Assembly: GCF_902832885.1 (NCBI RefSeq)
Contig: NZ_CADFDK010000021.1
Span: 22,363 to 86,362 of the forward strand
DNA from: Burkholderia seminalis DSM 23518
GTDB taxonomy: Bacteria; Pseudomonadota; Gammaproteobacteria; Burkholderiales; Burkholderiaceae
Direction of reading: 5' to 3'
Length of the DNA: 64,000 nucleotides
The position numbers and the translations under genes are program-made. Positions 1-64,000 of this stretch are shown one piece after another (position 1 is the first letter of the stretch; every line of letters begins with the position of its first letter). The notes under the pieces were generated by a model. It was not told the DNA's origin. It was given only the letters and a program-made list of their open reading frames with translations, and ran no database searches.

Positions 1-170
1 ACAACCGCGCCAGGTTCTTCGGTCATGCGAACGCGGAAAGCTTGCTCCGGCGAGAGAAACTGCTCGGCGTATGCGGGGCAAGCGAGGACACCGTTCAGGA
101 TCCATGCAAGCAATGCCAACGACATGGCCACGACGAAACGGCGTATAACTCGGGTTCGAGCAGTCATCAT
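1..170 (-). CDS. dsbD: Thiol:disulfide interchange protein DsbD, N-terminal part (cut by window edge)
   Basis: Reading from ATG at 170 gives a signal peptide (MMTARTRVIRRF, then a hydrophobic stretch ending PAYA) followed by EQFLSPEQAFRVR, which matches the start of the periplasmic alpha domain of DsbD. DsbD passes electrons across the inner membrane to keep DsbC-type isomerases reduced, which fits the dsbC and thioredoxin-like traF genes further on. The ATG overlaps the stop of the preceding gene, so the two are translationally coupled. Only 56 codons are visible. A different secreted protein with this short motif is possible. Confidence 0.7.
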   Translation of the reverse strand, partial: MMTARTRVIRRFVVAMSLALLAWILNGVLACPAYAEQFLSPEQAFRVRMTEEPGAV

Positions 171-640
171 GCGACTCGCTGCTTCCACGCCAATTCAGCG
201 CGAGCGAGCCCATGCAAGACGGGCAGCGCCAGTAAGCTCCAGAAGTACAGCGTCGCGCCCGCGACCATCCCGTCGAAACACAAGTCGAAAGCCGATTCGA
301 CCAATCCGGCCGCCGGCGAGTCGAAGTTCCAGACGATCATGATCATCAACAGCATGCAAATCAGATAGACAAACATGCCGAAACTGCGCAAACCGCGTTG
401 CGCACGACGGAGTGCGCTCCATGTGCCCGGTCGCGTGCACGTCGAGCGTAAAGCCGGCAAGAACATTAACGTCGTAACAAACGCCGCGATGAACAAGGGT
501 TCCGTGCTATTCCAGAATCCGAGCGCATCAACGTAAGCAATGGGCGCAATCAACAGCCAGGTAACGAGCGCCAACACCGCGAGCATGATTCCCACATGTC
601 GACGATGAACGGGAGGGTGAGGGAGGGGACGCAAATGCAT
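167..640 (-). CDS. Hypothetical four-helix membrane protein
   Basis: 157 residues from ATG at 640, chosen because GGAG sits eight bases upstream; an ATG at 682 in the same frame lacks this. Four hydrophobic segments are visible (near GIMLAVLALVTWLL, LFIAAFVTTLMFL, FGMFVYLICMLLMI and the C-terminal LYFWSLLALPVL). It lies between the 169-residue gene and the DsbD start, overlapping the latter. I do not recognise the family. Confidence 0.6.
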   Translation of the reverse strand: MHLRPLPHPPVHRRHVGIMLAVLALVTWLLIAPIAYVDALGFWNSTEPLFIAAFVTTLMFLPALRSTCTRPGTWSALRRAQRGLRSFGMFVYLICMLLMIMIVWNFDSPAAGLVESAFDLCFDGMVAGATLYFWSLLALPVLHGLARAELAWKQRVA

Positions 641-690
641 ACAGCTTTCTCCATTACATGCTGCGTATTTGTCGGATTCCATCGTGGCGT

Positions 691-1200
691 TCAGTTCGTC
701 GACACGCTGATCAAATAACGCAGGGCGTCCTGACTGCCGGCCGCTGCGGCTTGACGCATGAGTCGCATACCGATCTCCCGATCCGCATCGGCCACTGCCA
801 TCGGACCGCCTAAATCCGCGTGCTTTTGCAGGCGCGTACGAGCAACCAGGTACATCGCGGTCGGCTCGCCGGCGTCCGACTCCGCCTGAAGCAAACCCGG
901 ATAGTCCCGATTGAAATGAACGGCAAGCCACGTACCGGCAGAACGATTCCCGCCTTTAAACGCGGACTCCATCGCAGGTCGCATGTCGAGGTAGTCGCGC
1001 GAGCGAGCCCAAGACTGCAAGGGCCCGTTCGTGCCGGTGATGGAGAACAGGCAAGCCGCCGTCACCATCGCGACCGCCACGCCTTTCAGCTTGCGTTGAG
1101 CAGCGGGATCAGGATTGGTCAGGATCAGCGTGCCGTCAGGCCATGTGATCGAGGCGGCGGCTCGCCGGCGCTCGGCGAAAGATGCGCGATATCGATTCAT
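691..1200 (-). CDS. Hypothetical membrane-anchored protein with Sel1-like tail
   Basis: 169 residues starting MNRYRASFAERR. One membrane segment (about residues 36-55) is followed by a periplasmic part. The region GEPTAMYLVARTRL and GMRLMRQAAAAGSQDALRYL has the small-residue spacing of Sel1-like repeats, but the match is weak. The gene ends 50 bases before the four-helix protein and is probably in the same operon. Function unknown. Confidence 0.6.
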   Translation of the reverse strand: MNRYRASFAERRRAAASITWPDGTLILTNPDPAAQRKLKGVAVAMVTAACLFSITGTNGPLQSWARSRDYLDMRPAMESAFKGGNRSAGTWLAVHFNRDYPGLLQAESDAGEPTAMYLVARTRLQKHADLGGPMAVADADREIGMRLMRQAAAAGSQDALRYLISVSTN

Positions 1201-1320
1201 TGGGGGTGCCTTAACAGAAACACGATTTAGGGAAAAAAGGCCAGCCGGGCTCACCGGCTGGTGCCAAAGGAAGTGCGAAATGGGTATACACACTTCCGGG
1301 GATCAATTCAGTGGTGGCAC

Positions 1321-1719
1321 TTACTGGCCGATGCCTCCCTTGGCCACGTCGGTGGTCTCGGCAAACGTGTATTTCTTGACGACGCCGCTGTCGTCGAACA
1401 GCACGGTCAACGTCTTCTTCCGCACGTCAGCGCCATGTGCAAACGCACCGACGATCGGCACGAAGTTGATAGCGTGCGGCGTGGCGTGAGCCAGCTCGTA
1501 TGTCCAGATCTCGAGACCCGAATCGGTGAACGTGGTCTTGTTCGGTGAACCGAAAGCATCCTGAACGTCCTGCTTTGTGCTCTTGCCCTGCTGGATTTGG
1601 GCCTGAACGCTTGATTGCGTCGCGGATTCGAGGTGCTCGTTGCCGGTGGTCGCGCAACCGACAAGTAACGCAGTGCCCGACAAGGCGACGATCAGGAGCG
1701 TGTTCTTCGTGAATTTCAT
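1321..1719 (-). CDS. SmpA/OmlA-type lipoprotein
   Basis: 132 residues from MKFTKNT, with AGAGGAAG just upstream. The signal peptide ends in LLVGC, a lipobox, so the mature protein should be lipid-anchored. The stretch QIQQGKSTKQDVQDAFGSP matches the helix and turn that open BamE/SmpA-like folds (G-x-T-x-x-D-V-x-x-x-F-G-x-P). Two hydrophobic, glycine-rich turns (NFVPIVGAFAHGAD) follow. It may be an entry or envelope lipoprotein of the plasmid; the exact role is unknown. Confidence 0.75.
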   Translation of the reverse strand: MKFTKNTLLIVALSGTALLVGCATTGNEHLESATQSSVQAQIQQGKSTKQDVQDAFGSPNKTTFTDSGLEIWTYELAHATPHAINFVPIVGAFAHGADVRKKTLTVLFDDSGVVKKYTFAETTDVAKGGIGQ

Positions 1720-1774
1720 GGTCTTCCTCTTGGTGTGGTCAACAGTCAAAAAATGGCGGTGATTCGTTGCTGGC

Positions 1775-2191
1775 CTAGTACAGGCGGCCGGATCGCTCTG
1801 CTTCACATACAGCGCGGTACCAGTCGTCCATGTGGCGCCTGACCTGCAGCTCGACGTAGCTGATGTACGGTCGCCACCACGCGTAGAACAGCGAAGCGAC
1901 GAGGCCAGCGAACGCGTACATCGGCAGCGCCGTGCGCGGCTCGACGACGATCGGGTAGTCCAGGTGGAATCCGTTGGAGATCAGTCGCCCCCAGAGCAAC
2001 AACGCCGGTGCCCATGCCAACCAGCACAGCGCGAGCCACTGCACGACGTAACGTGTCGCCCAATCGGCTTCGGTACGCAGCAGTCTCGGACTGGTCCACA
2101 GCCGACGGCGAATGTGTCGACGTTCGGCCAGATAGAACCGCGTAAAATGTGGAACCGGACGCGCACGGCGGGGGCGATTGAAAATAGACAT
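1775..2191 (-). CDS. Hypothetical two-helix membrane protein
   Basis: 138 residues. An arginine-rich N-terminus (MSIFNRPRRARPVPH) is followed by two hydrophobic segments (WLALCWLAWAPALLLW and ALPMYAFAGLVASLFY) and a charged cytoplasmic tail. It starts 8 bases after the stop of the zeta-type gene, so it is probably read with it. Family not recognised. Confidence 0.6.
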   Translation of the reverse strand: MSIFNRPRRARPVPHFTRFYLAERRHIRRRLWTSPRLLRTEADWATRYVVQWLALCWLAWAPALLLWGRLISNGFHLDYPIVVEPRTALPMYAFAGLVASLFYAWWRPYISYVELQVRRHMDDWYRAVCEAERSGRLY

Positions 2192-2199
2192 GGCGGCCC

Positions 2200-4179
2200 C
2201 TATCGCTCGATAGAAAGCTGGTGGTCGTGTGATCGGTCTGCGCGTTCTGCTTCGTGATCGCGCTCCTTGACCTGGTGCAGCGCGCTATCTGGCGAATACT
2301 GAATCGCGACCTGCTCGCCGACCTCCACGTCGCGGGACAATCGATCGCGCGGATAGACGATGCCGACGGTCTGACCGATCTTGACCAGCGAGTGGTGCGT
2401 CGAGTTGGCGAGCACCTCGCCGCGGTAGTGGCGCTCCAGCTGCTGCGCATTGCGCAAAATCAGGTTGTGGTGATCGCCGGCCAGGCCGATCGCCCGGCGC
2501 GAAACGTCGTCCGGCACGTCACCCTCGGGTAGCTGGCCGCGATGGATCTGCTCGGACAGGTTGGCGCGTTCGAGTTCGCTGTGGGGAACCGTGCTGATCG
2601 AGGTCCGCGTTTCGAGGTGGTGGTAGGCCGCGTCGAGCTCGGGGAAGAGGGCGAGCGCCTGGTCACGACCCAGCGTGTCGAACGCTCGGCCGCGCTCCGC
2701 GTCGCGTGCGTGGTCAACGGTACGCCGGCGCGGCGCGCGCGCCGTATCGACTTCGACCTCCGTCTTTGCCTGATCCGGTTGGTGTGCAGACGGCAGAATG
2801 GCCCGTTCGCGTACCGGCTCTATGCCACCCGGATCGACGACTACCACACGACCGTCCACGATGCCCAGATTGTCGACGCCCTGATCGCCCCAGTGGTAAC
2901 CGCGCTGACGAAGCGCATCGGCGGTGCGCGCGACGTCGGCCGATGTCACGCCTCGCATTTCGGCGCGGGGCATGATTTCGTATCGCAGATTGCCTTCGGT
3001 GCCGCTCGCCACCGGCTGCAAGACCTCGGGAATTTTTGGCCGAACGGCAAGATCGCCGGTACCGAGCCGCACCACATGCTTGTCGTCGGCCGCCAGCACG
3101 ACCGACGACGCGCCGGCGTCCAGCGGTGTCAGGTGAGTCATCCCGTGCGAGCGAAGCCTGGCTTCGAGCGCGGGCAGATGACGCGACGCGGCGATTTCCT
3201 CGGCGACCGGATCGGGGAAGCGGCCACCGAGGTTCGGCACGTCACGGGTCATTGACCGGAGGACGTCGCGCAAGCCACGCTCCGGCGCCGGCCGCGCATC
3301 CGCAGACGCCCCGTTGGCCAGTGCTTGCGCATCCCTCTCCCGGACGCGTAGCGCCTGTTCACGACGCAGCGAGATGTCGGCAATCTCCGGTGCCGGCGCA
3401 CCTCGCCCTGTACGAGCGTCACGAATGTCATCGAGCATTTGAACGTGATGGGCTATCTCGTCGCGGGTCATCGGACGCTCGCGCTCATGCACGATCGACG
3501 CGGCGGCCGCTTGCGGCTCGCGCCATTCACCCTGATGCAGTTCGTTGCGGTAGACCTCGCGGTGATGCCGATCGAGGATCAAGATTCGATCCACTGCCTT
3601 CTCTCGCTCGAGCAACGCGACCGTCTCGACCATGCCGGCATACGCCTGGTCGTGCTGCTCGGGATTGACAACCCGCCCCACGCCCGTCGTCGCGATTTCT
3701 CGCTCGGTACGCATCTGCGCACGTGTGAGCGACACCTCGGCGGGCATAGCGACGCCCCGAACCTCCAGCGTGTAGCCGCGCTCCTTGAGCCGCCGTGCCA
3801 GATTGCGCAGGCTATCGGGGTTGCGCATCGTCCCGTCGACCACAAGATCACGCCGCGCGTCGGATGCGGCCGTGGTTAGCCGGCCGGCCCATCGACCGGC
3901 GTCGGCATGCGTCAAGTCAGCCGCGTGTCGCGGATCTTCGCGAAGAAGCCGGCTGTACTGCGGCAAGTTCTCCCTCATGCGATCCGCGTCGATCAAAACG
4001 GCACCACCGCGTTCGTTGAGTTCCCCCATCGCCTGACGCGCGAGGGCCGTCTTGCCGGCACCGGGCTGGCCGCCGATGAGGATCGCCTTCGGTTCAGCCT
4101 GCTCGCGACTGCCGTCAATCGCCTCGCGCTCCACGCGCGCATACGCGCGCTGCATCACGACATCCGGAAAATTGTCCAT
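2200..4179 (-). CDS. Zeta-toxin-family kinase with a kinase-like middle part and KfrB-like C-terminus
   Basis: 659 residues in three parts. Residues about 25-220 are a zeta-toxin/P-loop kinase: Walker A GGQPGAGKT at 36-44, IDADRMR at 64-70, and the DGTMRN and R-E-rich segments expected of the family. Zeta toxins phosphorylate UDP-N-acetylglucosamine and block wall synthesis. Residues about 330-460 contain GASSVVLA, HVVRLG, GDQGVDNLGIVDG and VVVDPGG, resembling the phosphate-anchoring and catalytic segments of protein-kinase-like folds. The C-terminus (about 510-620) resembles KfrB domains of plasmids. It is far longer than a free zeta toxin (about 280). The 82-residue gene 14 bases upstream is a candidate antitoxin. 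Confidence 0.85.
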   Translation of the reverse strand: MDNFPDVVMQRAYARVEREAIDGSREQAEPKAILIGGQPGAGKTALARQAMGELNERGGAVLIDADRMRENLPQYSRLLREDPRHAADLTHADAGRWAGRLTTAASDARRDLVVDGTMRNPDSLRNLARRLKERGYTLEVRGVAMPAEVSLTRAQMRTEREIATTGVGRVVNPEQHDQAYAGMVETVALLEREKAVDRILILDRHHREVYRNELHQGEWREPQAAAASIVHERERPMTRDEIAHHVQMLDDIRDARTGRGAPAPEIADISLRREQALRVRERDAQALANGASADARPAPERGLRDVLRSMTRDVPNLGGRFPDPVAEEIAASRHLPALEARLRSHGMTHLTPLDAGASSVVLAADDKHVVRLGTGDLAVRPKIPEVLQPVASGTEGNLRYEIMPRAEMRGVTSADVARTADALRQRGYHWGDQGVDNLGIVDGRVVVVDPGGIEPVRERAILPSAHQPDQAKTEVEVDTARAPRRRTVDHARDAERGRAFDTLGRDQALALFPELDAAYHHLETRTSISTVPHSELERANLSEQIHRGQLPEGDVPDDVSRRAIGLAGDHHNLILRNAQQLERHYRGEVLANSTHHSLVKIGQTVGIVYPRDRLSRDVEVGEQVAIQYSPDSALHQVKERDHEAERADRSHDHQLSIER

Positions 4180-4193
4180 GATGGGCTCCGGAG

Positions 4194-4442
4194 TCAGGCG
4201 CGACCGAGGTTCAATCGACGAACACGCGGGCCGTAGACGTCCAGCGCACGAGCGATCGCGACCGCATCATCCGGATGCAGCGCATCGCGAGCGGCAACCA
4301 GAGTCTTGCGTTCTGCGTCCGCTATCGCGACGCACTCCGCATCCGGCTCCGACCGCGACTCCTCTTCAGCGATGACGGCGACACAGTGGGCGATCAGCTG
4401 CCCGATCGTTTGGCAGGCGACTTCGTAATCGACATGAGGCAT
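4194..4442 (-). CDS. Small acidic protein, possible partner or antitoxin of the zeta-type kinase
   Basis: 82 residues starting MPHVDYEVACQTIGQLIAHC. Predicted to be nearly all helical with an acidic centre (AEEESRSEPDAE). It is read immediately before the zeta-type gene with a 14-base gap, the usual order for an antitoxin, but I see no clear epsilon-antitoxin signature, so the role rests on position alone. TTAATTTTTTCAGGAG lies upstream, giving a good ribosome site. Confidence 0.65.
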   Translation of the reverse strand: MPHVDYEVACQTIGQLIAHCVAVIAEEESRSEPDAECVAIADAERKTLVAARDALHPDDAVAIARALDVYGPRVRRLNLGRA

Positions 4443-4486
4443 CGTGTTCTCCTGAAAAAATTAAGCTTGCGCGCGTGCTTCCTGGG

Positions 4487-5113
4487 TCAAACCCCTGGGT
4501 AAGGCTTCGATTCATTCCATAGCCGCGTCCACGCGCTCCGCACGGCTGCGGCGACCGTGGCGTGATGCCAGATGACGAGGACGTTTTCTGCGTTGTGGTT
4601 GGCGCCGGCCTGCGTGTAGTTCATCGAGCCTGTCTGGGTCGTATCGCTATCAGCGACGATGAACTTGTCGTGCATGAGCGGTACGGCCATGTCGATGCGA
4701 ACCGGTATTCCGGCCGCGACGAGATCCGCGAGCTTCGAGCCGCGGCCGTCAAGCTGCGAGCGGTCGAGGACAACACGAACCTGCACACCAGCGTGGGCGC
4801 GCTCGATCAGGTGGGTAACGATCCGACGATTGGTGAGCTCGTAAGCGGCGACGTCGAGCTCCGACTGCGCGCTATCGATCACGCTCAGCACGAGGGCCTC
4901 GGCCTGGCCGTCTGGCGAAGTGGCGAATTGCACGGAGGCGCGATCGCCAGAGCCGGTGCTTTCCGAATGTGAGGCGTTTTCGGCCGGGTGTTTCAGAGCG
5001 CTCGCATAATGCCCAACGGACGACGACAAATTGCCGAAATCCGGCGTTGGGCCGTCATGCAGCACGTAGTAGCCGACACCGGCCGCGAGCGCGAGGAAGA
5101 GGAGAAACTTCAT
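4487..5113 (-). CDS. Secreted phospholipase D-family nuclease (Nuc-type)
   Basis: 208 residues. An N-terminal hydrophobic anchor or signal (FLLFLALAAGVGYYVL) is followed by a single PLD domain: LDVAAYELTNRRI, then the HKD motif H148-x-K150 with D155 and GSMN at 162-165. The single HKD motif and length fit the dimeric Nuc endonucleases of conjugative plasmids such as pKM101. It would cut DNA or phosphodiesters in the periplasm. Its ATG overlaps the stop of a tiny lipoprotein gene. Confidence 0.9.
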   Translation of the reverse strand: MKFLLFLALAAGVGYYVLHDGPTPDFGNLSSSVGHYASALKHPAENASHSESTGSGDRASVQFATSPDGQAEALVLSVIDSAQSELDVAAYELTNRRIVTHLIERAHAGVQVRVVLDRSQLDGRGSKLADLVAAGIPVRIDMAVPLMHDKFIVADSDTTQTGSMNYTQAGANHNAENVLVIWHHATVAAAVRSAWTRLWNESKPYPGV

Positions 5114-5247
5114 GCCGACCTCCCGACGTGGGAGGTGTGTCCGCTCGCGGAATAGGAGCGGGCGCAGGCATCGTCACCGTGCGGCGAGGCACAAGCGGCA
5201 AGAAACAGGGCAGGAAACGTGAGCGCGGTCAGACGCACTCGACTCAC
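5110..5247 (-). CDS. Possible small lipoprotein (entry-exclusion type)
   Basis: A 45-residue frame from GTG at 5247 (or 42 from GTG at 5238) encodes a short basic start, LTALTFPALFLAAC (a lipobox) and a polar tail. Its TGA overlaps the ATG of the PLD nuclease. Tiny lipoproteins next to secreted nucleases and transfer genes are often entry-exclusion proteins, but there is no clear ribosome site and no family match, so this is tentative. Confidence 0.4.
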   Translation of the reverse strand: MSRVRLTALTFPALFLAACASPHGDDACARSYSASGHTSHVGRSA

Positions 5248-5376
5248 CGTCGAGATCGGGCTAATTAAAGACGTAAATGAATTGACACCACGACGAATTA
5301 CGTCATCAAGGATTAACTTGCCAGTACGCCAAATCAGGCGTAACGTCAATACTAATTGCGTACGGGGGCGCTTATC

Positions 5377-5766
5377 ATGGATTACGTACTTGCGAATTTC
5401 ATGGCGGTAATGGCGGCAGCGATTTTCTCGGTTTTCACGTCGTTTATCGCTTCGCGAAGCGGCCGAATCATTTACAGGAAGATCATGTGGGGCTATTTGG
5501 CCACGCTGCTGATTTCGGCCGTCGTGGTTACAGTCATGCAGCTGCCCTTCGCCATTTTGGCTTTTGGCGCGCTCTTTTCCTGCATCTTCGGCGTGTTCGC
5601 TCAATTGGGCGTTGCAGTCAAGTTTGGCCATCTCATCATGACCGGTGCGCACTTTGATGACGGCTGGAACACGGCTCGCTCGAGCAACAATGCAAACAGC
5701 GACCTCTCGAACAATTGGTTCTGGAGAGACAACCAAAATCGAATTAATCATCGCGACTGGTATTAA
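5377..5766 (+). CDS. Hypothetical membrane protein, opposite to the transfer operon
   Basis: 129 residues from the ATG at 5377, preceded by GGGGGCG. Three hydrophobic segments are visible (FMAVMAAAIFSVFTSFI, LATLLISAVVVTVM, ILAFGALFSCIFGVFA), followed by a polar tail rich in Asn, Trp and Arg. The upstream stretch 5260-5350 is A/T-rich with plausible promoter sequence. It is the only plus-strand gene in the first 32 kb. Function unknown. Confidence 0.55.
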   Translation: MDYVLANFMAVMAAAIFSVFTSFIASRSGRIIYRKIMWGYLATLLISAVVVTVMQLPFAILAFGALFSCIFGVFAQLGVAVKFGHLIMTGAHFDDGWNTARSSNNANSDLSNNWFWRDNQNRINHRDWY

Positions 5767-5807
5767 TTGCGTCATGATTTATCGTCCGGGAGCCGCAAGG
5801 CCCCTTG

Positions 5808-8800
5808 TCATTGATCCGTGGGGTTACTGGTTACCGCGTCTGGACTGAGCGTCGCCTTGGCCCCATGTCCGTCCTCGCCGAATCCAAGCTCGCGCCGATG
5901 CAACGACGTCGGTGCACTTGGCGAAGTTGCCGGCCCGCTTACCGCAGACTCGTCCCGCGTAGAATTTGCCGCTGCCGCCTCTGCGTTCGGCGGGGCAACA
6001 TCCTGCGAAGGAACTGAGGAAATCGCCCCCCCAGCTGCTGGCAACTCGGCACTCGCCCTGTGGTCGAGCTTCGCGTTGCTATGAGCGCCCGCACCTCCCG
6101 GCGGGACGCTCGGGGTGCTTTCAACATTTGCCTTCGAATCTGTCGCGCCAACAGTTGCAGACGCGGCCGACCGTACAGATGTGGACGCGCCCGGGCCGGC
6201 AAACGTGGGCTTGCTGTTGTCGATCTGGGCACCACTACGGCCGGGTACAGTTGTCGGCCCCAACGCAGAGACGCCACCGCTGCGCTTCATGGAGGCGGTC
6301 GAGAATGGAGTCGCTGACGTGGCAGACCCGACGGATGGCGGCACTCGACTCGCAACAGTGGGGCGAGTCGCTCCGTCTTGTGCAGGTATTGCACGGGTCG
6401 GCGAGAGAGCAGAGGCGGCAGTTGATTGCGCAGTTACGTTCGGAACGGCGGCGGCCGGTTGCGCTGAATACGAGCCCGTTGCTGCCCGGCCCGGACCATC
6501 GGCCACTTGACCGCCACCTTGACCACTTGGCTGCCCGCCATTGCCGACCGGCAGAGCCACGATCTTGAAATCAGACTCGGATAAGCGTGGTTCAGAGCTA
6601 GGGGGCAGGGTGCTCTGCCCGGCCGCTCGAGCGGTTTCAAGCGTTGGCCCGTTCCCCGTGGCTTTCGGATTCAGGAATTTTTCGACTGCCATTGGGGACG
6701 CGGTTGCTCCCGGGGGCGCAAACGGCTGGACCGAGTTTTTCCGCGCGGCGAGGGGTGTAGTGTCCTTGGAGGCCTGCGTAGGCGTCGATGCCGGTGTGGG
6801 CGAGAGCGGGCGACCTGGCGCCCGCCCAGGCGTCATGAGAGGCTTGCTGTCCGTAGACGGATCGACATTGTCATGTACCTGCTTGATCGGCGCGGCAGAC
6901 TCATTTGTGACTCGTTGCTGCATGGCGTCGATCCGCTGTTGCGCGTCGGTTACGACCGTCGGCATCGGCGTCGCGATATCGAGGGGCGTCGTGTCCACCG
7001 GACCAACTCCGCCCGCAAAACGTTGAAACGCGGCGGGGGCACTTGCACCAACTCCGGACTGGTTGCGTTGGTCCTGGCGAACGACGTCGCTCCCGCTCGC
7101 AGGGAGAGCAGACCCATCACGAGCCGTGGTCGGCAACGTCGAGTTGCGCGAAACGATGTCGCGCATCGCTGCATCTTGGGCGACCAGCTGAGCGATCTGT
7201 GGAGACGGCAGCGTCATCAGCTGGCTGTACCGCATACCGTTGCGCGCAGCGACTGCCTGCAGGTTCTCCGGCGTCATCAGATTAGTCGAGGTATCGACGC
7301 GTGAAACCACTTGCGTCGATCCTCGCTGGCGCACATCTGCGCTACGAGTCAGATCCGCCGAAACACGAGAGCCGGACGACACCTGGTCCGTCAGAGATGC
7401 GGAATGGTCACTGCGAACGTGCTGCCCGGACTCCAGCCCCGTCGAGTCCGAGTGGATCTGTGAGCCTTCGTGGGAAACCTGATCGCTTTCGGTATACCCA
7501 CCTTGCGTTAGATATTGATCGACGAACTTCTGTGCGTCAGAATTCCGCCAAGACTTCGTATATCCACCTTCACCCGAGACATCGAGACCGAACTTCAGAC
7601 TCGACTGCCCTTTCCCCGTGCCACCGCCAGTTGCATAATCCGCAGCTCGCACCTTCGATCGATACGCATCCCGAATCGCTTGGACTTCATTCGGCGATTT
7701 GCCAAGTGACTCGGCTTTGCGAGCGAGTTTGTCTTCTTCTGCTTGGTTGAAAAGAGGCGAGTTCGAGATTGGATTGCTACTTCCTTGCCGACCATTGCTG
7801 GAAGGTCCACGCCCGCTACCACCGGCTGAGCCGCCGCCTCCACTGCCAGCGTTGCCGGCCGGCGCACCATCATCGCCAAACGATTTGGCAAAGCCGCCAC
7901 CAAGCATGATCGAGCCTTTGGCTCCTGCAGAAGTTGTGCCGTCGACGGAGTGCGACTGATCTATCGCATATTGCTGATCATGTGCGGTTCGCCGCTCACC
8001 TGTTTGGCTAGACGAGGCCCGCGTACCTGAGCTGGAATCGTCGGACAGGCGCTGCGTGCTTCCACGCTCCTGGCTGCTCGAGACGCTATTCGTGCTGGAC
8101 GCAAGCTGCTCCCGCCCAGCGAACGTGGAATTTGTTCGGTTTGCCGCGACACCCGTGGAGGTGTCAGTGCCGAGCGACCGCTCGAATGCGTCCTGGGAAG
8201 TTGCTGAAACGCCGAGGCTGTTTTGAAACTCGGTGCGAGCGATTAGGCCATTGGCGAAATTCGTAAAGGCCGAGCCGGTCCCGGTATCGACGTTCATCGA
8301 CCCGGTGCGCGATTGCACGGTGTTGTCGTACTTGTTCGCTGAGGTCACGTTGCGCGACGCGTTATCGATCGACGACGAATCCATGTGCACGTTGCCGATG
8401 TTTTCGTCGCCCTGTGCCTGCTGGCCACCGATCTGCTGAGCAGACCCGGTCAACGCGCCACTCAGTTGAGAGAATGCACCTACAACGCCGGCCGACGCGA
8501 AGTTCAGCAACATCCAGGCAAGGGGCGGCGTAATAATCACCATGTATCCAAGCAGCGCCTGCTCGTCGAGCAACGTCTGGCCGAACTTCGCCGCCATCCC
8601 GAACGGGACGCCGGCCTGCAACGACATCGAGCGCATCTCATGGCTGAGGTGAATCAGGGACAGCCCGTTGATTACCGCGAAGAGCACCGGCCAGATAGAT
8701 ACCCACGCCACCGTCTTCGCGTACATCGCAAGGATTCGCTTGGCGCCGTCAGCGCCGCTGATCAGGCAGAGCACCAGAATGAGCGGGAAAACCGCATAGA

Positions 8801-9830
8801 CGATCGCTTCGGCATAGTTGCGAACAGTCGGCAGCGTGTTCTTCGCCAGAATCGCCATGGAGGCAAGCGAACCGTTCGTCGCCACTGCAGCCTGAGCCGA
8901 GCTCATCAACGCATTGACCTCGGCGACGCGCGCCGGATCGCTCAGCATCGCGGGAAGCTCGGCGCCCGCCTGACGCCACACGTTGTTGAACATTGCCTGT
9001 CGCAGCGCCGACGACGCGTTCTGCGACGATTGGAGGATGAAGCCGAACGAATCGCCGATCGCGTTGACAAATTCCGCCTTCGCCATGGACGGGTCGGCGA
9101 TCTCCGGATACATCTCGCTGCCATACATTTGCTCGGCTGCTTGCTCCGCATCCTGTACGCGCAGCAGCAGCAAGGTTCCGGTCGCTGAGCAGGTGTCCGT
9201 CGTAGGATTCGCGGTGAGGGTGTTGGTTGTCACGTACCGTGCCGGGCTGGTCGACGTGAACACCGTATTGAACGGGTCCGTGCCGTTCATAATCGTCCGC
9301 GGATCAATCGCGCCGTCCTGGATGTCGTAGACCGTGCACTCCTTGAAGAACTGGATAAGGTCGGCGTGCAGCCCCGGATCGGTGATTTCAGCCTTGTTCA
9401 CCTTCTGAAGCACTGAGATGCCGAAACCCACATCGCCCTTTTTCAGGGTGAGCGTATCCGGCACCGAAAAAATCGTTTCGTACGACTGTGTCAGCACTCG
9501 AGAGATAAGCGTGAAGCTCTGGGCAACCGCGGCGAGATACACCGGGACGTGGTCCACCTCGCGAGTAGGCTGCACGTTGTTGACGTCGGTGATGAACACG
9601 TTTTCAACCGGCAGCAACAGCAGCTGCGTCATCAGCATTGCGGCGGCGAACCAGCGGAAGATCTCATAGCCTTTCCGACCGAGCGCGACAATCGTCCAGA
9701 TCACCACCCCGCACAACAGCGTGTAACGGATGAGACCTGTCCAGGTGCCGCTGCCCATGAAAGACGCAATACCCTGCATGACGTAGTACAAGGTATCGAC
9801 GTTTCCATAGGTGTCGATTTCCATGTTCAT
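5808..9830 (-). CDS. traG: TraG, mating-pair stabilization protein
   Basis: 1340 residues, longer than F TraG (938). The first 450 residues carry the membrane segments and the TraG_N region (start MNMEIDTYGNVDTLYY, segments near WTGLIRYTLLCGVVIWTIVALG and VYAVFPLILVLCLI). The rest is a long low-complexity periplasmic tail rich in Ser, Gly, Pro and Ala. In F-type systems TraG works with TraN in pair stabilization and supports pilus assembly. It is the last gene of the operon and its ATG overlaps the stop of traH. Confidence 0.95.
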   Translation of the reverse strand: MNMEIDTYGNVDTLYYVMQGIASFMGSGTWTGLIRYTLLCGVVIWTIVALGRKGYEIFRWFAAAMLMTQLLLLPVENVFITDVNNVQPTREVDHVPVYLAAVAQSFTLISRVLTQSYETIFSVPDTLTLKKGDVGFGISVLQKVNKAEITDPGLHADLIQFFKECTVYDIQDGAIDPRTIMNGTDPFNTVFTSTSPARYVTTNTLTANPTTDTCSATGTLLLLRVQDAEQAAEQMYGSEMYPEIADPSMAKAEFVNAIGDSFGFILQSSQNASSALRQAMFNNVWRQAGAELPAMLSDPARVAEVNALMSSAQAAVATNGSLASMAILAKNTLPTVRNYAEAIVYAVFPLILVLCLISGADGAKRILAMYAKTVAWVSIWPVLFAVINGLSLIHLSHEMRSMSLQAGVPFGMAAKFGQTLLDEQALLGYMVIITPPLAWMLLNFASAGVVGAFSQLSGALTGSAQQIGGQQAQGDENIGNVHMDSSSIDNASRNVTSANKYDNTVQSRTGSMNVDTGTGSAFTNFANGLIARTEFQNSLGVSATSQDAFERSLGTDTSTGVAANRTNSTFAGREQLASSTNSVSSSQERGSTQRLSDDSSSGTRASSSQTGERRTAHDQQYAIDQSHSVDGTTSAGAKGSIMLGGGFAKSFGDDGAPAGNAGSGGGGSAGGSGRGPSSNGRQGSSNPISNSPLFNQAEEDKLARKAESLGKSPNEVQAIRDAYRSKVRAADYATGGGTGKGQSSLKFGLDVSGEGGYTKSWRNSDAQKFVDQYLTQGGYTESDQVSHEGSQIHSDSTGLESGQHVRSDHSASLTDQVSSGSRVSADLTRSADVRQRGSTQVVSRVDTSTNLMTPENLQAVAARNGMRYSQLMTLPSPQIAQLVAQDAAMRDIVSRNSTLPTTARDGSALPASGSDVVRQDQRNQSGVGASAPAAFQRFAGGVGPVDTTPLDIATPMPTVVTDAQQRIDAMQQRVTNESAAPIKQVHDNVDPSTDSKPLMTPGRAPGRPLSPTPASTPTQASKDTTPLAARKNSVQPFAPPGATASPMAVEKFLNPKATGNGPTLETARAAGQSTLPPSSEPRLSESDFKIVALPVGNGGQPSGQGGGQVADGPGRAATGSYSAQPAAAVPNVTAQSTAASALSPTRAIPAQDGATRPTVASRVPPSVGSATSATPFSTASMKRSGGVSALGPTTVPGRSGAQIDNSKPTFAGPGASTSVRSAASATVGATDSKANVESTPSVPPGGAGAHSNAKLDHRASAELPAAGGAISSVPSQDVAPPNAEAAAANSTRDESAVSGPATSPSAPTSLHRRELGFGEDGHGAKATLSPDAVTSNPTDQ

Positions 9831-11272
9831 TGAGTGCTCCCGCCGTTCAACGTCTGGCCAAACGCCAACGAGTTTCGAAGCGACGACGACACATTCGCGT
9901 GTACCGCACGCTCGATCGATTGGAGCTGCTCAACCAGCTGCCACGCGTTCGACGTCTGGCTGAAGGCTTGCATGACGACACTGCGTGCTTCCGATTCGAC
10001 CGTGTCGATGTTGGTGTTGAGCTTTGTGGCCTCGTCGAGCAGCGACGTGCTGGATTTCACCGTCCCGTATCGCGCGATTGCTCGTCGAAGATCTTCAGCG
10101 GATCCGTGGATGTAGGCTTCGGCATACTTGGCTGCGATCAGCGACTGGTAGGTACTCAACAGTTGGTCGGCCAGAGACGAATTGTTCAGGCGCGTGCCGA
10201 CCGCGATCATTTTGTAGACCGGCAGGTCGGTCATGCTCAAAAACCGAAACGTGTCCGCCGGATTCGGGATCGCGGAGCGCGAGGCGATCGCGTCCGTAAT
10301 CACCTGCAGCTTCTGCTGTACGAGCGTACGGAAGGGGGTGTAGCCCATTTCCTGCACTGACGGATTCAAGCACTTCGTGGTTTCGTCGCACACGTACACT
10401 TGGATCGTGGTGCCGGAGTTCGCGGCAGGATCGTTACCGACCAATTCCTGCACCGTGAGGCTGCCGATTCGCGGCAGGAAGACAGGATTCACCTCCGTGC
10501 CGCCCGAATCCGACGGGTCGGGAAAAATGACCGTCCCCACCAGCGACATCAGGAATTCCCGGTCCGACGTGCTCAGGTCCGGCAGCTGCTGCAGCGCCTG
10601 CCACGTCACGTTGCCGTACGGCTGCCTGGCCGCGAGATTGGAATCCGATGCGGTGGCCGTATTGATCGTCTGCGCCGCTTGCGCCGAGCTGTTTCCGGTA
10701 TTTGTCCAGGCATCGGTCATATCCGAATACAGGTTCGTGAATGGCCCGAGCGTGTCGGCCAAGTTCGCCTGCTCTTTTTTCCATGCAACAGGCGTCACCG
10801 CATTGACGATGCCCTCAGCGGCCTGGCACGAGTCGATGTTCATCCGGTTGACGTCGCGGGCGATGGTCTGCAGCGACTGCATGACGTTGTCGCAGGTTGG
10901 GCAGAGGTTCTGGAGGGCAAGCTTGAATGCGTAGCCCAAGGCGTTCGAGCCGATGTTGCGCAGCAGCGCAACAAACTGCTCTTTATTGATAAAGCTGAAC
11001 CCGCCGGCAAACAGGTCGATCCCGCCGCAACCGGCGCCCCATTCCGGGGCGGTGACACTCGCGAGCTGGTAAGTCTTGTGTGGCGTACGCATGAACACGC
11101 TTCCGCCGCTGTACATATCCATCGTCTCGCCCTGCAACGCACGCGGGCTCGATACGTTGCCCATGGCGTTGATCGAGTCGAAGACCTGCTGCATCGACAT
11201 CGCGCTCGAACAGACTGGGGCGATGGCAAACACTGCAGCCGCCAGTGCGGCAATCCAGCGTGTCGGTTTCAT
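9827..11272 (-). CDS. traH: TraH, pilus assembly protein
   Basis: 481 residues with a signal peptide (MKPTRWIAALAAAVFAIAPVCSSA). The mature start MSMQQVFDSINAMGNVSSP and the YSGGSVFMRTP and GCGGIDLFAGGFSFIN motifs are typical of TraH, and CPTCDNVM holds a conserved Cys pair. TraH is a periplasmic protein required for F-pilus extension, acting with TraF, TraU, TraW and TrbB/TrbI. Stop and start codons overlap with traG and abut traF. Confidence 0.96.
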   Translation of the reverse strand: MKPTRWIAALAAAVFAIAPVCSSAMSMQQVFDSINAMGNVSSPRALQGETMDMYSGGSVFMRTPHKTYQLASVTAPEWGAGCGGIDLFAGGFSFINKEQFVALLRNIGSNALGYAFKLALQNLCPTCDNVMQSLQTIARDVNRMNIDSCQAAEGIVNAVTPVAWKKEQANLADTLGPFTNLYSDMTDAWTNTGNSSAQAAQTINTATASDSNLAARQPYGNVTWQALQQLPDLSTSDREFLMSLVGTVIFPDPSDSGGTEVNPVFLPRIGSLTVQELVGNDPAANSGTTIQVYVCDETTKCLNPSVQEMGYTPFRTLVQQKLQVITDAIASRSAIPNPADTFRFLSMTDLPVYKMIAVGTRLNNSSLADQLLSTYQSLIAAKYAEAYIHGSAEDLRRAIARYGTVKSSTSLLDEATKLNTNIDTVESEARSVVMQAFSQTSNAWQLVEQLQSIERAVHANVSSSLRNSLAFGQTLNGGSTQ

Positions 11273-12081
11273 CAGAAGAGCTCCCCAGGCTGCGAGGCAG
11301 TGAGAACGAAGACACGATCGATGATGTCCTGGAGGGACATCGTTCCCGAGCCGATCATTGCGTGATCGCCCGTCTCCTTCGATGCGATGAAGAGGGCGGG
11401 CACCTGCTGGACGCCCCAGACCGACGCCTGCCCATGGTCAGGCGTCGGGTTCGGAAACTCACCAATGCCCCGACCGTCCAGCGAAACGGGCAACACGTCG
11501 ATGCCATAGCGCTGCGCGAGCAGCACAATCGTCGGGGCCATCGCGTGGCAATACGGGCAGTCCGAGCGGAAGAAGAAAATCAGGCCATGCTTCTGAGCAA
11601 GCGCACGCAGCTGCCCGTCCTGGTCCGAATCCCGGGTCCGGTCGTAGGTATGGACAGCGACGTTGTTAGTCGGACGCTTGAGCGAGTAATCGAGACTCGG
11701 GTTCTGCCACACAACCCGGCGCCATTGGTCGGCAAAGACCGCGCTCTTTTGCTGGACGTACTCCCAGAGCTTGATGTACTCCTTGATGTGCTCGGGCGTC
11801 GGGTCCATGTTCGCGACGTCGAGTCGGTGCTTCAGTGCCTCGCGCATCTCATCGGCCGACTTGATCTGGTCGAAGTCGTCGGAATCGGCCGGTTTGGCCG
11901 CGCTCGCACCCGCCGGCGCCGCAGGCTTGTCGTCATCGCAGTACCAGTTGAATTTTTCCTGCCCGTCGCAGCTCCAGGCGGACTTGTAGTCCAACCCGTC
12001 AGCGTCCACGATCGGCGACGCCAGTAGCGCTGCGGGAAGCAGGATCGCTACCGCGAGCCGGAAGCCTCGGGATGCGCTCAT
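11272..12081 (-). CDS. traF: TraF, thioredoxin-fold pilus assembly protein
   Basis: 269 residues from MSASRGF; upstream ATGs in frame give no signal peptide. A signal peptide is followed by a helical region with YIKLWEYVQQKS and a thioredoxin fold whose active site is C175-P-Y-C178 (FFFRSDCPYCHA). F TraF itself lacks the CxxC, so this version is redox-competent like many TraF homologues and TrbB. It is likely to shape disulfides in TraH, TraU and TraN. Its ATG overlaps the upstream gene's stop. Confidence 0.92.
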   Translation of the reverse strand: MSASRGFRLAVAILLPAALLASPIVDADGLDYKSAWSCDGQEKFNWYCDDDKPAAPAGASAAKPADSDDFDQIKSADEMREALKHRLDVANMDPTPEHIKEYIKLWEYVQQKSAVFADQWRRVVWQNPSLDYSLKRPTNNVAVHTYDRTRDSDQDGQLRALAQKHGLIFFFRSDCPYCHAMAPTIVLLAQRYGIDVLPVSLDGRGIGEFPNPTPDHGQASVWGVQQVPALFIASKETGDHAMIGSGTMSLQDIIDRVFVLTASQPGELF

Positions 12082-13043
12082 GGCTCGCTCCGCTGCGCGT
12101 CGACGTGATAGCCGGCGTCCATCAATTGCCCGAGTGCCTGCTCGAGTTGCACTTCCGCGAAACCCAAAGACTGCGCGGCTTTGACCTGTTCGGCTGCATC
12201 GGATTGACGCCGCCTCCCTCCGAGAATCCAAAGGAATTGACTTCGAACCCTGGGCTTGTGCAACACCGCCGCAGCGCCCATAAACGCACGACGTGCGTTC
12301 CGCCAGGCGAAAGCCGCGTCAACTACGGTCGAAATGCAATGTCGCTGATATGCAGCAAACTCGCGCAAGTCGTGGTCGTGCTGCACGTGACGCTGTTCGG
12401 CAGAAAATCGGCCGTCTTGCTTCTGGCTCGGTTCTGTCGACGCCGGCGAGGGTGCCGTCGGGATATTGACGACACCGCTCGCGGGCCGAGACGGCTTGTC
12501 CCACTTAGGGGTCGACCATGGCGCACCGGAGAAGTGATGCCTTTGGAAAGCTGCGAGAAGCACGGCATGGTCGCCGCCGAGGGAACCTGCAATTTCCTTC
12601 AGCCGTTCGAGGTTGTCGCTTCCGTACCGATATACCCGGGAATCGTCCGAGTAACCGAAAAACCAGTCGTGCCGATCGAGCATGTCGTAAAACTGTTCGA
12701 TCGTAGGCTGTTGGATTGGCACCCCCGAGCTCGGGGGCGCCCGATCAGACAAGTCGACCGTATTCGCGACCGCGTCGTCATCGAGCTCGATCGTCGTACC
12801 GGCCGCCGGCGCCGGTCCGTCGACAACTACGAAGCTGCCTTGCCCCGTGGCCTGATCGTAGTTCGTCACGCAAACATTTGCGATGGCGTCCTCGAGCAAC
12901 ACGGAAATGGCTTCTCGCGACGGTGCGGCGCCGCGCGTTACCCGGAAGGTCGCCCGGTCACTGCCGGCGCCAGCAAAAAGATGGCTCGGCAAGTCGGGCG
13001 CCGGCGCGGCGCTCATGCTGGTGATCGTGATCTGTAGTCTCAC
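12078..13043 (-). CDS. Hypothetical protein in the transfer operon
   Basis: 321 residues starting at GTG 13043 (GGAGAGG upstream), which overlaps the previous stop. The middle (QPTIEQFYDMLDRHDWFFGY, then DDSRVYRYGSDNLERLKEIA) looks like a folded domain, and the C-terminus (AQSLGFAEVQLEQALGQLMD) is helical. No signal peptide. A same-length plus-strand frame exists but lacks any recognisable sequence and breaks the operon. Family not recognised. Confidence 0.65.
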   Translation of the reverse strand: MRLQITITSMSAAPAPDLPSHLFAGAGSDRATFRVTRGAAPSREAISVLLEDAIANVCVTNYDQATGQGSFVVVDGPAPAAGTTIELDDDAVANTVDLSDRAPPSSGVPIQQPTIEQFYDMLDRHDWFFGYSDDSRVYRYGSDNLERLKEIAGSLGGDHAVLLAAFQRHHFSGAPWSTPKWDKPSRPASGVVNIPTAPSPASTEPSQKQDGRFSAEQRHVQHDHDLREFAAYQRHCISTVVDAAFAWRNARRAFMGAAAVLHKPRVRSQFLWILGGRRRQSDAAEQVKAAQSLGFAEVQLEQALGQLMDAGYHVDAQRSEP

Positions 13044-13540
13044 TTCGCCTCTCCTTCGCGGCTTGCGTTGCTGCGTTCGGCACGCTGCCGTCCGATCGGG
13101 TCGAGTTGTCTGCGCAGTGCGAGAGGCGAGGGCGCAGACCAGACGAGGTCCACAGCAAGCGTAATGGCGGCAGCAACGAGCCAGGCGACGAACAAGCCGT
13201 GACCAACCTGAGGGGCCAGCGTCGCGATGGGCACGTCATCAGTGCGCCAGTGCATACAAATGGCGGCCGACGGCGCAAGGCGAGCGGCCGTATCGGTGCA
13301 TGTCCGCAGGCGGATCGTGTCCGGATTCGTACCGCTTCCGGCCGCCTGTTCGAGCACGGTCGTTGCCATAGCCGTGAACGACCCGTGATTCAGTATTGCG
13401 AGCCCGACGACGGGGGCGGCCGCCGGCACAATGACGAAAGCGAAGAGGAATCGCCGCACGTAGCAAGGCAGGCTGGCGAGCAGCACATAGCGCCAGTTCG
13501 AGCGGACACGCGAAGGGGGAAACAGGCTTTCGATGGACAT
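13040..13540 (-). CDS. Hypothetical two-helix membrane protein in the transfer operon
   Basis: 166 residues from MSIESLFPPSRVR. Hydrophobic segments lie near FLFAFVIVPAAAPVVGLAI and GLFVAWLVAAAITLAVDLVW, with a short periplasmic domain containing two Cys between them (LRTCTDTAARLA and AICMHWR). The C-terminus is charged. It sits between the secreted 130-residue gene and the 321-residue gene, sharing overlapping ends. Function unknown. Confidence 0.6.
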   Translation of the reverse strand: MSIESLFPPSRVRSNWRYVLLASLPCYVRRFLFAFVIVPAAAPVVGLAILNHGSFTAMATTVLEQAAGSGTNPDTIRLRTCTDTAARLAPSAAICMHWRTDDVPIATLAPQVGHGLFVAWLVAAAITLAVDLVWSAPSPLALRRQLDPIGRQRAERSNASREGEAK

Positions 13541-13598
13541 GATCAACGCTCCTGCGTATTGAGGGTTTTGAAATCTGCAACCAGTGGGCGGTGCTGCG

Positions 13599-13991
13599 TC
13601 ACGGTGCATCTCCCGCGGGTTGCGGCGGCGCCGCCGGCGTCAAGCCGATCGGCGGGATTCGATCGCGGCAGTAGTTCATCTTCACGTCCAGGCGCCCGCT
13701 GGTTTCGCCCGCCTCGGTCTGGACGCCGCGGACGTCGAACAGCACATCCAGACGCTTGCAGCCAGGCCGCGGCAGGTCGCCGATCGGGCGAGCCGTGACG
13801 TAGACCGGGCCGTTGGCGTGCAACTTGGTGATGAGGGAACCCGCAACGGGTCCACGCAGCGCGCCAAACGCTGACCCGTGATCAATCGCGTCGATGAGAA
13901 CTGCACTGAAGTCGTCGTAGCTGCCGGCGAAAGCCGCGGCCGGCAGCGCAAAAATCGCAGTAGCAAACGCTGCGCAGACAAGGCGCTTCAT
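13599..13991 (-). CDS. Hypothetical secreted protein in the transfer operon
   Basis: 130 residues with a clear signal peptide (MKRLVCAAFATAIFALP, cut near AFA). The mature part contains PVYVTARPIGDLPRPGCKRL and VKMNYCRDRIPP, so two Cys that could pair. The ATG overlaps the stop of the downstream traN half. Probably a periplasmic accessory to pilus assembly or pair stabilization, by position only. Confidence 0.65.
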   Translation of the reverse strand: MKRLVCAAFATAIFALPAAAFAGSYDDFSAVLIDAIDHGSAFGALRGPVAGSLITKLHANGPVYVTARPIGDLPRPGCKRLDVLFDVRGVQTEAGETSGRLDVKMNYCRDRIPPIGLTPAAPPQPAGDAP

Positions 13992-15268
13992 TGGGATACC
14001 CCTTTTCCGCTTCCGATCGATTGCCGCACGCGCTGCAGAATCGCGTCCTCGTCGACGGCCTTGGACTGGATCGAATTGACGAACTCGGTAAAGTCGATAT
14101 TCGAAAAGTCGATACGCTGGAGTTGGTCGGCCGTGAAGCCACCGCAGCCGGCAAACGGGATGCCGAGTTGCGCCTTGCCTTGCTGGTTGACAAGCTTCGC
14201 GATCAGCGAGTTGAAACAGCAGTAGCTCTTCTTTTCCTCGACGCACACGCCGAGCACGCGCTTGGAGCAGCCCTGGTTGTACTGGACACAGAGGTTCTGG
14301 CCACGCTTCAGACTGAGCACCTGCTCGTCGGGGGAACAGGCGAGCCACATCTGGATCAGCTGCGCAGCGATCTCGGCCGCGAATACGTACGGATTGAAGT
14401 CGGCCAGTTGAACGCCGTTGGTCAGCGAGAACGAGAACTGGAAGCCGTAGGCACCAAAGGTGCCGGAGGTAGACAGCGCCCTATCGGCCCATGCACCCAT
14501 CTGCAGGAGACCGGAGTTCACGATGGAGCTATCGACCGTTTCGTACAGTTGATCAAAGACATATTTCGAGCCTAACGCGATGCCTTGCTTGGCCGCCGTT
14601 CCGGCAACTGACAGTCCAGCGCTAACTGCGGCGCTTCCAATCGCGTTGTTCGAGTAAGCTGCACCGCCGCCGTTGCTGGTGCAGCAGCTCTTGATTTCGA
14701 GGCCGCCCAGCACCTTGATCGAGCAGCTGCTGTCGTAGCCTTTGAAAATGTTCACGTTCCCGCCACCGACACCGTAGGCGCCAGCTTCGCGCCCGGTTTC
14801 CAGCCCTGCTACGACCTTGCCGAGCGCGCCGTCCGCACCACTACTCGACGAGAAGCATCCGGCACCCGGTGCGCACATCGTGTTCGTGCATTGGGTGACG
14901 GTCGTTGTGTGCGCCGGGGTATCGAGACACTGGTACGTGTACTGCATCGTGTCGCAGCTTCCCGGCACCGCGTCGTTGTACGACACACACTGCTGGTTCA
15001 CTAGGCCGCAGCCTTGCTGCTGCAATGGCGTGCAGTCGTTAACGGTGGAAGCGGCTTGGCATTCGTAGGTATCCTGGTAATTCCAGCAATCCTGGTATAG
15101 CGGAATCCCGTTGATGACACGAGTGCCGGCCGGCTCGATGCAGGTTGAACCTGTACGCTGGCAGGTTGGCGCGGCATACGCTACCGGCGCGGCGAGCAGG
15201 GTGGCCGTCATTACACTGCCGACGAAGCTGAACGCACGCGTGGCGAACGTGAGAGCGCGGATCTTCAT
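13988..15268 (-). CDS. traN: TraN-like protein, second (C-terminal) gene
   Basis: 426 residues with its own signal peptide (MKIRALTFATRAFS to VAYA). It is very rich in cysteine and ends with the conserved TraN tail: CSPDEQVLSLKRGQNLC, EKKSYCCFNSLIAKLVN, GIPFAGCGGFTADQLQRIDF and DFTEFVNSIQSK. F TraN is a single outer-membrane adhesin of about 600 residues that recognises the recipient surface. Here the TraN tail is on a separate gene whose ATG overlaps the stop of the first one. Confidence 0.88.
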   Translation of the reverse strand: MKIRALTFATRAFSFVGSVMTATLLAAPVAYAAPTCQRTGSTCIEPAGTRVINGIPLYQDCWNYQDTYECQAASTVNDCTPLQQQGCGLVNQQCVSYNDAVPGSCDTMQYTYQCLDTPAHTTTVTQCTNTMCAPGAGCFSSSSGADGALGKVVAGLETGREAGAYGVGGGNVNIFKGYDSSCSIKVLGGLEIKSCCTSNGGGAAYSNNAIGSAAVSAGLSVAGTAAKQGIALGSKYVFDQLYETVDSSIVNSGLLQMGAWADRALSTSGTFGAYGFQFSFSLTNGVQLADFNPYVFAAEIAAQLIQMWLACSPDEQVLSLKRGQNLCVQYNQGCSKRVLGVCVEEKKSYCCFNSLIAKLVNQQGKAQLGIPFAGCGGFTADQLQRIDFSNIDFTEFVNSIQSKAVDEDAILQRVRQSIGSGKGVSQ

Positions 15269-16554
15269 TGTGCCGCCCGCTGTTCGAACGAGCTGCACTG
15301 GTCGATCCAGTTCGGCGTGCAAGTCGCGGTGCAGATCTGGTTCAGCGTCAGCTGAACTCGAGCCTGCCCACCGCCTTCGAAACCGTACCCACCGATCGCC
15401 GCTTGAATTTCGACGGTATTGACACCCTCATGCAGATACGAGCGGATATCGGTGTTGGGCGCAATGGTCGAGGGGTTCCCCTCGTACTCGCTACCGAATG
15501 TGAAGAACGGTCGATACTCCGTGAGGCCGCCGTCTGCGGTGAACGCAGTTTTATCCGAGCACACGCTCCGGATGCCGTTGTAAACCAAATTGTGAGTGAA
15601 GGTCACACCAGGCGAAGCGGCAGCAAGATAGCCAGTAGTCTGCCGTCCATCAATCCCGCCGGCCGACGCCGGCAGCGTCGCCTCCCCGCATTGGAGAATG
15701 CGACCGCCGTCCGGCGCATCGGTGTAGACCGTTACGCCGTTGATGTCGACGCTCCGCAGCGTATTGTTTGTCGTGATCTGGCTGATGACTGCGGTACCGA
15801 TCTGACCGAGGTTCTGTACGCTGAAGCTCATCGAGCCGGACACGGTAAGTCCGTTGTAGCCCGAGTTGTCGTGATAACCCGTGTCCGCGCCGAAGTTCCA
15901 GAGAGCGGAGTTCGATGCCAGGCGCGAGGCAAACCCGCCGTTGAAACTTCCCTCGACGACTCCGCCGGCAGCGCAGCCTTGGTAGGGCTCGGTGCAGACC
16001 GGATCGTTGATGCGGTTGCACGTATATGTTTGTGTACCCACCGCCTGCTCGCAGGTTTCCTTCCGGTAGGTTGCTGGCACGGTCGACGTCACGTTGCGGC
16101 AGTCCTGCGAACTTGTCGTAGAGCCGGGGTTATTGATCGTCCCCTTGCTCCCGGTCACAATCGGATCGCTCGCGGTGATCGGCATGCGATTGGGCGGCTT
16201 CTTCGCGAGGTAATTCACGGCATCGCATTCCTGACGCCAGTAGGCGCTTGGATTAGCTGGCTGCGTCGAGCAATCCGCTTCCTTGCCGGAGCCGGCGGGC
16301 CCGAGACTGCCCTGCCCACCGCCATACAGCGGCGTCAGCTCGCCGTCCTGGTTCGTGTAGTTCGGCACGTTCGAGCCACCGCCACTGATGCTTCCATGAG
16401 CCGCATTCATTCCTGACCTACCGAACGACTGGCCTTCAGTAAACGCAGACCCGGTAGATGGGGCGTCCGCAGCAGCGCACACGGCGACCGCAGCTAGAGC
16501 GGTCGCGATGGCCAGTGGTGCGCTTCGGCGCAGGGTTGCCCGCAATCCGTTCAT
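15265..16554 (-). CDS. TraN-related secreted protein, first gene of the pair
   Basis: 429 residues from MNGLRATLRRS, with signal peptide. It contains TraN-like pieces: GGGSNVPNYTNQDGELTPLY, KKPPNRMPITASDPIV, CRNVTSTVPATYRKETC and the TYTCNR segment, followed by a beta-rich domain ending YLHEGVNTVEIQAAIGGYG and cysteine pairs. It lacks the TraN C-terminal tail, which is in the next gene. The two together cover and exceed one TraN, so this is a split or duplicated TraN; both halves are secreted. Confidence 0.8.
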   Translation of the reverse strand: MNGLRATLRRSAPLAIATALAAVAVCAAADAPSTGSAFTEGQSFGRSGMNAAHGSISGGGSNVPNYTNQDGELTPLYGGGQGSLGPAGSGKEADCSTQPANPSAYWRQECDAVNYLAKKPPNRMPITASDPIVTGSKGTINNPGSTTSSQDCRNVTSTVPATYRKETCEQAVGTQTYTCNRINDPVCTEPYQGCAAGGVVEGSFNGGFASRLASNSALWNFGADTGYHDNSGYNGLTVSGSMSFSVQNLGQIGTAVISQITTNNTLRSVDINGVTVYTDAPDGGRILQCGEATLPASAGGIDGRQTTGYLAAASPGVTFTHNLVYNGIRSVCSDKTAFTADGGLTEYRPFFTFGSEYEGNPSTIAPNTDIRSYLHEGVNTVEIQAAIGGYGFEGGGQARVQLTLNQICTATCTPNWIDQCSSFEQRAAQ

Positions 16555-17339
16555 TCGACATCCCCCAGTGCACGGAGATATCGCTCGGCGATCCCCGCGT
16601 AGGTAGGGCTGTGATCGACGATCTGGCGGAGGGCGTACGCGGGCGTCACGTCGCCCGACAAGGAGACGTACGACGCCGGCAGCGCACATCCGCTGCTGTC
16701 GACCTGACTGTTGGCATCTCCACCGCGTGTGACGACATAGGCGGGCACGCGGGCGATGCGATACTGCGTGAACGCCTTCGGGTTGACGACGATGCCGCCG
16801 GACGCAATCCCCAGCCGCTGCATTTCAGCGGCCGTCGCCTTCAGCGAGTCGTTCTTGAAGCCCCGGAACACCACAGTGCCGCCGGCCTGATTCATTGTCT
16901 TCACCAGGCGTACGAGCGAGGCAGCGGGCATGGAGAAGCTCGCGAACGCGACGAAGGAATCCGTTACACGGCGCTGCGTACGGCTTTCATACCTTTTCGC
17001 AACGGCGAGAGGATCTGCACCGGCGGCGGCCGCCGCCGGCGTAGGCAGGTTCGGGAACGCGTTGCCATCGTGAGCAGCCTTTGCTGCCGCCTGATCCATT
17101 TGCCGATCGCGATTGCCCTGGATACGGCGCATCTCGGCGTCAATCGCATCCGACGAAGGCATCGCGCCGCGATAGCGCGCGGTGCCGCTGGCTGCCGCAT
17201 CGAAGGTCGCTCGGCGCGTCGTATCGATCTGTTGCTGCTCGCGTGCAAGCGCGTCGTTCGAGACGGTCTGGGCCGACACCGACATGGTAGCTAGCCCGAT
17301 CGTGCCGGCGGCCGCCAAGGAGGGAAGGAGACGTGTCAT
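16551..17339 (-). CDS. trbC: TrbC, periplasmic pilus assembly protein (F-type)
   Basis: 262 residues from MTRLLPS with a signal peptide. The C-terminal domain carries the TrbC_Ftype pattern: FVAFASFSMPAASLVRLVK, GGTVVFRGFKNDSLK, GIVVNPKAFTQYRIARVPAY and GDVTPAYALRQIVDHSP, a thioredoxin-like fold without CxxC. The N-terminal part is charged and helical. TrbC works with TraW in early pilus assembly, and the gene order traW-traU-trbC-traN is as in F. Confidence 0.93.
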   Translation of the reverse strand: MTRLLPSLAAAGTIGLATMSVSAQTVSNDALAREQQQIDTTRRATFDAAASGTARYRGAMPSSDAIDAEMRRIQGNRDRQMDQAAAKAAHDGNAFPNLPTPAAAAAGADPLAVAKRYESRTQRRVTDSFVAFASFSMPAASLVRLVKTMNQAGGTVVFRGFKNDSLKATAAEMQRLGIASGGIVVNPKAFTQYRIARVPAYVVTRGGDANSQVDSSGCALPASYVSLSGDVTPAYALRQIVDHSPTYAGIAERYLRALGDVE

Positions 17340-18382
17340 TGCGGGAGATCTCCCAGGTTTGCGCCCATGCAGCAGTTGCGCTTGCGAAAGATCTCGTAGG
17401 CGAAGTCCTCGCCGGTGTATGGGATCATTTTGCCGGCGCCCCAGAGGGCAGACGTGCGCCCATACGGCTGGCAGCACTGACCGTTGATTTGGTCGGTTTG
17501 CGCGACCGGATACAGCATCGTGTACTTGTATTGGGTCTTGTCCATCACGGGCTGCAGGTAATAGCCGCACATCGCGCCGTCACCCGTCGTTCCCCACATC
17601 AAGCCCTCGCGATGCAGCTTGGCGGTCATGCGCTCGACCAGCAGCGACGACGCCTGAATGGCCGAGACATGCGCCTGAACGTGGCCGTTGAACGGATAGA
17701 TCGAGCCGTTGCAGCCCGCGCACCAAAACAGCAGGTTGCTGCCGAATCCAAGGCTGGACAGCACGCAGTCGCCGGCGCAAGCCGCCTGCGCGATCGGGCT
17801 ACCGAACAGATACGTTTCCGGCTCGAGGAGCATGGTGAGATCGTCGTCGCTCCAGGTCGGATCGACTTCGGTCATGTACGCCATGTCGAAACTGCCTGTC
17901 TCCATGCATGGATCGTCGAGCAGGATCTCGGTGTAGTACATGACCGGATCGGTGTACCAGTGGACCTGATAGAAGCTCTGTTTGGTATCGTCCTTCTGCT
18001 CGCGCACCTCCCCCTCCGGCGCGTGGATGCCCGGGTTCAGCGAGATCCCGCCGAGCGAGACGAAGCAATACGGCGAGCGGGTGACGTCCACGCGCCGGAT
18101 CGGCTCCCAGAAGCTGAACTTGACGCCGAACGTGCCGTTGCAGAAACAGAGGAAGCCGCCCGGGTTCGGCGTGTCGTCCTGCCCCATATTGAGGAACGTG
18201 GCGCTACCGATGGCCATCGGGAATGCGCATTCCCAGCAGATATCGGTGATCGGATTGGCGAATCGGCCAACGCACTGACCAGCGCCCGCCGGCGCGGATA
18301 CGGTGAGGGCACCGAGCATCAGTGTGACGATGGCCAGGTAGCGGCGAAAGGCTCCCGCGACTCGTGTCGAGCGCGCGGTCAT
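17336..18382 (-). CDS. traU: TraU, pilus assembly and DNA transfer protein
   Basis: 348 residues from MTARSTR with signal peptide. Motifs expected of TraU: CVGRFANPITDICWECAFPM, CFCNGTFGVKFSFWEPIRRVDVTRSPYCF, and EILLDDPCMETGSFDMAYMTEVDPTWSDD (quoted here in pieces around residue 130-200). Cysteine-rich, as in F TraU, and therefore dependent on periplasmic disulfide formation. Start codon overlaps the stop of the 311-residue gene. Confidence 0.96.
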   Translation of the reverse strand: MTARSTRVAGAFRRYLAIVTLMLGALTVSAPAGAGQCVGRFANPITDICWECAFPMAIGSATFLNMGQDDTPNPGGFLCFCNGTFGVKFSFWEPIRRVDVTRSPYCFVSLGGISLNPGIHAPEGEVREQKDDTKQSFYQVHWYTDPVMYYTEILLDDPCMETGSFDMAYMTEVDPTWSDDDLTMLLEPETYLFGSPIAQAACAGDCVLSSLGFGSNLLFWCAGCNGSIYPFNGHVQAHVSAIQASSLLVERMTAKLHREGLMWGTTGDGAMCGYYLQPVMDKTQYKYTMLYPVAQTDQINGQCCQPYGRTSALWGAGKMIPYTGEDFAYEIFRKRNCCMGANLGDLPQ

Positions 18383-19314
18383 GGCTTCACCCAGAGGAGA
18401 ATCTCCACCAATCCGTACGCGACAGCGGCGATCGTGCCCAGGGCGAGCACAAGCCAGATCAAAATGCCGACGGCTTCCGACACAGCACCGACAACGACTT
18501 CGACCGTTGCGGCAATCCATGAAGTTCGGAGGGGCTCATCGGAGTCGCCAACGGGTGTGGGTTCTTGCAACTGGCCTATGTTGTCCGGGGCGACGCCAAT
18601 ACCGAGCGACTCCTTTACTCCGTCCTGAATGCGCCGAATTAGATCCTTTGCCTCTGATTCGCTCAAGTGCGTTGCAACGACACCTGTCGAGCTGCTTGTC
18701 TCGTCGCCGGCACCGGCGACCACACGGTAGGTTGCGGGGAGCGTATCCCCGACCGACCGGCGCTCGGGTTGAATGGACAGGCGCTTTGCTTCATTGCCCC
18801 ATGAGCCCGCCTTCCAGTTGAAGGTCGCGAACTGCTGCTCGCCTGAAACGATGACCTGGTCGCTGACGACATCGACCGTCAACGTGACCGGCTCAAGCGC
18901 CCGAAAATCGGTACCGCTCGACGGCGCCGGCTCATCAGTAGCTGCCAAACTATTGATCGTGTGAATGTCGCCGGCGATCGTGGCAAATCGTCTTTGCGCG
19001 TCAGCCAGGAGGGTCGGGGTCGACGGTCCGGGATGCATATAGACGCGCTGATACTCGAGCGCATCGATGACTTGTTTCGCGAGCAGATTCCCGATCGCCC
19101 CACTCTCGACTGCAGCTACGGCGCGACCGAGCACATGCATGGCGCCGTCTGGTATGGGCGCCCGATTCCACTGCTTCGCGAACCGGTAGTCGAGAAGCAG
19201 CGCTTCCGTTTTGAATGCGGCAAGAATGGCCTTGCCGTTGGCGAGCCGAAGGTCCGCGATGATCGGTGCAGCAATCGCGTCGTCGGTAATATCCACGGTC
19301 ATGAAGTCGGGCAT
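18379..19314 (-). CDS. Hypothetical C-tail membrane protein between traW and traU
   Basis: 311 residues. The first 270 are soluble with alternating helices and strands (MPDFMTVDITDDAIAAPIIA; VTLTVDVVSDQVIVSGEQQF), and a single hydrophobic segment near the end (ILIWLVLALGTIAAVAYGLV) would anchor it. F has no gene here. CGGAGA lies upstream of the ATG. Family not recognised. Confidence 0.65.
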   Translation of the reverse strand: MPDFMTVDITDDAIAAPIIADLRLANGKAILAAFKTEALLLDYRFAKQWNRAPIPDGAMHVLGRAVAAVESGAIGNLLAKQVIDALEYQRVYMHPGPSTPTLLADAQRRFATIAGDIHTINSLAATDEPAPSSGTDFRALEPVTLTVDVVSDQVIVSGEQQFATFNWKAGSWGNEAKRLSIQPERRSVGDTLPATYRVVAGAGDETSSSTGVVATHLSESEAKDLIRRIQDGVKESLGIGVAPDNIGQLQEPTPVGDSDEPLRTSWIAATVEVVVGAVSEAVGILIWLVLALGTIAAVAYGLVEILLWVKP

Positions 19315-19337
19315 TACAGAATCTCCGAAGGGTTGAG

Positions 19338-20072
19338 CTATCGCAGTTGAGCCGCAGGCTCTTCCTCAAGAAGTAGCTGGTTACCGCGCTGGCTAATCAC
19401 GGCCGGCACGCGGGTGATCCCGAAACGCTGGCTAAGTCGCCCCTGCTGATCGAAATACACTTGCCGTTTCCACGACTTCGTCAGCTCAAGCCACGAGCCA
19501 GCGGTCAGGATCGGTTTGATTGAATCCCCGGAGCGGGCCGCGAGGGCCTGGACCGCCTTTACCTGCGACGCATCACGGCCGTCGAAGAACACCAGGCGCT
19601 CGTGCAGCGTCACAATGTCGAGCGGATTGATACGCGTGCCGGCTGCGACGATCACGGCACCCTCATCATTGGTGACGGGTTTTGCGTAGGTCACCGTCGG
19701 ATCAATCAATCGACTCGAGTACTCGCTAACGGTCGAAATTCCCGGCACTGGTGGCAGGGACGTGATGTCATGCAGCGCGCGCTGACGTGCGCGGCGCTCG
19801 ATGGCCGCCAGCCCGCCATTGGCTTGCAGTTCAACCAGACGATGCTTCAGCATCGCAATCGCGTCGTGCTCTGCAATCGGATACGTCGGGCCAACGACAC
19901 CCAAGTCCTCCGCGACTGCGAAAAGTGGACATACCGCCATCAGCAATGCCGAGATCCATGCGACTGCTGCGCGTCGCACACGCGGCCGTAGTTGCGGGCC
20001 GCCACCAAGGGAGCCGGCTCGCGAAGCGCCGGCCGAGGTGCTGAGGACACGGCATTGGTCAAAAGATTTCAT
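19338..20072 (-). CDS. traW: TraW, pilus assembly protein
   Basis: 244 residues from MKSFDQC. After an unusually long basic lead a hydrophobic signal (AAVAWISALLMAVCPLF) is followed by the TraW start EDLGVVGPTYPIAEHDAI, then YAKPVTNDEGAVIVAAGTRI, RLVFFDGRDASQV and the C-terminal VYFDQQGRLSQRFGITRVPA. TraW is a periplasmic partner of TrbC. The gene overlaps the end of the signal peptidase gene by 14 bases. Confidence 0.93.
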   Translation of the reverse strand: MKSFDQCRVLSTSAGASRAGSLGGGPQLRPRVRRAAVAWISALLMAVCPLFAVAEDLGVVGPTYPIAEHDAIAMLKHRLVELQANGGLAAIERRARQRALHDITSLPPVPGISTVSEYSSRLIDPTVTYAKPVTNDEGAVIVAAGTRINPLDIVTLHERLVFFDGRDASQVKAVQALAARSGDSIKPILTAGSWLELTKSWKRQVYFDQQGRLSQRFGITRVPAVISQRGNQLLLEEEPAAQLR

Positions 20073-20569
20073 AGGCCTCCCCGACGATTGCGGACTGGGG
20101 AACGGTGCCGACGATCGAGTACCGCGAATCGAGGCTGTCCGGGCTCGGTGTGGCAACAAAGTAGTGTCTGGGTGGAATCACACCGTCCTCGGTCGGAAAC
20201 AGCGCCATCCCTGCAAGTGAAAGTGGCTTCGCGTAGCCGATATAGGTCTGATTGACCCAGACATTCCGGCCAATCACGCGCACGACATCGCCAGGCAGAC
20301 CAGCCACGTGTTTGATGAAGGTCAGTCCTGCGGGGTAGGTCGCCCCCCCCGTGCCACCGAAATGCGATGGTGTCGCCGAGGTGCGGCCGACAGGGGCCCT
20401 TGCGGATAAAGTAGAGCGTCCCCGGCAGACTAGTCGACATGTTGAACGTCAGCCCATACCAGGGCGTGAGGCCCCATGCGACAGCCGCCACGATCGTCAG
20501 GGCGACGACGGTGCGAACAAACCGTCGATAGCGAGCCAGGCCGCTGGAGTAGGCGACGAGCGCGATCAC
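20059..20569 (-). pseudogene. TraF-type signal peptidase (S26), frame broken at a run of eight G
   Basis: The first frame from ATG 20569 encodes a membrane segment and the serine motif MSTSLPGTLYFIRKG; it then runs into unrelated sequence. The next frame, from about 20340, encodes TYPAGLTFIKHVAGLPGDVV (with the catalytic Lys) to DSRYSIVGTVPQSAIVGEAY and stops at 20059. The two join exactly if the eight-C run at 20343-20350 (eight G on the coding strand) loses one base, giving about 170 residues. Such peptidases mature pilin in P-type systems. Either a sequencing error, a mutation, or slippage. If unbroken in the cell, it is an intact gene. Confidence 0.85.
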
Positions 20570-20787
20570 TGTTCATCTCCGCGCAGGTCGGCCTTTGCAG
20601 CCATCGCGCACGCCGATCGGCAAAAGACGACATGCGTCGTTACGTTTGCAAGGATCGCCGCACCAGTACTGGTCGAGGCGGCCAGATAATCGCCAACGTC
20701 GGTCGGCGCGAATCGCTCTCGCGCCGTTCCTATTCCACGCGTGCGCGCCGAAAGCCGGGGCGGCACCATCAACCGGAGACGAGTCAT
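20566..20787 (-). CDS. Small hypothetical protein in the transfer operon
   Basis: 73 residues, basic at the start (MTRLRLMVPPRLSARTRG) and with CRSACAMAAKADLRGDE at the end. Both ends overlap neighbours by four bases (trbI before, signal peptidase after), which supports translation. No family recognised; the Cys pair near the C-terminus resembles small metal-binding tails. Confidence 0.55.
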   Translation of the reverse strand: MTRLRLMVPPRLSARTRGIGTARERFAPTDVGDYLAASTSTGAAILANVTTHVVFCRSACAMAAKADLRGDEQ

Positions 20788-21158
20788 TTGGCGATCCTCT
20801 TGGCGATCAGGTCCGTGAGATCGGGCGCATCACCTGCAAGCACGGCAGCTTTGTTGATCACCACGCAGCCACACTGCGCACCGAGCTGGTCCAGCGCGGC
20901 CGACAGGCGCTTTGCGTAATCGCCGGCGTGTTGTGTCGCCTTGTTCTTCGCGTCGTCCGTCATATGGACGGGATCGCCGTTGTTGAAGGTTTTCAGCAAC
21001 GCTTCTTGCTCATCGCTGATGAGCTTCTGCACATCGACCACGACGACCGGCGCAACTTTTTCGCGTTGCGTCCAGAAGTAGACGAGCGGGGAGCCCAGCA
21101 ACAACGAAGCGCCGATCGAGATAAGGCCGGTGAGTACGAGGTCGTGTCGCATGTTCAT
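20784..21158 (-). CDS. trbI: TrbI (F-type), inner-membrane pilus protein
   Basis: 124 residues. One N-terminal membrane segment (LVLTGLISIGASLLLGSPLVYFW) then VVVVDVQKLISDEQEALL, the opening of the periplasmic domain of F-type TrbI, and a Cys pair QCGCVVINKAAVL. In F, TrbI affects pilus retraction. Lies between traC and traW as in F-like operons. Confidence 0.88.
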   Translation of the reverse strand: MNMRHDLVLTGLISIGASLLLGSPLVYFWTQREKVAPVVVVDVQKLISDEQEALLKTFNNGDPVHMTDDAKNKATQHAGDYAKRLSAALDQLGAQCGCVVINKAAVLAGDAPDLTDLIAKRIAK

Positions 21159-23749
21159 TTCCGTTTGGGTTGGATCAGGGCGCGGATGGCGTCCTCGGTG
21201 GAGGTGCCGGTGGTACGCAACTGCTCCATGAATTCGTAGTCGGGCCCCTTGGTGGTTGCCATGGCCAACGTGAATTCGTCGGGGATATGGCGCAGCAGGT
21301 GCGTGCCCCCGTTCGGGTCGACAAGGACGAACTCGCTATAGCGACCCGGCACCGGACGCAGCGACTTCAACATGCGCTTCAACCCCGGTGACAGATCCAT
21401 CACATCACCCTTCTCGATCTTCTTGAGCGTGTCGTCGCTTTGCTTGAGGTGGAACTTCCATGCGGAGTTGTCGAAGGCGGCCTGCGTAGCCTTGTTCATC
21501 CCTGCATCGGTGATCCCCTGCGTCGCGAAAAAGAAGCTGCCTTCGTACTTGCGCGCACGCCGATACCCTTCTTCCATGAAGTCGGCCGATTCTTGATCGT
21601 CACCGACGATCTGCCAGCCCTCGTCCTGCAGGAACAGCTTCGGCCGCGACCGGTCAAAGCGGTACATTTCGTTGGTAACCTGATTGGTCAGGCCGAGCAT
21701 GATCACCGTGCGCAGTTGGGGATCGCTGTTGAGGTGCTCGAGTTCAAGTCCGACCACTTCGTTGTCGAGTCGTACGTTGGTGCGCCCGTTGACGTAGTCG
21801 CCGTAAACACCCCCCTTGCAGAACGGTTCGAGACGCACGGCAAGCTCGTACGCGATGCGCTCGGGTTGCCCGTTCTGGTCCTTCAGGCTAAGCAGGGCGT
21901 CTCGCACCAACGTGGGACTACCTTCCTGGCCGTAGTCCTTCCATACGATGCGCACTGCGACATCGAGCAACGCGCCCTCGAACGGGGTGATAGGAGCGGT
22001 CGGCGATACCATGCGCGCGATAATCGGCCGGATGAATTTCACCTCGCTATCGAGGCCATTTTCGGTATCGATGCCAGCAGTGGAAAACGCATTGATGACA
22101 ATTCGCGACCCAGGCTTGAAGTCGATGTACTGGCCGTGCCCCATGTCGATCTGCTTTTCATACGAGTAGCCCACGTCGCAGATCCGCACGATTCCACCGA
22201 CCGAGCGAAACGCTGCGATGATCTCGTTCAAGAGCACCGATTTACCGGCCCCGGAAGTACCATCAACGAAGCCGTTGTAATTCGTCCCGCTCGAATAGAT
22301 GTCTACGAGCGCGGGCGTACCGCGGCGCCCAAAAAAGAGCAGGTTGGCTCGTCCATTGGTACCCGACCACTCGCCGAGCACTGGCGCCATATCGGTCGCG
22401 TTCACGGTGGTCTTGGTAGTGATCAACCGAAACTTCTTGAGGTCGTCCCGCATGTCGCTTGTCAGCATCATGGGCAGCGCCGACAGGAATGTTGTGAGCT
22501 GCTGGGTCAGCATCGGGAACAGCTTGAAGCGCTCCGAGCGCCAGATCCCCTTCGCGGCCGCCACACACTGCTCGATTTTCTTGCGCGGGGCGAAGAGCGT
22601 CAGCGTGTGATAGAGCTCACACATCGAGCCGCCTTGCGTGAGCTGCATCGAGACGGCCTTCCAGTCCCTGTTCTGCAGGGCAAGTTCCGGCTGCAGCTTC
22701 GCGATCTTAGACTCGGCGTTCTGTGTCGCGCGAGCGCTACGCAAAGCGGCCCGTGTCTCGACGGCAGTCTGATCGAGAAGAAGGACGCCGAGCGTGATCA
22801 GGTACGGGCAGGGGTATTGATGGACATCGTTGAAGAGCGAGCCGACGATGTTGTTCATCTCCCACAGCTCTTTGCTACTCGGATACTGATGGACGCCGAA
22901 GCTGCGCACGGCGATGCGCGCGTCGGGCTCGTCGGCATCCTCGGGCGGCACTCCATAAAGCAAATGCTTCGCCTTCACACGCATGTGGTGACCGAAAGCC
23001 GTCAGTTGGTCACGTATGGGCTTGTCGTCGCTGTACGTCTGATCGATCGTTTCAGCCCCATCGCCAAAGAACGCACTGGGGTTGAGGATCGGCCAGAGAA
23101 ACCGCATCAGATCGTTTGGCTCCGCAGTACGGCTTGCCAGGCTTGCGGAACTCAACGTCGCAGCGACGACGTCGCGAACATTCTGGATTTCTTCGATCAG
23201 CTTCAGATCGTCGAGCGAGCCCTTGCGCACGATCGACAGCAACAGCCGCTTGTCCGTGATCGAGTAGTTTTGGCCAAGAAACAGCGGCTGGCCGAGTTTG
23301 CCGCGGATGAACGCGGCGCGGCGCTCCGCCTGTTCCAGATAGAACGAGGGCGCACGTCCGGCTTCGGCGTACTCGCGCCGAAGATCGACGTAGGCGTTCA
23401 ACGACTCCTCGATGATGGGGTCGCCCAGCAGCATCCATTGGAGCCCATAGCCGGCAGGAACTGAGTCATATAGGCCGTGGAGACTGCGGGTCAACTCCGC
23501 GTCGGCGCCGGTCTGCGGTGCAACCGCGAGCACGAAGCCAACCGAATCCGTGTTGTAGTAGAGCTCGGTGGCGGGGTCGTACTGGTCATACGGCAGCAGG
23601 TTATGAAGCCCGACGGTCTCGATGCGCCGCTGGTCCGCGGCAACGGGGGCGGGCGGTCCGAGATCATCCTCGGTGCCGAGAATTGCTTCGCTGATCGCTG
23701 TTCGCGCGAGCGATTTCGCGTCATCGATCCAGGCCTGCAAGGTGCTCAT
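21155..23749 (-). CDS. traC: TraC, VirB4-type conjugation ATPase
   Basis: 864 residues. Walker A GTSGAGKSVLL lies near residue 500, and PKLFLQDEGWQ (Walker B) in the C-terminal third, with FFATQGITDAGMN after it. The N-terminal half contains the TraC_F/VirB4 region (NLLPYDQYDPATELYYNTDS). TraC energises pilus assembly at the inner membrane. It is preceded by traV with a 14-base gap. Confidence 0.97.
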   Translation of the reverse strand: MSTLQAWIDDAKSLARTAISEAILGTEDDLGPPAPVAADQRRIETVGLHNLLPYDQYDPATELYYNTDSVGFVLAVAPQTGADAELTRSLHGLYDSVPAGYGLQWMLLGDPIIEESLNAYVDLRREYAEAGRAPSFYLEQAERRAAFIRGKLGQPLFLGQNYSITDKRLLLSIVRKGSLDDLKLIEEIQNVRDVVAATLSSASLASRTAEPNDLMRFLWPILNPSAFFGDGAETIDQTYSDDKPIRDQLTAFGHHMRVKAKHLLYGVPPEDADEPDARIAVRSFGVHQYPSSKELWEMNNIVGSLFNDVHQYPCPYLITLGVLLLDQTAVETRAALRSARATQNAESKIAKLQPELALQNRDWKAVSMQLTQGGSMCELYHTLTLFAPRKKIEQCVAAAKGIWRSERFKLFPMLTQQLTTFLSALPMMLTSDMRDDLKKFRLITTKTTVNATDMAPVLGEWSGTNGRANLLFFGRRGTPALVDIYSSGTNYNGFVDGTSGAGKSVLLNEIIAAFRSVGGIVRICDVGYSYEKQIDMGHGQYIDFKPGSRIVINAFSTAGIDTENGLDSEVKFIRPIIARMVSPTAPITPFEGALLDVAVRIVWKDYGQEGSPTLVRDALLSLKDQNGQPERIAYELAVRLEPFCKGGVYGDYVNGRTNVRLDNEVVGLELEHLNSDPQLRTVIMLGLTNQVTNEMYRFDRSRPKLFLQDEGWQIVGDDQESADFMEEGYRRARKYEGSFFFATQGITDAGMNKATQAAFDNSAWKFHLKQSDDTLKKIEKGDVMDLSPGLKRMLKSLRPVPGRYSEFVLVDPNGGTHLLRHIPDEFTLAMATTKGPDYEFMEQLRTTGTSTEDAIRALIQPKRK

Positions 23750-23763
23750 CGATGGCTCCTGAA

Positions 23764-24450
23764 TCAGTGGTCCGTCGCTGCAGGCATCGCAGCCGCTGCA
23801 CGGTCGACTGCGCCGGCGGGCGTGAGAATTCCCTGCATGACCCGATCGGCACTCGAGATCGAACCCGACGTCGAATCCGTGTTGGAGCTAGAGGTAGCTG
23901 CCTTGCTGACGCTGCTGCCAACATCCGGCGCAGGTGTCGGCGGCATCACCGGCCGGAACGCGGCCTGGATGCGCTGCTGGTTGTGCGCGATAGACCAGTG
24001 GCCAGGATCGACGATCAGATAGACGTACTCCTGATCGTGCAAGTCGGAGTCCGCGTCCTGCCACGGCGCGAACCAGATGCGCATTTCGCGCGAAGCCGTG
24101 TGAACCGGAGCGCCGCTATCGAGCGCTTTCGGGAGAATCCCGGCGGCGCCAACGAGCGGGCGTGAACTGGCACTGACCGGAGCACCCGATGCGCTCGATG
24201 TAGTGCCAGTGCCGGGATCTCCGGCATAGCTGCCGAGTGCGATATTCGTCGTCGCGCCGGCGCCTGTATGAACGCGCTGATCGGGCAGGTTATGCGCCAT
24301 CGCGTTGGCATAGATGCCGGACATGCTGCTGCAAAGCACGCCTTCGGGCGCCTTGCAGGCGAATTGCGAACTCGCGTCGTATCCGCTGAAGCTGCAGCCG
24401 GTCAGACCGAGAAGGGCGTAAAGCGTGACGAGCTTGATCTTGCTTTTCAT
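23764..24450 (-). CDS. traV: TraV, outer-membrane lipoprotein of the transfer channel
   Basis: 228 residues from MKSKIK. Lipobox LLGLTGC, then SGYDASSQFACKAPEGVLC and SSMSGIYANAM, the signature start of TraV, and near the C-terminus MRIWFAPWQDADSDLHDQEY and VDPGHWSIAHNQQRI. TraV anchors TraK and TraB at the outer membrane. The tail has a long Ser-rich stretch. Two bases separate it from the dsbC stop. Confidence 0.95.
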   Translation of the reverse strand: MKSKIKLVTLYALLGLTGCSFSGYDASSQFACKAPEGVLCSSMSGIYANAMAHNLPDQRVHTGAGATTNIALGSYAGDPGTGTTSSASGAPVSASSRPLVGAAGILPKALDSGAPVHTASREMRIWFAPWQDADSDLHDQEYVYLIVDPGHWSIAHNQQRIQAAFRPVMPPTPAPDVGSSVSKAATSSSNTDSTSGSISSADRVMQGILTPAGAVDRAAAAMPAATDH

Positions 24451-24452
24451 GG

Positions 24453-25352
24453 TCACTTCGCTCCGAGCCATTGATCGATTGCTTCGGCGCTGGCTGCGCC
24501 AGGCAGCACCCGCCCGTCCTCGCTCACAAGTGCGGGCGTGCCAGAAATGCCCATGCTTGCTGCCAGCGCTTCGTTCGCATCAATGGGATTTGCGCACGAC
24601 ACGAGCTTCGGCTCGACGCGCGGCGGTGCAGGTTTCTTGCCAGCGCCGCCAGTCGCAGCCGATCCTTGATCGCGCATCCAGCGCGACAATGCGAGGGGCA
24701 TCCACGCGTGCCAAGTGGCAAGCCTGTCCTCGGCGCACCAGATCGCTATGGAATGCGCGCGGGCCCGCGGATGGATCGATTCGAGCGGATACATGAATCG
24801 ATAGATCGTGACGTCCTTGAGCTTGGAGAGGTCGTCCTCCAAGGCCAGGCAGTAGGGACAATCAGGATCATCGAAGATCGCGAGCTTGCGGCGGCCGGTA
24901 CCATGAACCTCGACGAACGCGTCCTGAAGCCGATCGGCCGGGAACCGCACCTTCTGCAGTGCTTGCTCGAGCGGCACGGTGAGATCCTGTTGCGTCACCA
25001 TGTCGAAGAGGTGGCCAAACAGGAAGTACCGCCCGGTGACGTCCGTGTAGGCAACCTTGTTACCCATCACGACCTCATAGATGCCGGCCGACGGCGAGGC
25101 GGCGACCTCGCGAAACTGGGTCGCCGGGTAGCGTGCATGAAGCGCTGCCTTGAGCGCAGCAACCCCGGGATCAACGTTCGGATCGGCCGGGTTTATCTGC
25201 GACGTGGCACCCTGAGCGGCGGACGCCGTGACACCGACTTCAGAGCTTGGCCCGGCGACGTGCGCCGGCACGGTGGACGTACCTTGGGTGGTGCACCCCC
25301 ACGCGATGCACGTCGTCATCAGAAGAGCGAAAGTGAATTTGGCCTGTTTCAT
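24453..25352 (-). CDS. dsbC: DsbC-like disulfide isomerase, lipid-anchored
   Basis: 299 residues from MKQAKF; the signal ends CIAWGC, a lipobox, so this DsbC is probably membrane-tethered. The N-terminal dimerization region includes YEVVMGNKVAYTDVTGRYFL, and the thioredoxin domain carries FDDPDCPYCLALEDD with the active CPYC. A second Cys pair (WCAEDR ... LVSCAN) is also as in DsbC. It should repair disulfides in TraN, TraU and TraH, and would need a DsbD, whose gene start is at 1-170. Confidence 0.93.
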   Translation of the reverse strand: MKQAKFTFALLMTTCIAWGCTTQGTSTVPAHVAGPSSEVGVTASAAQGATSQINPADPNVDPGVAALKAALHARYPATQFREVAASPSAGIYEVVMGNKVAYTDVTGRYFLFGHLFDMVTQQDLTVPLEQALQKVRFPADRLQDAFVEVHGTGRRKLAIFDDPDCPYCLALEDDLSKLKDVTIYRFMYPLESIHPRARAHSIAIWCAEDRLATWHAWMPLALSRWMRDQGSAATGGAGKKPAPPRVEPKLVSCANPIDANEALAASMGISGTPALVSEDGRVLPGAASAEAIDQWLGAK

Positions 25353-25461
25353 TGGATCGTTGAGCATGTTGAGGATAAGGTGCCGCCGACGAACGTGGGT
25401 GCCGACGAGGGAAGAGGGGTCAACCACGTGCGGTCGCGACACCTGATCTTGCTGGACTCGG

Positions 25462-25623
25462 TCATCGCCGCACCATCATGCAAAGGTCGGCGCGGCGCTT
25501 GATCTCATCCGCGTACGCGAGCTCGACGCAGCTCCCACCGAACATCCCTTCCGACACGCGCATGGCGGCTTCGCGGTAGCAGAATGGACAGGGAATCAGT
25601 TGATAGTGGCGCGGAGAGTTCAC
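25462..25623 (-). CDS. Small protein with zinc-ribbon-like half
   Basis: 53 residues from GTG at 25623, which overlaps the stop of the HNH gene (GTGA). Sequence NSPRHYQLIPCPFCYREAAM followed by GSCVELAYADEIKRRADLC. The CPFC plus later Cys suggest metal binding. It follows the HNH nuclease and may be its partner. Family not recognised. Confidence 0.5.
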   Translation of the reverse strand: MNSPRHYQLIPCPFCYREAAMRVSEGMFGGSCVELAYADEIKRRADLCMMVRR

Positions 25624-26048
25624 TGACCTTCTCCAAAAGTCACCGCACGCGCGGCTACACGCTCGAAATAGAAGACGACGGGCGCCCCGGTTTCCTCGAT
25701 CAACCCGTAGCACTTCGCCAGGCGATAGATCGGGTGATACGCGTTGAGGGAGGCGACATGCTTCATAAGCGACTGGCGCCACTGCTCGAGCGACATCTGC
25801 CCCTTGCTGATGTTGCAAGGCGGACAGGACGGCATGTAATTCGACTCGACGTCACGCTCCGGATGCCTGGACGGGCCGCTCACAAGCTTCCATTGGCCAT
25901 CCGCGGTACGCTTGGACTCGACCGCGCGTACAACCGGGTCTACATGGTCGCCATGCCAACGATCGGGCAATGGCATTCCGCAGTACGCGCAACGTCCGTC
26001 GTATTTGCGCCGGAGCCGTTCGCGCTGGGCTTTCGTCAGTCGGCTCAC
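25620..26048 (-). CDS. HNH endonuclease
   Basis: 142 residues from GTG at 26048, overlapping the previous stop. Starts SRLTKAQRERLRRKYDGRCAYCG, then WHGDHVDPVVR and NYMPSCPPCNISKGQMSLEQWR: the two CxxC pairs and the D-H...N pattern of HNH nucleases. Such small HNH proteins are common in phages and plasmids. It interrupts the transfer operon between traB and dsbC in a three-gene cargo cassette. Confidence 0.9.
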   Translation of the reverse strand: MSRLTKAQRERLRRKYDGRCAYCGMPLPDRWHGDHVDPVVRAVESKRTADGQWKLVSGPSRHPERDVESNYMPSCPPCNISKGQMSLEQWRQSLMKHVASLNAYHPIYRLAKCYGLIEETGAPVVFYFERVAARAVTFGEGQ

Positions 26049-26887
26049 GCTTTCTGCTCCAATGAAGGAGCGGCAGAATCGTGACAGACGGCCTCGCGAT
26101 CCGCGCCTGCGCCCACCTTGACGGCCGCAGCGGGTCGCTCTGCTGCCGTGGAACGGATCACAATCTCCACCTGTTCCCAGAGCAAGGGCTTGCACTCGCG
26201 AGCAAGTTCGTTCGGAAAGCCGGTAATGCCAATGGCACCGGCCGATGTCCTGATGTCGAGTTGGCCACCCATGACCGGACTGCTGGAAATCTTCGTGAGC
26301 TCGCCGACGGCAACGATCTCGGGCGGCGCAGGGGCAGGCGCCACGGCCTCGCCTTTGTACCAGTGCATCATGGCGAGCAGGCCGATATCGATGGGGTCGC
26401 CCTTGTCGACGTGCGAGCGCAACATCGTCGACAGGTCATCCCGTTGCGCGCTCCACCAGCCGGCACGCCCCTGGGCTCTGCCCACCGCCATCTTTGCCTT
26501 CAACACACTGTTGAACCCGTCGAGTGCCGCGTCGTCGAACGCTGCCGCACTTGTCAGCGGATTCGCGTCGGTTACGGCTGACGAACCGAATTCGTTGCTG
26601 GAGAGGTCCAGCAGATCGGCAGCTTGCTTAAGAAACTCCAGGAAGCCAGATTGAAACGCGGGATCACCTCGAAATCGATCGGCACCGATATCCGCGAATC
26701 CGCGCACGTGCTCGGTAATGAGCGAAGCCGCGCCGAGCCAACCGGCAAGCGCCCGGCGCATTTCCGGTTGGTGGTAGTTGCCGTCTCCATCCTGCGAGAA
26801 CGACGCTTCGCGCTCCGCTTCGTCCGCACACCGTTGCATTGCGGCCTCGAACGCTGCGACGGTCACGCTCTTCGTTTCATCAGTCAT
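26045..26887 (-). CDS. Hypothetical protein, phage-like, in the cargo cassette
   Basis: 280 residues from MTDETKSVTVAAFEAAM. Contains RALAGWLGAASLITEHV and VDKGDPIDIGLLAMMHWYKG, patterns I associate with hypothetical proteins of Burkholderia phages and plasmids. No membrane segment. Starts within the last codons of traB (8-base overlap) and ends overlapped with the HNH gene. Confidence 0.65.
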   Translation of the reverse strand: MTDETKSVTVAAFEAAMQRCADEAEREASFSQDGDGNYHQPEMRRALAGWLGAASLITEHVRGFADIGADRFRGDPAFQSGFLEFLKQAADLLDLSSNEFGSSAVTDANPLTSAAAFDDAALDGFNSVLKAKMAVGRAQGRAGWWSAQRDDLSTMLRSHVDKGDPIDIGLLAMMHWYKGEAVAPAPAPPEIVAVGELTKISSSPVMGGQLDIRTSAGAIGITGFPNELARECKPLLWEQVEIVIRSTAAERPAAAVKVGAGADREAVCHDSAAPSLEQKA

Positions 26888-28202
26888 CGGTGTAGCCCCC
26901 ATCGTTAGCACGGCCATCGTTGGCCAGGCCATCGTTGATGTTGCTGATATCGGAGAGGGCGCCGTCGTATTCGGCTCCCTTTGTCACGGCGAACTCGACA
27001 ATGCGACCACCGTCCGTTTCGATCACGGGGAAAAGCTTCTCAGCCGTGCGGATGTAGTACTGCTTAAGAGCGTCGGCGCCCCCAGATACGCCACTGCCGA
27101 TAGCAGCACGGCCGACCTGGCTCGGATTGATAATGGAGGTCGACCCAAGGGCGGTATTGCTGAGGGTGTTGGCGGACTGATTGAACGCTTGCCCAATCCC
27201 GGACGAGATACCGGCGAACACCGACATGGCCAATGCCGATCCGGCCTTCGAGACGAGCCGACCTCGCACACCCTCCTTGCCGTCCTCGCCCATCACGTTG
27301 CCCTTGATCGGCATTTCCACGGTTCGGCCGTTCTTCAGGATGCAGTCGAGCGTTTCGCCGCGCATGTGAGTGCGCTCGCTGGACACATCGCCATATGCCT
27401 GCGTCAGAATCCGGCACTCAGTGATGTCGAGCTTGCGGCTGTTCGGCAGATTGGCTGGGTCCAATACCTGGAGGAACACCGGAAGCGGGTCGTGCTGCGC
27501 CTCACCTCCCGTTGGCGCGTCGACACCGTTCATCATGAATACGCGAACAAACGAGGAGCCCGGGATGAAGCTGACTTTCTTCTTGCCGTTGGCCTTCAGG
27601 CAGTCCTGCTGTGCGCGTGTCGCCTGATCCAACGGCAACGACGAGTAGCGGGGGTCGACGCAGTCGGCCCCGTTGCCGGTCGGTGTATTGAATTGAATGA
27701 TGTCGAGCTTCGGAGGGCCTCCAGCCATATCGACACCGAGCTTGCCGGGTTTGCCGAACGGCGGGTTCAGGATCGCCCCCGTCTTGGCCGGGGCTCCGTT
27801 GAGGGGAATCGGCTTGTCCAGCGCCGCGCGGTCCGCCGTTGTTCCTGACGCGGTAGCCGGCGTGCTTGCTGGCGTGCTCTTCATCGCGTCGATTCGCTTT
27901 CCGAGCTCTTCCTGCGCTTTCGACAAGGCTTTCATCTGCGACACGGCATCGTCGGCGCGCGAATCGATACTCGACATCCTGCGAGTAAGCTCAGCGAGTT
28001 GTGCCTCGGAGTGAGCCCGCCAGGCATTGCGATCGTTCTGATCGCCGAGACTCGTAAACGGAACCTTCGTGGTGAATTCACGATTGGCCGGCCCGCTCTG
28101 GGTAAAGTACATGCCAGCACCGAAGAGGCCGGCGAGCACGGCGAAAACAGCCACCGTCAGGATCCGCTGGCGGTGCTTGGTCGCCTGATTGACGTCACTC
28201 AT
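26880..28202 (-). CDS. traB: TraB, channel core protein (VirB10 type)
   Basis: 440 residues from MSDVNQATKHRQR. One N-terminal membrane helix (ILTVAVFAVLAGLFGAGMYF), a coiled coil around residues 70-110 with a proline-rich part, then the VirB10-like domain: FIPGSSFVRVFMMNGVDAPT, ILTQAYGDVSSERTHMRGET, GIGQAFNQSANTLSNTA and YYIRTAEKLFPVIET. TraB spans inner membrane to outer-membrane TraV/TraK. Overlaps the end of traK. Confidence 0.97.
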   Translation of the reverse strand: MSDVNQATKHRQRILTVAVFAVLAGLFGAGMYFTQSGPANREFTTKVPFTSLGDQNDRNAWRAHSEAQLAELTRRMSSIDSRADDAVSQMKALSKAQEELGKRIDAMKSTPASTPATASGTTADRAALDKPIPLNGAPAKTGAILNPPFGKPGKLGVDMAGGPPKLDIIQFNTPTGNGADCVDPRYSSLPLDQATRAQQDCLKANGKKKVSFIPGSSFVRVFMMNGVDAPTGGEAQHDPLPVFLQVLDPANLPNSRKLDITECRILTQAYGDVSSERTHMRGETLDCILKNGRTVEMPIKGNVMGEDGKEGVRGRLVSKAGSALAMSVFAGISSGIGQAFNQSANTLSNTALGSTSIINPSQVGRAAIGSGVSGGADALKQYYIRTAEKLFPVIETDGGRIVEFAVTKGAEYDGALSDISNINDGLANDGRANDGGYTDD

Positions 28203-28941
28203 GGTCGCCTCGCTCACGAACGACATAGACGATCGTGCTGGCTCCGGCCGGCAGGTTTGCGTTCTCGATCGCGATGGCGAGCACGCCCGGCGCATATAGT
28301 TCGCGCTCGTCGATGGCCATGTCACTGTGGGAGGTATTCGAGAGCGTGTAGGTCTCGCCAATGAAATCGCCGTCGCTGTACTGCCGGACCAGCGTCAACA
28401 CAGCCTCCTTCCAGAGCGGCACGACAGTGTCGACCGACGTGTACGACAGCTGCGGTGCCCCCCGACCACCGGCCATCGCCAGCATCATGAGTTTCACCCG
28501 TCGTTGAAAGGCCGATGCGTGGAGCGCTTGGGTCGAGCGCGCTGCAGGCGGTTCGATACGGATATCTTCGGCCGGTCGCGGACCAGGTACGAGCAACAAA
28601 CGGTAGGTGGTGCCCGCGTCATCGATCACGAACACCGTGATCGACTCGTTCAGCGCGGTGGGATTTGCGGGCATGAGCCAGAGCTTCCCACCGTCTTGCG
28701 TCCACGAGATCGAGTTAGGTACGGCAGGCACGATCTTCGAAAAGCCGCGCCCCCCGGACATTGACAGAACGTTGTATTCCGCCGCGGAGATCGAGACCTG
28801 CTGCGGCTGCCGATCCGCTCCCTTGACGACCTGGATCGCGTGCGCACCAGCGGTAGTCAGCAACATCACGGTGGCAAACACGAGACGCGGCCTGAAGGCC
28901 GCGCGCTTTTTCAGCGGCAGTCGATTGAAGGCAAATTTCAT
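28195..28941 (-). CDS. traK: TraK, channel secretin-like protein (VirB9 type)
   Basis: 248 residues with a signal peptide (to AHA). Mature start IQVVKGADRQPQQVSISAAE, then NSISWTQDGGKLWLMPANP and VFVIDDAGTTYRLLLVPGP, and a C-terminal domain ending LYAPGVLAIAIENANLPAGA. These are the TraK features. It bridges TraB and TraV. The start overlaps the traE stop. Confidence 0.95.
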   Translation of the reverse strand: MKFAFNRLPLKKRAAFRPRLVFATVMLLTTAGAHAIQVVKGADRQPQQVSISAAEYNVLSMSGGRGFSKIVPAVPNSISWTQDGGKLWLMPANPTALNESITVFVIDDAGTTYRLLLVPGPRPAEDIRIEPPAARSTQALHASAFQRRVKLMMLAMAGGRGAPQLSYTSVDTVVPLWKEAVLTLVRQYSDGDFIGETYTLSNTSHSDMAIDERELYAPGVLAIAIENANLPAGASTIVYVVRERGDHE

Positions 28942-29549
28942 GATGCGGGGGTCTCCGTTGTGACCAGCGGCTCGACGCCTTGTTTGCCGCGCGTGGCTTC
29001 TCGGATGTCGAGGAGGACCAAGCGGCCGAAGACGGTGATTCCGAAATAGACCTCATAGGTCTTTTGTTCCGAGCTCGTGCGTTTGCCGGAGATGTAGGTG
29101 GTCAAGGTGCCGGTGACCTTCACGGCCTTGTTGCGGAAGTCCACCTCACCAACCCCCATCGGCTCGAAGACGTTCGTCACGCCGTCGTGCTTGATCTGCA
29201 GCGCGTCGGCCTCCCATTCGGTCTTGAGCGCGGCGCGCCGATCGTCGTCGACCATGGACAGGAGAATCCGTACGTTGTTGTCGACGGTGGTCGGCGTGAC
29301 ATTTTTGGAAAGAGAAAGCACGTACGCGGCCTGATCGGCGAGGTACTGGTCGTTCGCGTAGCGGGCCCCGATGACGTAGGTGCCGCGAACGGCTGGCGGC
29401 ATGATGATGACGCGCTGCGTGACGACCAGCCATGCGCAGACGAGCGCGATGACTACGCTGGTGGTGCCGTTTCCGAGCAGTACTTTCTTCAGAAAGCGGT
29501 TCTCGGCCTGCAGCGCTTCGCGTGATTGGGCGGCTTTACCGGGGGTCAT
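28938..29549 (-). CDS. traE: TraE, inner-membrane protein (VirB5/8-like role)
   Basis: 203 residues. N-terminal coiled segment (ALQAENRFLKKVL), a membrane helix (VVIALVCAWLVVTQRVIIMP) and a periplasmic domain with AAYVLSLSKNVTPTTVDNNV and VKVTGTLTTYISGKRTSSEQ, the typical TraE core. Required for pilus assembly. Four bases separate it from traL. Confidence 0.95.
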   Translation of the reverse strand: MTPGKAAQSREALQAENRFLKKVLLGNGTTSVVIALVCAWLVVTQRVIIMPPAVRGTYVIGARYANDQYLADQAAYVLSLSKNVTPTTVDNNVRILLSMVDDDRRAALKTEWEADALQIKHDGVTNVFEPMGVGEVDFRNKAVKVTGTLTTYISGKRTSSEQKTYEVYFGITVFGRLVLLDIREATRGKQGVEPLVTTETPAS

Positions 29550-29553
29550 CGCG

Positions 29554-29841
29554 TCACCCGTTCAGTTCGCGAAGATCGGACGGCGGAAACTTCTTCGGCG
29601 CCGGCTGACCCAATACCCAGTACATGACGTGAGCCGACATACCGGGATGCTGGCCGGAGCTGAACTTCTGCCAAACCGCCGCGAGCGCAACGCCCACGAC
29701 AAGGCCAAGCAAGGTGTGGTTGAGCAACACACCGCCGATCGTGCCAGTAAGGCCGATCGCTGCTACATCCTTGCGAAAGAACAGAAACTTCTCCGGGTCG
29801 TCAAGGCGACTGGGCACGTAGTGACTGAGATCATCCGACAT
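29554..29841 (-). CDS. traL: TraL, small membrane protein of pilus assembly
   Basis: 95 residues. HYVPSRLDDPEKFLFFRKDV is the conserved TraL opening, followed by two hydrophobic stretches (VAAIGLTGTIGGVLLNHTLL and GLVVGVALAAVWQKF) and the C-terminal HVMYWVLGQPAPKKFPPSDL. Position directly after traA and before traE matches F. Confidence 0.95.
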   Translation of the reverse strand: MSDDLSHYVPSRLDDPEKFLFFRKDVAAIGLTGTIGGVLLNHTLLGLVVGVALAAVWQKFSSGQHPGMSAHVMYWVLGQPAPKKFPPSDLRELNG

Positions 29842-29853
29842 CGCCGCCCCCGC

Positions 29854-30252
29854 TCAAATCGTCGCGGTGTAGCTTGCGTCGATGATGCCGACGATCACGC
29901 CGACCGCGATGCCGATACCGGACGGAATGACAAACGCACCGTAGTCCTTCACGAACATCGCTCGAACGCTTCCCCACAACACGCCGGCAAGGGCACATGT
30001 CTTACCGGGGTTGCCTTTTGCCCAACCTTCTACAGTTGTCGACCCTTGCTGGAACTCTGCGCCGTCCGTTCCGAACGCGTAGCGTGCGACCATCATCAGC
30101 GTGACGGCGAGCATCACGGCAGCGATGAAGTTCAGCGTTTCACGCACTTCGGGGTTCTGCAGCAGCGCCTTCACGCGATCCTCGAATGCAACGAGGGCGC
30201 TCGCGGCTCGATATTCGAGCATCTCGAGCTGGTTGAATTGAGCGGTATTCAT
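29854..30252 (-). CDS. traA: TraA, pilin precursor
   Basis: 132 residues. A long leader with one membrane helix (ETLNFIAAVMLAVTLMMVAR) is followed by the pilin-like core: GADGAEF-type junction (GTDGAEFQQGSTTVEG), WAKGNPGKTCALAGVLWGS, and VIPSGIGIAVGVIVGII. The order of a polar loop between two hydrophobic helices is that of F pilin. The leader cut is not certain; AFG/TDG near residue 62 is plausible. Being first of the structural genes, it would set pilus subunit supply. Confidence 0.88.
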   Translation of the reverse strand: MNTAQFNQLEMLEYRAASALVAFEDRVKALLQNPEVRETLNFIAAVMLAVTLMMVARYAFGTDGAEFQQGSTTVEGWAKGNPGKTCALAGVLWGSVRAMFVKDYGAFVIPSGIGIAVGVIVGIIDASYTATI

Positions 30253-30296
30253 CTAGTCCTCATGTGGTGGGTAGCCAGCAGCGCGGGCCGGGTGTA

Positions 30297-30327
30297 GTGC
30301 TCGCGCCACTATGGGCAGCGCGAGCAC
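30297..30327. other. Perfect 10-bp hairpin in the pilin leader region
   Basis: GTGCTCGCGC (30297-30306) and its exact complement (30318-30327) are separated by 11 bases, 45 bases upstream of the traA start. In the transcript this stem would stand before the pilin ribosome site (ATGAGGACTAG). The rest of 30253-30431 is otherwise empty of genes and includes an A/T-rich part at 30345-30390 that could hold a promoter for traA. Confidence 0.6.
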
Positions 30328-30431
30328 GATTCAGGGAGAGAGTAGTTAAACGGACAATCAATCATTTATTACGGACTACGTACTACCTAACATCCTCCTT
30401 GGTCGAGTGGTGAATCGGTCAGCTGCGCGGA

Positions 30432-30821
30432 CTAACGGTCCGCTAAATTCTTCGGCACCGCGCCGACGGTGTCGCCAGCCGTGCAAAGCGTCCGATTCGC
30501 CACCTTCGCGACTCGGTGGACATGTCGGATTCGCGCGTGCCGGGATCGGTGGTGGGTGGCGATCGGCGTGGGAAGCGCTCGAATGGGTTGGTTTTCCGCC
30601 GCCGATGAAGGGAGCGATAGATTCTCTTGAACGACAGACGTCGGCGCCGCGCGGTGCTTGATCGTCGGTTCAGGGCACGTGTCGCCCAAACAGAACACGT
30701 AGCGGCCGGAGCCGGGTTCACCGATCTGCGTGACGTCGTAGTCCGGAAGACGGGAAGACGCAAAGCAGGCCTGCGCAAGCGTCCCGACAATAAGGCCAAG
30801 AAGAGGGACAAGGCGCATCAT
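30432..30821 (-). CDS. Hypothetical secreted protein upstream of traA
   Basis: 129 residues from ATG 30821 (MMRLVPLLGLIVGTLAQACFA, a signal peptide). The mature part has DYDVTQIGEPGSGRYVFCLG with DTCPEPT, a two-Cys motif, then a basic His/Arg-rich stretch. The ATG overlaps the stop of the lytic transglycosylase. Possibly an envelope protein; not identified. Confidence 0.65.
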   Translation of the reverse strand: MMRLVPLLGLIVGTLAQACFASSRLPDYDVTQIGEPGSGRYVFCLGDTCPEPTIKHRAAPTSVVQENLSLPSSAAENQPIRALPTPIATHHRSRHARIRHVHRVAKVANRTLCTAGDTVGAVPKNLADR

Positions 30822-31315
30822 CGCGTGCCCCCCGCGGAGACCTTGCCGAGCGTCGACTGGGCGCGGTAGCCGGCATAGGCATGCTGCACCAGCCGGACAT
30901 AGCGCGCCTGAGCGGCGGTGTTCGTGGAACCTGGCCCGGTGTTGTAGCAACCGACGGCGGCCCAAGTCGCGCCCTTGGCCTGAATGCAGTTGGCGAGCAC
31001 CCATGCGCTGAGCTTGAGGTTCACACATGGATTCAGGAGGTCGCGTTGGGTAACGCCGTAGCTCACGAGCTCGGGAAGATGAACATCGTTGATTTGCGCT
31101 GCCCCCCAAGCCCTGTGGCCGTCGGGCAAGCGCGGCCCAACCGCGCCGGGCATGCCACGAGATTCGACCCAGGTTATCGCCCGCAGGAGATCGGGATCCA
31201 GGTGATAGAGGGCTGCGGCCTCATTGAAGATATTGCCCTTGCAAACGTCGGCGGTCGCCGACGGCGCGGCGAGCAGGGCAATCGCGGCGGCAAGCGCCCC
31301 GCAGAAGGTGCGCAT
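30818..31315 (-). CDS. Lytic transglycosylase (SLT domain), VirB1/P19 type
   Basis: 165 residues from MRTFCGAL, chosen because it opens a clean signal peptide (to SATA). Catalytic Glu sits in LLRAITWVESRGMPG, followed by AWGAAQINDVHLPEL, LNPCVNLKLSAWVLANCI and AVGCYNTGPGS. These enzymes open peptidoglycan for the pilus channel. The frame stays open to GTG 31681, where AGAGAGA stands upstream, but that would add 122 residues with no secretion signal; the longer form remains possible. First gene of the operon. Confidence 0.9.
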   Translation of the reverse strand: MRTFCGALAAAIALLAAPSATADVCKGNIFNEAAALYHLDPDLLRAITWVESRGMPGAVGPRLPDGHRAWGAAQINDVHLPELVSYGVTQRDLLNPCVNLKLSAWVLANCIQAKGATWAAVGCYNTGPGSTNTAAQARYVRLVQHAYAGYRAQSTLGKVSAGGTR

Positions 31316-31726
31316 CGCACGCAGTGGGCGGCGACGCACGGAATAAAAAACGTAGCGAACCGGGTTGGCCCGAGACGCTACGAGACCGCCTGCAGTCGAG
31401 GCACTGAGAGAAGGAAGCGACAGGCGGGATACGAGCCAAGGCGACTCGTACCGAAAGAGCAACATTGAGCAAAAGGCATGCGCTTCTGAATAGAAGCGTG
31501 GCACCGGACCCGCAGGGCGAAATACGTGGCTGCGAATGAAGTCTGAGCATGCGCAGCGAAGGAAAGCCCTCTTCACCGGTGGCATTCCGGCGAGGGGTAA
31601 GAAGCGCATCGTCGTCCCACGAAAAAGGGACGCATCGAACGCGTCAAGCCCGAAGGATTGACGTACAATATCTGTAGCCACGAGTGGTCTCTCTCAGCTT
31701 TCCCAGCTATTTGCTTGTGGTCAGGG

Positions 31727-31754
31727 CATATAGGGTGTTGGCGCACCCTGTATG
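31727..31754. promoter_or_regulatory. Imperfect inverted repeat upstream of the transfer operon
   Basis: CATATAGGGTG (31727-31737) and CACCCTGTATG (31744-31754) form an inverted repeat with one mismatch and six bases between. It lies in the 31316-32037 space that separates the transfer operon from the 106-residue gene, and could be an operator for the operon promoter. I see no supported gene in this space. Confidence 0.4.
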
Positions 31755-32037
31755 TCCGTCTTAATTAACTACAACTGCACGACAGAGACATGAATGTTCG
31801 GATCATTTCCGAATTTGCGACGTAAGGAGATCCGCAACGCCGCACATCCTTTGTTGTCTACATCAAAACCCACGGCGGTCAATGACCAAGATCGCGTACT
31901 ACAAAACGGCTAGTCATACGCGGGCAGCGCTAAGAACTCACTACGCTTCCGAACGAGTGACCCAGTGGCCGTGTCTGGCTCGTGTTGGTAAGACCGACGC
32001 CGAATACCCTTATCCCGATCCGTCTCGTTCGTACCGC

Positions 32038-32358
32038 TCACCCCTTCGGATTCCACTGCAGGGTGATCACATTTACGTTCAGCTCGTGCTTCTCAAAGTA
32101 CTTCATCATGCTATCCAGGCTTGCCCACGTCCTCGGTTCATTGCGGAACGTGTACAACGTGTGCAGCCCCTCCTTCCACGACAGTTCGACGACGAAGAGA
32201 TAGCCTTTATCCGTGCGCAACACCGACGCGTGCTTGATAGCGTTGTTCTTCGCCGCATCCCGAAATTCGGCCTCAGTAATCTTGCTCAACCCACCCTCCA
32301 ATGTGCTCAACTGGAGGATAGTAAAGCGATAGCTACCGATTCGGATGGTTCGGGTCAA
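32038..32358 (-). CDS. Hypothetical protein
   Basis: 106 residues, MTRTIRIGSYRFTILQLS at the start and RTWASLDSMMKYFEKHELN near the end; the latter (a W-x-S-L-D-x-x-x-x-x-x-x-x-x pattern) is seen in small plasmid proteins of the partition-associated kind. It is divergent from the repressor-like gene at 32573 and shares its promoter region. No firm family. Confidence 0.6.
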   Translation of the reverse strand: MTRTIRIGSYRFTILQLSTLEGGLSKITEAEFRDAAKNNAIKHASVLRTDKGYLFVVELSWKEGLHTLYTFRNEPRTWASLDSMMKYFEKHELNVNVITLQWNPKG

Positions 32359-32379
32359 TTTCCACCAACATTCGCTTTA

Positions 32380-32429
32380 TTGCATTGCATTAGAACATGA
32401 CTTGCATTGCAAAACAACATATTTTGCAA
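32380..32429. promoter_or_regulatory. Operator-like repeats between divergent genes
   Basis: TTGCATTGCA occurs at 32380-32389 and again at 32402-32411, 22 bases apart (two helical turns). Overlapping the second copy is a perfect inverted repeat, TTGCAAAA (32407-32414) and TTTTGCAA (32422-32429), seven bases apart. They sit between the 106-residue gene and the repressor-like gene and are likely binding sites for that repressor. Confidence 0.6.
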
Positions 32430-32572
32430 GGCGCATTGGGAGGCCTTTGATCTTGTCCTCCTACCGAGACCCGCGCCGATCAGTCGACCAGCAAATGACG
32501 TTACGAACTGTAACAGGATGTTGAAAATTTTCAACTCCTTCGTTGAACAAAAAATAGGGTCGGGTATAGCGC

Positions 32573-33181
32573 GTGAAGAAAAAAGAAGAACTTACAAGCT
32601 TAGCGGCCACTTTTGTGGCAACCGTCAAGCACCTGCAGCAGGAGGCCGGGGTCAACGACTCGGAACTGTCGCGTGCGATCGAACTTGACCGGGGGACCCT
32701 AAGCCGCCTTTTATCTGGTGAAACTATCGATCCGCGACTGAGCACGATCTCGGCGATCGCCAGGTTTTTCGCCGTTCCGATGTCGTCCCTCTTCGGCGAG
32801 GAGAGCAGGGGGTTCGTGCCCGTCTATGAGCAGCGGAGTCTACGCGACGCTCGAAAAGCATCCGCAGCTCCCCGCCACGATCAGCTCTGGATCAAGGTAT
32901 CGAACGCAAATTCGAGCCGGTTTGCGATTGCACTCGCCCCCAAGAGCCGCACTGAACCGCTGCCGCCCAACGCCACCCTTGTCATAGGAGATTACGCTTC
33001 TCTTGATTCCGGCGACTTGGCACTTGTTGAAGTGGATGAACAAACTTATACCTTCGTCAAATTGACAGATGGCGAAAGGCTCATCGGATACGACATTGAA
33101 TCGACGTCTAAGCGCCGCCCGATATTGATAAATGAGCAAGCGATCATCGGAAAGGTTCTGGAGATTATAATGGGCCGCTAG
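32573..33181 (+). CDS. Phage-type repressor (helix-turn-helix plus S24/LexA-like domain)
   Basis: 202 residues. Helix-turn-helix at about residues 15-75 (VNDSELSRAIELDRGTLSRL then LSTISAIARFFAVP). The C-terminal half has PNATLVIGDYASLDSGDLAL and FVKLTDGERLIGYDIES, the strand pattern of S24 peptidase-like folds, but I cannot point to a clear Ser-Lys pair. Likely controls the divergent promoter region upstream. Ends overlapping, tail to tail, with the transporter gene. Confidence 0.8.
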   Translation: MKKKEELTSLAATFVATVKHLQQEAGVNDSELSRAIELDRGTLSRLLSGETIDPRLSTISAIARFFAVPMSSLFGEESRGFVPVYEQRSLRDARKASAAPRHDQLWIKVSNANSSRFAIALAPKSRTEPLPPNATLVIGDYASLDSGDLALVEVDEQTYTFVKLTDGERLIGYDIESTSKRRPILINEQAIIGKVLEIIMGR

Positions 33182-34080
33182 CCGCGAGCGAAATTGATTT
33201 TATAGTCATAGTAATCGACACCGTCACGCGACTTTATCCAGAGCACGATCCTTGAAAACAAGACAGAGAACGCCATTTCGTACAGCATCTTTATCGTAAT
33301 TTGAGCAAGCACTATCTTGAGTAGCACAATCAACGGCACTACACCGTAAAACAAGAGTGCTCCAAACAAAACGCTATCGACAACTGCTCCGACGGCGTTC
33401 GCAGCAAGGAACCGAAGGATCAAGGCGCGACCTTTTAGTGCGATCTTCAACCGAGATACAACCAGGGAATTAGACAATTCGCCCGCGAAGTATCCAACTG
33501 CCGACGCGCCAAGCGCTCGCATCATTTGATGGGACACCCCAAGAACGCTGCCGCCTAGCCATCCGGCCTTCTCAAGCGAGAGAATAATCAAAATGACCGG
33601 TATGTTCACTAAAAACGCACCCCAGATCACGTGCCTGCTTACGACGAAGCCATACGTTTCCGTGATGCAGGCCCCAAAACAATATGTCAACGGAAAAACG
33701 ACAAGCGCCGTAGGAAAAAGAACGCTGTACCCGTGGAGGAAAGGTAGGTTGATGGTGGTAATACTATCCCCGATTAAATTGGTGGTGACCAACATGACGC
33801 TGAAAAGCGCCGTAAGATAAATAATTCCGTATGGAAAGTGTGGCACTCGCTCGGTGATGTTCTGGATATTGACATCGCTAGCATTTACGGTAGCGAGCAA
33901 TGCGACATCATTGGCAGAGAATTTGCCGATCCAGTCTGCCTCTAGAAGTTTCCCAACGGGGAGTTTCATTGAAATGCCCGTATCATTCACTCGCACTCTT
34001 GCGACCGAAAATCGCTTTTCGCCATCCTTCGGGAGAATCGCCTCAACTTGGCATCTCGGGATACTATTTGCCATTACCAT
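33178..34080 (-). CDS. Queuosine precursor transporter (YhhQ/VUT family) with N-terminal extension
   Basis: 300 residues from ATG 34080 (AAAGG seven bases upstream). Residues about 1-85 form a soluble domain (CQVEAILPKDGEKRF, FSANDVALLATVNASDVNI) absent from E. coli YhhQ; the rest has six or more membrane helices with the family marker FGACITETYGFVVSRHVIW. The family imports preQ0 or preQ1. The gene is visibly richer in A/T than the surrounding backbone, a sign of transfer, and converges on the repressor gene with a 4-base overlap. Confidence 0.85.
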   Translation of the reverse strand: MVMANSIPRCQVEAILPKDGEKRFSVARVRVNDTGISMKLPVGKLLEADWIGKFSANDVALLATVNASDVNIQNITERVPHFPYGIIYLTALFSVMLVTTNLIGDSITTINLPFLHGYSVLFPTALVVFPLTYCFGACITETYGFVVSRHVIWGAFLVNIPVILIILSLEKAGWLGGSVLGVSHQMMRALGASAVGYFAGELSNSLVVSRLKIALKGRALILRFLAANAVGAVVDSVLFGALLFYGVVPLIVLLKIVLAQITIKMLYEMAFSVLFSRIVLWIKSRDGVDYYDYKINFARG

Positions 34081-34155
34081 AACTAAGCCTTTCCAAATCG
34101 ATCCGCCAAACAAACGAAAGAACCGCCGGCCGCGCTCGAAACACGAACGCTCGCG

Positions 34156-34680
34156 TCACTTTGGGAGGTTCTGGTACGCCATCTTCAAGATAATATCTCG
34201 ATATTTCGGATATTTTTCCAGCAACTCGGCCTGAGTAAGAATTCTATAGTCAGCATCATCAAAGCCCGGCACAACAGCGCAACTGACGAGAGTGTAATCA
34301 CCTGAATCAACCGACGCCCCGAAAATCCATCCTCCATGCATCACAGTCGAGAGTACCTCGCCATGTTCGACGTTAGGGCCGAGACGAACTGTCCCATATG
34401 CACCCTTCTCATCGATGAAGTGCATCGTCAGCGGATCGCCAGCGTGGTAGTACCAAATTTCATCGGATACCATTTGGTGAAAGTGTGACGGGCTGTCATG
34501 CGTCACCATGAAATATATTCCGCTGTAATTTTTCCTCTCAGTACCACTTGCCGTTTTTCGAAAAATATCCGAGCCAAAAACGTATCGAAAATACCCCCCT
34601 TCGGGGTGAGGTTCGAGACCCAGCTTCTCCTTCCAGAATTCGCTAGACTGCTGATTGCTGATGCTTTTCGTCTTCGACAT
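34156..34680 (-). CDS. Cupin-like DUF985 protein
   Basis: 174 residues from MSKTKS (AGGAAA upstream). Clear DUF985 sequence: EFWKEKLGLEPHPEGGYFRY, SGIYFMVTHDSPSHFHQM, DEIWYYHAGDPLTMHFIDEK and STVMHGGWIFGASVD. A sugar- or nucleotide-related cupin of unknown substrate. Shares the A/T-rich character of the transporter and lies just upstream of it, so both probably came together. Confidence 0.9.
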   Translation of the reverse strand: MSKTKSISNQQSSEFWKEKLGLEPHPEGGYFRYVFGSDIFRKTASGTERKNYSGIYFMVTHDSPSHFHQMVSDEIWYYHAGDPLTMHFIDEKGAYGTVRLGPNVEHGEVLSTVMHGGWIFGASVDSGDYTLVSCAVVPGFDDADYRILTQAELLEKYPKYRDIILKMAYQNLPK

Positions 34681-35091
34681 TACGTTTCCTGCAGGTATCA
34701 TGAAGCAATTTACAAAAACCGAAACGACAGTGACTCGTGCGACCACTGCCACCGACCCTCTACTAATAAATTTATTCTTTTTTGCAAACATACGATGTGG
34801 TGTTAGTTGAAATTTATACAACATCGTGAGACCGCGGGCGCCAGGGCCATAGTACCGCTGCTGATCCTACACGATGATATCGGCCTCGATTTTGGATCCT
34901 TTACCGCTTGGTCTTTCGACGATCTCTGCATCGATCAGCCGTCAGCAGATCGAAAGGGGTATTGGAGACTCCCACTGCGTTCTTTCGATTCGATTTATTG
35001 CGGTTTGAGAACTAGCCGGCGACTGATCGGCGTCTCTCGACCTGGTTCAGCCCAACAAAGTAACCGGGTTCCTGCAGGGCGCGCTGCAACG
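34681..35091. other. Gene-free stretch between cargo and traI
   Basis: The left part (34681-34830) is A/T-rich and can hold the promoter for the cupin and transporter genes. The right part lies past the traI stop. A plus-strand frame runs through but has no recognisable protein features. I see no RNA or clear terminator. Confidence 0.4.
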
Positions 35092-37986
35092 TCAGTCCGG
35101 CTCGATCTGTATCTGCTGGGCAGCTTGCTGGCGTCGCTGGCGCTGCGGCCGGTCATTCGTCTGCTCTGCCAACTCATGCTCACGCAGCGTTTCGATGGCG
35201 CTCGACTTATCTTGGTGACGTGATACGGCCGCCCGAGCAAGAATTGCGTCGGTCGTAAAAATCTGGAGGTCGTCAACGGCCCGCGTGAGGCCGACATAGA
35301 AGCTGCGGTCACCGAAAATACGACGCACCGTCATCGCGACGTCAGACTGGCGCCGAGCATCTTCCGGATCACGCTCCATTTTGTGTGCGGGGATATGCAG
35401 CATGGCTTGCTCGCGGGTTGCGCCCTGGCCCGCGTGGACCGTCGCCGCATAGGCATGATCCCAATGGCGCTGCGCGTCTAGATCCCAGGGAATTTCCTTG
35501 CCATCCGCCAGCCGTAGGACCGCCTGGTTCTCGTGGACAGAAACGACGGTCGCCTCGTGGCCATTCTTGACGAGCTCGTCGCCGCGGGTAAAGCGAATGA
35601 CGTCACGCGCGGCAAGACTCCTCGTTTCCGAGAGATACACCTCCACCCGGTTGTACTTCTTCGGCTCCCACTCCATTAGAGAGCCGTCGGACTTCCGGAG
35701 AACGACGATACCCTCGTCGGGTCGAGTACCCTCAACGCGCATGTATTCGCCGCGGGACGCGAGAATTTTCTGATAGTCCCGACCAAACCGGACGGTCATA
35801 TCCCTGGTGTAATACTGCGCCTCCTTCTGCTTCGCCCGGGTCATGTCTCCGTCGGACCGGAGGATGGTGTGCTCCGAGTCGTTGACATCCAGCTCGCCGT
35901 GCGCCTGCAGTTCAGCCCGAACCGCATTGTTGATCTCGACGCGATCCTCGTTAAACGGTGTGATGATGATGGTCTGATTTCTTCGCGGTCCCCGGTCGAC
36001 GTACTGGCGCGCCATCAGGTCGATCAGGTCTTGCGGATTGTCGTGTTCTGTCACGCGCCCAGCTTGCTCGAGGAAGTCAAAGGCGCGAGCGTTGCGAGCG
36101 AGGTTCAGGTCGGTGAGGGGCTCATCTACCGCAAGGTCGGCTGTGCCCACGGTGATCGCGACTGCCTGCTGCAGCTCGGGATTCTTCTGGCGCTGGATCT
36201 GGGTCATCTGAGCGGTGGCCACGCCCTCGTCCTGCAGGATCTCAAACGGTTTACCTGCTTCGATGGCCTGCAGCTGGAGGCGGTCTCCGAGGAGAATGAC
36301 CTTCGCATCTGCTCGTTCCGCCATCTTAAATAGGCGCGCCATTTGCCGTTGGGCGAGGAATGACGACTCGTCGACAAGCCAGAGCTCGCGCTCCCGCGAC
36401 AAGTCCGGTACATACTCGCGCAGCAGCTTCAGATCATCCTGGCGCCGCTGCTCATGGATCTCGAACATCGTCACCGTATCGGCCTTGATACCCGAATCGT
36501 TCTCGAGCTGCTTGGCAGCCTGGCCGGTAGCCGCCATCCCTCGGACGAGCCAGCCCTGCTCGTGCGCGACCTGGACGGTTCCCTTGACCATCGTGGTTTT
36601 TCCCACGCCGGCGAGACCCTGAACCGTGACGATCCGGTCTTTGCTAGTCAGTGCATGCTCGATCGCACCTCGCTGGCCTGGGGTGTAGTCGAAGGTGGGA
36701 TCGTTCCGCTCCACGCGCGCGGCGGCGATGGCCTGTTCGATCCTGGACCGGACCAGTTCGGCTGGCGCTATCGCCGGCGTCGCGTCTCGCTGCGCGAGCG
36801 CATTTTCGACCGTCCAGCGCTCCGTGTTGAGCATCTTCTCGGTGGTGATGTTGCCGTCCGGAAGGTCGACAATCTTGCCCTGATCGACCAGCTTCTTGTA
36901 CGCATCGAGAATCTGATTTGGAGACGTTCGCCCGACCGCGTGCTCCAGCGCGGTTTTGACCAGGTCATATTGGTTCAGCACGATTTCGCGCTCACCAAGG
37001 TGAGACGCTGCAAACCGCAAGGCCTCGATACCGGACAACTTGACGACCCGTGCATCCGTTCCCGCTTCCCGCGCCTCGCGTGCTTTCTGCTGGATGACGC
37101 TGTAGTCGAGGTCGACTGTCTGTGCGCGCTCACGCCATTGAACTGACAAGGCGTCATGGTCGACACCAACCTTCCGTTCACGGGTGGCCAACACCGCGCG
37201 CTCCTTCTCCGCCGGCGTCGCGCTCGTCGGATCGATCCCATTTGCACGCAGCCATCGGTCGCGCGCGGCGGAACGCTGGCTGAAGTGCTCGATCTGCTCT
37301 CGGGTGATGCCGACCAACTCAAAGTTTCCGTTCTTGTCCGGCGAAGTAATGGCATAGCCACGCTTCTGCAATTCGCGTGCGAGCGAAGAAGTGTAGACGG
37401 CGCCGATCACCTTCTGCTGCACGTACAGCTCATCATTGGTCAGCGATCGCCATTCGCCGTCTGAGCGCTGGGTGGCGTTCATGATCAGCGCATGAGTATG
37501 GGTGTCGGGGTCGAGGTCGCGGCTCGTATTGTGGCGAAAGAGGGCGGCTACAACGTTGCCGGTCGGTTCGACAAGCGTCTCGCCATCGACCGTTTTGCGT
37601 GCCTGCGCGACATACGCCTCGACGTACTTGAGCGCCTCCTTGACGGCTTCTTCATGGGCGAGACGGACGTCGCGATCTTCGAAAACTTCGGCAGCGATAC
37701 TGACGCTCTTCGGTGCCGAAAAGGTCAAGTCTATCCCAGGCCGATGTACAACTTCGGGCTCGCCATTCTCGTCCAGGACGACTCGACCAAGCTGCTGGTC
37801 TCCGACCCGTCCAGACAGCAGCTTGAAAAACACATTGCGATCGACTTGCCCGTTCAGACCGAGGGTGGCCGTACCCTTGCCGAACCAGGCGGAATGCTCG
37901 AGCCCCTGATCGGTGGTGTAGTAGTTATCCTTCGAAAAATAGTGGAGTGCCTGGCCGGCGCTGCCGACATTGTGCATGCTCATCAT
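35092..37986 (-). CDS. traI: TraI/TrwC-type MobF relaxase-helicase
   Basis: 964 residues, close to TrwC length and shorter than F TraI (1756). N-terminal relaxase: catalytic tyrosine candidates Y16 and Y22/Y23, IDLTFSAPKSVSIAAE, and the metal-binding HIS motif in DLDPDTHTHALIMNAT. The helicase part has Walker A GLAGVGKTTMV near residue 462, WLVDESSFL (motif II), LGDRLQLQAIEAG and a C-terminal UvrD/RecD-like end (AATVHAGQGATREQA, YVGLTRA). It nicks oriT and unwinds the transferred strand. Six bases separate it from traD. Confidence 0.97.
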   Translation of the reverse strand: MMSMHNVGSAGQALHYFSKDNYYTTDQGLEHSAWFGKGTATLGLNGQVDRNVFFKLLSGRVGDQQLGRVVLDENGEPEVVHRPGIDLTFSAPKSVSIAAEVFEDRDVRLAHEEAVKEALKYVEAYVAQARKTVDGETLVEPTGNVVAALFRHNTSRDLDPDTHTHALIMNATQRSDGEWRSLTNDELYVQQKVIGAVYTSSLARELQKRGYAITSPDKNGNFELVGITREQIEHFSQRSAARDRWLRANGIDPTSATPAEKERAVLATRERKVGVDHDALSVQWRERAQTVDLDYSVIQQKAREAREAGTDARVVKLSGIEALRFAASHLGEREIVLNQYDLVKTALEHAVGRTSPNQILDAYKKLVDQGKIVDLPDGNITTEKMLNTERWTVENALAQRDATPAIAPAELVRSRIEQAIAAARVERNDPTFDYTPGQRGAIEHALTSKDRIVTVQGLAGVGKTTMVKGTVQVAHEQGWLVRGMAATGQAAKQLENDSGIKADTVTMFEIHEQRRQDDLKLLREYVPDLSRERELWLVDESSFLAQRQMARLFKMAERADAKVILLGDRLQLQAIEAGKPFEILQDEGVATAQMTQIQRQKNPELQQAVAITVGTADLAVDEPLTDLNLARNARAFDFLEQAGRVTEHDNPQDLIDLMARQYVDRGPRRNQTIIITPFNEDRVEINNAVRAELQAHGELDVNDSEHTILRSDGDMTRAKQKEAQYYTRDMTVRFGRDYQKILASRGEYMRVEGTRPDEGIVVLRKSDGSLMEWEPKKYNRVEVYLSETRSLAARDVIRFTRGDELVKNGHEATVVSVHENQAVLRLADGKEIPWDLDAQRHWDHAYAATVHAGQGATREQAMLHIPAHKMERDPEDARRQSDVAMTVRRIFGDRSFYVGLTRAVDDLQIFTTDAILARAAVSRHQDKSSAIETLREHELAEQTNDRPQRQRRQQAAQQIQIEPD

Positions 37987-37992
37987 CGCGCG

Positions 37993-40110
37993 TCACCCCA
38001 ACAAGTCACCGAGACCGGCGCGGCCGGTCGGCCGTTGGCCGGCACCCGGTTCGCGGGGAGTCGACGCACCGTGAACCTCGCCGGTGTCGCCGTCCACGAC
38101 TTCACCCGTCGCCAGCACAACCAGATTCGAAGTGGCCGGGTCCGATTCAGCGCCGGTCGACGTGGCCGCAACGTCATCCGCACGGGACGCCGCAGCTGCC
38201 GGCATTTTGTTCGCGGCAGACGAGCCTGCGGATGGCACCGATTGCTCCGCGGACGAAGACGTCGCAGTCGCGTCGGTTGGCGCGGGTGACGGGGATGGTG
38301 CAGTTTCTGCCGGCGCCGCGGAACCGGGTGCGGGCGGCGACAGCGCCGCGTGGCCACCGGGTGCGGCGTGTGCAGTAAGCCACGTGTCAAAAGTCCGACG
38401 GGGAATGAACGGTGTGGCAATTTCGGGCCGATGCGTATATTTGTATCTCACCCGTGCGACGGGGTAATCGCTGGGTGTAACCAGATAGCCCTCCATGTCG
38501 GGCAGACGTAAGATCTCGGAAGAGAGGACAAGATCCCGAAGGTTACGGCGCGCGAAGACACTCATACCGTCGCGACGCTCATCGATCCCGAGATTGAGAC
38601 TTTCCTCTTTCTCGTCCAGATCAGCCTGCCCGATCGCGTTGGCCAACGCCTTGGCGGCGTCACCGTCGGTCACGCGCAACAGGAGCTTGGTCTGACATCC
38701 GGAGATGATCGTGCGCGCAAGGTGCTCGCCATAGATCAAGAAGAGTAGCGAGAAATCCTGGATGCCGATCACAAAGCAACCGCCAAACTTGCGAATGTTC
38801 GTCACGGCGAGCTTCATGATCTCCAGTTTCTGCAGCGTAGGGAGCTCGTCGTAGAAATACCAGAGGCGTTCGCGATGAATCGGCTTGAGCGCAAGAAGCG
38901 AGCGGATTGCGATGTCACACCAGAGGCTGATTAGCGGAAGTAGGGCGGTTTTCTGCTCTTCGTTGACGGTAATGAACAGCCAGGAATCGTCGTCTTCGTC
39001 CTCATTCTGAATCCACTCGCGGATCGAAAACGGTTCACCTTCGTCATGCAGGTAGCGGAAGCAATCAAGCTGGTTCTGCACGGTCATCTTGAGGCTCATG
39101 CCCGTACGCTCAGTGATCGGATCAACGTAAGTGGCGGCAGACTCGTTCGCGAGGATGGCGTGTAATTCGTCCAGATTGCTGTGGGCGATGGCCTTGTACA
39201 GCGCGGCGTTGGTTCGCTTGTTGTCGTCACCGAGCGCACGGACCGCGCCCTTGAAGACCATGCGCCCGGCGATGGCGAAGAACGGATCCGGAACGTTCGG
39301 CGGAATCGGGATAAGCCCCTCTGCCAGCCCGTCGTAATGGATTTCACCCTGGATTTCGCGCCACACGTTCCAGTTGGGACTGCGCGCATCGAGCGGATTC
39401 AGGATGATGTCCTTGCCTTCCCGAAAAAAGGTAGCCGTGAACTCGCCCGACGGGTCATAGACGATCGCTCGCTTTTTGTTGGCGCGGACCTGCTCCATCA
39501 GCGCGAAAAACTGCTGAGACTTGCCGCTACCCTGGGCACCGGCGAAGAGCGTACCGAGCACTTCGGCCTTCTTGCGCATCGGCACGCCGGCGATGCGGTA
39601 CGGGCTGGCGTCGTCTCGGCTTTCCAGTTCCTTGACCAGTGCTTTCGGTTTGACGAGCCTTGCACCGCGAACCTGCTTCTCGGCGAGTTTTCCGCGACCG
39701 TACTCCATCCAGAACAGGACGGAAAGAAACGTCACGGCTATAGCGGTAAGAACAGCGTACAGGGCGGCATTTCGCGCATAGACGAAAAACTCTTCGGCGG
39801 CATCGTCGGTAAATGACAGCGCGGCGGCTGGCGGCAATTCCGTGTCGTTGCTGCCGAAGTGGAACGAGACGTTCGGATTGGCCATGGGCACGACGGTGAG
39901 GATTTCAGCCTCGACGTGCTTGGCCGCCAAATAGCGCGTTTCGGCCGACGTGACGAAATACAGGTATGCGCCGCCGGCCAGCGCGCCGACGAGAATGCCC
40001 GCGATGACCACCGCCACGACCGCGCTGGTGAGGAGTTTTGCCTGCTGCCACCAGAGGGCGGTTCCCCGAGAAAAAGTCGCAAAACCGTTGGGCGAGCGTT
40101 GATCAGCCAT
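37993..40110 (-). CDS. traD: TraD, coupling protein (VirD4 type)
   Basis: 705 residues from MADQRSPNG. Two N-terminal membrane helices, Walker A GAQGSGKSQQFF near residue 192, YDPSGEFTATFF, Walker B-like WYFYDELPTLQKLE near residue 420, and FVIGIQDFSLLFLIYGE. The C-terminal 110 residues are a low-complexity Ala/Ser/Pro tail. It couples the relaxosome to the secretion channel. Overlaps the end of the RHH gene by eight bases. Confidence 0.96.
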   Translation of the reverse strand: MADQRSPNGFATFSRGTALWWQQAKLLTSAVVAVVIAGILVGALAGGAYLYFVTSAETRYLAAKHVEAEILTVVPMANPNVSFHFGSNDTELPPAAALSFTDDAAEEFFVYARNAALYAVLTAIAVTFLSVLFWMEYGRGKLAEKQVRGARLVKPKALVKELESRDDASPYRIAGVPMRKKAEVLGTLFAGAQGSGKSQQFFALMEQVRANKKRAIVYDPSGEFTATFFREGKDIILNPLDARSPNWNVWREIQGEIHYDGLAEGLIPIPPNVPDPFFAIAGRMVFKGAVRALGDDNKRTNAALYKAIAHSNLDELHAILANESAATYVDPITERTGMSLKMTVQNQLDCFRYLHDEGEPFSIREWIQNEDEDDDSWLFITVNEEQKTALLPLISLWCDIAIRSLLALKPIHRERLWYFYDELPTLQKLEIMKLAVTNIRKFGGCFVIGIQDFSLLFLIYGEHLARTIISGCQTKLLLRVTDGDAAKALANAIGQADLDEKEESLNLGIDERRDGMSVFARRNLRDLVLSSEILRLPDMEGYLVTPSDYPVARVRYKYTHRPEIATPFIPRRTFDTWLTAHAAPGGHAALSPPAPGSAAPAETAPSPSPAPTDATATSSSAEQSVPSAGSSAANKMPAAAASRADDVAATSTGAESDPATSNLVVLATGEVVDGDTGEVHGASTPREPGAGQRPTGRAGLGDLLG

Positions 40111-40519
40111 TGCTCTCTCCCAGCAGTTTCTTGGTGGCGGCCTCGGCACGATCCTGTGCCTGATGTAGGAACTGGATGTTCCTGTCGCTGACGATTGTCG
40201 TCAGCACCTCGCGACAGAGATAGATCGCTCGAACAAGATCGGTTGGAAGCAGATGGGAAGAATTCCCACCGGCATGTGCGGCTTGGCCGTTCGCCGCTTG
40301 TGCGGAAATCGGTATAGCGGAGAGCAGCGCGTTCAGCCGCTTTTCAATCTGTTCGACGTTATCGTTCACGATCCCGCGAACGAGGATTTGACGACAAAAC
40401 TCCGCTACCGGAACGCCAGCCTCGTTTGCCTTTCTGCGATAGAACTCGTTGGTGGGTCTATCGAAACGAAGGGTGATACGCTCGGATTTGCCTTTGCTGG
40501 CGTGACTTGATCGTGGCAT
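40103..40519 (-). CDS. Ribbon-helix-helix relaxosome accessory protein (MobC/TrwA/TraM-like)
   Basis: 138 residues from MPRSSHAS; GAGG stands upstream. The segment SERITLRFDRPTNEFYRRKA with VPVAEFCRQILVRGI is a ribbon-helix-helix fold of the mobilization-accessory kind. The C-terminus is helical. As the first gene next to oriT it should bind repeats there, help the relaxase nick and repress its own promoter. Same operon as traD and traI. Confidence 0.8.
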   Translation of the reverse strand: MPRSSHASKGKSERITLRFDRPTNEFYRRKANEAGVPVAEFCRQILVRGIVNDNVEQIEKRLNALLSAIPISAQAANGQAAHAGGNSSHLLPTDLVRAIYLCREVLTTIVSDRNIQFLHQAQDRAEAATKKLLGESNG

Positions 40520-40597
40520 GTGCGCCTCAGCATACACATCGCCCCATTTTTCCCCGACCGACCTTCTAAAGAGGTCAGCTAATCAAATAGTTACGTC

Positions 40598-40632
40598 ATT
40601 ATAGTGGATGTAAATGGTTTTCGGTGTCTGCC
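40598..40632 (-). promoter_or_regulatory. Putative promoter of the RHH-traD-traI operon
   Basis: On the minus strand a perfect TATAAT lies at 40603-40598, about 80 bases before the RHH start. The expected -35 position falls on the first copy of the TTTCGGTGTCTGNC repeat (40619-40632), so a protein binding that repeat would block the promoter. The -35 itself is poor. Confidence 0.4.
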
Positions 40633-40899
40633 GCGTATGCATCCGGATTCGGTGCGCGATTGACAGCGACTTCTCTTTTATATTCATCGGCTTATCCTAT
40701 CGATAGCGTTTCGGTGTCTGACAATGTGGACTCCGATGTTTCCAAAATGCCCGCCATTTAGACACCTTTTCGTTACGGCGATGGCGAGATCTTCGCAGAC
40801 ATGCGACGTTTGGCTGCCACGTTCCAGCCTTATGCAGCAAGGTATTGCGCGATTTGAGATGTGCTTCGGTGGCAGCGCGTATGCGTTTCGGTGTCTGCC
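40619..40899 (+). repeat. Three direct repeats TTTCGGTGTCTGNC beside oriT
   Basis: Copies at 40619-40632, 40709-40722 and 40886-40899. The last two share a longer context, GCGTTTCGGTGTCTG then (A/C)CA(A/G)TGT. Their place between the RHH gene and the nic region makes them likely binding sites for the accessory protein or the relaxase. Confidence 0.7.
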
Positions 40900-40902
40900 A
40901 GT

Positions 40903-41011
40903 GTAGAGCCTTGCTCAGCAAGGCTCTACACACCCGCAACGGAGTTGCGTGGTGTGTGACCGTCTGGTCGGGGGGTGGGGCTTGCCCCACGGGTCGCCCC
41001 CCCGGACGGAC
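40903..41011 (+). other. Predicted origin of transfer (oriT) with nic site
   Basis: Four structures in a row: a perfect 13-bp inverted repeat (40903-40915 with 40917-40929); the pair CGCAAC/GTTGCG (40935-40940, 40944-40949); directly after it GTGGTGTGT then G; and a GC-rich stem around GTGGGGC TT GCCCCAC (40975-40990). In F, an inverted repeat is likewise followed at once by GTGGGGTGT, cut before the next G; eight of those nine bases match here. The cut is therefore expected between 40957 and 40958 on the strand given. Confidence 0.7.
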
Positions 41012-41309
41012 GGTATCTGGATGGTGATGCCCGGACGGGTCGGGGTATCACCGGTTTTTCAGCAGGCGTCGCGATCGGCATCGCAGCCAGCAAGAGCGAG
41101 GATTTCGTTCCATTGAGGCGTTCGCCTGGTTGAGTCATAGACGCGATTTGCAGGATTTCCTTGGCACGAGGGACGGACGAGAAAAGCAGAAACGGTAGGC
41201 GAGCGTCGATCCGTTCAGCACAGGGAAAAAACGGAATAGGAAGGATGATCGGAGGCAGGGAGTGGGCTGGGAGAAATTCGGAGCGACGAGGGTGGTTATG
41301 CCACGCAGG

Positions 41310-41446
41310 TTTTCCACATATCCACGGGTCCGGACCGACGTCGCGATGCATCAACATCGCAAGAGCGTCGGCCGCGCGCCGTTTTCCACAACGGTGTTGG
41401 TTGTGGGAAACGGGAGAAGCGCGGGGACCAGTGGGTATGTGGGAAA
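41310..41446. other. Cluster of DnaA-box-like sequences, possible oriV
   Basis: TTTTCCACA occurs at 41310-41318 and 41382-41390, and TTTCCCACA on the other strand at 41410-41402 and 41446-41438. The consensus is TT(A/T)TNCACA, so two fit and two have one mismatch. The middle two form an inverted pair. There is no supported gene between 41012 and 42233, and no replication protein gene in the window, so origin function is only a suggestion. Confidence 0.45.
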
Positions 41447-41556
41447 CCTGCCGGCGTGCGCAGATTTCGGTCGTGGATAGATGGGCGCCGAGCAATAGCC
41501 AGAGAGAAAACGCTGTGAGCACGGTTGGTTTGCCGGTTTTCGGCGGGCGCGACTTT

Positions 41557-42115
41557 GCGGCCGCCGAACTGAGACTGCGCAATGCATGCATTGGGCACTG
41601 GAGGGGTGGTCCGCGCGGGGCGGCGCCCGCGGAGGCGGGCGGGTGCCGTCCCGCGCGGCGACAGCTGCACAAGCACGGCGGCGTCGACTAAATGCGCGAG
41701 GCGGTTGAGGCGGCGGCCGCGACGTTGGCGGCCGCCGCGCTCGAGCTGCGCAATGCGTGCATTGCGTCTGGGTGGATGGTCCGCGCCGGGCGGCGGCCGC
41801 GGAATGGCGCGGGCGACGCCCGGCCCGGCGACAGCATGAAAGTTGCGATGCCGGGGCTCGGCGAGCTGGTTGGACGGGCCGGCGGCCGCGACGGTGGCGG
41901 CCGCCGTGCTCGAGCTGCGCAATGCGAGCATTGCGCTCTGGCTAGGTGGTCCGCGCGGGGCGGCGGCCGCGCGAAATCGGGGGTGACGCCCCGCGCGGCG
42001 ACAGCAGGAAAAATGCGGGTGCGCCGGATCAGCGCTCCGAGCGGTTGCGTCGGCGGCAACGACGGTGCCGGCCGCTGCGCGCGAGTCGCGCAGCGGGCAA
42101 TTGCGCCGCGACGGA
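41557..42115. repeat. About 170-bp GC-rich tandem repeat, three copies and a remnant
   Basis: Each unit carries a palindromic core GCAATGCNNGCATTG (starting near 41578, 41749 and 41918), then GGTGGTCCGCGC(C/G)GGGCGGCG, then C(G/C)CGGCGACAGC. The stretch GCGGCCGCGACGNTGGCGG precedes the second and third cores. A fourth, worn copy begins near 42053. The spacing is 171 and 169 bases. Frames crossing it on both strands are repetitive and not credible genes. Confidence 0.85.
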
Positions 42116-42233
42116 TGAGGCGCGGGGCAGCGGTGCGACACCGGGGTATCAGGCCCCAGTCCTTTCCGTTGCGCGGCCGAATTCCGTTACACTTCGCGGC
42201 AAGGGGGAGGGGCAAAATGGAGTGATAGAGGCC

Positions 42234-42545
42234 ATGACAGCAGATGCAGGGAAGACAGCGCGCAAGCCGCGATCGATCGAAGACGAGATCGCGAGGACGG
42301 CGGCGAAGCTGAAAAAGCTGCAGGACCAACAGCGCGAGATGATCCGCAGGGAACGCGAGCGGAATCACAAGGCGGTGCTCGAGCTGCTGCGCGCGGAAGG
42401 GCTCGACGAGATCCCGGCGGAACAGTGGAAAGAGCGGCTCGAGGCGGTAAAAGTCGCACTCGCGAAACCGGGTGAGACCCCGGTGCCGGCGAAACCCGCC
42501 CAGGGCGTGCCGCCAGCCGCTGTCGCCGACGGCGCGTCGGTGTGA
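42234..42545 (+). CDS. Small coiled-coil protein
   Basis: 103 residues starting MTADAGKTARKPRSIEDEIA. Residues about 15-45 are a charged coiled coil (KLKKLQDQQREMIRRERERN), followed by a helical domain (AVLELLRAEGLDEIPAEQWK) and a Pro/Ala tail. It resembles small mobilization or plasmid-stability proteins in composition only. GAGG lies just upstream. Confidence 0.6.
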   Translation: MTADAGKTARKPRSIEDEIARTAAKLKKLQDQQREMIRRERERNHKAVLELLRAEGLDEIPAEQWKERLEAVKVALAKPGETPVPAKPAQGVPPAAVADGASV

Positions 42546-42550
42546 TAGTT

Positions 42551-42690
42551 GGGGCAATCCGGCGACGCGCGAAGTATGCGCGGAGCGGGATTGCCCCGAT
42601 TCATTTGCGCAGCGCGCAAACAGGCTAACGCATTGGTCGCGGGCTGGCGGGTGGTCGCGGCGTAGCGGCGAGCGCCCGCCAGCCCGCGAC
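42551..42690. other. Three consecutive perfect hairpins
   Basis: Arms 42551-42560 with 42588-42597 (10 bp), 42604-42610 with 42614-42620 (7 bp) and 42636-42651 with 42675-42690 (16 bp). They fill the gap between the coiled-coil gene and the antitoxin gene, which end toward each other. They may act as a bidirectional terminator, but the third is far longer than needed and has no U run. Confidence 0.7.
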
Positions 42691-42709
42691 GCCGCGCAAA
42701 AATCCCGGC

Positions 42710-43009
42710 TCAGGCGTGCTCGTGTACAGGCGTCGTTACGGTCAAAGTGAGGCCGAGCGCGCGCACCACACGCAGGATCGTCGCGAATTCCGGGTTGCCG
42801 TGCTCGTCCAGCGCTTTGTAGAGGCTTTCGCGGCCAACGCCCGCATCGCGGGCAATCTGCGTCATGCCGCGCGCACGCGCCACAGTGCCGATGGCTTCCT
42901 GAATGTCGGCAGAATCGCCCGTCTCGAACGAAACCCGCAGATATTCGGCCTGCGCCTCGGGTGTGTCGAGGTATTCGGCCGCGTCGAACGGCGTTGTCTT
43001 GATACCCAT
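42710..43009 (-). CDS. HigA-type antitoxin (addiction module antidote)
   Basis: 99 residues from MGIKTTPFDAAEYLDTPEAQ, the usual opening of this antidote family. Helix-turn-helix: GTVARARGMTQIARDAGVGRE then SLYKALDEHGNPEF and TILRVVRALGLTLT. Lies one base after the toxin stop. It should bind the toxin and repress the shared promoter. Confidence 0.93.
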   Translation of the reverse strand: MGIKTTPFDAAEYLDTPEAQAEYLRVSFETGDSADIQEAIGTVARARGMTQIARDAGVGRESLYKALDEHGNPEFATILRVVRALGLTLTVTTPVHEHA

Positions 43010-43010
43010 G

Positions 43011-43304
43011 TCAATCTCCCAATTGCGCCGAAAGCGCGATAGCGCGCTCAATGTCGCGCTGCTGCGTTGACTTGTCGCCACCGCATAGCAGGACGACGAG
43101 CGTTGAGCCTCGTTGGACAAAGTAGACGCGATAGCCGGGGCCGACGTGCACGCGCATTTCGCTCACCCCGGCACCCACCGATTTCACGTCTCCGTACTGG
43201 CCGCGTGCGAGACGTTGGATTCGCTTGGCGATCTGCGCGCGCGCGATGTGGTCGCGTAGGCCGCGCAACCATTTCGCGAAATCGTCTGTCTGCTCGATTC
43301 TCAT
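43011..43304 (-). CDS. RelE/HigB-type toxin
   Basis: 97 residues from MRIEQTDDFAKWLRGLRDHI. Contains KRIQRLARGQYGDVKSVGAG, VSEMRVHVGPGYRVYFVQRG and LLCGGDKSTQQRDIERAI, the pattern of the phage-derived Gp49-like/HigB toxins that cut mRNA at the ribosome. Toxin precedes antitoxin, as is usual in this family. Confidence 0.93.
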   Translation of the reverse strand: MRIEQTDDFAKWLRGLRDHIARAQIAKRIQRLARGQYGDVKSVGAGVSEMRVHVGPGYRVYFVQRGSTLVVLLCGGDKSTQQRDIERAIALSAQLGD

Positions 43305-43330
43305 ACCGTATATGGTATCCCATAGGATAC
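43303..43330. promoter_or_regulatory. Toxin-antitoxin operator
   Basis: GTATCC (43315-43320) and GGATAC (43325-43330) form a perfect inverted repeat; ATACC/GGTAT (43303-43307, 43314-43318) form a second one overlapping it and the toxin start codon. Position and symmetry fit autoregulation by the antitoxin. Confidence 0.6.
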
Positions 43331-43408
43331 ACAAATTCAAGGTGCATTCTGGCTACCGGCCGAACGGCCCAGCGACGCGATCCGTGCCCGTCGATGCGGG
43401 CACAGTTC

Positions 43409-43552
43409 TCATGCGACGCGCTCGACTTCTACAAACTGCGAGCCAAAGAGAGATTCCGCACGGGTCCAAGCCTCTTCGTAACTGCCTGCGTCGATGATCT
43501 CGACGTCGAATCCAGTCTCTGTCCTGTAGGTGATCGCCCATTGCATCGGCAT
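43409..43552 (-). CDS. Small acidic protein (47 residues)
   Basis: Starts MPMQWAITYRTETGFDVEII and ends QFVEVERVA. GGAG lies seven bases upstream. The frame is below the size usually tracked but reads like a small folded protein with two strands and a helix. It is the last gene of the run of very small genes from 45357 leftwards. Confidence 0.6.
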   Translation of the reverse strand: MPMQWAITYRTETGFDVEIIDAGSYEEAWTRAESLFGSQFVEVERVA

Positions 43553-43596
43553 GTCATGCTCCTTCGAAGTTGCCCGCCGGAGCGGGCACGGTTGCC

Positions 43597-43809
43597 TTAC
43601 ACACGTTGGTACGCTTCGACGTGAGTATCCCGGACGCGTTCGAACCGACCGTCATTGATTGCCCACTGAAGGACGCCCCGGACGTCGAGCCAGTTTGCGA
43701 TAGTCATCTGCTGGCTGACAGCGTTCCGGATTTCCGCCCATGTAACCGGAGTCTCGCCAATCGTCGCGTCGAGGATGGCGAGACACCGGTGCTGTTCGTT
43801 TACATTCAT
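43597..43809 (-). CDS. Small hypothetical protein
   Basis: 70 residues; WAEIRNAVSQQMTIANWLDV and GVLQWAINDGRFERV suggest a winged-helix-like fold. AAGGAAA stands upstream of the ATG. Same strand as, and close to, the other small genes. Confidence 0.65.
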   Translation of the reverse strand: MNVNEQHRCLAILDATIGETPVTWAEIRNAVSQQMTIANWLDVRGVLQWAINDGRFERVRDTHVEAYQRV

Positions 43810-43833
43810 CGCGTTTCCTTGGAAGGTGGCGAC

Positions 43834-44052
43834 CTATGCGAACGCGCCGTCGTAAGCGGCGCGCTGCGCGGTCGAAAGTTGCGCGGCGTCGATCTGCGTT
43901 TCGCGCTTGAAAATCATCAGAGCGTACGGCTCGGCCAGAATGCGGGCCTCGCGACACAGAATCGGGTCGCCGTCTCTGCTCGGCCGACGCGAGCGCCAAA
44001 TGTTGATAGCTCGCTCAAGCTCCTCGATGCGCAGAATCGTTGCAGTATTCAT
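43834..44052 (-). CDS. DUF3717 protein
   Basis: 72 residues matching the DUF3717 pattern: ILRIEELERAINIWRSRRPS, LCREARILAEPYALMIF. The family is typical of Burkholderia and its relatives; no function is known. Confidence 0.85.
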   Translation of the reverse strand: MNTATILRIEELERAINIWRSRRPSRDGDPILCREARILAEPYALMIFKRETQIDAAQLSTAQRAAYDGAFA

Positions 44053-44082
44053 CGTCTGCTCTCCTGTAGCTGGCGTGGGTGG

Positions 44083-44292
44083 TCAGTGCGTCTCGTGCTC
44101 GTTGCACGAGCACTCGCTCGCATACTCGCCACACTCCGGGCAGTGGTTTTCGACGTAGCCGCCGTCGTATTTGCGCGCTGCCTGCGCCAACGCGAGCGGC
44201 ACGGCGTCGCGCGGGGTATCGGGCGTGGCGATCAGATGGTCATCGGCCGTTGCGACCACGTGGCCGTAATCAATGGAGCGATAGCGTTTCAT
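44083..44292 (-). CDS. Small protein with C-terminal zinc-binding-like motif
   Basis: 69 residues; ends CPECGEYASECSC followed by an acidic His tail, a possible zinc site. GGAGAAC is upstream. Function unknown. Confidence 0.65.
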   Translation of the reverse strand: MKRYRSIDYGHVVATADDHLIATPDTPRDAVPLALAQAARKYDGGYVENHCPECGEYASECSCNEHETH

Positions 44293-44319
44293 CGTCGTTC
44301 TCCTGTAGCGGGAGGGTTG

Positions 44320-44508
44320 TTAGGCGGGCAGTGCGTTGCGCAGCACGTCTGCGTCAAGGAAGGCGCCGTGCTTCACTTCGAAAACCGGCGCGAACTTGTC
44401 GAACTTGATGACGCGCGCTTTCTTGTAGACAGCCAAAATCGCTTCCGCTTCGGCCTTCGTGAAACCCTTGTCCATCACGAACTGGATGAATTTTTGCGTG
44501 GCGTTCAT
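44320..44508 (-). CDS. Small hypothetical protein
   Basis: 62 residues, MNATQKFIQFVMDKGFTKAE then AILAVYKKARVIKFDKF. Helical N-terminus. Its start overlaps the stop of the 79-residue gene by four bases, so they are coupled. Confidence 0.65.
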   Translation of the reverse strand: MNATQKFIQFVMDKGFTKAEAEAILAVYKKARVIKFDKFAPVFEVKHGAFLDADVLRNALPA

Positions 44509-44744
44509 CGTTCTTCCCCTTCGTTCAGCGGTGGGAAGCCGCGCAGTTCTGGCGGCACGTCATTAGGCGTGTAGTACGACCGTGCCGCAGCGGCCTTGTG
44601 AGTGGCGGGCGAGGCACTCAGTGGGCAGATCGCAAGGGGGCCAGCAGCATACTTGCGTTCGACGGCGAGCATTGCCGCGACATGGCTCTCGCCTTGTACG
44701 TGGTCAATCAGATGGCCCATGCTGTATACGGCGAAGTCCGCCAT
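44505..44744 (-). CDS. Small hypothetical protein
   Basis: 79 residues, MADFAVYSMGHLIDHVQGES at the start and a polar tail with YYTPNDVPPELRG. Overlaps the 62-residue gene. No family recognised. Confidence 0.6.
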   Translation of the reverse strand: MADFAVYSMGHLIDHVQGESHVAAMLAVERKYAAGPLAICPLSASPATHKAAAARSYYTPNDVPPELRGFPPLNEGEER

Positions 44745-44791
44745 CGGTTTCTCCGTGAATCGAAAGCGCGTCGCAGCGGACGCGCACGCTG

Positions 44792-45052
44792 TTAGTGAAC
44801 AATGCCGAGCGCTTCTCGCACGATGCGCTGTGCGCTCGCTGCGCCGAACTTCTCGCCGTGGGAAAAACCGCGCTTGTAGACTGCAATGGCGGCGTTGATC
44901 TGCTCGGCGGTCCAGCCGGACGGCAGCGTAAACAGCATGTCGCCGTCTACTTCGTGAACCGAAATATGCCGCCAGATTCCGCTTTCGTGCGAGATCGCGA
45001 AATGGTCCTCGGTGATACCTTCAATCATCAGTTCATCAGTCTCGTAGCTCAT
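44792..45052 (-). CDS. Small hypothetical protein
   Basis: 86 residues from MSYETDELMIEGITEDHFAI. Contains LPSGWTAEQINAAIAVYKRG and ends in a helical REALGIVH. Likely in one operon with the 96-residue gene 14 bases upstream. Confidence 0.65.
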   Translation of the reverse strand: MSYETDELMIEGITEDHFAISHESGIWRHISVHEVDGDMLFTLPSGWTAEQINAAIAVYKRGFSHGEKFGAASAQRIVREALGIVH

Positions 45053-45066
45053 CGTGAGTCTCCGGG

Positions 45067-45357
45067 TTATTGCCAAACCGGCGACCACGCACCGGTTGCT
45101 TGGCGAAAAAGGGTGATGCGCTTCGCGGTGCCGTCGATCACGGTTTCGAGCCGCACGGCGCGCGCGTCGTCATCAGGGCGAATCCAGCGATGCAGGACAC
45201 GAATCGAGGCGTCTATGGGGCAACCAAACCAGTGCGCGGCCGTCGCACGCAAGCGGCTTTTCGATTGCCGGATGCCTGCCTGGCGGTGAGCCTCGGGGGG
45301 TGCGGGGGGAACGCCCGCGCGTGTGTGGGTGGTTCGGTCGGGGGTGGTTGCGCTCAC
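45067..45357 (-). CDS. Hypothetical protein sharing its N-terminal leader with the ParB-like protein
   Basis: 96 residues from GTG 45357 (AAGGA upstream). The leader GVPPAPPEAHRQA is identical to part of the ParB-like N-terminus, coming from a 44-bp exact DNA repeat. The rest (HWFGCPIDASIRVLHRWIRP, LETVIDGTAKRITLFRQ) looks like a small strand-rich domain. Confidence 0.65.
   Translation of the reverse strand: MSATTPDRTTHTRAGVPPAPPEAHRQAGIRQSKSRLRATAAHWFGCPIDASIRVLHRWIRPDDDARAVRLETVIDGTAKRITLFRQATGAWSPVWQ
45276..45319. repeat. 44-bp exact direct repeat, copy 1
   Basis: Identical to 48055-48098. Both copies lie inside the first codons of a minus-strand gene (the 96-residue gene and the ParB-like gene) and encode VPPAPPEAHRQA. 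The untranslated sequence ahead of each is also related. Confidence 0.9.
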
Positions 45358-45383
45358 GATTTCGTCCTTTTGTGTCGGGTTGT

Positions 45384-45590
45384 GGATCTGCCATTGGGAG
45401 CCGCCTCGACGCGGGTTTAGCGCGGGCTCGCACGGGTGCAAGGGCGCGCCCGGAGGCCGCATGCGGAGCGCAGGCGTAGCCGAGCACCGAACGGGCGAGG
45501 ACGTGGGCGAAGCGAAGCGCAGCCTTTACCCTTGCGCCCGTGCGAGCCCGCGCTATGCGTCGAAAAGGGGCGGCTCCCAATGGCAGATCC
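45384..45590 (+). ncRNA. Structured repeat family 1, copy A (207-base inverted structure)
   Basis: Outer arms 45384-45405 and 45569-45590 are a perfect 22-bp inverted repeat; inner arms 45420-45444 and 45529-45553 match at 24 of 25. Inside, GCCGCATGCGGAGCGCAG, a mini-hairpin GGC-GTA-GCC, CGAGCACCGAACGGG and GCGAAGCG recur in copy C at 55187-55279 (and more loosely in copy B). Whether it acts as RNA or as DNA, and from which strand, is not known. Confidence 0.55.
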
Positions 45591-45657
45591 ACGCGCTTAA
45601 CCCGGCGCAAAAGGATGGAGCGCAACCACACGGTTTCCCCGGCCGAGCCACCCACAC

Positions 45658-45706
45658 GGCGCGGGGCGGTTCTGCCCCGCGCCCTCTCGGCCGGCATAGC
45701 CGGCCG
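45658..45706. other. Two perfect hairpins between repeat elements
   Basis: GGCGCGGGGC (45658-45667) with 45674-45683, and CGGCCGGC (45688-45695) with 45699-45706. A further stem GCCCGC/GCGGGC follows near 45722-45737. A similar pair of hairpins stands before the second family-2 copy (55355-55405). Confidence 0.7.
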
Positions 45707-45787
45707 CTGTACCGGCAGTTCGCCCGCGAGGAGCGGGCGCGTATCCCGCGAGCAAGCGAAGCGCGCAGCGCCGGGACGGCGCGAAGA

Positions 45788-45882
45788 CGTCAGGGATTGA
45801 AGCCCGTCAGGGGCGAGACTCGCGCAGCGAGGCTCGACGCGCAGCGCGAAAGCCCGGCCCGAAGCGAAGCGGAGGGAGACGC
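45788..45882 (+). ncRNA. Structured repeat family 2, copy 1
   Basis: 95 bases almost identical to 55423-55516. Begins CGTCAGGGATTGAAGCCC. Differences fall in loops: GCCC-GTCA-GGGGC here, GCCC-GAAG-GGGGC there. A second stem pairs 45814-45823 with 45827-45836. Followed by GAAGCGAAGCGGAGGGAGACGC in both. No protein is credible here. Confidence 0.55.
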
Positions 45883-45957
45883 CCGAGCCTCGGAAGGGGA
45901 GCGCCATGGGAGGATAAAAACGACGGTGAGCCTATACGGGAAGAATGGTGAGCATTT

Positions 45958-45995
45958 GCGGGAGTCCCGTCGCAGTGTCGCGCCGAGACTCCCGC
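45958..45995 (-). terminator. Possible terminator of the ParB-like gene
   Basis: Perfect 9-bp arms GCGGGAGTC (45958-45966) and 45987-45995, six bases past the ParB-like stop. The loop is 20 bases and there is no U run, so this would be a weak or factor-dependent terminator, or an RNA-stability stem. Confidence 0.4.
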
Positions 45996-46000
45996 CTCAA

Positions 46001-48139
46001 TCACGCCTCGACCTGCTCGACCTGCTCAACCTGCTCGGTCTGCTCGGTCTGCTCGATGTGCGCGGCGTCGGCTTCATCGGACTGGTCGTCGTCAGCCGAG
46101 TCTTGTTCAGGGTCGTCGTCCTGCTCTCGCCGCAACTGCCAGAGGGTGTCGGTACGGACCTCGGCCAACGCAAGGTGTTCGGGCAACCAACCGGTCCCGG
46201 CCGTGAGGCGCTCGGCTTCGGCGGCGGCATCGGCCTTCTTGAGCTTGGCGAGACGCATGCCCTCTGCGGGAGAAACGGCGGCGGCCACCACGTCGACAAT
46301 ACGTGCCTTCGACACGTGATCGAAGTAGCTGGCGCGGGTCGGCTTCCACTCGTCGGCCATATTCAGGCCGAGCGCGGGAATCAGGCCGTTGATCGCATGT
46401 GGCCGCTCGTCAACGGCGACGCTGTCGAGGCTGGCCGCGACGTACTGCGCGAGGATGAGCATGAGCCGCTCGTCGGTCTGCGCGACGCACCAGTCGAACA
46501 GGGCGGCGCTGTCGTCAGGGATGAGACCGGCCCACGCTGACCGTTGCTCGCTATGGAGGCGGTAAGCGAGATCGTCAGCCAGCTCGGACGCGCCGCGCTC
46601 GACGGTACCGGTCTTGTCGTGCCACTGGATGGAGACCGCACTGGCGGCGGACCCGGCAGCGTATTCGGAGACGAGGAAGCGATGGACGAGTGCAGCGAGT
46701 GCGACGTGCGGCTGGCGCGCAAGCGCCATGCCGATGGCGGCGGTGCGCCGGGCATTCAGTCGCTGCGTGAGCGTAGCGGAATGCGGGCCTTTTTTGATCG
46801 GTGCGGGTGCTGGCGTGGGACTACGCACCGTTGGGCCGTCGCCGTCCGGGTCATGCGAGTCGTCATCCGAGTCATCGTCGGAATAGTTGGCCACCGTGCT
46901 GATCGCCCCCGGTTTCTTGACCCAGCCGCGCAGCACGGAGAGGACACCGCCTTGCTCGATCGTGACGATTGCGCCAGCGCCAGCCATCTGGAACGGGGTG
47001 TAGACGGACAACGATTCCTCGATCTCGGCATAGCGCTGCGACAGGGCGGTTTCTTCGTTACACAGACGCTCGTAGGTTTCTTCGTCGATGTCGTCTGCCT
47101 CCTGTTGTTCGGTGATGGCGGCAACGCGTGCGTCGATCGCGTCCATCTCCTGCTGCTGCTCAATGGCCGCGGGGACATCGGTAGGTGCGATCTTCGCGAA
47201 CCGGGAACGAATGTTGTAGTCGATGGAGATCATCGGTTCGACCCACTCCCACCCTTCGTTAAGCACGTCCTCGGCAACGGTGCGAAGCTGCTCCAAGGCG
47301 ACACGCTCCATCAACGCCTGATCGGAGTACCATGCCGTGCCGGTGTCCGAGAACAGATCGCGACGGACGACACCTCCAGCGGCCTCGAATGCATCGATGC
47401 CGACATAGAGTGCGACGCGGCTGTTCTGAAAGTCGCGCTCCCCCGCGACAAGTTTGCGACGAATCGCCGAAGCGGGACGTTCGTGCGGCTGCGCGTCGAA
47501 CCACGCGCGCTCTTGTTCGTCATGACTGTCGGAGAGAGCGAGGGCCATCATTTGGTCTGCACCAATCTCGTCGTCGCGGAACAACTCGACCAGCTTAGGG
47601 GAGACGCGGGCGAGCTTCAGGCGACGATGCACGGTCTGCTCGCTGACGCCATAGATTTCCGCGACATCGGCCACAGTGCGGCCCGCGTCGACCAGCACAC
47701 GATAGGCGTCGCATGCGTCGGCCGGATGCATCGGTTCGCGCATTTCGTTTTCGACCGTCGACATCAGCACGGCGTCCTCCACCGACGCGATGAGACAGCG
47801 CACCGGATGATCGGCCGGGATGTAATCGTGTTCCATCAGGTAGACGAGCGCGAGGCGACGGCGCTCGCCCGCCGCGACGCCGTACGTCTGAGCTTTCTTG
47901 GGGCTAACCTTCATAGCGTGGACGACGAGGTTTTGCAGCAGCCCGCCGGTGTGCCAAATGTTCAGGGCGAGTTCCTTGATGCCCGTGCGCGGCACGCGCC
48001 GCACGTTGTAGGGGGATGCGACGAGCCGTTTGAGGGGAATGTCTCGCACGTCGTCTGCCTGGCGGTGAGCCTCGGGGGGTGCGGGGGGAACGCCCGCGTC
48101 GTTGGCGAGGGCCGGGATTTCGGTGGTCACTGCGTTCAT
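46001..48139 (-). CDS. Large ParB/Spo0J-family protein
   Basis: 712 residues from MNAVTTEIPA (GGAGG five bases upstream). The ParB N-domain is clear: IPLKRLVASPYNVRR, LALNIWHTGGLLQNLVVHA, AAGERRRLALVYLM, and a helix-turn-helix TVADVAEIYGVSEQTVHRRL. The remaining 450 residues are helical and variable, with a C-terminus of EQTEQ and VEQ repeats. Normal ParB is about 300 residues. No ParA gene is next to it, so it may act in regulation or partition with a distant partner. The repeat family 1 copy B stands directly upstream. Confidence 0.9.
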   Translation of the reverse strand: MNAVTTEIPALANDAGVPPAPPEAHRQADDVRDIPLKRLVASPYNVRRVPRTGIKELALNIWHTGGLLQNLVVHAMKVSPKKAQTYGVAAGERRRLALVYLMEHDYIPADHPVRCLIASVEDAVLMSTVENEMREPMHPADACDAYRVLVDAGRTVADVAEIYGVSEQTVHRRLKLARVSPKLVELFRDDEIGADQMMALALSDSHDEQERAWFDAQPHERPASAIRRKLVAGERDFQNSRVALYVGIDAFEAAGGVVRRDLFSDTGTAWYSDQALMERVALEQLRTVAEDVLNEGWEWVEPMISIDYNIRSRFAKIAPTDVPAAIEQQQEMDAIDARVAAITEQQEADDIDEETYERLCNEETALSQRYAEIEESLSVYTPFQMAGAGAIVTIEQGGVLSVLRGWVKKPGAISTVANYSDDDSDDDSHDPDGDGPTVRSPTPAPAPIKKGPHSATLTQRLNARRTAAIGMALARQPHVALAALVHRFLVSEYAAGSAASAVSIQWHDKTGTVERGASELADDLAYRLHSEQRSAWAGLIPDDSAALFDWCVAQTDERLMLILAQYVAASLDSVAVDERPHAINGLIPALGLNMADEWKPTRASYFDHVSKARIVDVVAAAVSPAEGMRLAKLKKADAAAEAERLTAGTGWLPEHLALAEVRTDTLWQLRREQDDDPEQDSADDDQSDEADAAHIEQTEQTEQVEQVEQVEA
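48055..48098. repeat. 44-bp exact direct repeat, copy 2
   Basis: Partner of 45276-45319, in the ParB-like gene. Suggests that a gene start with its leader was copied from one locus to the other. Confidence 0.9.
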
Positions 48140-48170
48140 ATAGCCTCCATTGCGTCGGGGTGAAAAATTG

Positions 48171-48356
48171 CTGCCATTGGGAGCCGCCTCGACGCATGGG
48201 AAGCGCTTGCGGGGAGGCGTTGCTGGGGCGCGGGCAAGGCCGCAGCGGTGCGAACCCGCAGGGGGCGCACCGACCGGGCGCAGCACGCGGCGTAGCGCAC
48301 CCTTGCAACGCCGGGACGCAGCGCTATGCGTCGGGATGAGGCGGCCCCGATGGCAG
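48171..48356 (+). ncRNA. Structured repeat family 1, copy B
   Basis: Outer arms CTGCCATTGGGAGCCGCC (48171 on) and the inverted 48339-48356; inner GGCGTTGC (48216-48223) with GCAACGCC (48305-48312). The core has CCC-GCA-GGG in place of the GGC-GTA-GCC hairpin of copy A, and GCGCACCGACCGGG in place of CGAGCACCGAACGGG. It lies in the 5' region of the ParB-like gene. Confidence 0.5.
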
Positions 48357-48847
48357 GCGATTCGCCGACAGCTGGAGGTGGAACGCAGGGGCGGTTACCG
48401 AAAGCCGGACGTCGCCGGCGCCGGGCCGCTCGCACGGCCCGAGCGCGAACTCCGCGCACGCGTGCGTGCGCGGCTGGCGGGGCGGCCAGCGCCGGGGCCG
48501 GACGCCGGCGGCGGCCGAGCCCCAGGAGCGGACAGCCCGTGTACTCGGCGCGTGAAAGCGGGCAGCTTGCATGCCGGGCGTAGCCAGGCGGGCAAGGTGC
48601 CGCGCGCCGGCTGGCGAAGGGGAACGGTGTGCACTCGCATCGAGGCGCTGGGGCCTGCAATCGCCGCCCACAGTGGCCGCTCGATGCGGCCGCGGTGGGC
48701 TCGCCGGGGACTGGGTGGAACGTAGCGTGGTACATCGCCAGGCGCCCGTGTTCCATCGGCCGCCCGGGCCCGCAGGGCCGGGCGAGTCGTGGAACATGGT
48801 TGAGTGGTGATCGTCGCCGGCACCAGGCGCGCGCCGGCGGACGCGCG
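48357..48847. other. GC-rich stretch without a supported gene
   Basis: Several frames cross it on both strands but all are Arg/Ala/Pro-rich shadows. It contains many short palindromes (for example around 48455-48475 and 48765-48785). I see no repeat-family core. It may extend the structured region of copy B. Confidence 0.4.
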
Positions 48848-49036
48848 TCACCTCGCGGTGGCACCGCGGCCGAGAACAACACCGGCGTCGAAGGCGGCCG
48901 CGAGCGCGTCGCGGATGCACCACACCGCGCAATCGTGAAAGTCCAGCCGATCGCTATGGCGTGTTTCGAGCGTGTCGATATGCAGATGCACGCGGGCGAT
49001 TGCGAAAAGCAACATTTCGATTTCGTTTTTCGTCAT
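48848..49036 (-). CDS. Small hypothetical protein
   Basis: 62 residues from MTKNEIEMLLFAIARVHLHI; ends CAVWCIRDALAAAFDAGVVL. GAGG upstream. Helical, with one Cys pair. Part of a run of small genes leading from the methyltransferase. Confidence 0.6.
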   Translation of the reverse strand: MTKNEIEMLLFAIARVHLHIDTLETRHSDRLDFHDCAVWCIRDALAAAFDAGVVLGRGATAR

Positions 49037-49088
49037 GGGAGCCTCGTATACCGCCGGCTGCCGGCAACGCCGGCGCCGGCGGATGAAT

Positions 49089-49256
49089 TTATCGCCGGGC
49101 GGACTGGCCGGCCTGGAACGCTTCCAGCATCGCGTAGCGCAGCGAAGCGGGCAGGACTTCGATTTCCGTGTCGGAGTCCCATACGTGCGAGATCTCCTCG
49201 CCGAAGGCGTTTGCCGCGATCGCGGCCAAAATTGCGTCAATCAAATATCGGGGCAT
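49089..49256 (-). CDS. Small hypothetical protein
   Basis: 55 residues, MPRYLIDAILAAIAANAFGE then EVLPASLRYAMLEAFQAGQS. GGAGAAC upstream. Helical; no family recognised. Confidence 0.6.
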   Translation of the reverse strand: MPRYLIDAILAAIAANAFGEEISHVWDSDTEIEVLPASLRYAMLEAFQAGQSARR

Positions 49257-49305
49257 GTCGTTCTCCAGGTGCGCCGGCCGCGGCGAGCGGCCGGCGCTCG
49301 TGTGG

Positions 49306-49812
49306 TCAGGAAAGCTGCACTGCGCCGCAGTTTTCGGCCAGGCAGAAGGCGAAATACCAGTTGCGGTAAAGCTCGGCGAGCATGGGATCGTAGTCGGCGT
49401 CGATCGCACCAATGAACCGGCGGAAATCGTCGGCCAACTTGGCGGAGATCCGCGACCCAATCGTTCCCGATGTGATCGAGAAATCGATCAGTTCCTTAAA
49501 TGGGCCGTCCTTTGCTGCGATCGCGCCGTTCGTATGGCAGGCTCGCGCGGCGCCAATCGAGATCGCCGGGTAATCGGCGAGCTCGGCCAGGCGCTCGCGG
49601 AAAATGTCGTGCATCACGTAGGTGCCGACGCTGAATTCGAACGAATTCCGGTAGTGGTAGATACGTGCCATGTCCAGGTCGCTGGCGCGGTGCGGGAACC
49701 GCGGCGCAGCGTCGAGCCGGACACAGAACAGGTCGGCGGCGTCGCCGTTTTCGTTCGTGCGGGGATGGTCAAGCTGCTCAAGACCGGAATAGGCGGAAAC
49801 GATCAGTCGCAT
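49306..49812 (-). CDS. Hypothetical protein
   Basis: 168 residues from MRLIVSAYSGLEQLDHPRTN. Contains FEFSVGTYVMHDIFRERLAE and KDGPFKELIDFSITSGTIGS. No membrane segment or known motif. GAGGACATTCACC lies before the ATG, giving a ribosome site. It follows the methyltransferase by 23 bases. Confidence 0.65.
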   Translation of the reverse strand: MRLIVSAYSGLEQLDHPRTNENGDAADLFCVRLDAAPRFPHRASDLDMARIYHYRNSFEFSVGTYVMHDIFRERLAELADYPAISIGAARACHTNGAIAAKDGPFKELIDFSITSGTIGSRISAKLADDFRRFIGAIDADYDPMLAELYRNWYFAFCLAENCGAVQLS

Positions 49813-49835
49813 GGTGAATGTCCTCTGTTCGGATC

Positions 49836-50477
49836 TTAGGCGGCGGCCTGGGCCGGTGCCGACAGGCGCGACTTGGCGGCCGCGTAGTAGGTGGCGTCCA
49901 GTTCGATGCCGATGTACCGGCGGCCCAGCTCGCGCGCGGCAACACACGTCGAGCCCGACCCGGCGAACGGATCCAGTACGACGTCGCCAGGCTGCGTAAA
50001 GGCGGAAATGAGTGTGCGCAGCGCGGAGACTGGTTTTTCGGTCGGGTGGTGGCGATTGCCGCTGTACGGAAACGGCATGACGTCGGCGATCGGCGCCGCC
50101 GGCGCCGCGGGCCGCCCCTTGGCAAGCAGGTAGGCCGATTCGTGCTGGTACTTCACCAGGCCGGCCTTGGACGCGTAGGACTTCGTGAAGACGAAGTGGC
50201 CGGCCACGCGAAAGCCGGCCGCCTTCCAGGCATCGAAAAACAGGTCGACCTTGTTCCAGCCGTAAAACGAAATGCATACCGCGTCGCGCTTGAGCACGCG
50301 GAACATTTCGGCGAACGCCGGCGCCAGCCAGTCGCCGTTTACGTCGTTCGCGATCGAGCGCCCGCTCCGATCGCGGAAATTGACGAGATAGGGCGGGTCC
50401 GTGACGATGCAGTCGACGGATTCAGGGGCGAGTTTGGGCATGGCGACCAGGCAGTCGCCGTTGTACAAATAGCTCAC
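49836..50477 (-). CDS. Site-specific DNA methyltransferase (N4/N6 type)
   Basis: 213 residues from GTG 50477, chosen because GGAG lies seven bases upstream; an earlier GTG at 50489 has none. Motif IV DPPYLV at residues 27-32 precedes motif I DPFAGSGSTCVAARELGR near the C-terminus, the beta order. VKYQHESAYLLAKGRP fits between. No restriction enzyme gene is adjacent, so it is probably a solitary protective or regulatory methylase. Confidence 0.93.
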   Translation of the reverse strand: MSYLYNGDCLVAMPKLAPESVDCIVTDPPYLVNFRDRSGRSIANDVNGDWLAPAFAEMFRVLKRDAVCISFYGWNKVDLFFDAWKAAGFRVAGHFVFTKSYASKAGLVKYQHESAYLLAKGRPAAPAAPIADVMPFPYSGNRHHPTEKPVSALRTLISAFTQPGDVVLDPFAGSGSTCVAARELGRRYIGIELDATYYAAAKSRLSAPAQAAA

Positions 50478-50499
50478 GGTCAGCTCCACAGAGTTGAGA

Positions 50500-50977
50500 A
50501 GGGGGCAGCCGGAGCGATGCGGCTCGCAAACCGTGCTACCCGGAGCTGGCGAGCGCCCGCCGGAGAATGGGGGGCAAGGGGACCGTGGAATACCGGAGTG
50601 CGCTACGCGCGCGAGGATATGCCGCGAAAGCCCCTTGCAGGAGCAGGGCGCCGTGCGACACTCGTCGCGCACGGCGCAATGATCCGGCCGCCAGGCTACG
50701 GCGGGCGAACGTGGGCTCCGGGTTCAAAGGTCGACTGCAGGGGTTGTGCGAAGGGCTCGGATAGAGAGTGGGCACCGGCCACGCGAGGGGCGTTGCGTCA
50801 CGGACATGAGCGCCGCGGCGGTCGCAGATCGCCGGGCGCGATCGCGATTTCCGTGTCGCGGCCGCGCAGCGGCCGCCGCGCGAATTTGGGAACCGTGGAG
50901 ATGATTCGGCCGGCGGTGCCGGCATCCGAAGAGCGTCAGCTGCTGCGCCTCGAGGCGCCCGACGTCGATGGAGCGAC
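50500..50977. other. GC-rich stretch without a supported gene
   Basis: Contains a 10-bp inverted pair GCGCCGTGCG/CGCACGGCGC (about 50650-50680) and GGCAAGGGG with CCCCTTGC (about 50572-50640), which recall the closing stem of repeat family 1, but the core sequence is missing. The methyltransferase promoter should be in its left end. Confidence 0.4.
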
Positions 50978-51460
50978 CTAGCTCTGGCCGCCTCGTAGGA
51001 ACGCTCCGAGCTGCTGGCGCTGATAGCCGATACCGCCGGTCGTTTCCTGCACGAGCACTCGGCCCGATACATGCCCGAGTTCGACCTGACGCGTAAGCGC
51101 TGCCTCCATCACGCGGCGATAGCTTTGACCGCCGGCGAACAAGACACGATGCGCCGTCGCCGGCCAGGTGCCTTCCATGAACCGATCGAGCTCGCCGAGC
51201 ATCGTCTCGGCCCGGGCCAGGGTCATGAGCTGGTCGTACGGCTCGATGACCAGGCCCGGCTCGATAAATCCATGCAGCGCGGACAGGATCATCACGGCAG
51301 GCGGCGTCTGAGGTTGCACGTTCGCGCGATACGTTCCGTACATCACGCCGTGATACATGTCGATCGCCGGCATGGGGCTCGCAAGCTTCGTCGCCGAACA
51401 CGCCATGACGACCAACGTCGTGGCGTGCTGATTCACGGGAGTCATCGGCGTCTGCATCAT
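50978..51460 (-). CDS. DUF6884-like protein
   Basis: 160 residues. TTLVVMACSATKLASPMPAI with DMYHGVMYGTYR and MILSALHGFIEPGLVIEPYD match the DUF6884 layout (a Cys-x-x-x-K start, A-x-x-x-Y, I-L-S-A-x-x-G-x-x-x-P). This family often sits in phage and plasmid DNA-modification neighbourhoods. Its ATG overlaps the stop of the PP-loop gene, so they are coupled. Confidence 0.75.
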   Translation of the reverse strand: MMQTPMTPVNQHATTLVVMACSATKLASPMPAIDMYHGVMYGTYRANVQPQTPPAVMILSALHGFIEPGLVIEPYDQLMTLARAETMLGELDRFMEGTWPATAHRVLFAGGQSYRRVMEAALTRQVELGHVSGRVLVQETTGGIGYQRQQLGAFLRGGQS

Positions 51461-53262
51461 GCCGCGAACTCAAAGATCGTCTGTGCACCATCCGTCGTGG
51501 CCTTGTGCCCCCAAGCCTGTCGAGCATCGTCGGGCAGTTGGCCGAAGCGCACGCTGCGCGCGGCGAGCTGCTCGACATCGTGCCCGAGATTCAGGCCGAG
51601 CCGGTCTTTGAAGTCGGTGCGACGGGCAACCTCGTCGTGCTTCAGCTGCTGCTTATGAGAGAGTGTGAGCGCACCGTAGTTCAGGTACCACCGATAGCCG
51701 GTCGTGATCCCGCCAGGATGGAAGCCGCGGTCGTGCATCGCAGCCAAGCGATCCGCCTCGAACTGCAGGATCATCTCGGCCGACTCTACGTCGACGTCGA
51801 AGCGCGGGCCGGTGGGGACGCGCCACGTGCTCTTGCCGTCACCCAGATCCAGAATAGTGGGCGCGCACGGCGAGCGCTCGGTCAACGCCTCCATCAGGGG
51901 ATCTCGAAACCCTGTCCACTGATCCGCCGTATCGTCCCACTCGTTGCCCACCTGCAGGAAGAGCGGCTCCGGCATCGGCGCCGGCGGCGCTGGTGCGATC
52001 TCCGGCACCCGATAGCTCACGCCACGCTCGCAGATGTCACGGTAGTCGGCCCAGATCGCGAACGGCGCGGCGAGCCCCTGCAGGGACTGCATCGCGTCGA
52101 CCGCGATCATCATCGGCAGCGGCAAGGTCTGAAACTTCGGCCGCGTCCCGGCACGCCGAGCCCGAATGCGCTCGTCGCGATCGATCGTGAGCATGTACCG
52201 AACGAGTTCCCGGACAGTCGCCGCACCGAACGTGTCAGGCTCCACGCAGACATAGCCTGCGCGGATGGTCCTGCCGACCCAATTGCGGCGCGACCAGTCG
52301 TATCGGATCGCCCGGATAAACCGATTCAGCTGCTGCAGGCCGACCGCGTAGGCATATCTGTCCTGGTCGAAGCGGATCATCTCGGCAAGCGAACGATCAT
52401 CGGCTTGCTGGCAGGTCCAGCAGCCGGTGCGCGCGTCGCAATTTCCGCGGCGCACACGCTTGCCGGCGGACGCCTCTTCGAACGTGAGATCGGACACGAT
52501 CGCGCAGCTGCTGTTGCCCGCATGCGCGTAGATCCGCTTCGTCTCTTCGAAGTCCGTGTAGGTCGGGCGCAGACCGGACGAGACTTCGCCGATAAACTCC
52601 CAGACGTCTTCCGTTGACCAGTCGGCGATGGGGCAGATGGTGAGTTCGCCGTCGCTGTTGCGGACCGGCGTATCGGCACGATCGCCGCGCGCGGTCATCT
52701 TCGCCTTGCGCCGCTCACTTTCGGCGAGGCGGGTGCCGAGCACGACAACCGGCTCGGCGTAGCCGGCCTTCCGTGCCTCACGATACAACTGATTGCGGCC
52801 GACCCGGCTCGGCTCGATCTTCAGCGAGATCGAGCAGTCCGAATTCGTGCCAGCGTAGCTCGGCAAGGCGCGGCCGGTGAGGATCGACAACTGCCAGGAC
52901 GTTGCGAGCGACGGCGCGACAACCAACACGCGAACGTCGATGCCGTGCGCCTGACCGAAGGCGTCCATCTTCGCGAGCTCGCGATGAGCGTGCTCAACCA
53001 TCTCGGGCGACTCGACGAGCGTGTCGGCCGTGATCACGCACACGAGCGGCCGCCCGCCAGCTGCAGCATGCCGGTGGGCCGCCTCGAGCGCGAGGCTCGT
53101 CACGACACCACTATCCTTGCCCGCGCTGAACTGGCAGATGACCATCCGGTTGGCGACGAAGAGCGCTCCCAGCGCGTCGATCGCGCGTTCCACGCGCTGA
53201 CCGAGGGTGGGGCGCACGTCGGCGTCCAGAATCATTTCGACCGTTTGCATAGCGCTAGACAT
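51457..53262 (-). CDS. DndC-like PP-loop protein (PAPS reductase family)
   Basis: 601 residues. PP-loop FSAGKDSG at 45-52, then PLVCVITADTLVESPEMVEH, and a Cys cluster NSSCAIV, GNCDARTGCWTCQQADDRS that matches the iron-sulfur binding region of DndC (usually ...GCWvC). The last 150 residues are unlike DndC. DndC activates the DNA backbone for sulfur insertion in phosphorothioation, but dndB, dndD and dndE are absent here. It could act on DNA or RNA in another reaction. Start could also be the ATG at 53250. Confidence 0.85.
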   Translation of the reverse strand: MSSAMQTVEMILDADVRPTLGQRVERAIDALGALFVANRMVICQFSAGKDSGVVTSLALEAAHRHAAAGGRPLVCVITADTLVESPEMVEHAHRELAKMDAFGQAHGIDVRVLVVAPSLATSWQLSILTGRALPSYAGTNSDCSISLKIEPSRVGRNQLYREARKAGYAEPVVVLGTRLAESERRKAKMTARGDRADTPVRNSDGELTICPIADWSTEDVWEFIGEVSSGLRPTYTDFEETKRIYAHAGNSSCAIVSDLTFEEASAGKRVRRGNCDARTGCWTCQQADDRSLAEMIRFDQDRYAYAVGLQQLNRFIRAIRYDWSRRNWVGRTIRAGYVCVEPDTFGAATVRELVRYMLTIDRDERIRARRAGTRPKFQTLPLPMMIAVDAMQSLQGLAAPFAIWADYRDICERGVSYRVPEIAPAPPAPMPEPLFLQVGNEWDDTADQWTGFRDPLMEALTERSPCAPTILDLGDGKSTWRVPTGPRFDVDVESAEMILQFEADRLAAMHDRGFHPGGITTGYRWYLNYGALTLSHKQQLKHDEVARRTDFKDRLGLNLGHDVEQLAARSVRFGQLPDDARQAWGHKATTDGAQTIFEFAA

Positions 53263-53268
53263 CCGCGG

Positions 53269-53934
53269 TTAGTGGGTGTCGCGACGCACAAACAGTCGTG
53301 CAGCAGTGAGCGACCGGGGAAATCCATGCGCGTCGGTGGTTTCCGCGAGCATCGCGTCGACGTCCATCTGAACGTTGGATCCCGATCGACGGCTTCCGGT
53401 CCGATGCACGCCGAAGATCTCGAGCACCTGCAGCTGGCCGGCGCGGTATGCGTCAACCGTCATCGCCGAGCGAACGTCCGGTGCCAGAAAGTCTGCGTAC
53501 CGCACCGCGAGGCGCTCAATTGCACGAGCTATCGCTTGATCGCTGAACTGCCTCGACAGGATGATGCGGTCCGCAGCGAGGTGAACTGTCAGCCGGCCGG
53601 CCGACGTCAGCATGAAATGCTCGACCCGCTTGACCTTGCCGCCGTCGACTACACGGGTGGCCTGCAGCGGCAACACGAGCCGAGCCACCTGCAGGTCGCG
53701 CGGGCCGTCCGTCCAATCGACCATCAGGTGTGAGCCGCTCCCCGTCTTCGTGACGGCGATCGCAAACGACGTCGTGGGAAATGCCTCCCCGAGAATCGTC
53801 TGTACCAGCTGAGCCGTTTCGATAAGGTTGAGCGTATCCGCGATGACCTTCGGCGGCGTCGCGTCGACGGAGCTGGTGTGGGCACGCACAGAGTCGGTGG
53901 AGCGGGAGAAGTTGTTTCCGGTGGCAAGCATCAT
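53269..53934 (-). CDS. LPD29-like domain protein
   Basis: 221 residues. LIETAQLVQTILGEAFPTTS, FAIAVTKTGSGSHLMVDWTD and GPRDLQVARLVLPLQATRVV match the LPD29 domain of large polyvalent proteins, including the V-x-W-x-D-G-P turn. Such domains travel on plasmids and phages. It lies six bases ahead of the DndC-like gene. Confidence 0.75.
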   Translation of the reverse strand: MMLATGNNFSRSTDSVRAHTSSVDATPPKVIADTLNLIETAQLVQTILGEAFPTTSFAIAVTKTGSGSHLMVDWTDGPRDLQVARLVLPLQATRVVDGGKVKRVEHFMLTSAGRLTVHLAADRIILSRQFSDQAIARAIERLAVRYADFLAPDVRSAMTVDAYRAGQLQVLEIFGVHRTGSRRSGSNVQMDVDAMLAETTDAHGFPRSLTAARLFVRRDTH

Positions 53935-54006
53935 GATCGACCTCGATAGAAATGGAACACGACAACGTTCGGAGAGGCGCCGACGGAGGTCGCCGGCGCT
54001 TCGGGA

Positions 54007-54834
54007 TTAGCTGTTACGGGTGCGCAGCGCGTCGGCGAGAACCCAAAGCGCGCGGTTCAACTTGACGTCTTGGTCGATGCCGGTGACCGCCCGCGTGCGA
54101 GTGCGGCGGCCAGTCGCGGTTCGGCCGGGTTGCCCACCTCGAACCAGGGATTCCTGCACGCGGTTGAAGGTCGTCCACAAGTCGTTACCGGTATCGTCCG
54201 TGCGGCGCGGACGCAGTACCTGCTGCTCCGTGATCGGCGCGGGCGCGGTCGTGGTGTCGTAGCGATAGGCGAGAGCGGCCCGCGCAAAGGCGTGCTGCTC
54301 GTGCTCATCGAGCTGCACTTCAGCCATCCCTTCCTTGACCTCGCGGATCAAGTCGAAGCCGTCGAGTACGTCGTACGCGCCCGCGACGACGTCGTCGACT
54401 ACGTTGCCCTTGTGCGGAACGCGCACGTCGTGCGTCGTGTCGCCGAGCACGAGGCCGTTTTCGCAAACGAAGCGGAAGTAGCCCCCGAGCATCTGATAGC
54501 TACTCGACCCATCGTGGGAATTGAGGAGAATGATTTCCGGCGAGTCGGATTGCGTGACCTGCGTGGCATGGCGCAGTCGCAGCATGTGCTTCGCGTGCTC
54601 GCGCTTGCCGTTGTCGCGCACGCGCGTCTGGCAGACCATGAAGGGCTGGAACCCTTCGTCACGCAGCTTCGTCAGGATGTCGATCGTCGGGATATACGTA
54701 TAACGCTCCGACCGGGAGTTGTGCTTGTCGGCCGCGAAGATCGACGGTGCGACCTGCCGGATTTGGTCGTCATCGAGCGGCGTGCGCGAACGAAGGGTCG
54801 CGGCGGTGCGGCTAAACGTGGTTGCGAGTTTCAT
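54007..54834 (-). CDS. DUF932 protein
   Basis: 275 residues. YTYIPTIDILTKLRDEGFQP, REHAKHMLRLRHATQ and GGYFRFVCENGLVLGDTTHD are the hallmarks of DUF932 (YubP/phage-plasmid-like). These are found near anti-restriction and modification genes. GGAGAAAGCC stands upstream. Probably in one operon with the LPD29-like and DndC-like genes. Confidence 0.92.
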   Translation of the reverse strand: MKLATTFSRTAATLRSRTPLDDDQIRQVAPSIFAADKHNSRSERYTYIPTIDILTKLRDEGFQPFMVCQTRVRDNGKREHAKHMLRLRHATQVTQSDSPEIILLNSHDGSSSYQMLGGYFRFVCENGLVLGDTTHDVRVPHKGNVVDDVVAGAYDVLDGFDLIREVKEGMAEVQLDEHEQHAFARAALAYRYDTTTAPAPITEQQVLRPRRTDDTGNDLWTTFNRVQESLVRGGQPGRTATGRRTRTRAVTGIDQDVKLNRALWVLADALRTRNS

Positions 54835-54888
54835 GGCTTTCTCCGTTGAAAATTCAGTTGCGAGGTAGAGGGATTTCGACGGTGTCCG

Positions 54889-55020
54889 TCAACACCAGAC
54901 GACGTGTTCGTAACCGACAGTGCGTCGGTAGTAGTTGCGTCCATCCCATGGCGTGTACGTGTATTCCATGTACGCACACTGAAGGACTACTATCCAATGG
55001 TGCAGGCGGTTCGTTTCCAT
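54889..55020 (-). CDS. 43-residue protein ahead of the DUF932 gene
   Basis: Starts METNRLHHWIVVLQCAYMEY and ends VGYEHVVWC; rich in Tyr and Trp. ACGGAGGT stands five bases before the ATG, one of the strongest ribosome sites in the window. It would be read just before DUF932 and may be a leader or a small partner. No family recognised. Confidence 0.6.
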   Translation of the reverse strand: METNRLHHWIVVLQCAYMEYTYTPWDGRNYYRRTVGYEHVVWC

Positions 55021-55186
55021 CTAGACCTCCGTTCGAAGGTGGTTTGCATTGCAGGCCGCCCGGGCCCCAAGATTCGGAGCTCCCCTCGTAGGGGTACGTG
55101 CCGGTGATGCCTTGACTTCTGCAGAACTGCTGCCGCCAGTCCCCTGAGTTCGTCGTCCCGCGACTAAAGGAGCCTGCCGGCGGGCG

Positions 55187-55279
55187 TGTTCAAGGGCGGT
55201 CGCAAAGCCGCATGCGGAGCGCAGCCCGAAGGGCGAGCACCGAACGGGTGCCGCGGCCGGCGAAGCGCACCCTTGAATG
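55187..55279 (+). ncRNA. Structured repeat family 1, copy C
   Basis: Closed by TTCAAGGG (55189-55196) and CCCTTGAA (55270-55277). Shares GCCGCATGCGGAGCGCAG, CGAGCACCGAACGGG and GGCGAAGCGCA with copy A. The mini-hairpin is GCCC-GAA-GGGC here. It lies in the gene-free 55021-55740, ahead of family 2 copy 2 in the same order as A and copy 1. Confidence 0.55.
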
Positions 55280-55422
55280 CGAACGACGGTGGGCTACGGT
55301 CGCGTTTGGGACGACGAGCTCGGGGGCTGGCGGTACGCGAAAAGTTGAGACAGCACCGGCTCGCCGCGCGGCGAGCGCCTAATCGGGGCGGAGCCCCGGC
55401 TGTATAGGGGGTGTCGGGTTTG

Positions 55423-55516
55423 CGTCAGGGATTGAAGCCCGAAGGGGGCGAGACTCGCGCGCGAGGCTCGACGCGCAGCGCGAAAGCCCGGCCCGGAGCG
55501 AAGCGGAGGGAGACGC
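55423..55516 (+). ncRNA. Structured repeat family 2, copy 2
   Basis: 94 bases, near-identical to 45788-45882 except for loop changes and a two-base shorter connector (GC instead of GCA). Preceded by hairpins GCTCGCC/GGCGAGC near 55358-55378 and CGGGGC/GCCCCG near 55384-55398. No protein is credible here. Confidence 0.55.
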
Positions 55517-55740
55517 ACAGGGTCTGCCGCTAACCCCGCGCGAATGCGTTGGGAACCGCGCGGACCGGGGCAGAAAGCATGTGGATACGTAAGGCAGCAA
55601 GAGCTAACCGCATGGCGAGCGCCACCTCCCGCGACCCCAAGGCCGCGGGACTGGAGAGGCAGGTCCGCGTGTCGCGGCATCAACGCGACACGCGGTTGCG
55701 CTATGCTTGGGCGTGATCGTGTGAAATCAGAGACGAGTCG

Positions 55741-56205
55741 ATGCTCATTCGTGAACAGGGACGCCTCATCAAGGTGCTGCGCGTCGAACCTCCCACACAG
55801 CCCCCAACCAGGGGGCGCCGGCGCGAATACGTGCTCGGCACATTTCGCGCCGACGGGCCGATACCGGCCCAGCTGCTCGAAGCGTTGAGCCGCGACGAGC
55901 GCAAAGTACTCGCGCACTGGCTCGAGGTCTACCGAGAAAGCCAGCGGCGCACGGATGCACGCACGACGCTGGCCACCGCACCCACACACCTCGAGTCGCT
56001 CGTCAGCGCACTCGAGGTGGCTGCCGACACATTGTCGGCCGCTGAGGCGGATCAGATGTGGGTGCAGTTGCAGGCGATCGCGCGAACGCTGAAGCGTGCC
56101 GGCCATCCGCGGCCGCGCGCGCCGCGCAGGCCGCCGGCGCCACTGCCCGGACAGCAAGACTTCTTCAACGAATGCGACGAGTTCGAGCAGTTTGCCGAAG
56201 AGTGA
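55741..56205 (+). CDS. Hypothetical protein
   Basis: 154 residues starting MLIREQGRLIKVLRVEPPTQ. REYVLGTFRADGPIPAQLLE and ALSRDERKVLAHWLEVYRES form a recognisable folded domain of plasmid and ICE proteins, and the C-terminus ends in an acidic NECDEFEQFAEE. First of a plus-strand run to 57383. Confidence 0.7.
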   Translation: MLIREQGRLIKVLRVEPPTQPPTRGRRREYVLGTFRADGPIPAQLLEALSRDERKVLAHWLEVYRESQRRTDARTTLATAPTHLESLVSALEVAADTLSAAEADQMWVQLQAIARTLKRAGHPRPRAPRRPPAPLPGQQDFFNECDEFEQFAEE

Positions 56206-56231
56206 GTACGCTTCCCTCGAGGACAACCAGC

Positions 56232-56378
56232 ATGCATCCACACCGTATCGTCAAAGACACAGGCCACACGCGGATCCCGACACGACCTGCCAACGATCAG
56301 GACGGCCAGCGCTCGACGTGGCTCCGCTGGTGTCTACGCGTGCTCCGTACCTTCAGAGCACCATCCAAGGTCCATTGA
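56232..56378 (+). CDS. Possible 48-residue protein
   Basis: Starts MHPHRIVKDTGHTRIPTRPA, ends in a basic helix (WLRWCLRVLRTFRAPSKVH). GAGG is nine bases upstream. Lies between two better-supported genes. Tentative. Confidence 0.4.
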   Translation: MHPHRIVKDTGHTRIPTRPANDQDGQRSTWLRWCLRVLRTFRAPSKVH

Positions 56379-56399
56379 GAGGCTTGAAGAGAGATCACC

Positions 56400-56891
56400 A
56401 TGTCGAACCGACGCGTGCCTTCATCACGTCGACACCAGCCGTCCGCGCACGCGAAGCGCGCCCGGACATTGTTGCTGCCGATGCCCCGGCAGAAAGCAGA
56501 GGAGCTCGCATTGCAGTATCACGCAGCATTCCAGGCGCTGCGCATGGGCCGCGGCTCGGCGCACGGATTGGCGGTTCTACTGCAGCTGGTTGTGCTCGCA
56601 GGCTTCGTCGACGAAGCCCGCAAGCAGGAGTTGCGCATGGAGGTCCTGGTGGCCACCGAGCGCGGTATCAACGCCGCGCTCGAGCAGGGCAAGGCTTGCG
56701 GCAAGTGGGTACTGGACCCGCAAACGGACGAACTCGTCGCCGCGCTGATCGGGTGGCACGATGGTCAGCTGCACGTGGCGCCGCTGGCGGTGTTCGCCGA
56801 AGCGCTCGAGCGGCTTGAGCGGATGCGTGGCGGCCGATCGTACGATCGGCCGCCAGCACGCCGCAGCGGGACAGCATCCAGGCTCGGTTGA
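56400..56891 (+). CDS. Hypothetical protein
   Basis: 163 residues. MPRQKAEELALQYHAAFQAL and GSAHGLAVLLQLVVLAGFVD are helical, followed by RGINAALEQGKACGKWVLDP and a leucine-rich segment. AGAGAGATCACC precedes the ATG. No family recognised. Confidence 0.65.
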   Translation: MSNRRVPSSRRHQPSAHAKRARTLLLPMPRQKAEELALQYHAAFQALRMGRGSAHGLAVLLQLVVLAGFVDEARKQELRMEVLVATERGINAALEQGKACGKWVLDPQTDELVAALIGWHDGQLHVAPLAVFAEALERLERMRGGRSYDRPPARRSGTASRLG

Positions 56892-57000
56892 GCTCCCCTG
56901 AATCGGCGCGCCAGCGGCCGAATATTGCGAATCGCTCACACCCCTGATATACAGACAGTATCTGGGCCGGCAGCGGCTGCTATGCGGAGCGGGGAGCAGA

Positions 57001-57117
57001 ATGGACTATCTGATTCGAGTGGATGGCTTTCGCGATCGCGATGCCTTGACACAGCCAATGTACGAGCTTGCCGACAAGCACGCGGACCTGGTCCGCGCAC
57101 CACGGAGTCGAGGATGA
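57001..57117 (+). CDS. 38-residue protein
   Basis: MDYLIRVDGFRDRDALTQPM then YELADKHADLVRA. GGGGAGC stands six bases before the ATG, and the TGA overlaps the ATG of the next gene, both of which support translation. Confidence 0.55.
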   Translation: MDYLIRVDGFRDRDALTQPMYELADKHADLVRAPRSRG

Positions 57118-57383
57118 TCACCGCGCCGATGCTCGAGCAGCGCGACACGATGGTCGCGCTCGGGTGGTCCGTGGTGAGCGACTACGGGTATTCGCATCGC
57201 AGCGGCTGGACGATCGGTGTCTGCCGTGTACGTGACAAGTGGGTCGTCGAGCTATGGGATGGAACTTCTCTCCATGCCAAAGTCGACTCCCCGGTGGCGG
57301 CCGCCCGGCTTCATCGGGAACTCGTCGCTGAAGCGGACAACACTCCCGGCGATTTCGACGGACAACGCGAGATGTCAAGCTGA
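57114..57383 (+). CDS. Small hypothetical protein
   Basis: 89 residues from MITAPMLEQRDTMVALGWSV. Contains GYSHRSGWTIGVCRVRDKWV and VAAARLHRELVAEADN; looks like a small single-domain protein. Coupled to the 38-residue frame. Confidence 0.65.
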   Translation: MITAPMLEQRDTMVALGWSVVSDYGYSHRSGWTIGVCRVRDKWVVELWDGTSLHAKVDSPVAAARLHRELVAEADNTPGDFDGQREMSS

Positions 57384-57420
57384 TCGGCTGGAGGGCTCGG
57401 CGGCGGCCGGGCCCGGCACG

Positions 57421-57675
57421 TCAATCTCCGTCGTATGTGAGATCGTGCCACCGTTGTGCGGTGCCGCCACCTGACCCGAGCTGGCCACGCGGAAACTGCT
57501 TGACGGCTATCGCATGCAGCGCGCGGTCGTCGCGCGCGGGATCGCCGCAACTGCGCCGCACCTTCAGATCGCGAACGCGACCTTCGTCGTCGAGCCAAAC
57601 TCGCACCAGGACATTCCGGCGACTCTCGGTCGAACGCGGAACTGCTCGAGACAGCATGCGATCGATCAGCGACAT
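57421..57675 (-). CDS. TonB C-terminal-like protein, copy 1
   Basis: 84 residues from MSLIDRML, with AGAGG six bases upstream. NVLVRVWLDDEGRVRDLKVR, SCGDPARDDRALHAIAVKQF resembles the TonB/energy-transducer C-terminal domain but without a membrane anchor or proline linker. About four fifths identical to copy 2 at 62078. The tRNA genes stand directly upstream. Confidence 0.75.
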   Translation of the reverse strand: MSLIDRMLSRAVPRSTESRRNVLVRVWLDDEGRVRDLKVRRSCGDPARDDRALHAIAVKQFPRGQLGSGGGTAQRWHDLTYDGD

Positions 57676-57690
57676 AGGCATCCTCTTCAC

Positions 57691-57767
57691 TGGTGGGCCT
57701 GGCTGGACTTGAACCAGCGACCAATCGATTATGAGTCGACTGCTCTAACCGGCTGAGCTACAGGCCC
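57691..57767 (-). tRNA. tRNA-Ile (CAU anticodon, lysidine type)
   Basis: Perfect acceptor stem GGGCCTG/CAGGCCC, D arm with AGCTCAGCCGGTTAGAGCA, anticodon loop CTCATAA, T arm CTGGTTCAAGTCCAG, and encoded CCA. The D, variable and T arms (TTGGTCGCTGGTTCAAGTCC) match the E. coli minor tRNA-Ile2 rather than elongator Met, although the CAU anticodon fits either. Confidence 0.88.
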
Positions 57768-57774
57768 GAATACA

Positions 57775-57848
57775 TGGTCGGAGTGGCAGGATTTGAGCGC
57801 GACCCTTGGTCCCAAACCAGACGCGCTACCAGGCTGCGCTACACTCCG
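57775..57848 (-). tRNA. tRNA-Pro (UGG), possibly decaying
   Basis: Acceptor CGGAGTG/CACTCCG, D arm GTAGCGCAGCCTGGTAGCGC, anticodon loop TTTGGGA and encoded CCA. The T arm (GTCGCGCTCAAATCCTGC) pairs badly and the gene is about three bases short of normal, and one anticodon-stem pair mismatches. It may be functional in reduced form or on its way to a pseudogene. Confidence 0.78.
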
Positions 57849-57866
57849 AGCCGCGACTGTGCCGTG

Positions 57867-58169
57867 TTATTCCGCGTCCTGAATCAGAAACCGATCACGG
57901 TTCTTCGCACCTGCAATCCATTGCGGTGCCTTCCCACGCCCGCTCCAGGTAGCACCGGACTTCGGGTCACGATACTTCGGTGCGACCGGCGCACGCTCGC
58001 TGGGCGCTGCTGCTCGCCGGCGACCAAAGAGTTGGTCGGGCGTGATGCCGTATTCGGCGATCTGTTCGCGAATCGAAGTGATGATGCTGTCCAGTTCCGC
58101 AAGCCGCGCTTCTTCGGCTTGCTGTGCGAGTGCCTCTGCCTGCGCCTTCAGTTCGAGATAGGTAGCCAT
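57867..58169 (-). CDS. H-NS-family nucleoid protein, copy 1
   Basis: 100 residues from MATYLELKAQAEALAQQAEE. N-terminal coiled coil for oligomerization, linker, and the DNA-binding end YRDPKSGATWSGRGKAPQW. H-NS-like proteins silence foreign A/T-rich DNA. Near-identical in layout to 62396-62698. Confidence 0.95.
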   Translation of the reverse strand: MATYLELKAQAEALAQQAEEARLAELDSIITSIREQIAEYGITPDQLFGRRRAAAPSERAPVAPKYRDPKSGATWSGRGKAPQWIAGAKNRDRFLIQDAE

Positions 58170-58358
58170 AAATGTGAAAGAATTTCCTTTGAGAGATAGC
58201 TCTGGAGAGAGCGGCTCATTATATCCCCGCGCCAAACCGAATTCGAAAGCTTCGCGTCCCCGGCTTCCAGCATTTCACTTGTGGATGAGGTTCAGCATGA
58301 TCGCAAGACCGTCGAACAGGCAAGCGAGTCGAATCAATTTATTCGGAATCCTATCTAT

Positions 58359-58388
58359 TTGACATAACGTGAACTAGCGATTTATCGT
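58359..58388 (+). promoter_or_regulatory. Promoter-like sequence with no gene downstream
   Basis: TTGACA at 58359-58364, then about 17 bases to TTATCG/TATCGT. It points rightward toward the 3' end of the GGDEF-EAL gene (which is on the other strand). It may be coincidence or make an antisense RNA. The rest of 58170-58494 has no gene. Confidence 0.25.
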
Positions 58389-58494
58389 TTGTAGTGGCTA
58401 AGCTGTAATGTCCGCCATGGTCTTGATATCTTGCGAGAGCAAAGTAGGCATGTCGTAGTCCGCGTGTTTGCCCAATCCAAGGCCATCTCAACTG

Positions 58495-60552
58495 CTAAAA
58501 TGCACCGTGGGTCACCGTCGGGAGGGCCATAACGTTGTCGCCCCGCTCGGGCATGCCCCGCGAGATCCACCTAAAAAGTTCATCTTCCCGCATCGGCATC
58601 GCGAGATAAAAGCCTTGCATAAGTTTGCAGCCAAGTGAACGAAGCACCCGCAGTTCGGATTCCTGCTCGACACCTTCCGCGACCACATCGATCTCCAATA
58701 GCTGCCCAAGCTTCAGTATCGCCTCGACCAGCATATGATTTCCCTTGGAAAGGTTGCTGACCAGAGACCGGTCAATCTTGACCTTGCGCACATATGAGCG
58801 ATGCAAAGTCGACAGTGCCGAAAATCCCACCCCGAAATCGTCGACCGCAATACGCACTCCTGCGACTGAAAGCCGTTCTAGACGGGACTGCACAATATCG
58901 ATATCAGCCGTAGTTTCCTCAGTGACCTCGATTTCCAGCATCGTGGCAGGCAGACCAGCGGTAGCGAGCCAGTCCAACGCGATGTAGTCCACCGGGATCT
59001 GCGCGATTTTCCGCGGCGATAGATTGATTGCGACCCTGACGTGGCCCAGACCTTCGCGCTGTAACCACGCCATCAGACGTGATACCCGACTCAACACATG
59101 CTTCAACAGCGACTCCGACTGACCAGATGTGTCCGCAATGAACACGATGTCGGGCGGTGCAATCGGCCCGTACTTCGGGTGTTCCCATCGCAGGAGCGCT
59201 TCTACACTGTCCAACTGTGTCCCACCCTCGCGCAAGACCGGCTGAAAGAACACATCCAACTCGCCACTGACCATTGCTTGCGGGAGCTCACGCTCGATCG
59301 CACAGCGGGTAGTGAGCCGGATGCGCAACGAGCCATCGAAAACCCGAAAGCGATTGCGTCCCTGCGTCTTCGCGGCATACAACGCCTCGTCGGCACAAAG
59401 CAGCATATCCGTCAGGTCCATGGATGCGGAGGTGTGAATACCAATACTGACGCCTAGGCACTTTGCGTCCTTGATGTCGACCGGAACGTTATCGATCAGA
59501 CGCTGCGCGAGTGACTCCGGCGATTCGCCGACCAGTTCTGGGGCGTAGAGAATCGCGAATTCATCGCCACCGAGCCGCGCAACGAGTGCATCTGTGGGCC
59601 GATAAGCCATGATGCGGCGCCCCACCTCGGCTAGGACATCGTCGCCGCCGCGATGGCCATAGACATCATTGACAACCTTGAAGCCGTCCAAATCAAGCAT
59701 CATGAGGCATGCGGCTCTGCCTGCCGCCGGCATATACTGCGCAGCCCGTACCATGAATCCAGTCCGATTGAGCAGGCCCGTCAAGTGGTCGTGCCATGCC
59801 TGATGTTGCATCTGTTTCTGGGTCGACAGCGCCTGGCGGTGCGCCGCCTCCAATGACCGGGCCAGCGATGTGGCTTGATTCTTCGCGCGACTAGCCTCCC
59901 GGAAAGCCTCTTCACTCTCAACAGCGCTGCGCGATAGTGCCAGCAGATAGAGCAGCACCGTGGCCGCCAAGCAATATCGATCAAAAGTGCCTTGATACAG
60001 CAGGCACACCACGACGGACAGTAGGGCTGGCGTAATGAACGCGAGCGGTACGCGTGCGTAGGCGGTACCATGTGTCACCGCGCCCGCCGTTACGCCGCAA
60101 ACAACGGTGAGGTAAAAGAGGGTTGAGGACGACGTATAGCCGTCGCATAAAAGTGGGACGCCGGCCCAGACAAAGCCCGACATCAGTGCGCCGAACGAAA
60201 ACCTGCGCAACTGCCGGACCACCGGCGACATGGCGTTGTTTGAATTGAAATCCCTTGCTATGCGAGGGCCGGATATCGGCGCCATTTCCACGCGCTGGCG
60301 GCAAAGATGAATTCTCCAGACGTTGACGAGCGTCGACATGCCGAACCACAACACGGCCGTTCGGTACCGATGATGATCGAACGCTACTAACAAGTTGGCG
60401 AACCCAAGCAGCATGTTGACCGGAATGGCGATCAGTACACTGCGCCGCACCGCGCCCATCTGGTCGGCAAGTACGAGCGCGTCCAGCTGCGGTGCATCAG
60501 TCGCAGAGGACTCCAAGGACCGCGAGGTATCCGCGGAAGGTGCGTGGCTCAT
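58495..60552 (-). CDS. GGDEF-EAL cyclic-di-GMP protein with membrane segments
   Basis: 685 residues. N-terminal membrane part (VLIAIPVNMLLGFANLLV, FGALMSGFVWAGVPLLC and others), GGDEF domain with ARLGGDEFAILYAPE, and EAL domain with EALLRWEHPKYGP and DDFGVGFSALSTL. Both signature motifs are intact, so it may make or break cyclic-di-GMP. It is cargo between the two H-NS/TonB-like pairs. Confidence 0.95.
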   Translation of the reverse strand: MSHAPSADTSRSLESSATDAPQLDALVLADQMGAVRRSVLIAIPVNMLLGFANLLVAFDHHRYRTAVLWFGMSTLVNVWRIHLCRQRVEMAPISGPRIARDFNSNNAMSPVVRQLRRFSFGALMSGFVWAGVPLLCDGYTSSSTLFYLTVVCGVTAGAVTHGTAYARVPLAFITPALLSVVVCLLYQGTFDRYCLAATVLLYLLALSRSAVESEEAFREASRAKNQATSLARSLEAAHRQALSTQKQMQHQAWHDHLTGLLNRTGFMVRAAQYMPAAGRAACLMMLDLDGFKVVNDVYGHRGGDDVLAEVGRRIMAYRPTDALVARLGGDEFAILYAPELVGESPESLAQRLIDNVPVDIKDAKCLGVSIGIHTSASMDLTDMLLCADEALYAAKTQGRNRFRVFDGSLRIRLTTRCAIERELPQAMVSGELDVFFQPVLREGGTQLDSVEALLRWEHPKYGPIAPPDIVFIADTSGQSESLLKHVLSRVSRLMAWLQREGLGHVRVAINLSPRKIAQIPVDYIALDWLATAGLPATMLEIEVTEETTADIDIVQSRLERLSVAGVRIAVDDFGVGFSALSTLHRSYVRKVKIDRSLVSNLSKGNHMLVEAILKLGQLLEIDVVAEGVEQESELRVLRSLGCKLMQGFYLAMPMREDELFRWISRGMPERGDNVMALPTVTHGAF

Positions 60553-60780
60553 ATTTGGTCACCCTCGCTTATTTGTTATATATGATTTTACCGCCCAAAA
60601 TCCGAGCGACCATTGGATCGTTGAAGAGGCAATGCCTGACCGGAAATTGATCCCATAGAAGCCTTGCGCGTGTTCGGGTTTGGTTGGGACGCCGGTGTCT
60701 TTGGGATGCGACGCGCATTCGAAGAGGAAGTGGACAGGTGGCTGGCGACTCGGAGGGCGTTTGGGGATACTCACGAGCGG

Positions 60781-61935
60781 TTAAGGTACCGCCCCGTAGC
60801 TTCTGCTCGTCAACTGCAGAAGCAGTTCGTCATAGGCAGCCACAAGCGAGGAGTCCTCCCACGTGTAACGCCTTAAAATCTTGCGCTGGCGTAGGATATA
60901 CGCTTCCCAGTCGTCATCGTGCGTATGCAGAGCGCGCAAAAGCGCGTCGGCACCCCGCCGCACATCGTTGTCCGGATAGTAGTATCCCAGATCGGGCGCG
61001 AGACCCGCGTTGTGCACGAGCGGATAACCCTGCCAGCACACGTCGAAATAGAAGTAGTTCAGCGGGTTCGACCATTGGTGCGACACGACGATGTCGGTCA
61101 TTGTGGCCAGAAAGTCGGGCGTGTCGAAGCGACCGACAAAGGCGGCCTTGCCCGCACGGACGATGTCCAGGTAATTCATCAGCATCACGAATTCGGGGCT
61201 GTCGTGCGCGAGGCGATCGGCGTTCGTCACGTGCGTGAAACAGATCGCGTCGGGGTCGCGCCGATACGCCTCGTCGATGATCAGCATCGGATACACGCAG
61301 AACTTCACGACGTCTTGGTTCGGCTCCATCACCGTGAGCCGCTTGCCCGACTCACTGCGCGGCCGGTATTCGCCGTGCCCAGGCAACGACCGCGTGCGAT
61401 CGGTCAAGAACATTGGATCCCACACGAACGGAACAACGCGCCCTGGGCAACGACGCAGCGACTGCAGGAATGGCAGCGACGACGGCGCGATCTGCGGAAT
61501 AGCCCACACCTCGTCGTAGCCGCGGTTGATAAACAGCGAATCCCATAACCGGCGGCCGAAGAGCATCGACTCCATCGCGTTGATGTACTCGACGCCGCAG
61601 CAATAGCTCACCAGTTTTACGCCGCGCGCTTTCAGGTAAGCTGTCTGTTCACCATCAATCTGCCCGCCGAGTTCGATCACCACGTCGAGCGCATCCTTCA
61701 TGTCGGCGAACGTGCGCGTGTCGTAAACGTTGCGATTCCACGGCAGCGCGTCGGTGAGCGGCACGTCGGTGGTGTTGACCAGCGTCACGCGGTAGCCGTG
61801 CGGCGACGCCATCAGCAGCTTCGCGAGAAACAGCGCGTTCTGCTTGATGCCGTTGATCCACAGGCTTTCGTCAGGGGCACGCAGTCCGATCGTGATACCG
61901 ATTCGCAGGCCACTCAGTGAAGGAAGTGTAATCAT
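60781..61935 (-). CDS. DUF2827 protein (glycosyltransferase-like)
   Basis: 384 residues. LRIGITIGLRAPDESLWING, NAMESMLFGRRLWDSLFINR and NPLNYFYFDVCWQGYPLVHN are typical of DUF2827, a family largely limited to Burkholderia that has the look of a GT-B glycosyltransferase, with DLGYYYPDNDVRRGADALLR near the end. Substrate unknown. Confidence 0.92.
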   Translation of the reverse strand: MITLPSLSGLRIGITIGLRAPDESLWINGIKQNALFLAKLLMASPHGYRVTLVNTTDVPLTDALPWNRNVYDTRTFADMKDALDVVIELGGQIDGEQTAYLKARGVKLVSYCCGVEYINAMESMLFGRRLWDSLFINRGYDEVWAIPQIAPSSLPFLQSLRRCPGRVVPFVWDPMFLTDRTRSLPGHGEYRPRSESGKRLTVMEPNQDVVKFCVYPMLIIDEAYRRDPDAICFTHVTNADRLAHDSPEFVMLMNYLDIVRAGKAAFVGRFDTPDFLATMTDIVVSHQWSNPLNYFYFDVCWQGYPLVHNAGLAPDLGYYYPDNDVRRGADALLRALHTHDDDWEAYILRQRKILRRYTWEDSSLVAAYDELLLQLTSRSYGAVP

Positions 61936-62077
61936 CGAAAAATAGAGGGCTGCGCCCCAACGTAGATCCCGCTATCAAAATTGGGCAAGGCATGCGGACG
62001 CGGATACTCCCCGGCGAGGACGACGGATAGCCCGAGAGCGTGACTGAATAGTCGGAACGCTCAGCCGAATCGACACC

Positions 62078-62332
62078 TCAATCCCCCTTGTATGTAATGT
62101 CGTGCCACCGCTGTGAAATTTTTCCTCCCGAGCCGAGTTGGCCACGCGGAAATCGTTTGTCGGCTATCGCATGAAGCGCGCGCTCATCACGCGCAGGATC
62201 ACCGCAACTACGCAGCACCTTCAAATCGCGAACACGACCTTCTTCATTGAGCCAAACCCGCACCAAGACATTCCGGCGGGTCTCCACCGATTTCGGGACT
62301 GCGCGAGACAACATGCGATCGATGAGCGACAT
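62078..62332 (-). CDS. TonB C-terminal-like protein, copy 2
   Basis: 84 residues from MSLIDRML; NVLVRVWLNEEGRVRDLKVL, SCGDPARDERALHAIADKRF. Same length and start context (AGAGGATG) as copy 1. In this copy no tRNA genes separate it from the H-NS-like gene. Confidence 0.75.
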   Translation of the reverse strand: MSLIDRMLSRAVPKSVETRRNVLVRVWLNEEGRVRDLKVLRSCGDPARDERALHAIADKRFPRGQLGSGGKISQRWHDITYKGD

Positions 62333-62395
62333 ACACATCCTCTTCACTGGTGAGCGTCGGACGGCACTCGATCCTGCAGCAGTAGTTTTGTCGCG

Positions 62396-62698
62396 TTATT
62401 CCGCGTCCGGAATGAGGAAACGATCACGGTTCTTCGTGCTCGCGATCCAACGAGGCGCCTTGCCGCGGCCGGTCCAGGTCGCTCCGGTTTTAGGGTCACG
62501 ATACTTCGGCGCGACCGGCCGGCGCGTTTTCGACGCTACTGCATACCGGCGCCCGAAGAGTTGATCCGGCGTGATGCCGTATTCCGCAATCTGTTCGCGA
62601 ATTGCGGTGATGACACTATCCAATTCTGCGAGTCGCGCTTCTTCGGCTTGTTGCGCCAACGCTTCAGCTTGTTCCTTGAGTTCGCGATAGGTAATCAT
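62396..62698 (-). CDS. H-NS-family nucleoid protein, copy 2
   Basis: 100 residues from MITYRELKEQAEALAQQAEE; DNA-binding end YRDPKTGATWTGRGKAPRWI. The two copies differ most in the linker (RRYAVASKTRR here). Confidence 0.95.
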   Translation of the reverse strand: MITYRELKEQAEALAQQAEEARLAELDSVITAIREQIAEYGITPDQLFGRRYAVASKTRRPVAPKYRDPKTGATWTGRGKAPRWIASTKNRDRFLIPDAE

Positions 62699-63034
62699 AG
62701 ATGGCAATGCATTCCTCTGACGGATGACTCGAGCAAACCCTATCACTATATCATTATCAAATTTCGAGTTCGGACAATCGGCACACGATCCATTCATAAG
62801 CAGCGCCTCGCCATATTACCAAATACAACCAAGCTATTTGCATCTCGCCCAGGCGAGAGGCCTACCTTGGTGGCGTGGCTTATTTAATGCTTACGGCGAC
62901 CATGCTGACGCCATTCATTAAAAAAACGCTGGAGCCCGGCAATTTTTAGTGCATAGTTACGGTGTTAACAATTTTATATCTTCAGACGTTTAATTTATCT
63001 CGTCATTTTAATTTTAAAAAATTTATTTCCGTTT

Positions 63035-63062
63035 CGTTTGCGCTTTTATTAAAACGCAAACG
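63035..63062. promoter_or_regulatory. Palindrome upstream of the resolvase (possible res site)
   Basis: CGTTTGCG (63035-63042) and CGCAAACG (63055-63062), with TTTT and AAAA just inside. It lies 60 bases before the resolvase start in an unusually A/T-rich stretch (62930-63090), where res sites of Tn3-type resolvases usually are. The rest of 62699-63122 has no gene. Confidence 0.5.
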
Positions 63063-63122
63063 TTAAACAATTACAAATTGCCGAATTAGATAAAAGCCCG
63101 GCCCATCCCAACGGTAGATTTC

Positions 63123-63674
63123 GTGAGAATCGGATACGCAAGAGTCTCGACGGACGAACAGAATCTAGACTTGCAGATATTGGCGCTCAAGGCCGATGGC
63201 TGCGATTCCATCATCACCGACCAGGGCGTCTCCGGTGCTCGCCTTGAGCGCCCCGGACTTCAGCGCGTCCTCAATGAATGCCAAGCCGGCGACACCCTTG
63301 TCGTGTGGCGACTCGACCGGCTTGGCCGCTCGTTGAGCCAGCTGCTGGTCGTGATGAATGATCTGCGCGCCCGGGGCATCGACTTCGCCTCCTTGAACGA
63401 AGCGATCGATACCGGCACACCTGCCGGCATGTTCATGTTTCACATGGTCGCCGCCTTGGCTGAATTCGAGCGCGCCTTGATCAGCGATAGGACAAAGGCT
63501 GGACTCGAAGCGGCTAAAACCCGCGGCGCGAGACTTGGCCGTCCTCCCGCCCTCGATGCGCAACAAATCAGCGAAGCAAAAAAGCTGCTCGAGAGCAAAC
63601 CCATCGACGATGTCGCCTCGCGCTACGGTTTGCCGCCAAGGAGTTTGCGCAGGATCCTGGACCGGTCGACTTGA
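63123..63674 (+). CDS. Serine recombinase (resolvase/invertase)
   Basis: 183 residues from GTG. Catalytic Ser9 in IGYARVSTDEQN, then GVSGARLERPGLQ, LVVWRLDRLGRSLSQL and FHMVAALAEFERALISDRT. C-terminal helix-turn-helix IDDVASRYGLPPRSLRRIL. It may resolve multimers of the replicon or be the remains of a Tn3-family transposon; no transposase is in view. Confidence 0.95.
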   Translation: MRIGYARVSTDEQNLDLQILALKADGCDSIITDQGVSGARLERPGLQRVLNECQAGDTLVVWRLDRLGRSLSQLLVVMNDLRARGIDFASLNEAIDTGTPAGMFMFHMVAALAEFERALISDRTKAGLEAAKTRGARLGRPPALDAQQISEAKKLLESKPIDDVASRYGLPPRSLRRILDRST

Positions 63675-63760
63675 TAGTGCCCCCTGCCTAGCCATTAGCC
63701 TTGGCCTCTCCGTCGCCCTGCCAGGTGCGCAAATGCCCTGCCCCCTGACGGCAAGATCGG

Positions 63761-63793
63761 AATAAAAAGTGTGCGGCGGTCCACCGCCGCACA
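63761..63793 (-). terminator. Intrinsic terminator
   Basis: Perfect 11-bp arms 63770-63780 and 63783-63793; read on the minus strand the stem is followed by CTTTTTATT. It closes the small minus-strand genes to its right. Confidence 0.75.
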
Positions 63794-63796
63794 AAA

Positions 63797-63820
63797 CTCG
63801 GACGGAGGAGAACGTCCGAG
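63797..63820. other. Perfect hairpin beside the terminator
   Basis: CTCGGACG (63797-63804) and CGTCCGAG (63813-63820) around an 8-base loop GAGGAGAA that contains a ribosome-site-like GGAGG (read on the plus strand, AGGAG). May be a second termination stem or a regulator site. Confidence 0.45.
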
Positions 63821-63829
63821 GGCCAGAAA

Positions 63830-63949
63830 TCAGCCTGGGCGCACACATGCAGCCAGCACGCCTGGCTTCGATCTAACGCCTGACTCTTCCGCGTATACGC
63901 CAGCATGCTCACGCAGTTCTCGATGCAGCTTGCGTCGACGCTCACTCAT
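63830..63949 (-). CDS. Possible 39-residue basic protein
   Basis: MSERRRKLHRELREHAGVYA, then EESGVRSKPGVLAACVRPG. Its ATG overlaps the end of the next gene by eight bases, and the terminator at 63761-63793 follows. Tentative because of its length. Confidence 0.4.
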   Translation of the reverse strand: MSERRRKLHRELREHAGVYAEESGVRSKPGVLAACVRPG

Positions 63950-63998
63950 TCCCCCAACCGCCGAGCACCAGGGTCATCGCACGGTCGATCGCATCGTC
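63942..63998 (-). CDS. C-terminal end of a gene running off the window
   Basis: The last 18 codons read DDAIDRAMTLVLGGWGNE. Too short to identify; supported only by overlap with the next frame and by the terminator downstream. Confidence 0.3.
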   Translation of the reverse strand, partial: DDAIDRAMTLVLGGWGNE

Positions 63999-64000
63999 CC

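Follow-up and report, generated by a model that had tools for sequence, protein, structure and literature searches.

Why would three GC-rich repeats on one plasmid change their letters while keeping their base pairing, and what does the preserved structure do? The repeats, here called A, B and C, occur in a window of 64,000 nt, the whole stretch of DNA that was analysed, from Burkholderia seminalis DSM 23518 (contig NZ_CADFDK010000021.1, positions 22,363 to 86,362; GCF_902832885.1). A preliminary description had proposed a selected structure, in RNA or single-stranded DNA. The evidence presented below indicates that A, B and C probably act as promoters in single-stranded DNA, within the leading region of a conjugative plasmid of the MobF type.

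Locus and Orientation

The window is a piece of a MobF conjugative plasmid, in which the TrwC relaxase gene is followed by TrwB, a presumed oriT region and a series of minus-strand genes, including one that is PAPS-reductase-like. The main features are listed here; E values for A, B and C refer to R1, a covariance model trained on 29 copies that all come from other plasmids, with none from the window.

35092..37986, minus strand: TrwC-type relaxase gene (MobF; PF08751, E 8e-82), which fixes the presumed transferred strand
37993..40149, minus strand: TrwB-type coupling protein gene (PF10412, E 8e-122)
40520..42220, strand not given: presumed oriT region, placed by analogy with the Ptw plasmid
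45067..45354, minus strand: small gene that A would drive (start set by eye at GTG after AAAAGGA; no Pfam match)
45382..45592, plus strand: copy A, folded, with long outer arms (E 2.3e-15; modelled core 45433-45540)
46001..48130, minus strand: ParB-like gene that B would drive (Pfam match below curated cut-offs)
48171..48356, plus strand: copy B (E 1.3e-11; modelled core 48217-48311)
53269..53934, minus strand: LPD29-domain gene (PF18847), same direction, next after the DUF932 gene
54007..54834, minus strand: DUF932 gene that C would drive (PF06067, E 2e-55)
55165..55302, plus strand: copy C (E 1.2e-18; modelled core 55185-55281)

All three copies are on the plus strand, beyond the relaxase gene, and stand ahead of the small gene, parB and the DUF932 gene, respectively. 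As a general rule, where oriT adjoins the relaxase operon, the strand opposite the relaxase gene is the transferred one. By this rule, the transferred strand of the window plasmid is presumably the plus strand. An R388-type nic site was sought in the window with up to three mismatches, and none was found.

A Family Defined by Its Fold

Direct reading agrees with the preliminary description on the anatomy of the repeats: they share a core order, with mini-hairpins GGC-GTA-GCC in A, CCC-GCA-GGG in B and GCCC-GAA-GGGC in C, and their closing stems are altered on both sides (GTTGC/GCAAC in B; one G.T pair in the stem of A). The modelled cores are shorter than the elements, whose outer arms extend beyond them; in A, these arms are 24 nt long and perfect (45382-45405 / 45569-45592). 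When folded with RNA parameters, A, B and C each surpassed all 200 dinucleotide shuffles (z -11.6, -6.6 and -3.5), and folding with DNA parameters gave z -9.4, -6.3 and -6.5 against 300 mononucleotide shuffles each.

Covariation was measured in an alignment, A2, of 29 non-window copies, prepared with MAFFT without structure and provided with a stem set drawn by hand. The fold scored 0.254, compared with 0.090±0.010 after shuffling and with 0.078 at best when the structure was slid along the alignment. Paired cells made up 85.5% of the stems (73.3% shuffled), and 17 pairs (12.1 shuffled), in 94 cells (39.2 shuffled), were altered on both sides; none of 500 shuffles reached any of these four values, and one of 500 reached a fifth measure, further pair types, although these counts are not probabilities, since these copies share descent and also served as the source of the hand-drawn stems. 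The support resides in the closing stem and in helix 2, the latter pairing in just 73% of cells; the CCG/CGG stem is invariant across A2 and hence uninformative in this respect. With covariation in a larger alignment of homologues from other plasmids, and with no known mobile repeat with coding function among the matches, the earlier reading of the pairing-preserving changes as the mark of a selected structure is upheld.

The model is specific. In the 8-Mb genome of the strain, A, B and C are the sole R1 matches at E<=1 (150 scored of 12,854 first-pass candidates). A fourth match in the window, at 63182-63252 on the minus strand (E 0.0021), was weak and absent from the whole-genome list and was dropped. 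At E<=1e-4, R1 found matches in 21/150 genomes of the family, 10/299 of the phylum and 16/61 of the genus, counts that each include the window's own genome. At gathering score, Rfam assigned no family to A, B or C, in keeping with the preliminary description, which saw no named family in them, and recognised two tRNAs elsewhere in the window; at E<=10, it returned nothing for the three copies but unconvincing sub-threshold matches. Apical GNA loops were located by a greedy hairpin finder in 22/54 (P5) and 24/50 (P4) cases; as a sign of DNA, such triloops are suggestive rather than decisive and are therefore left out of the argument.

Distribution Across Plasmids

The family is widespread, being present even on common E. 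coli plasmids. A blastn search with A, run at E<=1e-3 on 72,556 plasmid records, reached 263 of them, and one with C reached 224, with hosts that include Burkholderia, Pseudomonas, Salmonella, Xanthomonas and uncultured bacteria. Copies are found on the IncW plasmid pMAK3, on the PromA plasmid pIPO2 and on MobF plasmids of Burkholderia, Oligella, Denitratisoma and Pandoraea, as well as on small plasmids of 2.6 and 3.0 kb. IncW plasmids carry conserved upstream repeats (CUPs), which did not appear in the literature passages searched. An IncI-like Serratia plasmid has five copies, and near-identical copies recur within single plasmids (four in L007, two in L004). Of 5,426 complete E. coli genomes, 3,516 contain at least one match to the ardA-type copy alone, and plasmids account for 6,063 of the 6,138 matching places.

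Default megablast from 10 copies of F, ColIb and Serratia reached 0/23 other family copies, whereas the more sensitive blastn task gave 18 hits at 1e-6 from the same queries. Thus, BLAST surveys may have overlooked much of the class. The available passages of two published surveys describe BLAST from known Frpo/ssi and 13 candidates; further Frpo candidates, in Supplementary Table 2 of a report available in part, may include enterobacterial copies (PMC11541004).

For the analyses of flanking sequence, 94 of 98 R1 matches were used, the omissions being L063 (two matches at positions already represented by L056), L064 (tied in score with L060) and L050 (cut off). The 94 matches comprise 84 unique sequences in 56 clusters (<80% identity of the 3' flank), or 54 once two 47-nt palindromes (L061, L047) are set aside.

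Strand and Gene Placement

The copies keep to one strand. Where the part of a plasmid examined includes a relaxase gene that can be assigned clearly to a family (13 plasmids), 30/30 copies lie opposite that gene; exceptions to the rule are L007, in which the copies share a strand with a DUF3363 protein, and L020, with copies on both strands. For F and ColIb, the transferred strand is established. In the genus search, contigs with at least two copies had all of them on one strand in 10/10 cases (31 copies).

The modelled (plus) strand is also the better-folding one. In A2, it contains 32 G.T and 14 A.C pairs, and it folds better than its complement in 53/54 clusters, by a mean of -6.4 kcal/mol, of which composition explains a part, as dinucleotide shuffles give -3.6 kcal/mol. 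The bias exceeds that of the clusters' own shuffles in 47/54, and flanking windows have no such bias (89/207).

Gene order is similarly consistent. In a hand tally from feature tables covering 54 copies (annotated records and the window), the nearest gene on the 5' side, within 700 nt, is read away from the copy in 42 cases; four do not conform and eight are unjudgeable. In this tally, L010 was counted across the record start, and an overlapping hypothetical gene at L009 was passed over. The four copies facing a wrong-way gene, among 46 assessable, are L003:6299, L012:19995, L015:10528 and L020:13980. Beside copies in further genomes, 12/18 left-hand reading frames match Pfam, namely DUF932 (2), DUF3560 (2), DNA methylase (2) and one each of ParB, antirestriction, LPD29, CoiA, DUF6876 and DUF6573, and 6/18 match nothing.

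Promoter-Like Hexamers on the 3' Arm

Each copy in the window carries a pair of promoter-like hexamers, separated by 16 nt:

45532..45537, plus strand: A, -35-like TTGCGC, on the 3' arm
45554..45559, plus strand: A, -10-like TATGCG, on the 3' arm (with TA but no T in sixth place)
48303..48308, plus strand: B, -35-like TTGCAA
48325..48330, plus strand: B, -10-like TATGCG
55273..55278, plus strand: C, -35-like TTGAAT
55295..55300, plus strand: C, -10-like TACGGT

The TATGCG of A and B is a poor -10. The spacing recurs across the family: among the 54 clusters, which share ancestry, and relative to mononucleotide shuffles of each 3' flank, TA follows TTG by 20-23 nt in 35/54 (shuffled 5.6±2.2; 2,000 shuffles, largest 14), and TANNNT does so in 24/54 (shuffled 0.76±0.85, largest 5). 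The TANNNT peak is at 21 and 22 nt after TTG, i.e., at spacers of 15-16. Further pairs are TTGGCC-16-TACTGT in B. multivorans and TTGCAT-15-TAAGAT and TTGCAT-15-TAACGT in ColIb. On the 5' arm, a mirrored TA is present in 4/54 clusters and absent in 50/54.

Pairing falls within the TA itself. With folding as DNA (n=35), the six bases before the T of TA pair with a probability of 0.81-0.94 and the T itself with 0.84, followed by 0.36 at the A and 0.56 at the next base. The A of the -10 TA is the base that sigma flips out as RNA polymerase opens a promoter. TA at this spacing is absent in 19/54 clusters, including IncW-like (L009, L011) and PromA-like (L003:6299, L020) copies, and L004 has TAGGGC at the -10 position. 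The IncW-like and PromA-like copies without a -10 may serve only to prime DNA synthesis, or may carry a box that was not recognised.

The preliminary description had left the choice between RNA and single-stranded DNA open. The selected structure stands, and the choice is narrowed: the position of the folded strand opposite the relaxase gene, together with promoter-like hexamers on one arm, favours single-stranded DNA.

A Companion Motif

Two of the three elements are accompanied by a second motif:

45787..45886, plus strand: companion motif, 246 nt 3' of core A
55422..55520, plus strand: companion motif, 140 nt 3' of core C

BLAST with these two sequences reached F at 11141-11172 and 16529-16560 (E 4e-5), the 3' edges of Frpo2 and Frpo1. 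A second model, R2, built from 17 companion copies including both F places, gave 31 matches, one place being counted twice (L057 and L062). Of these, 22 lie 124-282 nt 3' of a family copy on the same strand, two are at Frpo1/Frpo2, four are 511-1312 nt from a copy, and L071 and L019 have no copy nearby. In the strain's own genome, R2 found just the two places beside A and C at E<=0.01. We guess that the companion folds as a further domain of the module and may have a part in priming.

Proposed Mechanism and Alternatives

Family, fold, covariation, one-strandedness, hexamer spacing, -10 bubble and gene order are computed results; the transferred strand of the window plasmid, use by polymerase, timing and shut-off are what we infer. 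On entry into the recipient as a single strand, here the plus strand, each element would fold, the 3' arm with its -35-like (TTG...) and -10-like (TA...) hexamers acting as non-template strand and the 5' arm as template. A mismatched bubble at the -10 would keep the key A unpaired, so that RNA polymerase could open the hairpin. Transcription would then proceed leftwards into genes templated by the entering strand: the small gene from A, parB from B, and DUF932, LPD29 and onward from C. Conversion to double strand would remove the hairpin and hence the promoter; in duplex form, the hexamers are oriented to the right, with these genes behind them. By analogy with Frpo, RNA from the elements may also prime the second strand.

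The strongest competitor, which we regard as unlikely but worth taking seriously, is that the elements are initiation sites (priming or primosome sites) for second-strand synthesis without a role as gene promoters. It would accommodate the IncW-like and PromA-like copies that lack a -10, those on the 2.6- and 3.0-kb plasmids and the pIPO2 copy at 6299, which faces an oppositely read gene, and in the available passages Frpo is reported to serve in both capacities (PMC7736820). It leaves unexplained the TTG-N15/16-TANNNT pattern with its -10 bubble and the placement of 42/46 copies before genes read away from them. A further, improbable reading is that of a normal promoter in duplex DNA, accompanied by operator palindromes for a repressor of the plasmid. 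The IncW copies precede ArdC, and R388 leading promoters are repressed by ArdK/StbA and overshoot on entry, according to the part of the report available (PMC3937220), as this reading would expect; yet the duplex hexamers point away from the genes, the 5' arm mirrors the -10 in only 4/54 clusters, and the stem letters change with pairing kept, unlike a protein binding site.

A structured mRNA leader regulating the downstream genes would suit the position close upstream of gene starts, the strong fold and the covariation. The mRNA, however, would be complementary to the modelled strand, yet it is the modelled strand that has the G.T excess (32 vs 14) and folds better (53/54, beyond shuffles in 47/54, with unbiased flanks), and the hexamers would be unaccounted for; this explanation is disfavoured and very unlikely. 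Least credible is a mobile or REP-like repeat spread by copying and devoid of cis function. Several near-identical copies per plasmid (L007, L004) speak for it, but the copies hold to one strand per contig (10/10), the same gene families follow them, and old, divergent copies keep the fold. A REP or MITE repeat should be scattered without regard to strand or gene, which the one-strand contigs and the gene tally contradict. The single-strand promoter thus remains our preferred reading of A, B and C.

Significance

Early expression from the entering strand decides plasmid survival against defence in a new host. For example, anti-defence genes under Frpo raised transfer ~225-fold against Cas9, as stated in the accessible part of the report (PMC11541004). 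If the proposal is correct, it supplies a likely switch for genes found on many plasmids (ardA, ardC, parB, DUF932 and methylase genes), and early gene expression becomes testable beyond F and IncI1. In the full-text literature searched, with most subscription papers, bioRxiv and supplements beyond reach, the family class is not described; the single-strand promoter is known as a kind, and it is the present class, its reach and the shared companion that appear undescribed in that literature.

A broader generalisation is offered tentatively, as one that could well prove wrong. The conjugative plasmids of proteobacteria may generally be equipped with single-strand promoters of two or more sequence classes; Frpo/ssi and the present family would be two of them, both placed beside a shared folded companion on the transferred strand, as a two-part module for the plasmid's first minutes. 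The present class would span IncW, PromA and Burkholderia plasmids through to F and to IncI1, with ardA as the gene it would drive there, and copies without a -10 would be priming sites.

Comparison With Known Systems

An experimental reference for the window is the Ptw plasmid, whose oriT was mapped to 65.490-66.190 kb, with the nic strand not mapped, in the passages available (PMC4853378). Plasmid pBCK56, from the Ptw host strain K56-2, agrees with the Ptw record in gene order at oriT, and R1 finds copies on its plus strand at 72.3 and 77.8 kb, beyond the oriT region and before parB and DUF932. The RA3 repeats DR1/DR2 were considered as relatives and dropped, being iteron-type in the portion of the published description available.

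A likeness exists to the leading promoters of the IncW plasmid R388 (PardC, Pssb), in that the copies of IncW pMAK3 lie upstream of ArdC and of another leading gene. The R388 promoters differ as published: in the passages available, the burst from PardC, Pssb and other leading promoters is ascribed to lost repression (PMC3937220), and the literature passages on the burst make no mention of single-strand folding.

In F, R1 matches 5693-5789 and 9518-9678, and in ColIb-P9 it matches 5406-5502, 9232-9392 and 16869-17029 (locus coordinates, minus strand; E 1e-7 to 2e-5). The ColIb-P9 copies precede a DUF1281 gene, an antirestriction gene and ardA, one of them by 77 nt from ardA. For four of the five F and ColIb copies, the gap to the adjacent gene (an antirestriction gene, ardA or the DUF1281 gene) is 77-91 nt, and the F copy at 5693 is ~1 kb from the next annotated gene. 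Like ssi1-ssi3 of ColIb-P9, the family occupies the leading region, on the same strand and ahead of leading operons; unlike them, it is found at three other places, and the Frpo-like stretches of ColIb, assigned by BLAST and taken as ssi3-1, are unmatched by R1.

Frpo has been shown to act as a single-strand promoter both in vitro and in vivo, according to the accessible text (PMC9849209). Frpo2 was assigned to the F stretch ahead of ssb and Frpo1 to a stretch some 5 kb further along; the two are 89% alike. R1 has no match at either, even at E<=1, and BLAST of both against the compared family copies gave none at 1e-4 except a 33-nt L011 match in the companion motif. The sequence class thus differs, and the family is likened to Frpo1/Frpo2 and ssi1-3 by architecture and proposed mode of action rather than filed in their sequence family. 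The shared features are a leading-region position, a folded strand that is the template of the leading genes, a hairpin that rebuilds -35 and -10, and the companion motif beside both. As R1 matches elsewhere in F and ColIb and not at Frpo/ssi, the family adjoins the classical class in the same leading regions.

An exact 44-nt repeat is shared by window positions 45276-45319 and 48055-48098. The first stretch is close to where the small gene behind hairpin A starts, the second close to where the ParB-like gene behind hairpin B does. It looks as if promoter and gene start had been duplicated jointly. The leading region also includes a PAPS-reductase-like gene (51457-53262), distant from DndC and likewise present in pBMUL01, and directly past the region the minus strand carries a pair of tRNA genes (57694-57848).

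In a Xanthomonas plasmid record (L020), two hairpin copies stand back to back on opposite strands (13853-14082), which counts against the rule that the copies of one contig or plasmid share a strand.

A second structured, strand-fixed motif, the companion, occupies window positions 45787-45886 and 55422-55520, beside the hairpins. Plasmid pBCK56 retains the companion together with part of A's outer arm (~23450-23920), and around these positions core A was not found by the hairpin covariance model, R1. In plasmid F, the companion also adjoins the single-strand promoters Frpo1 and Frpo2.
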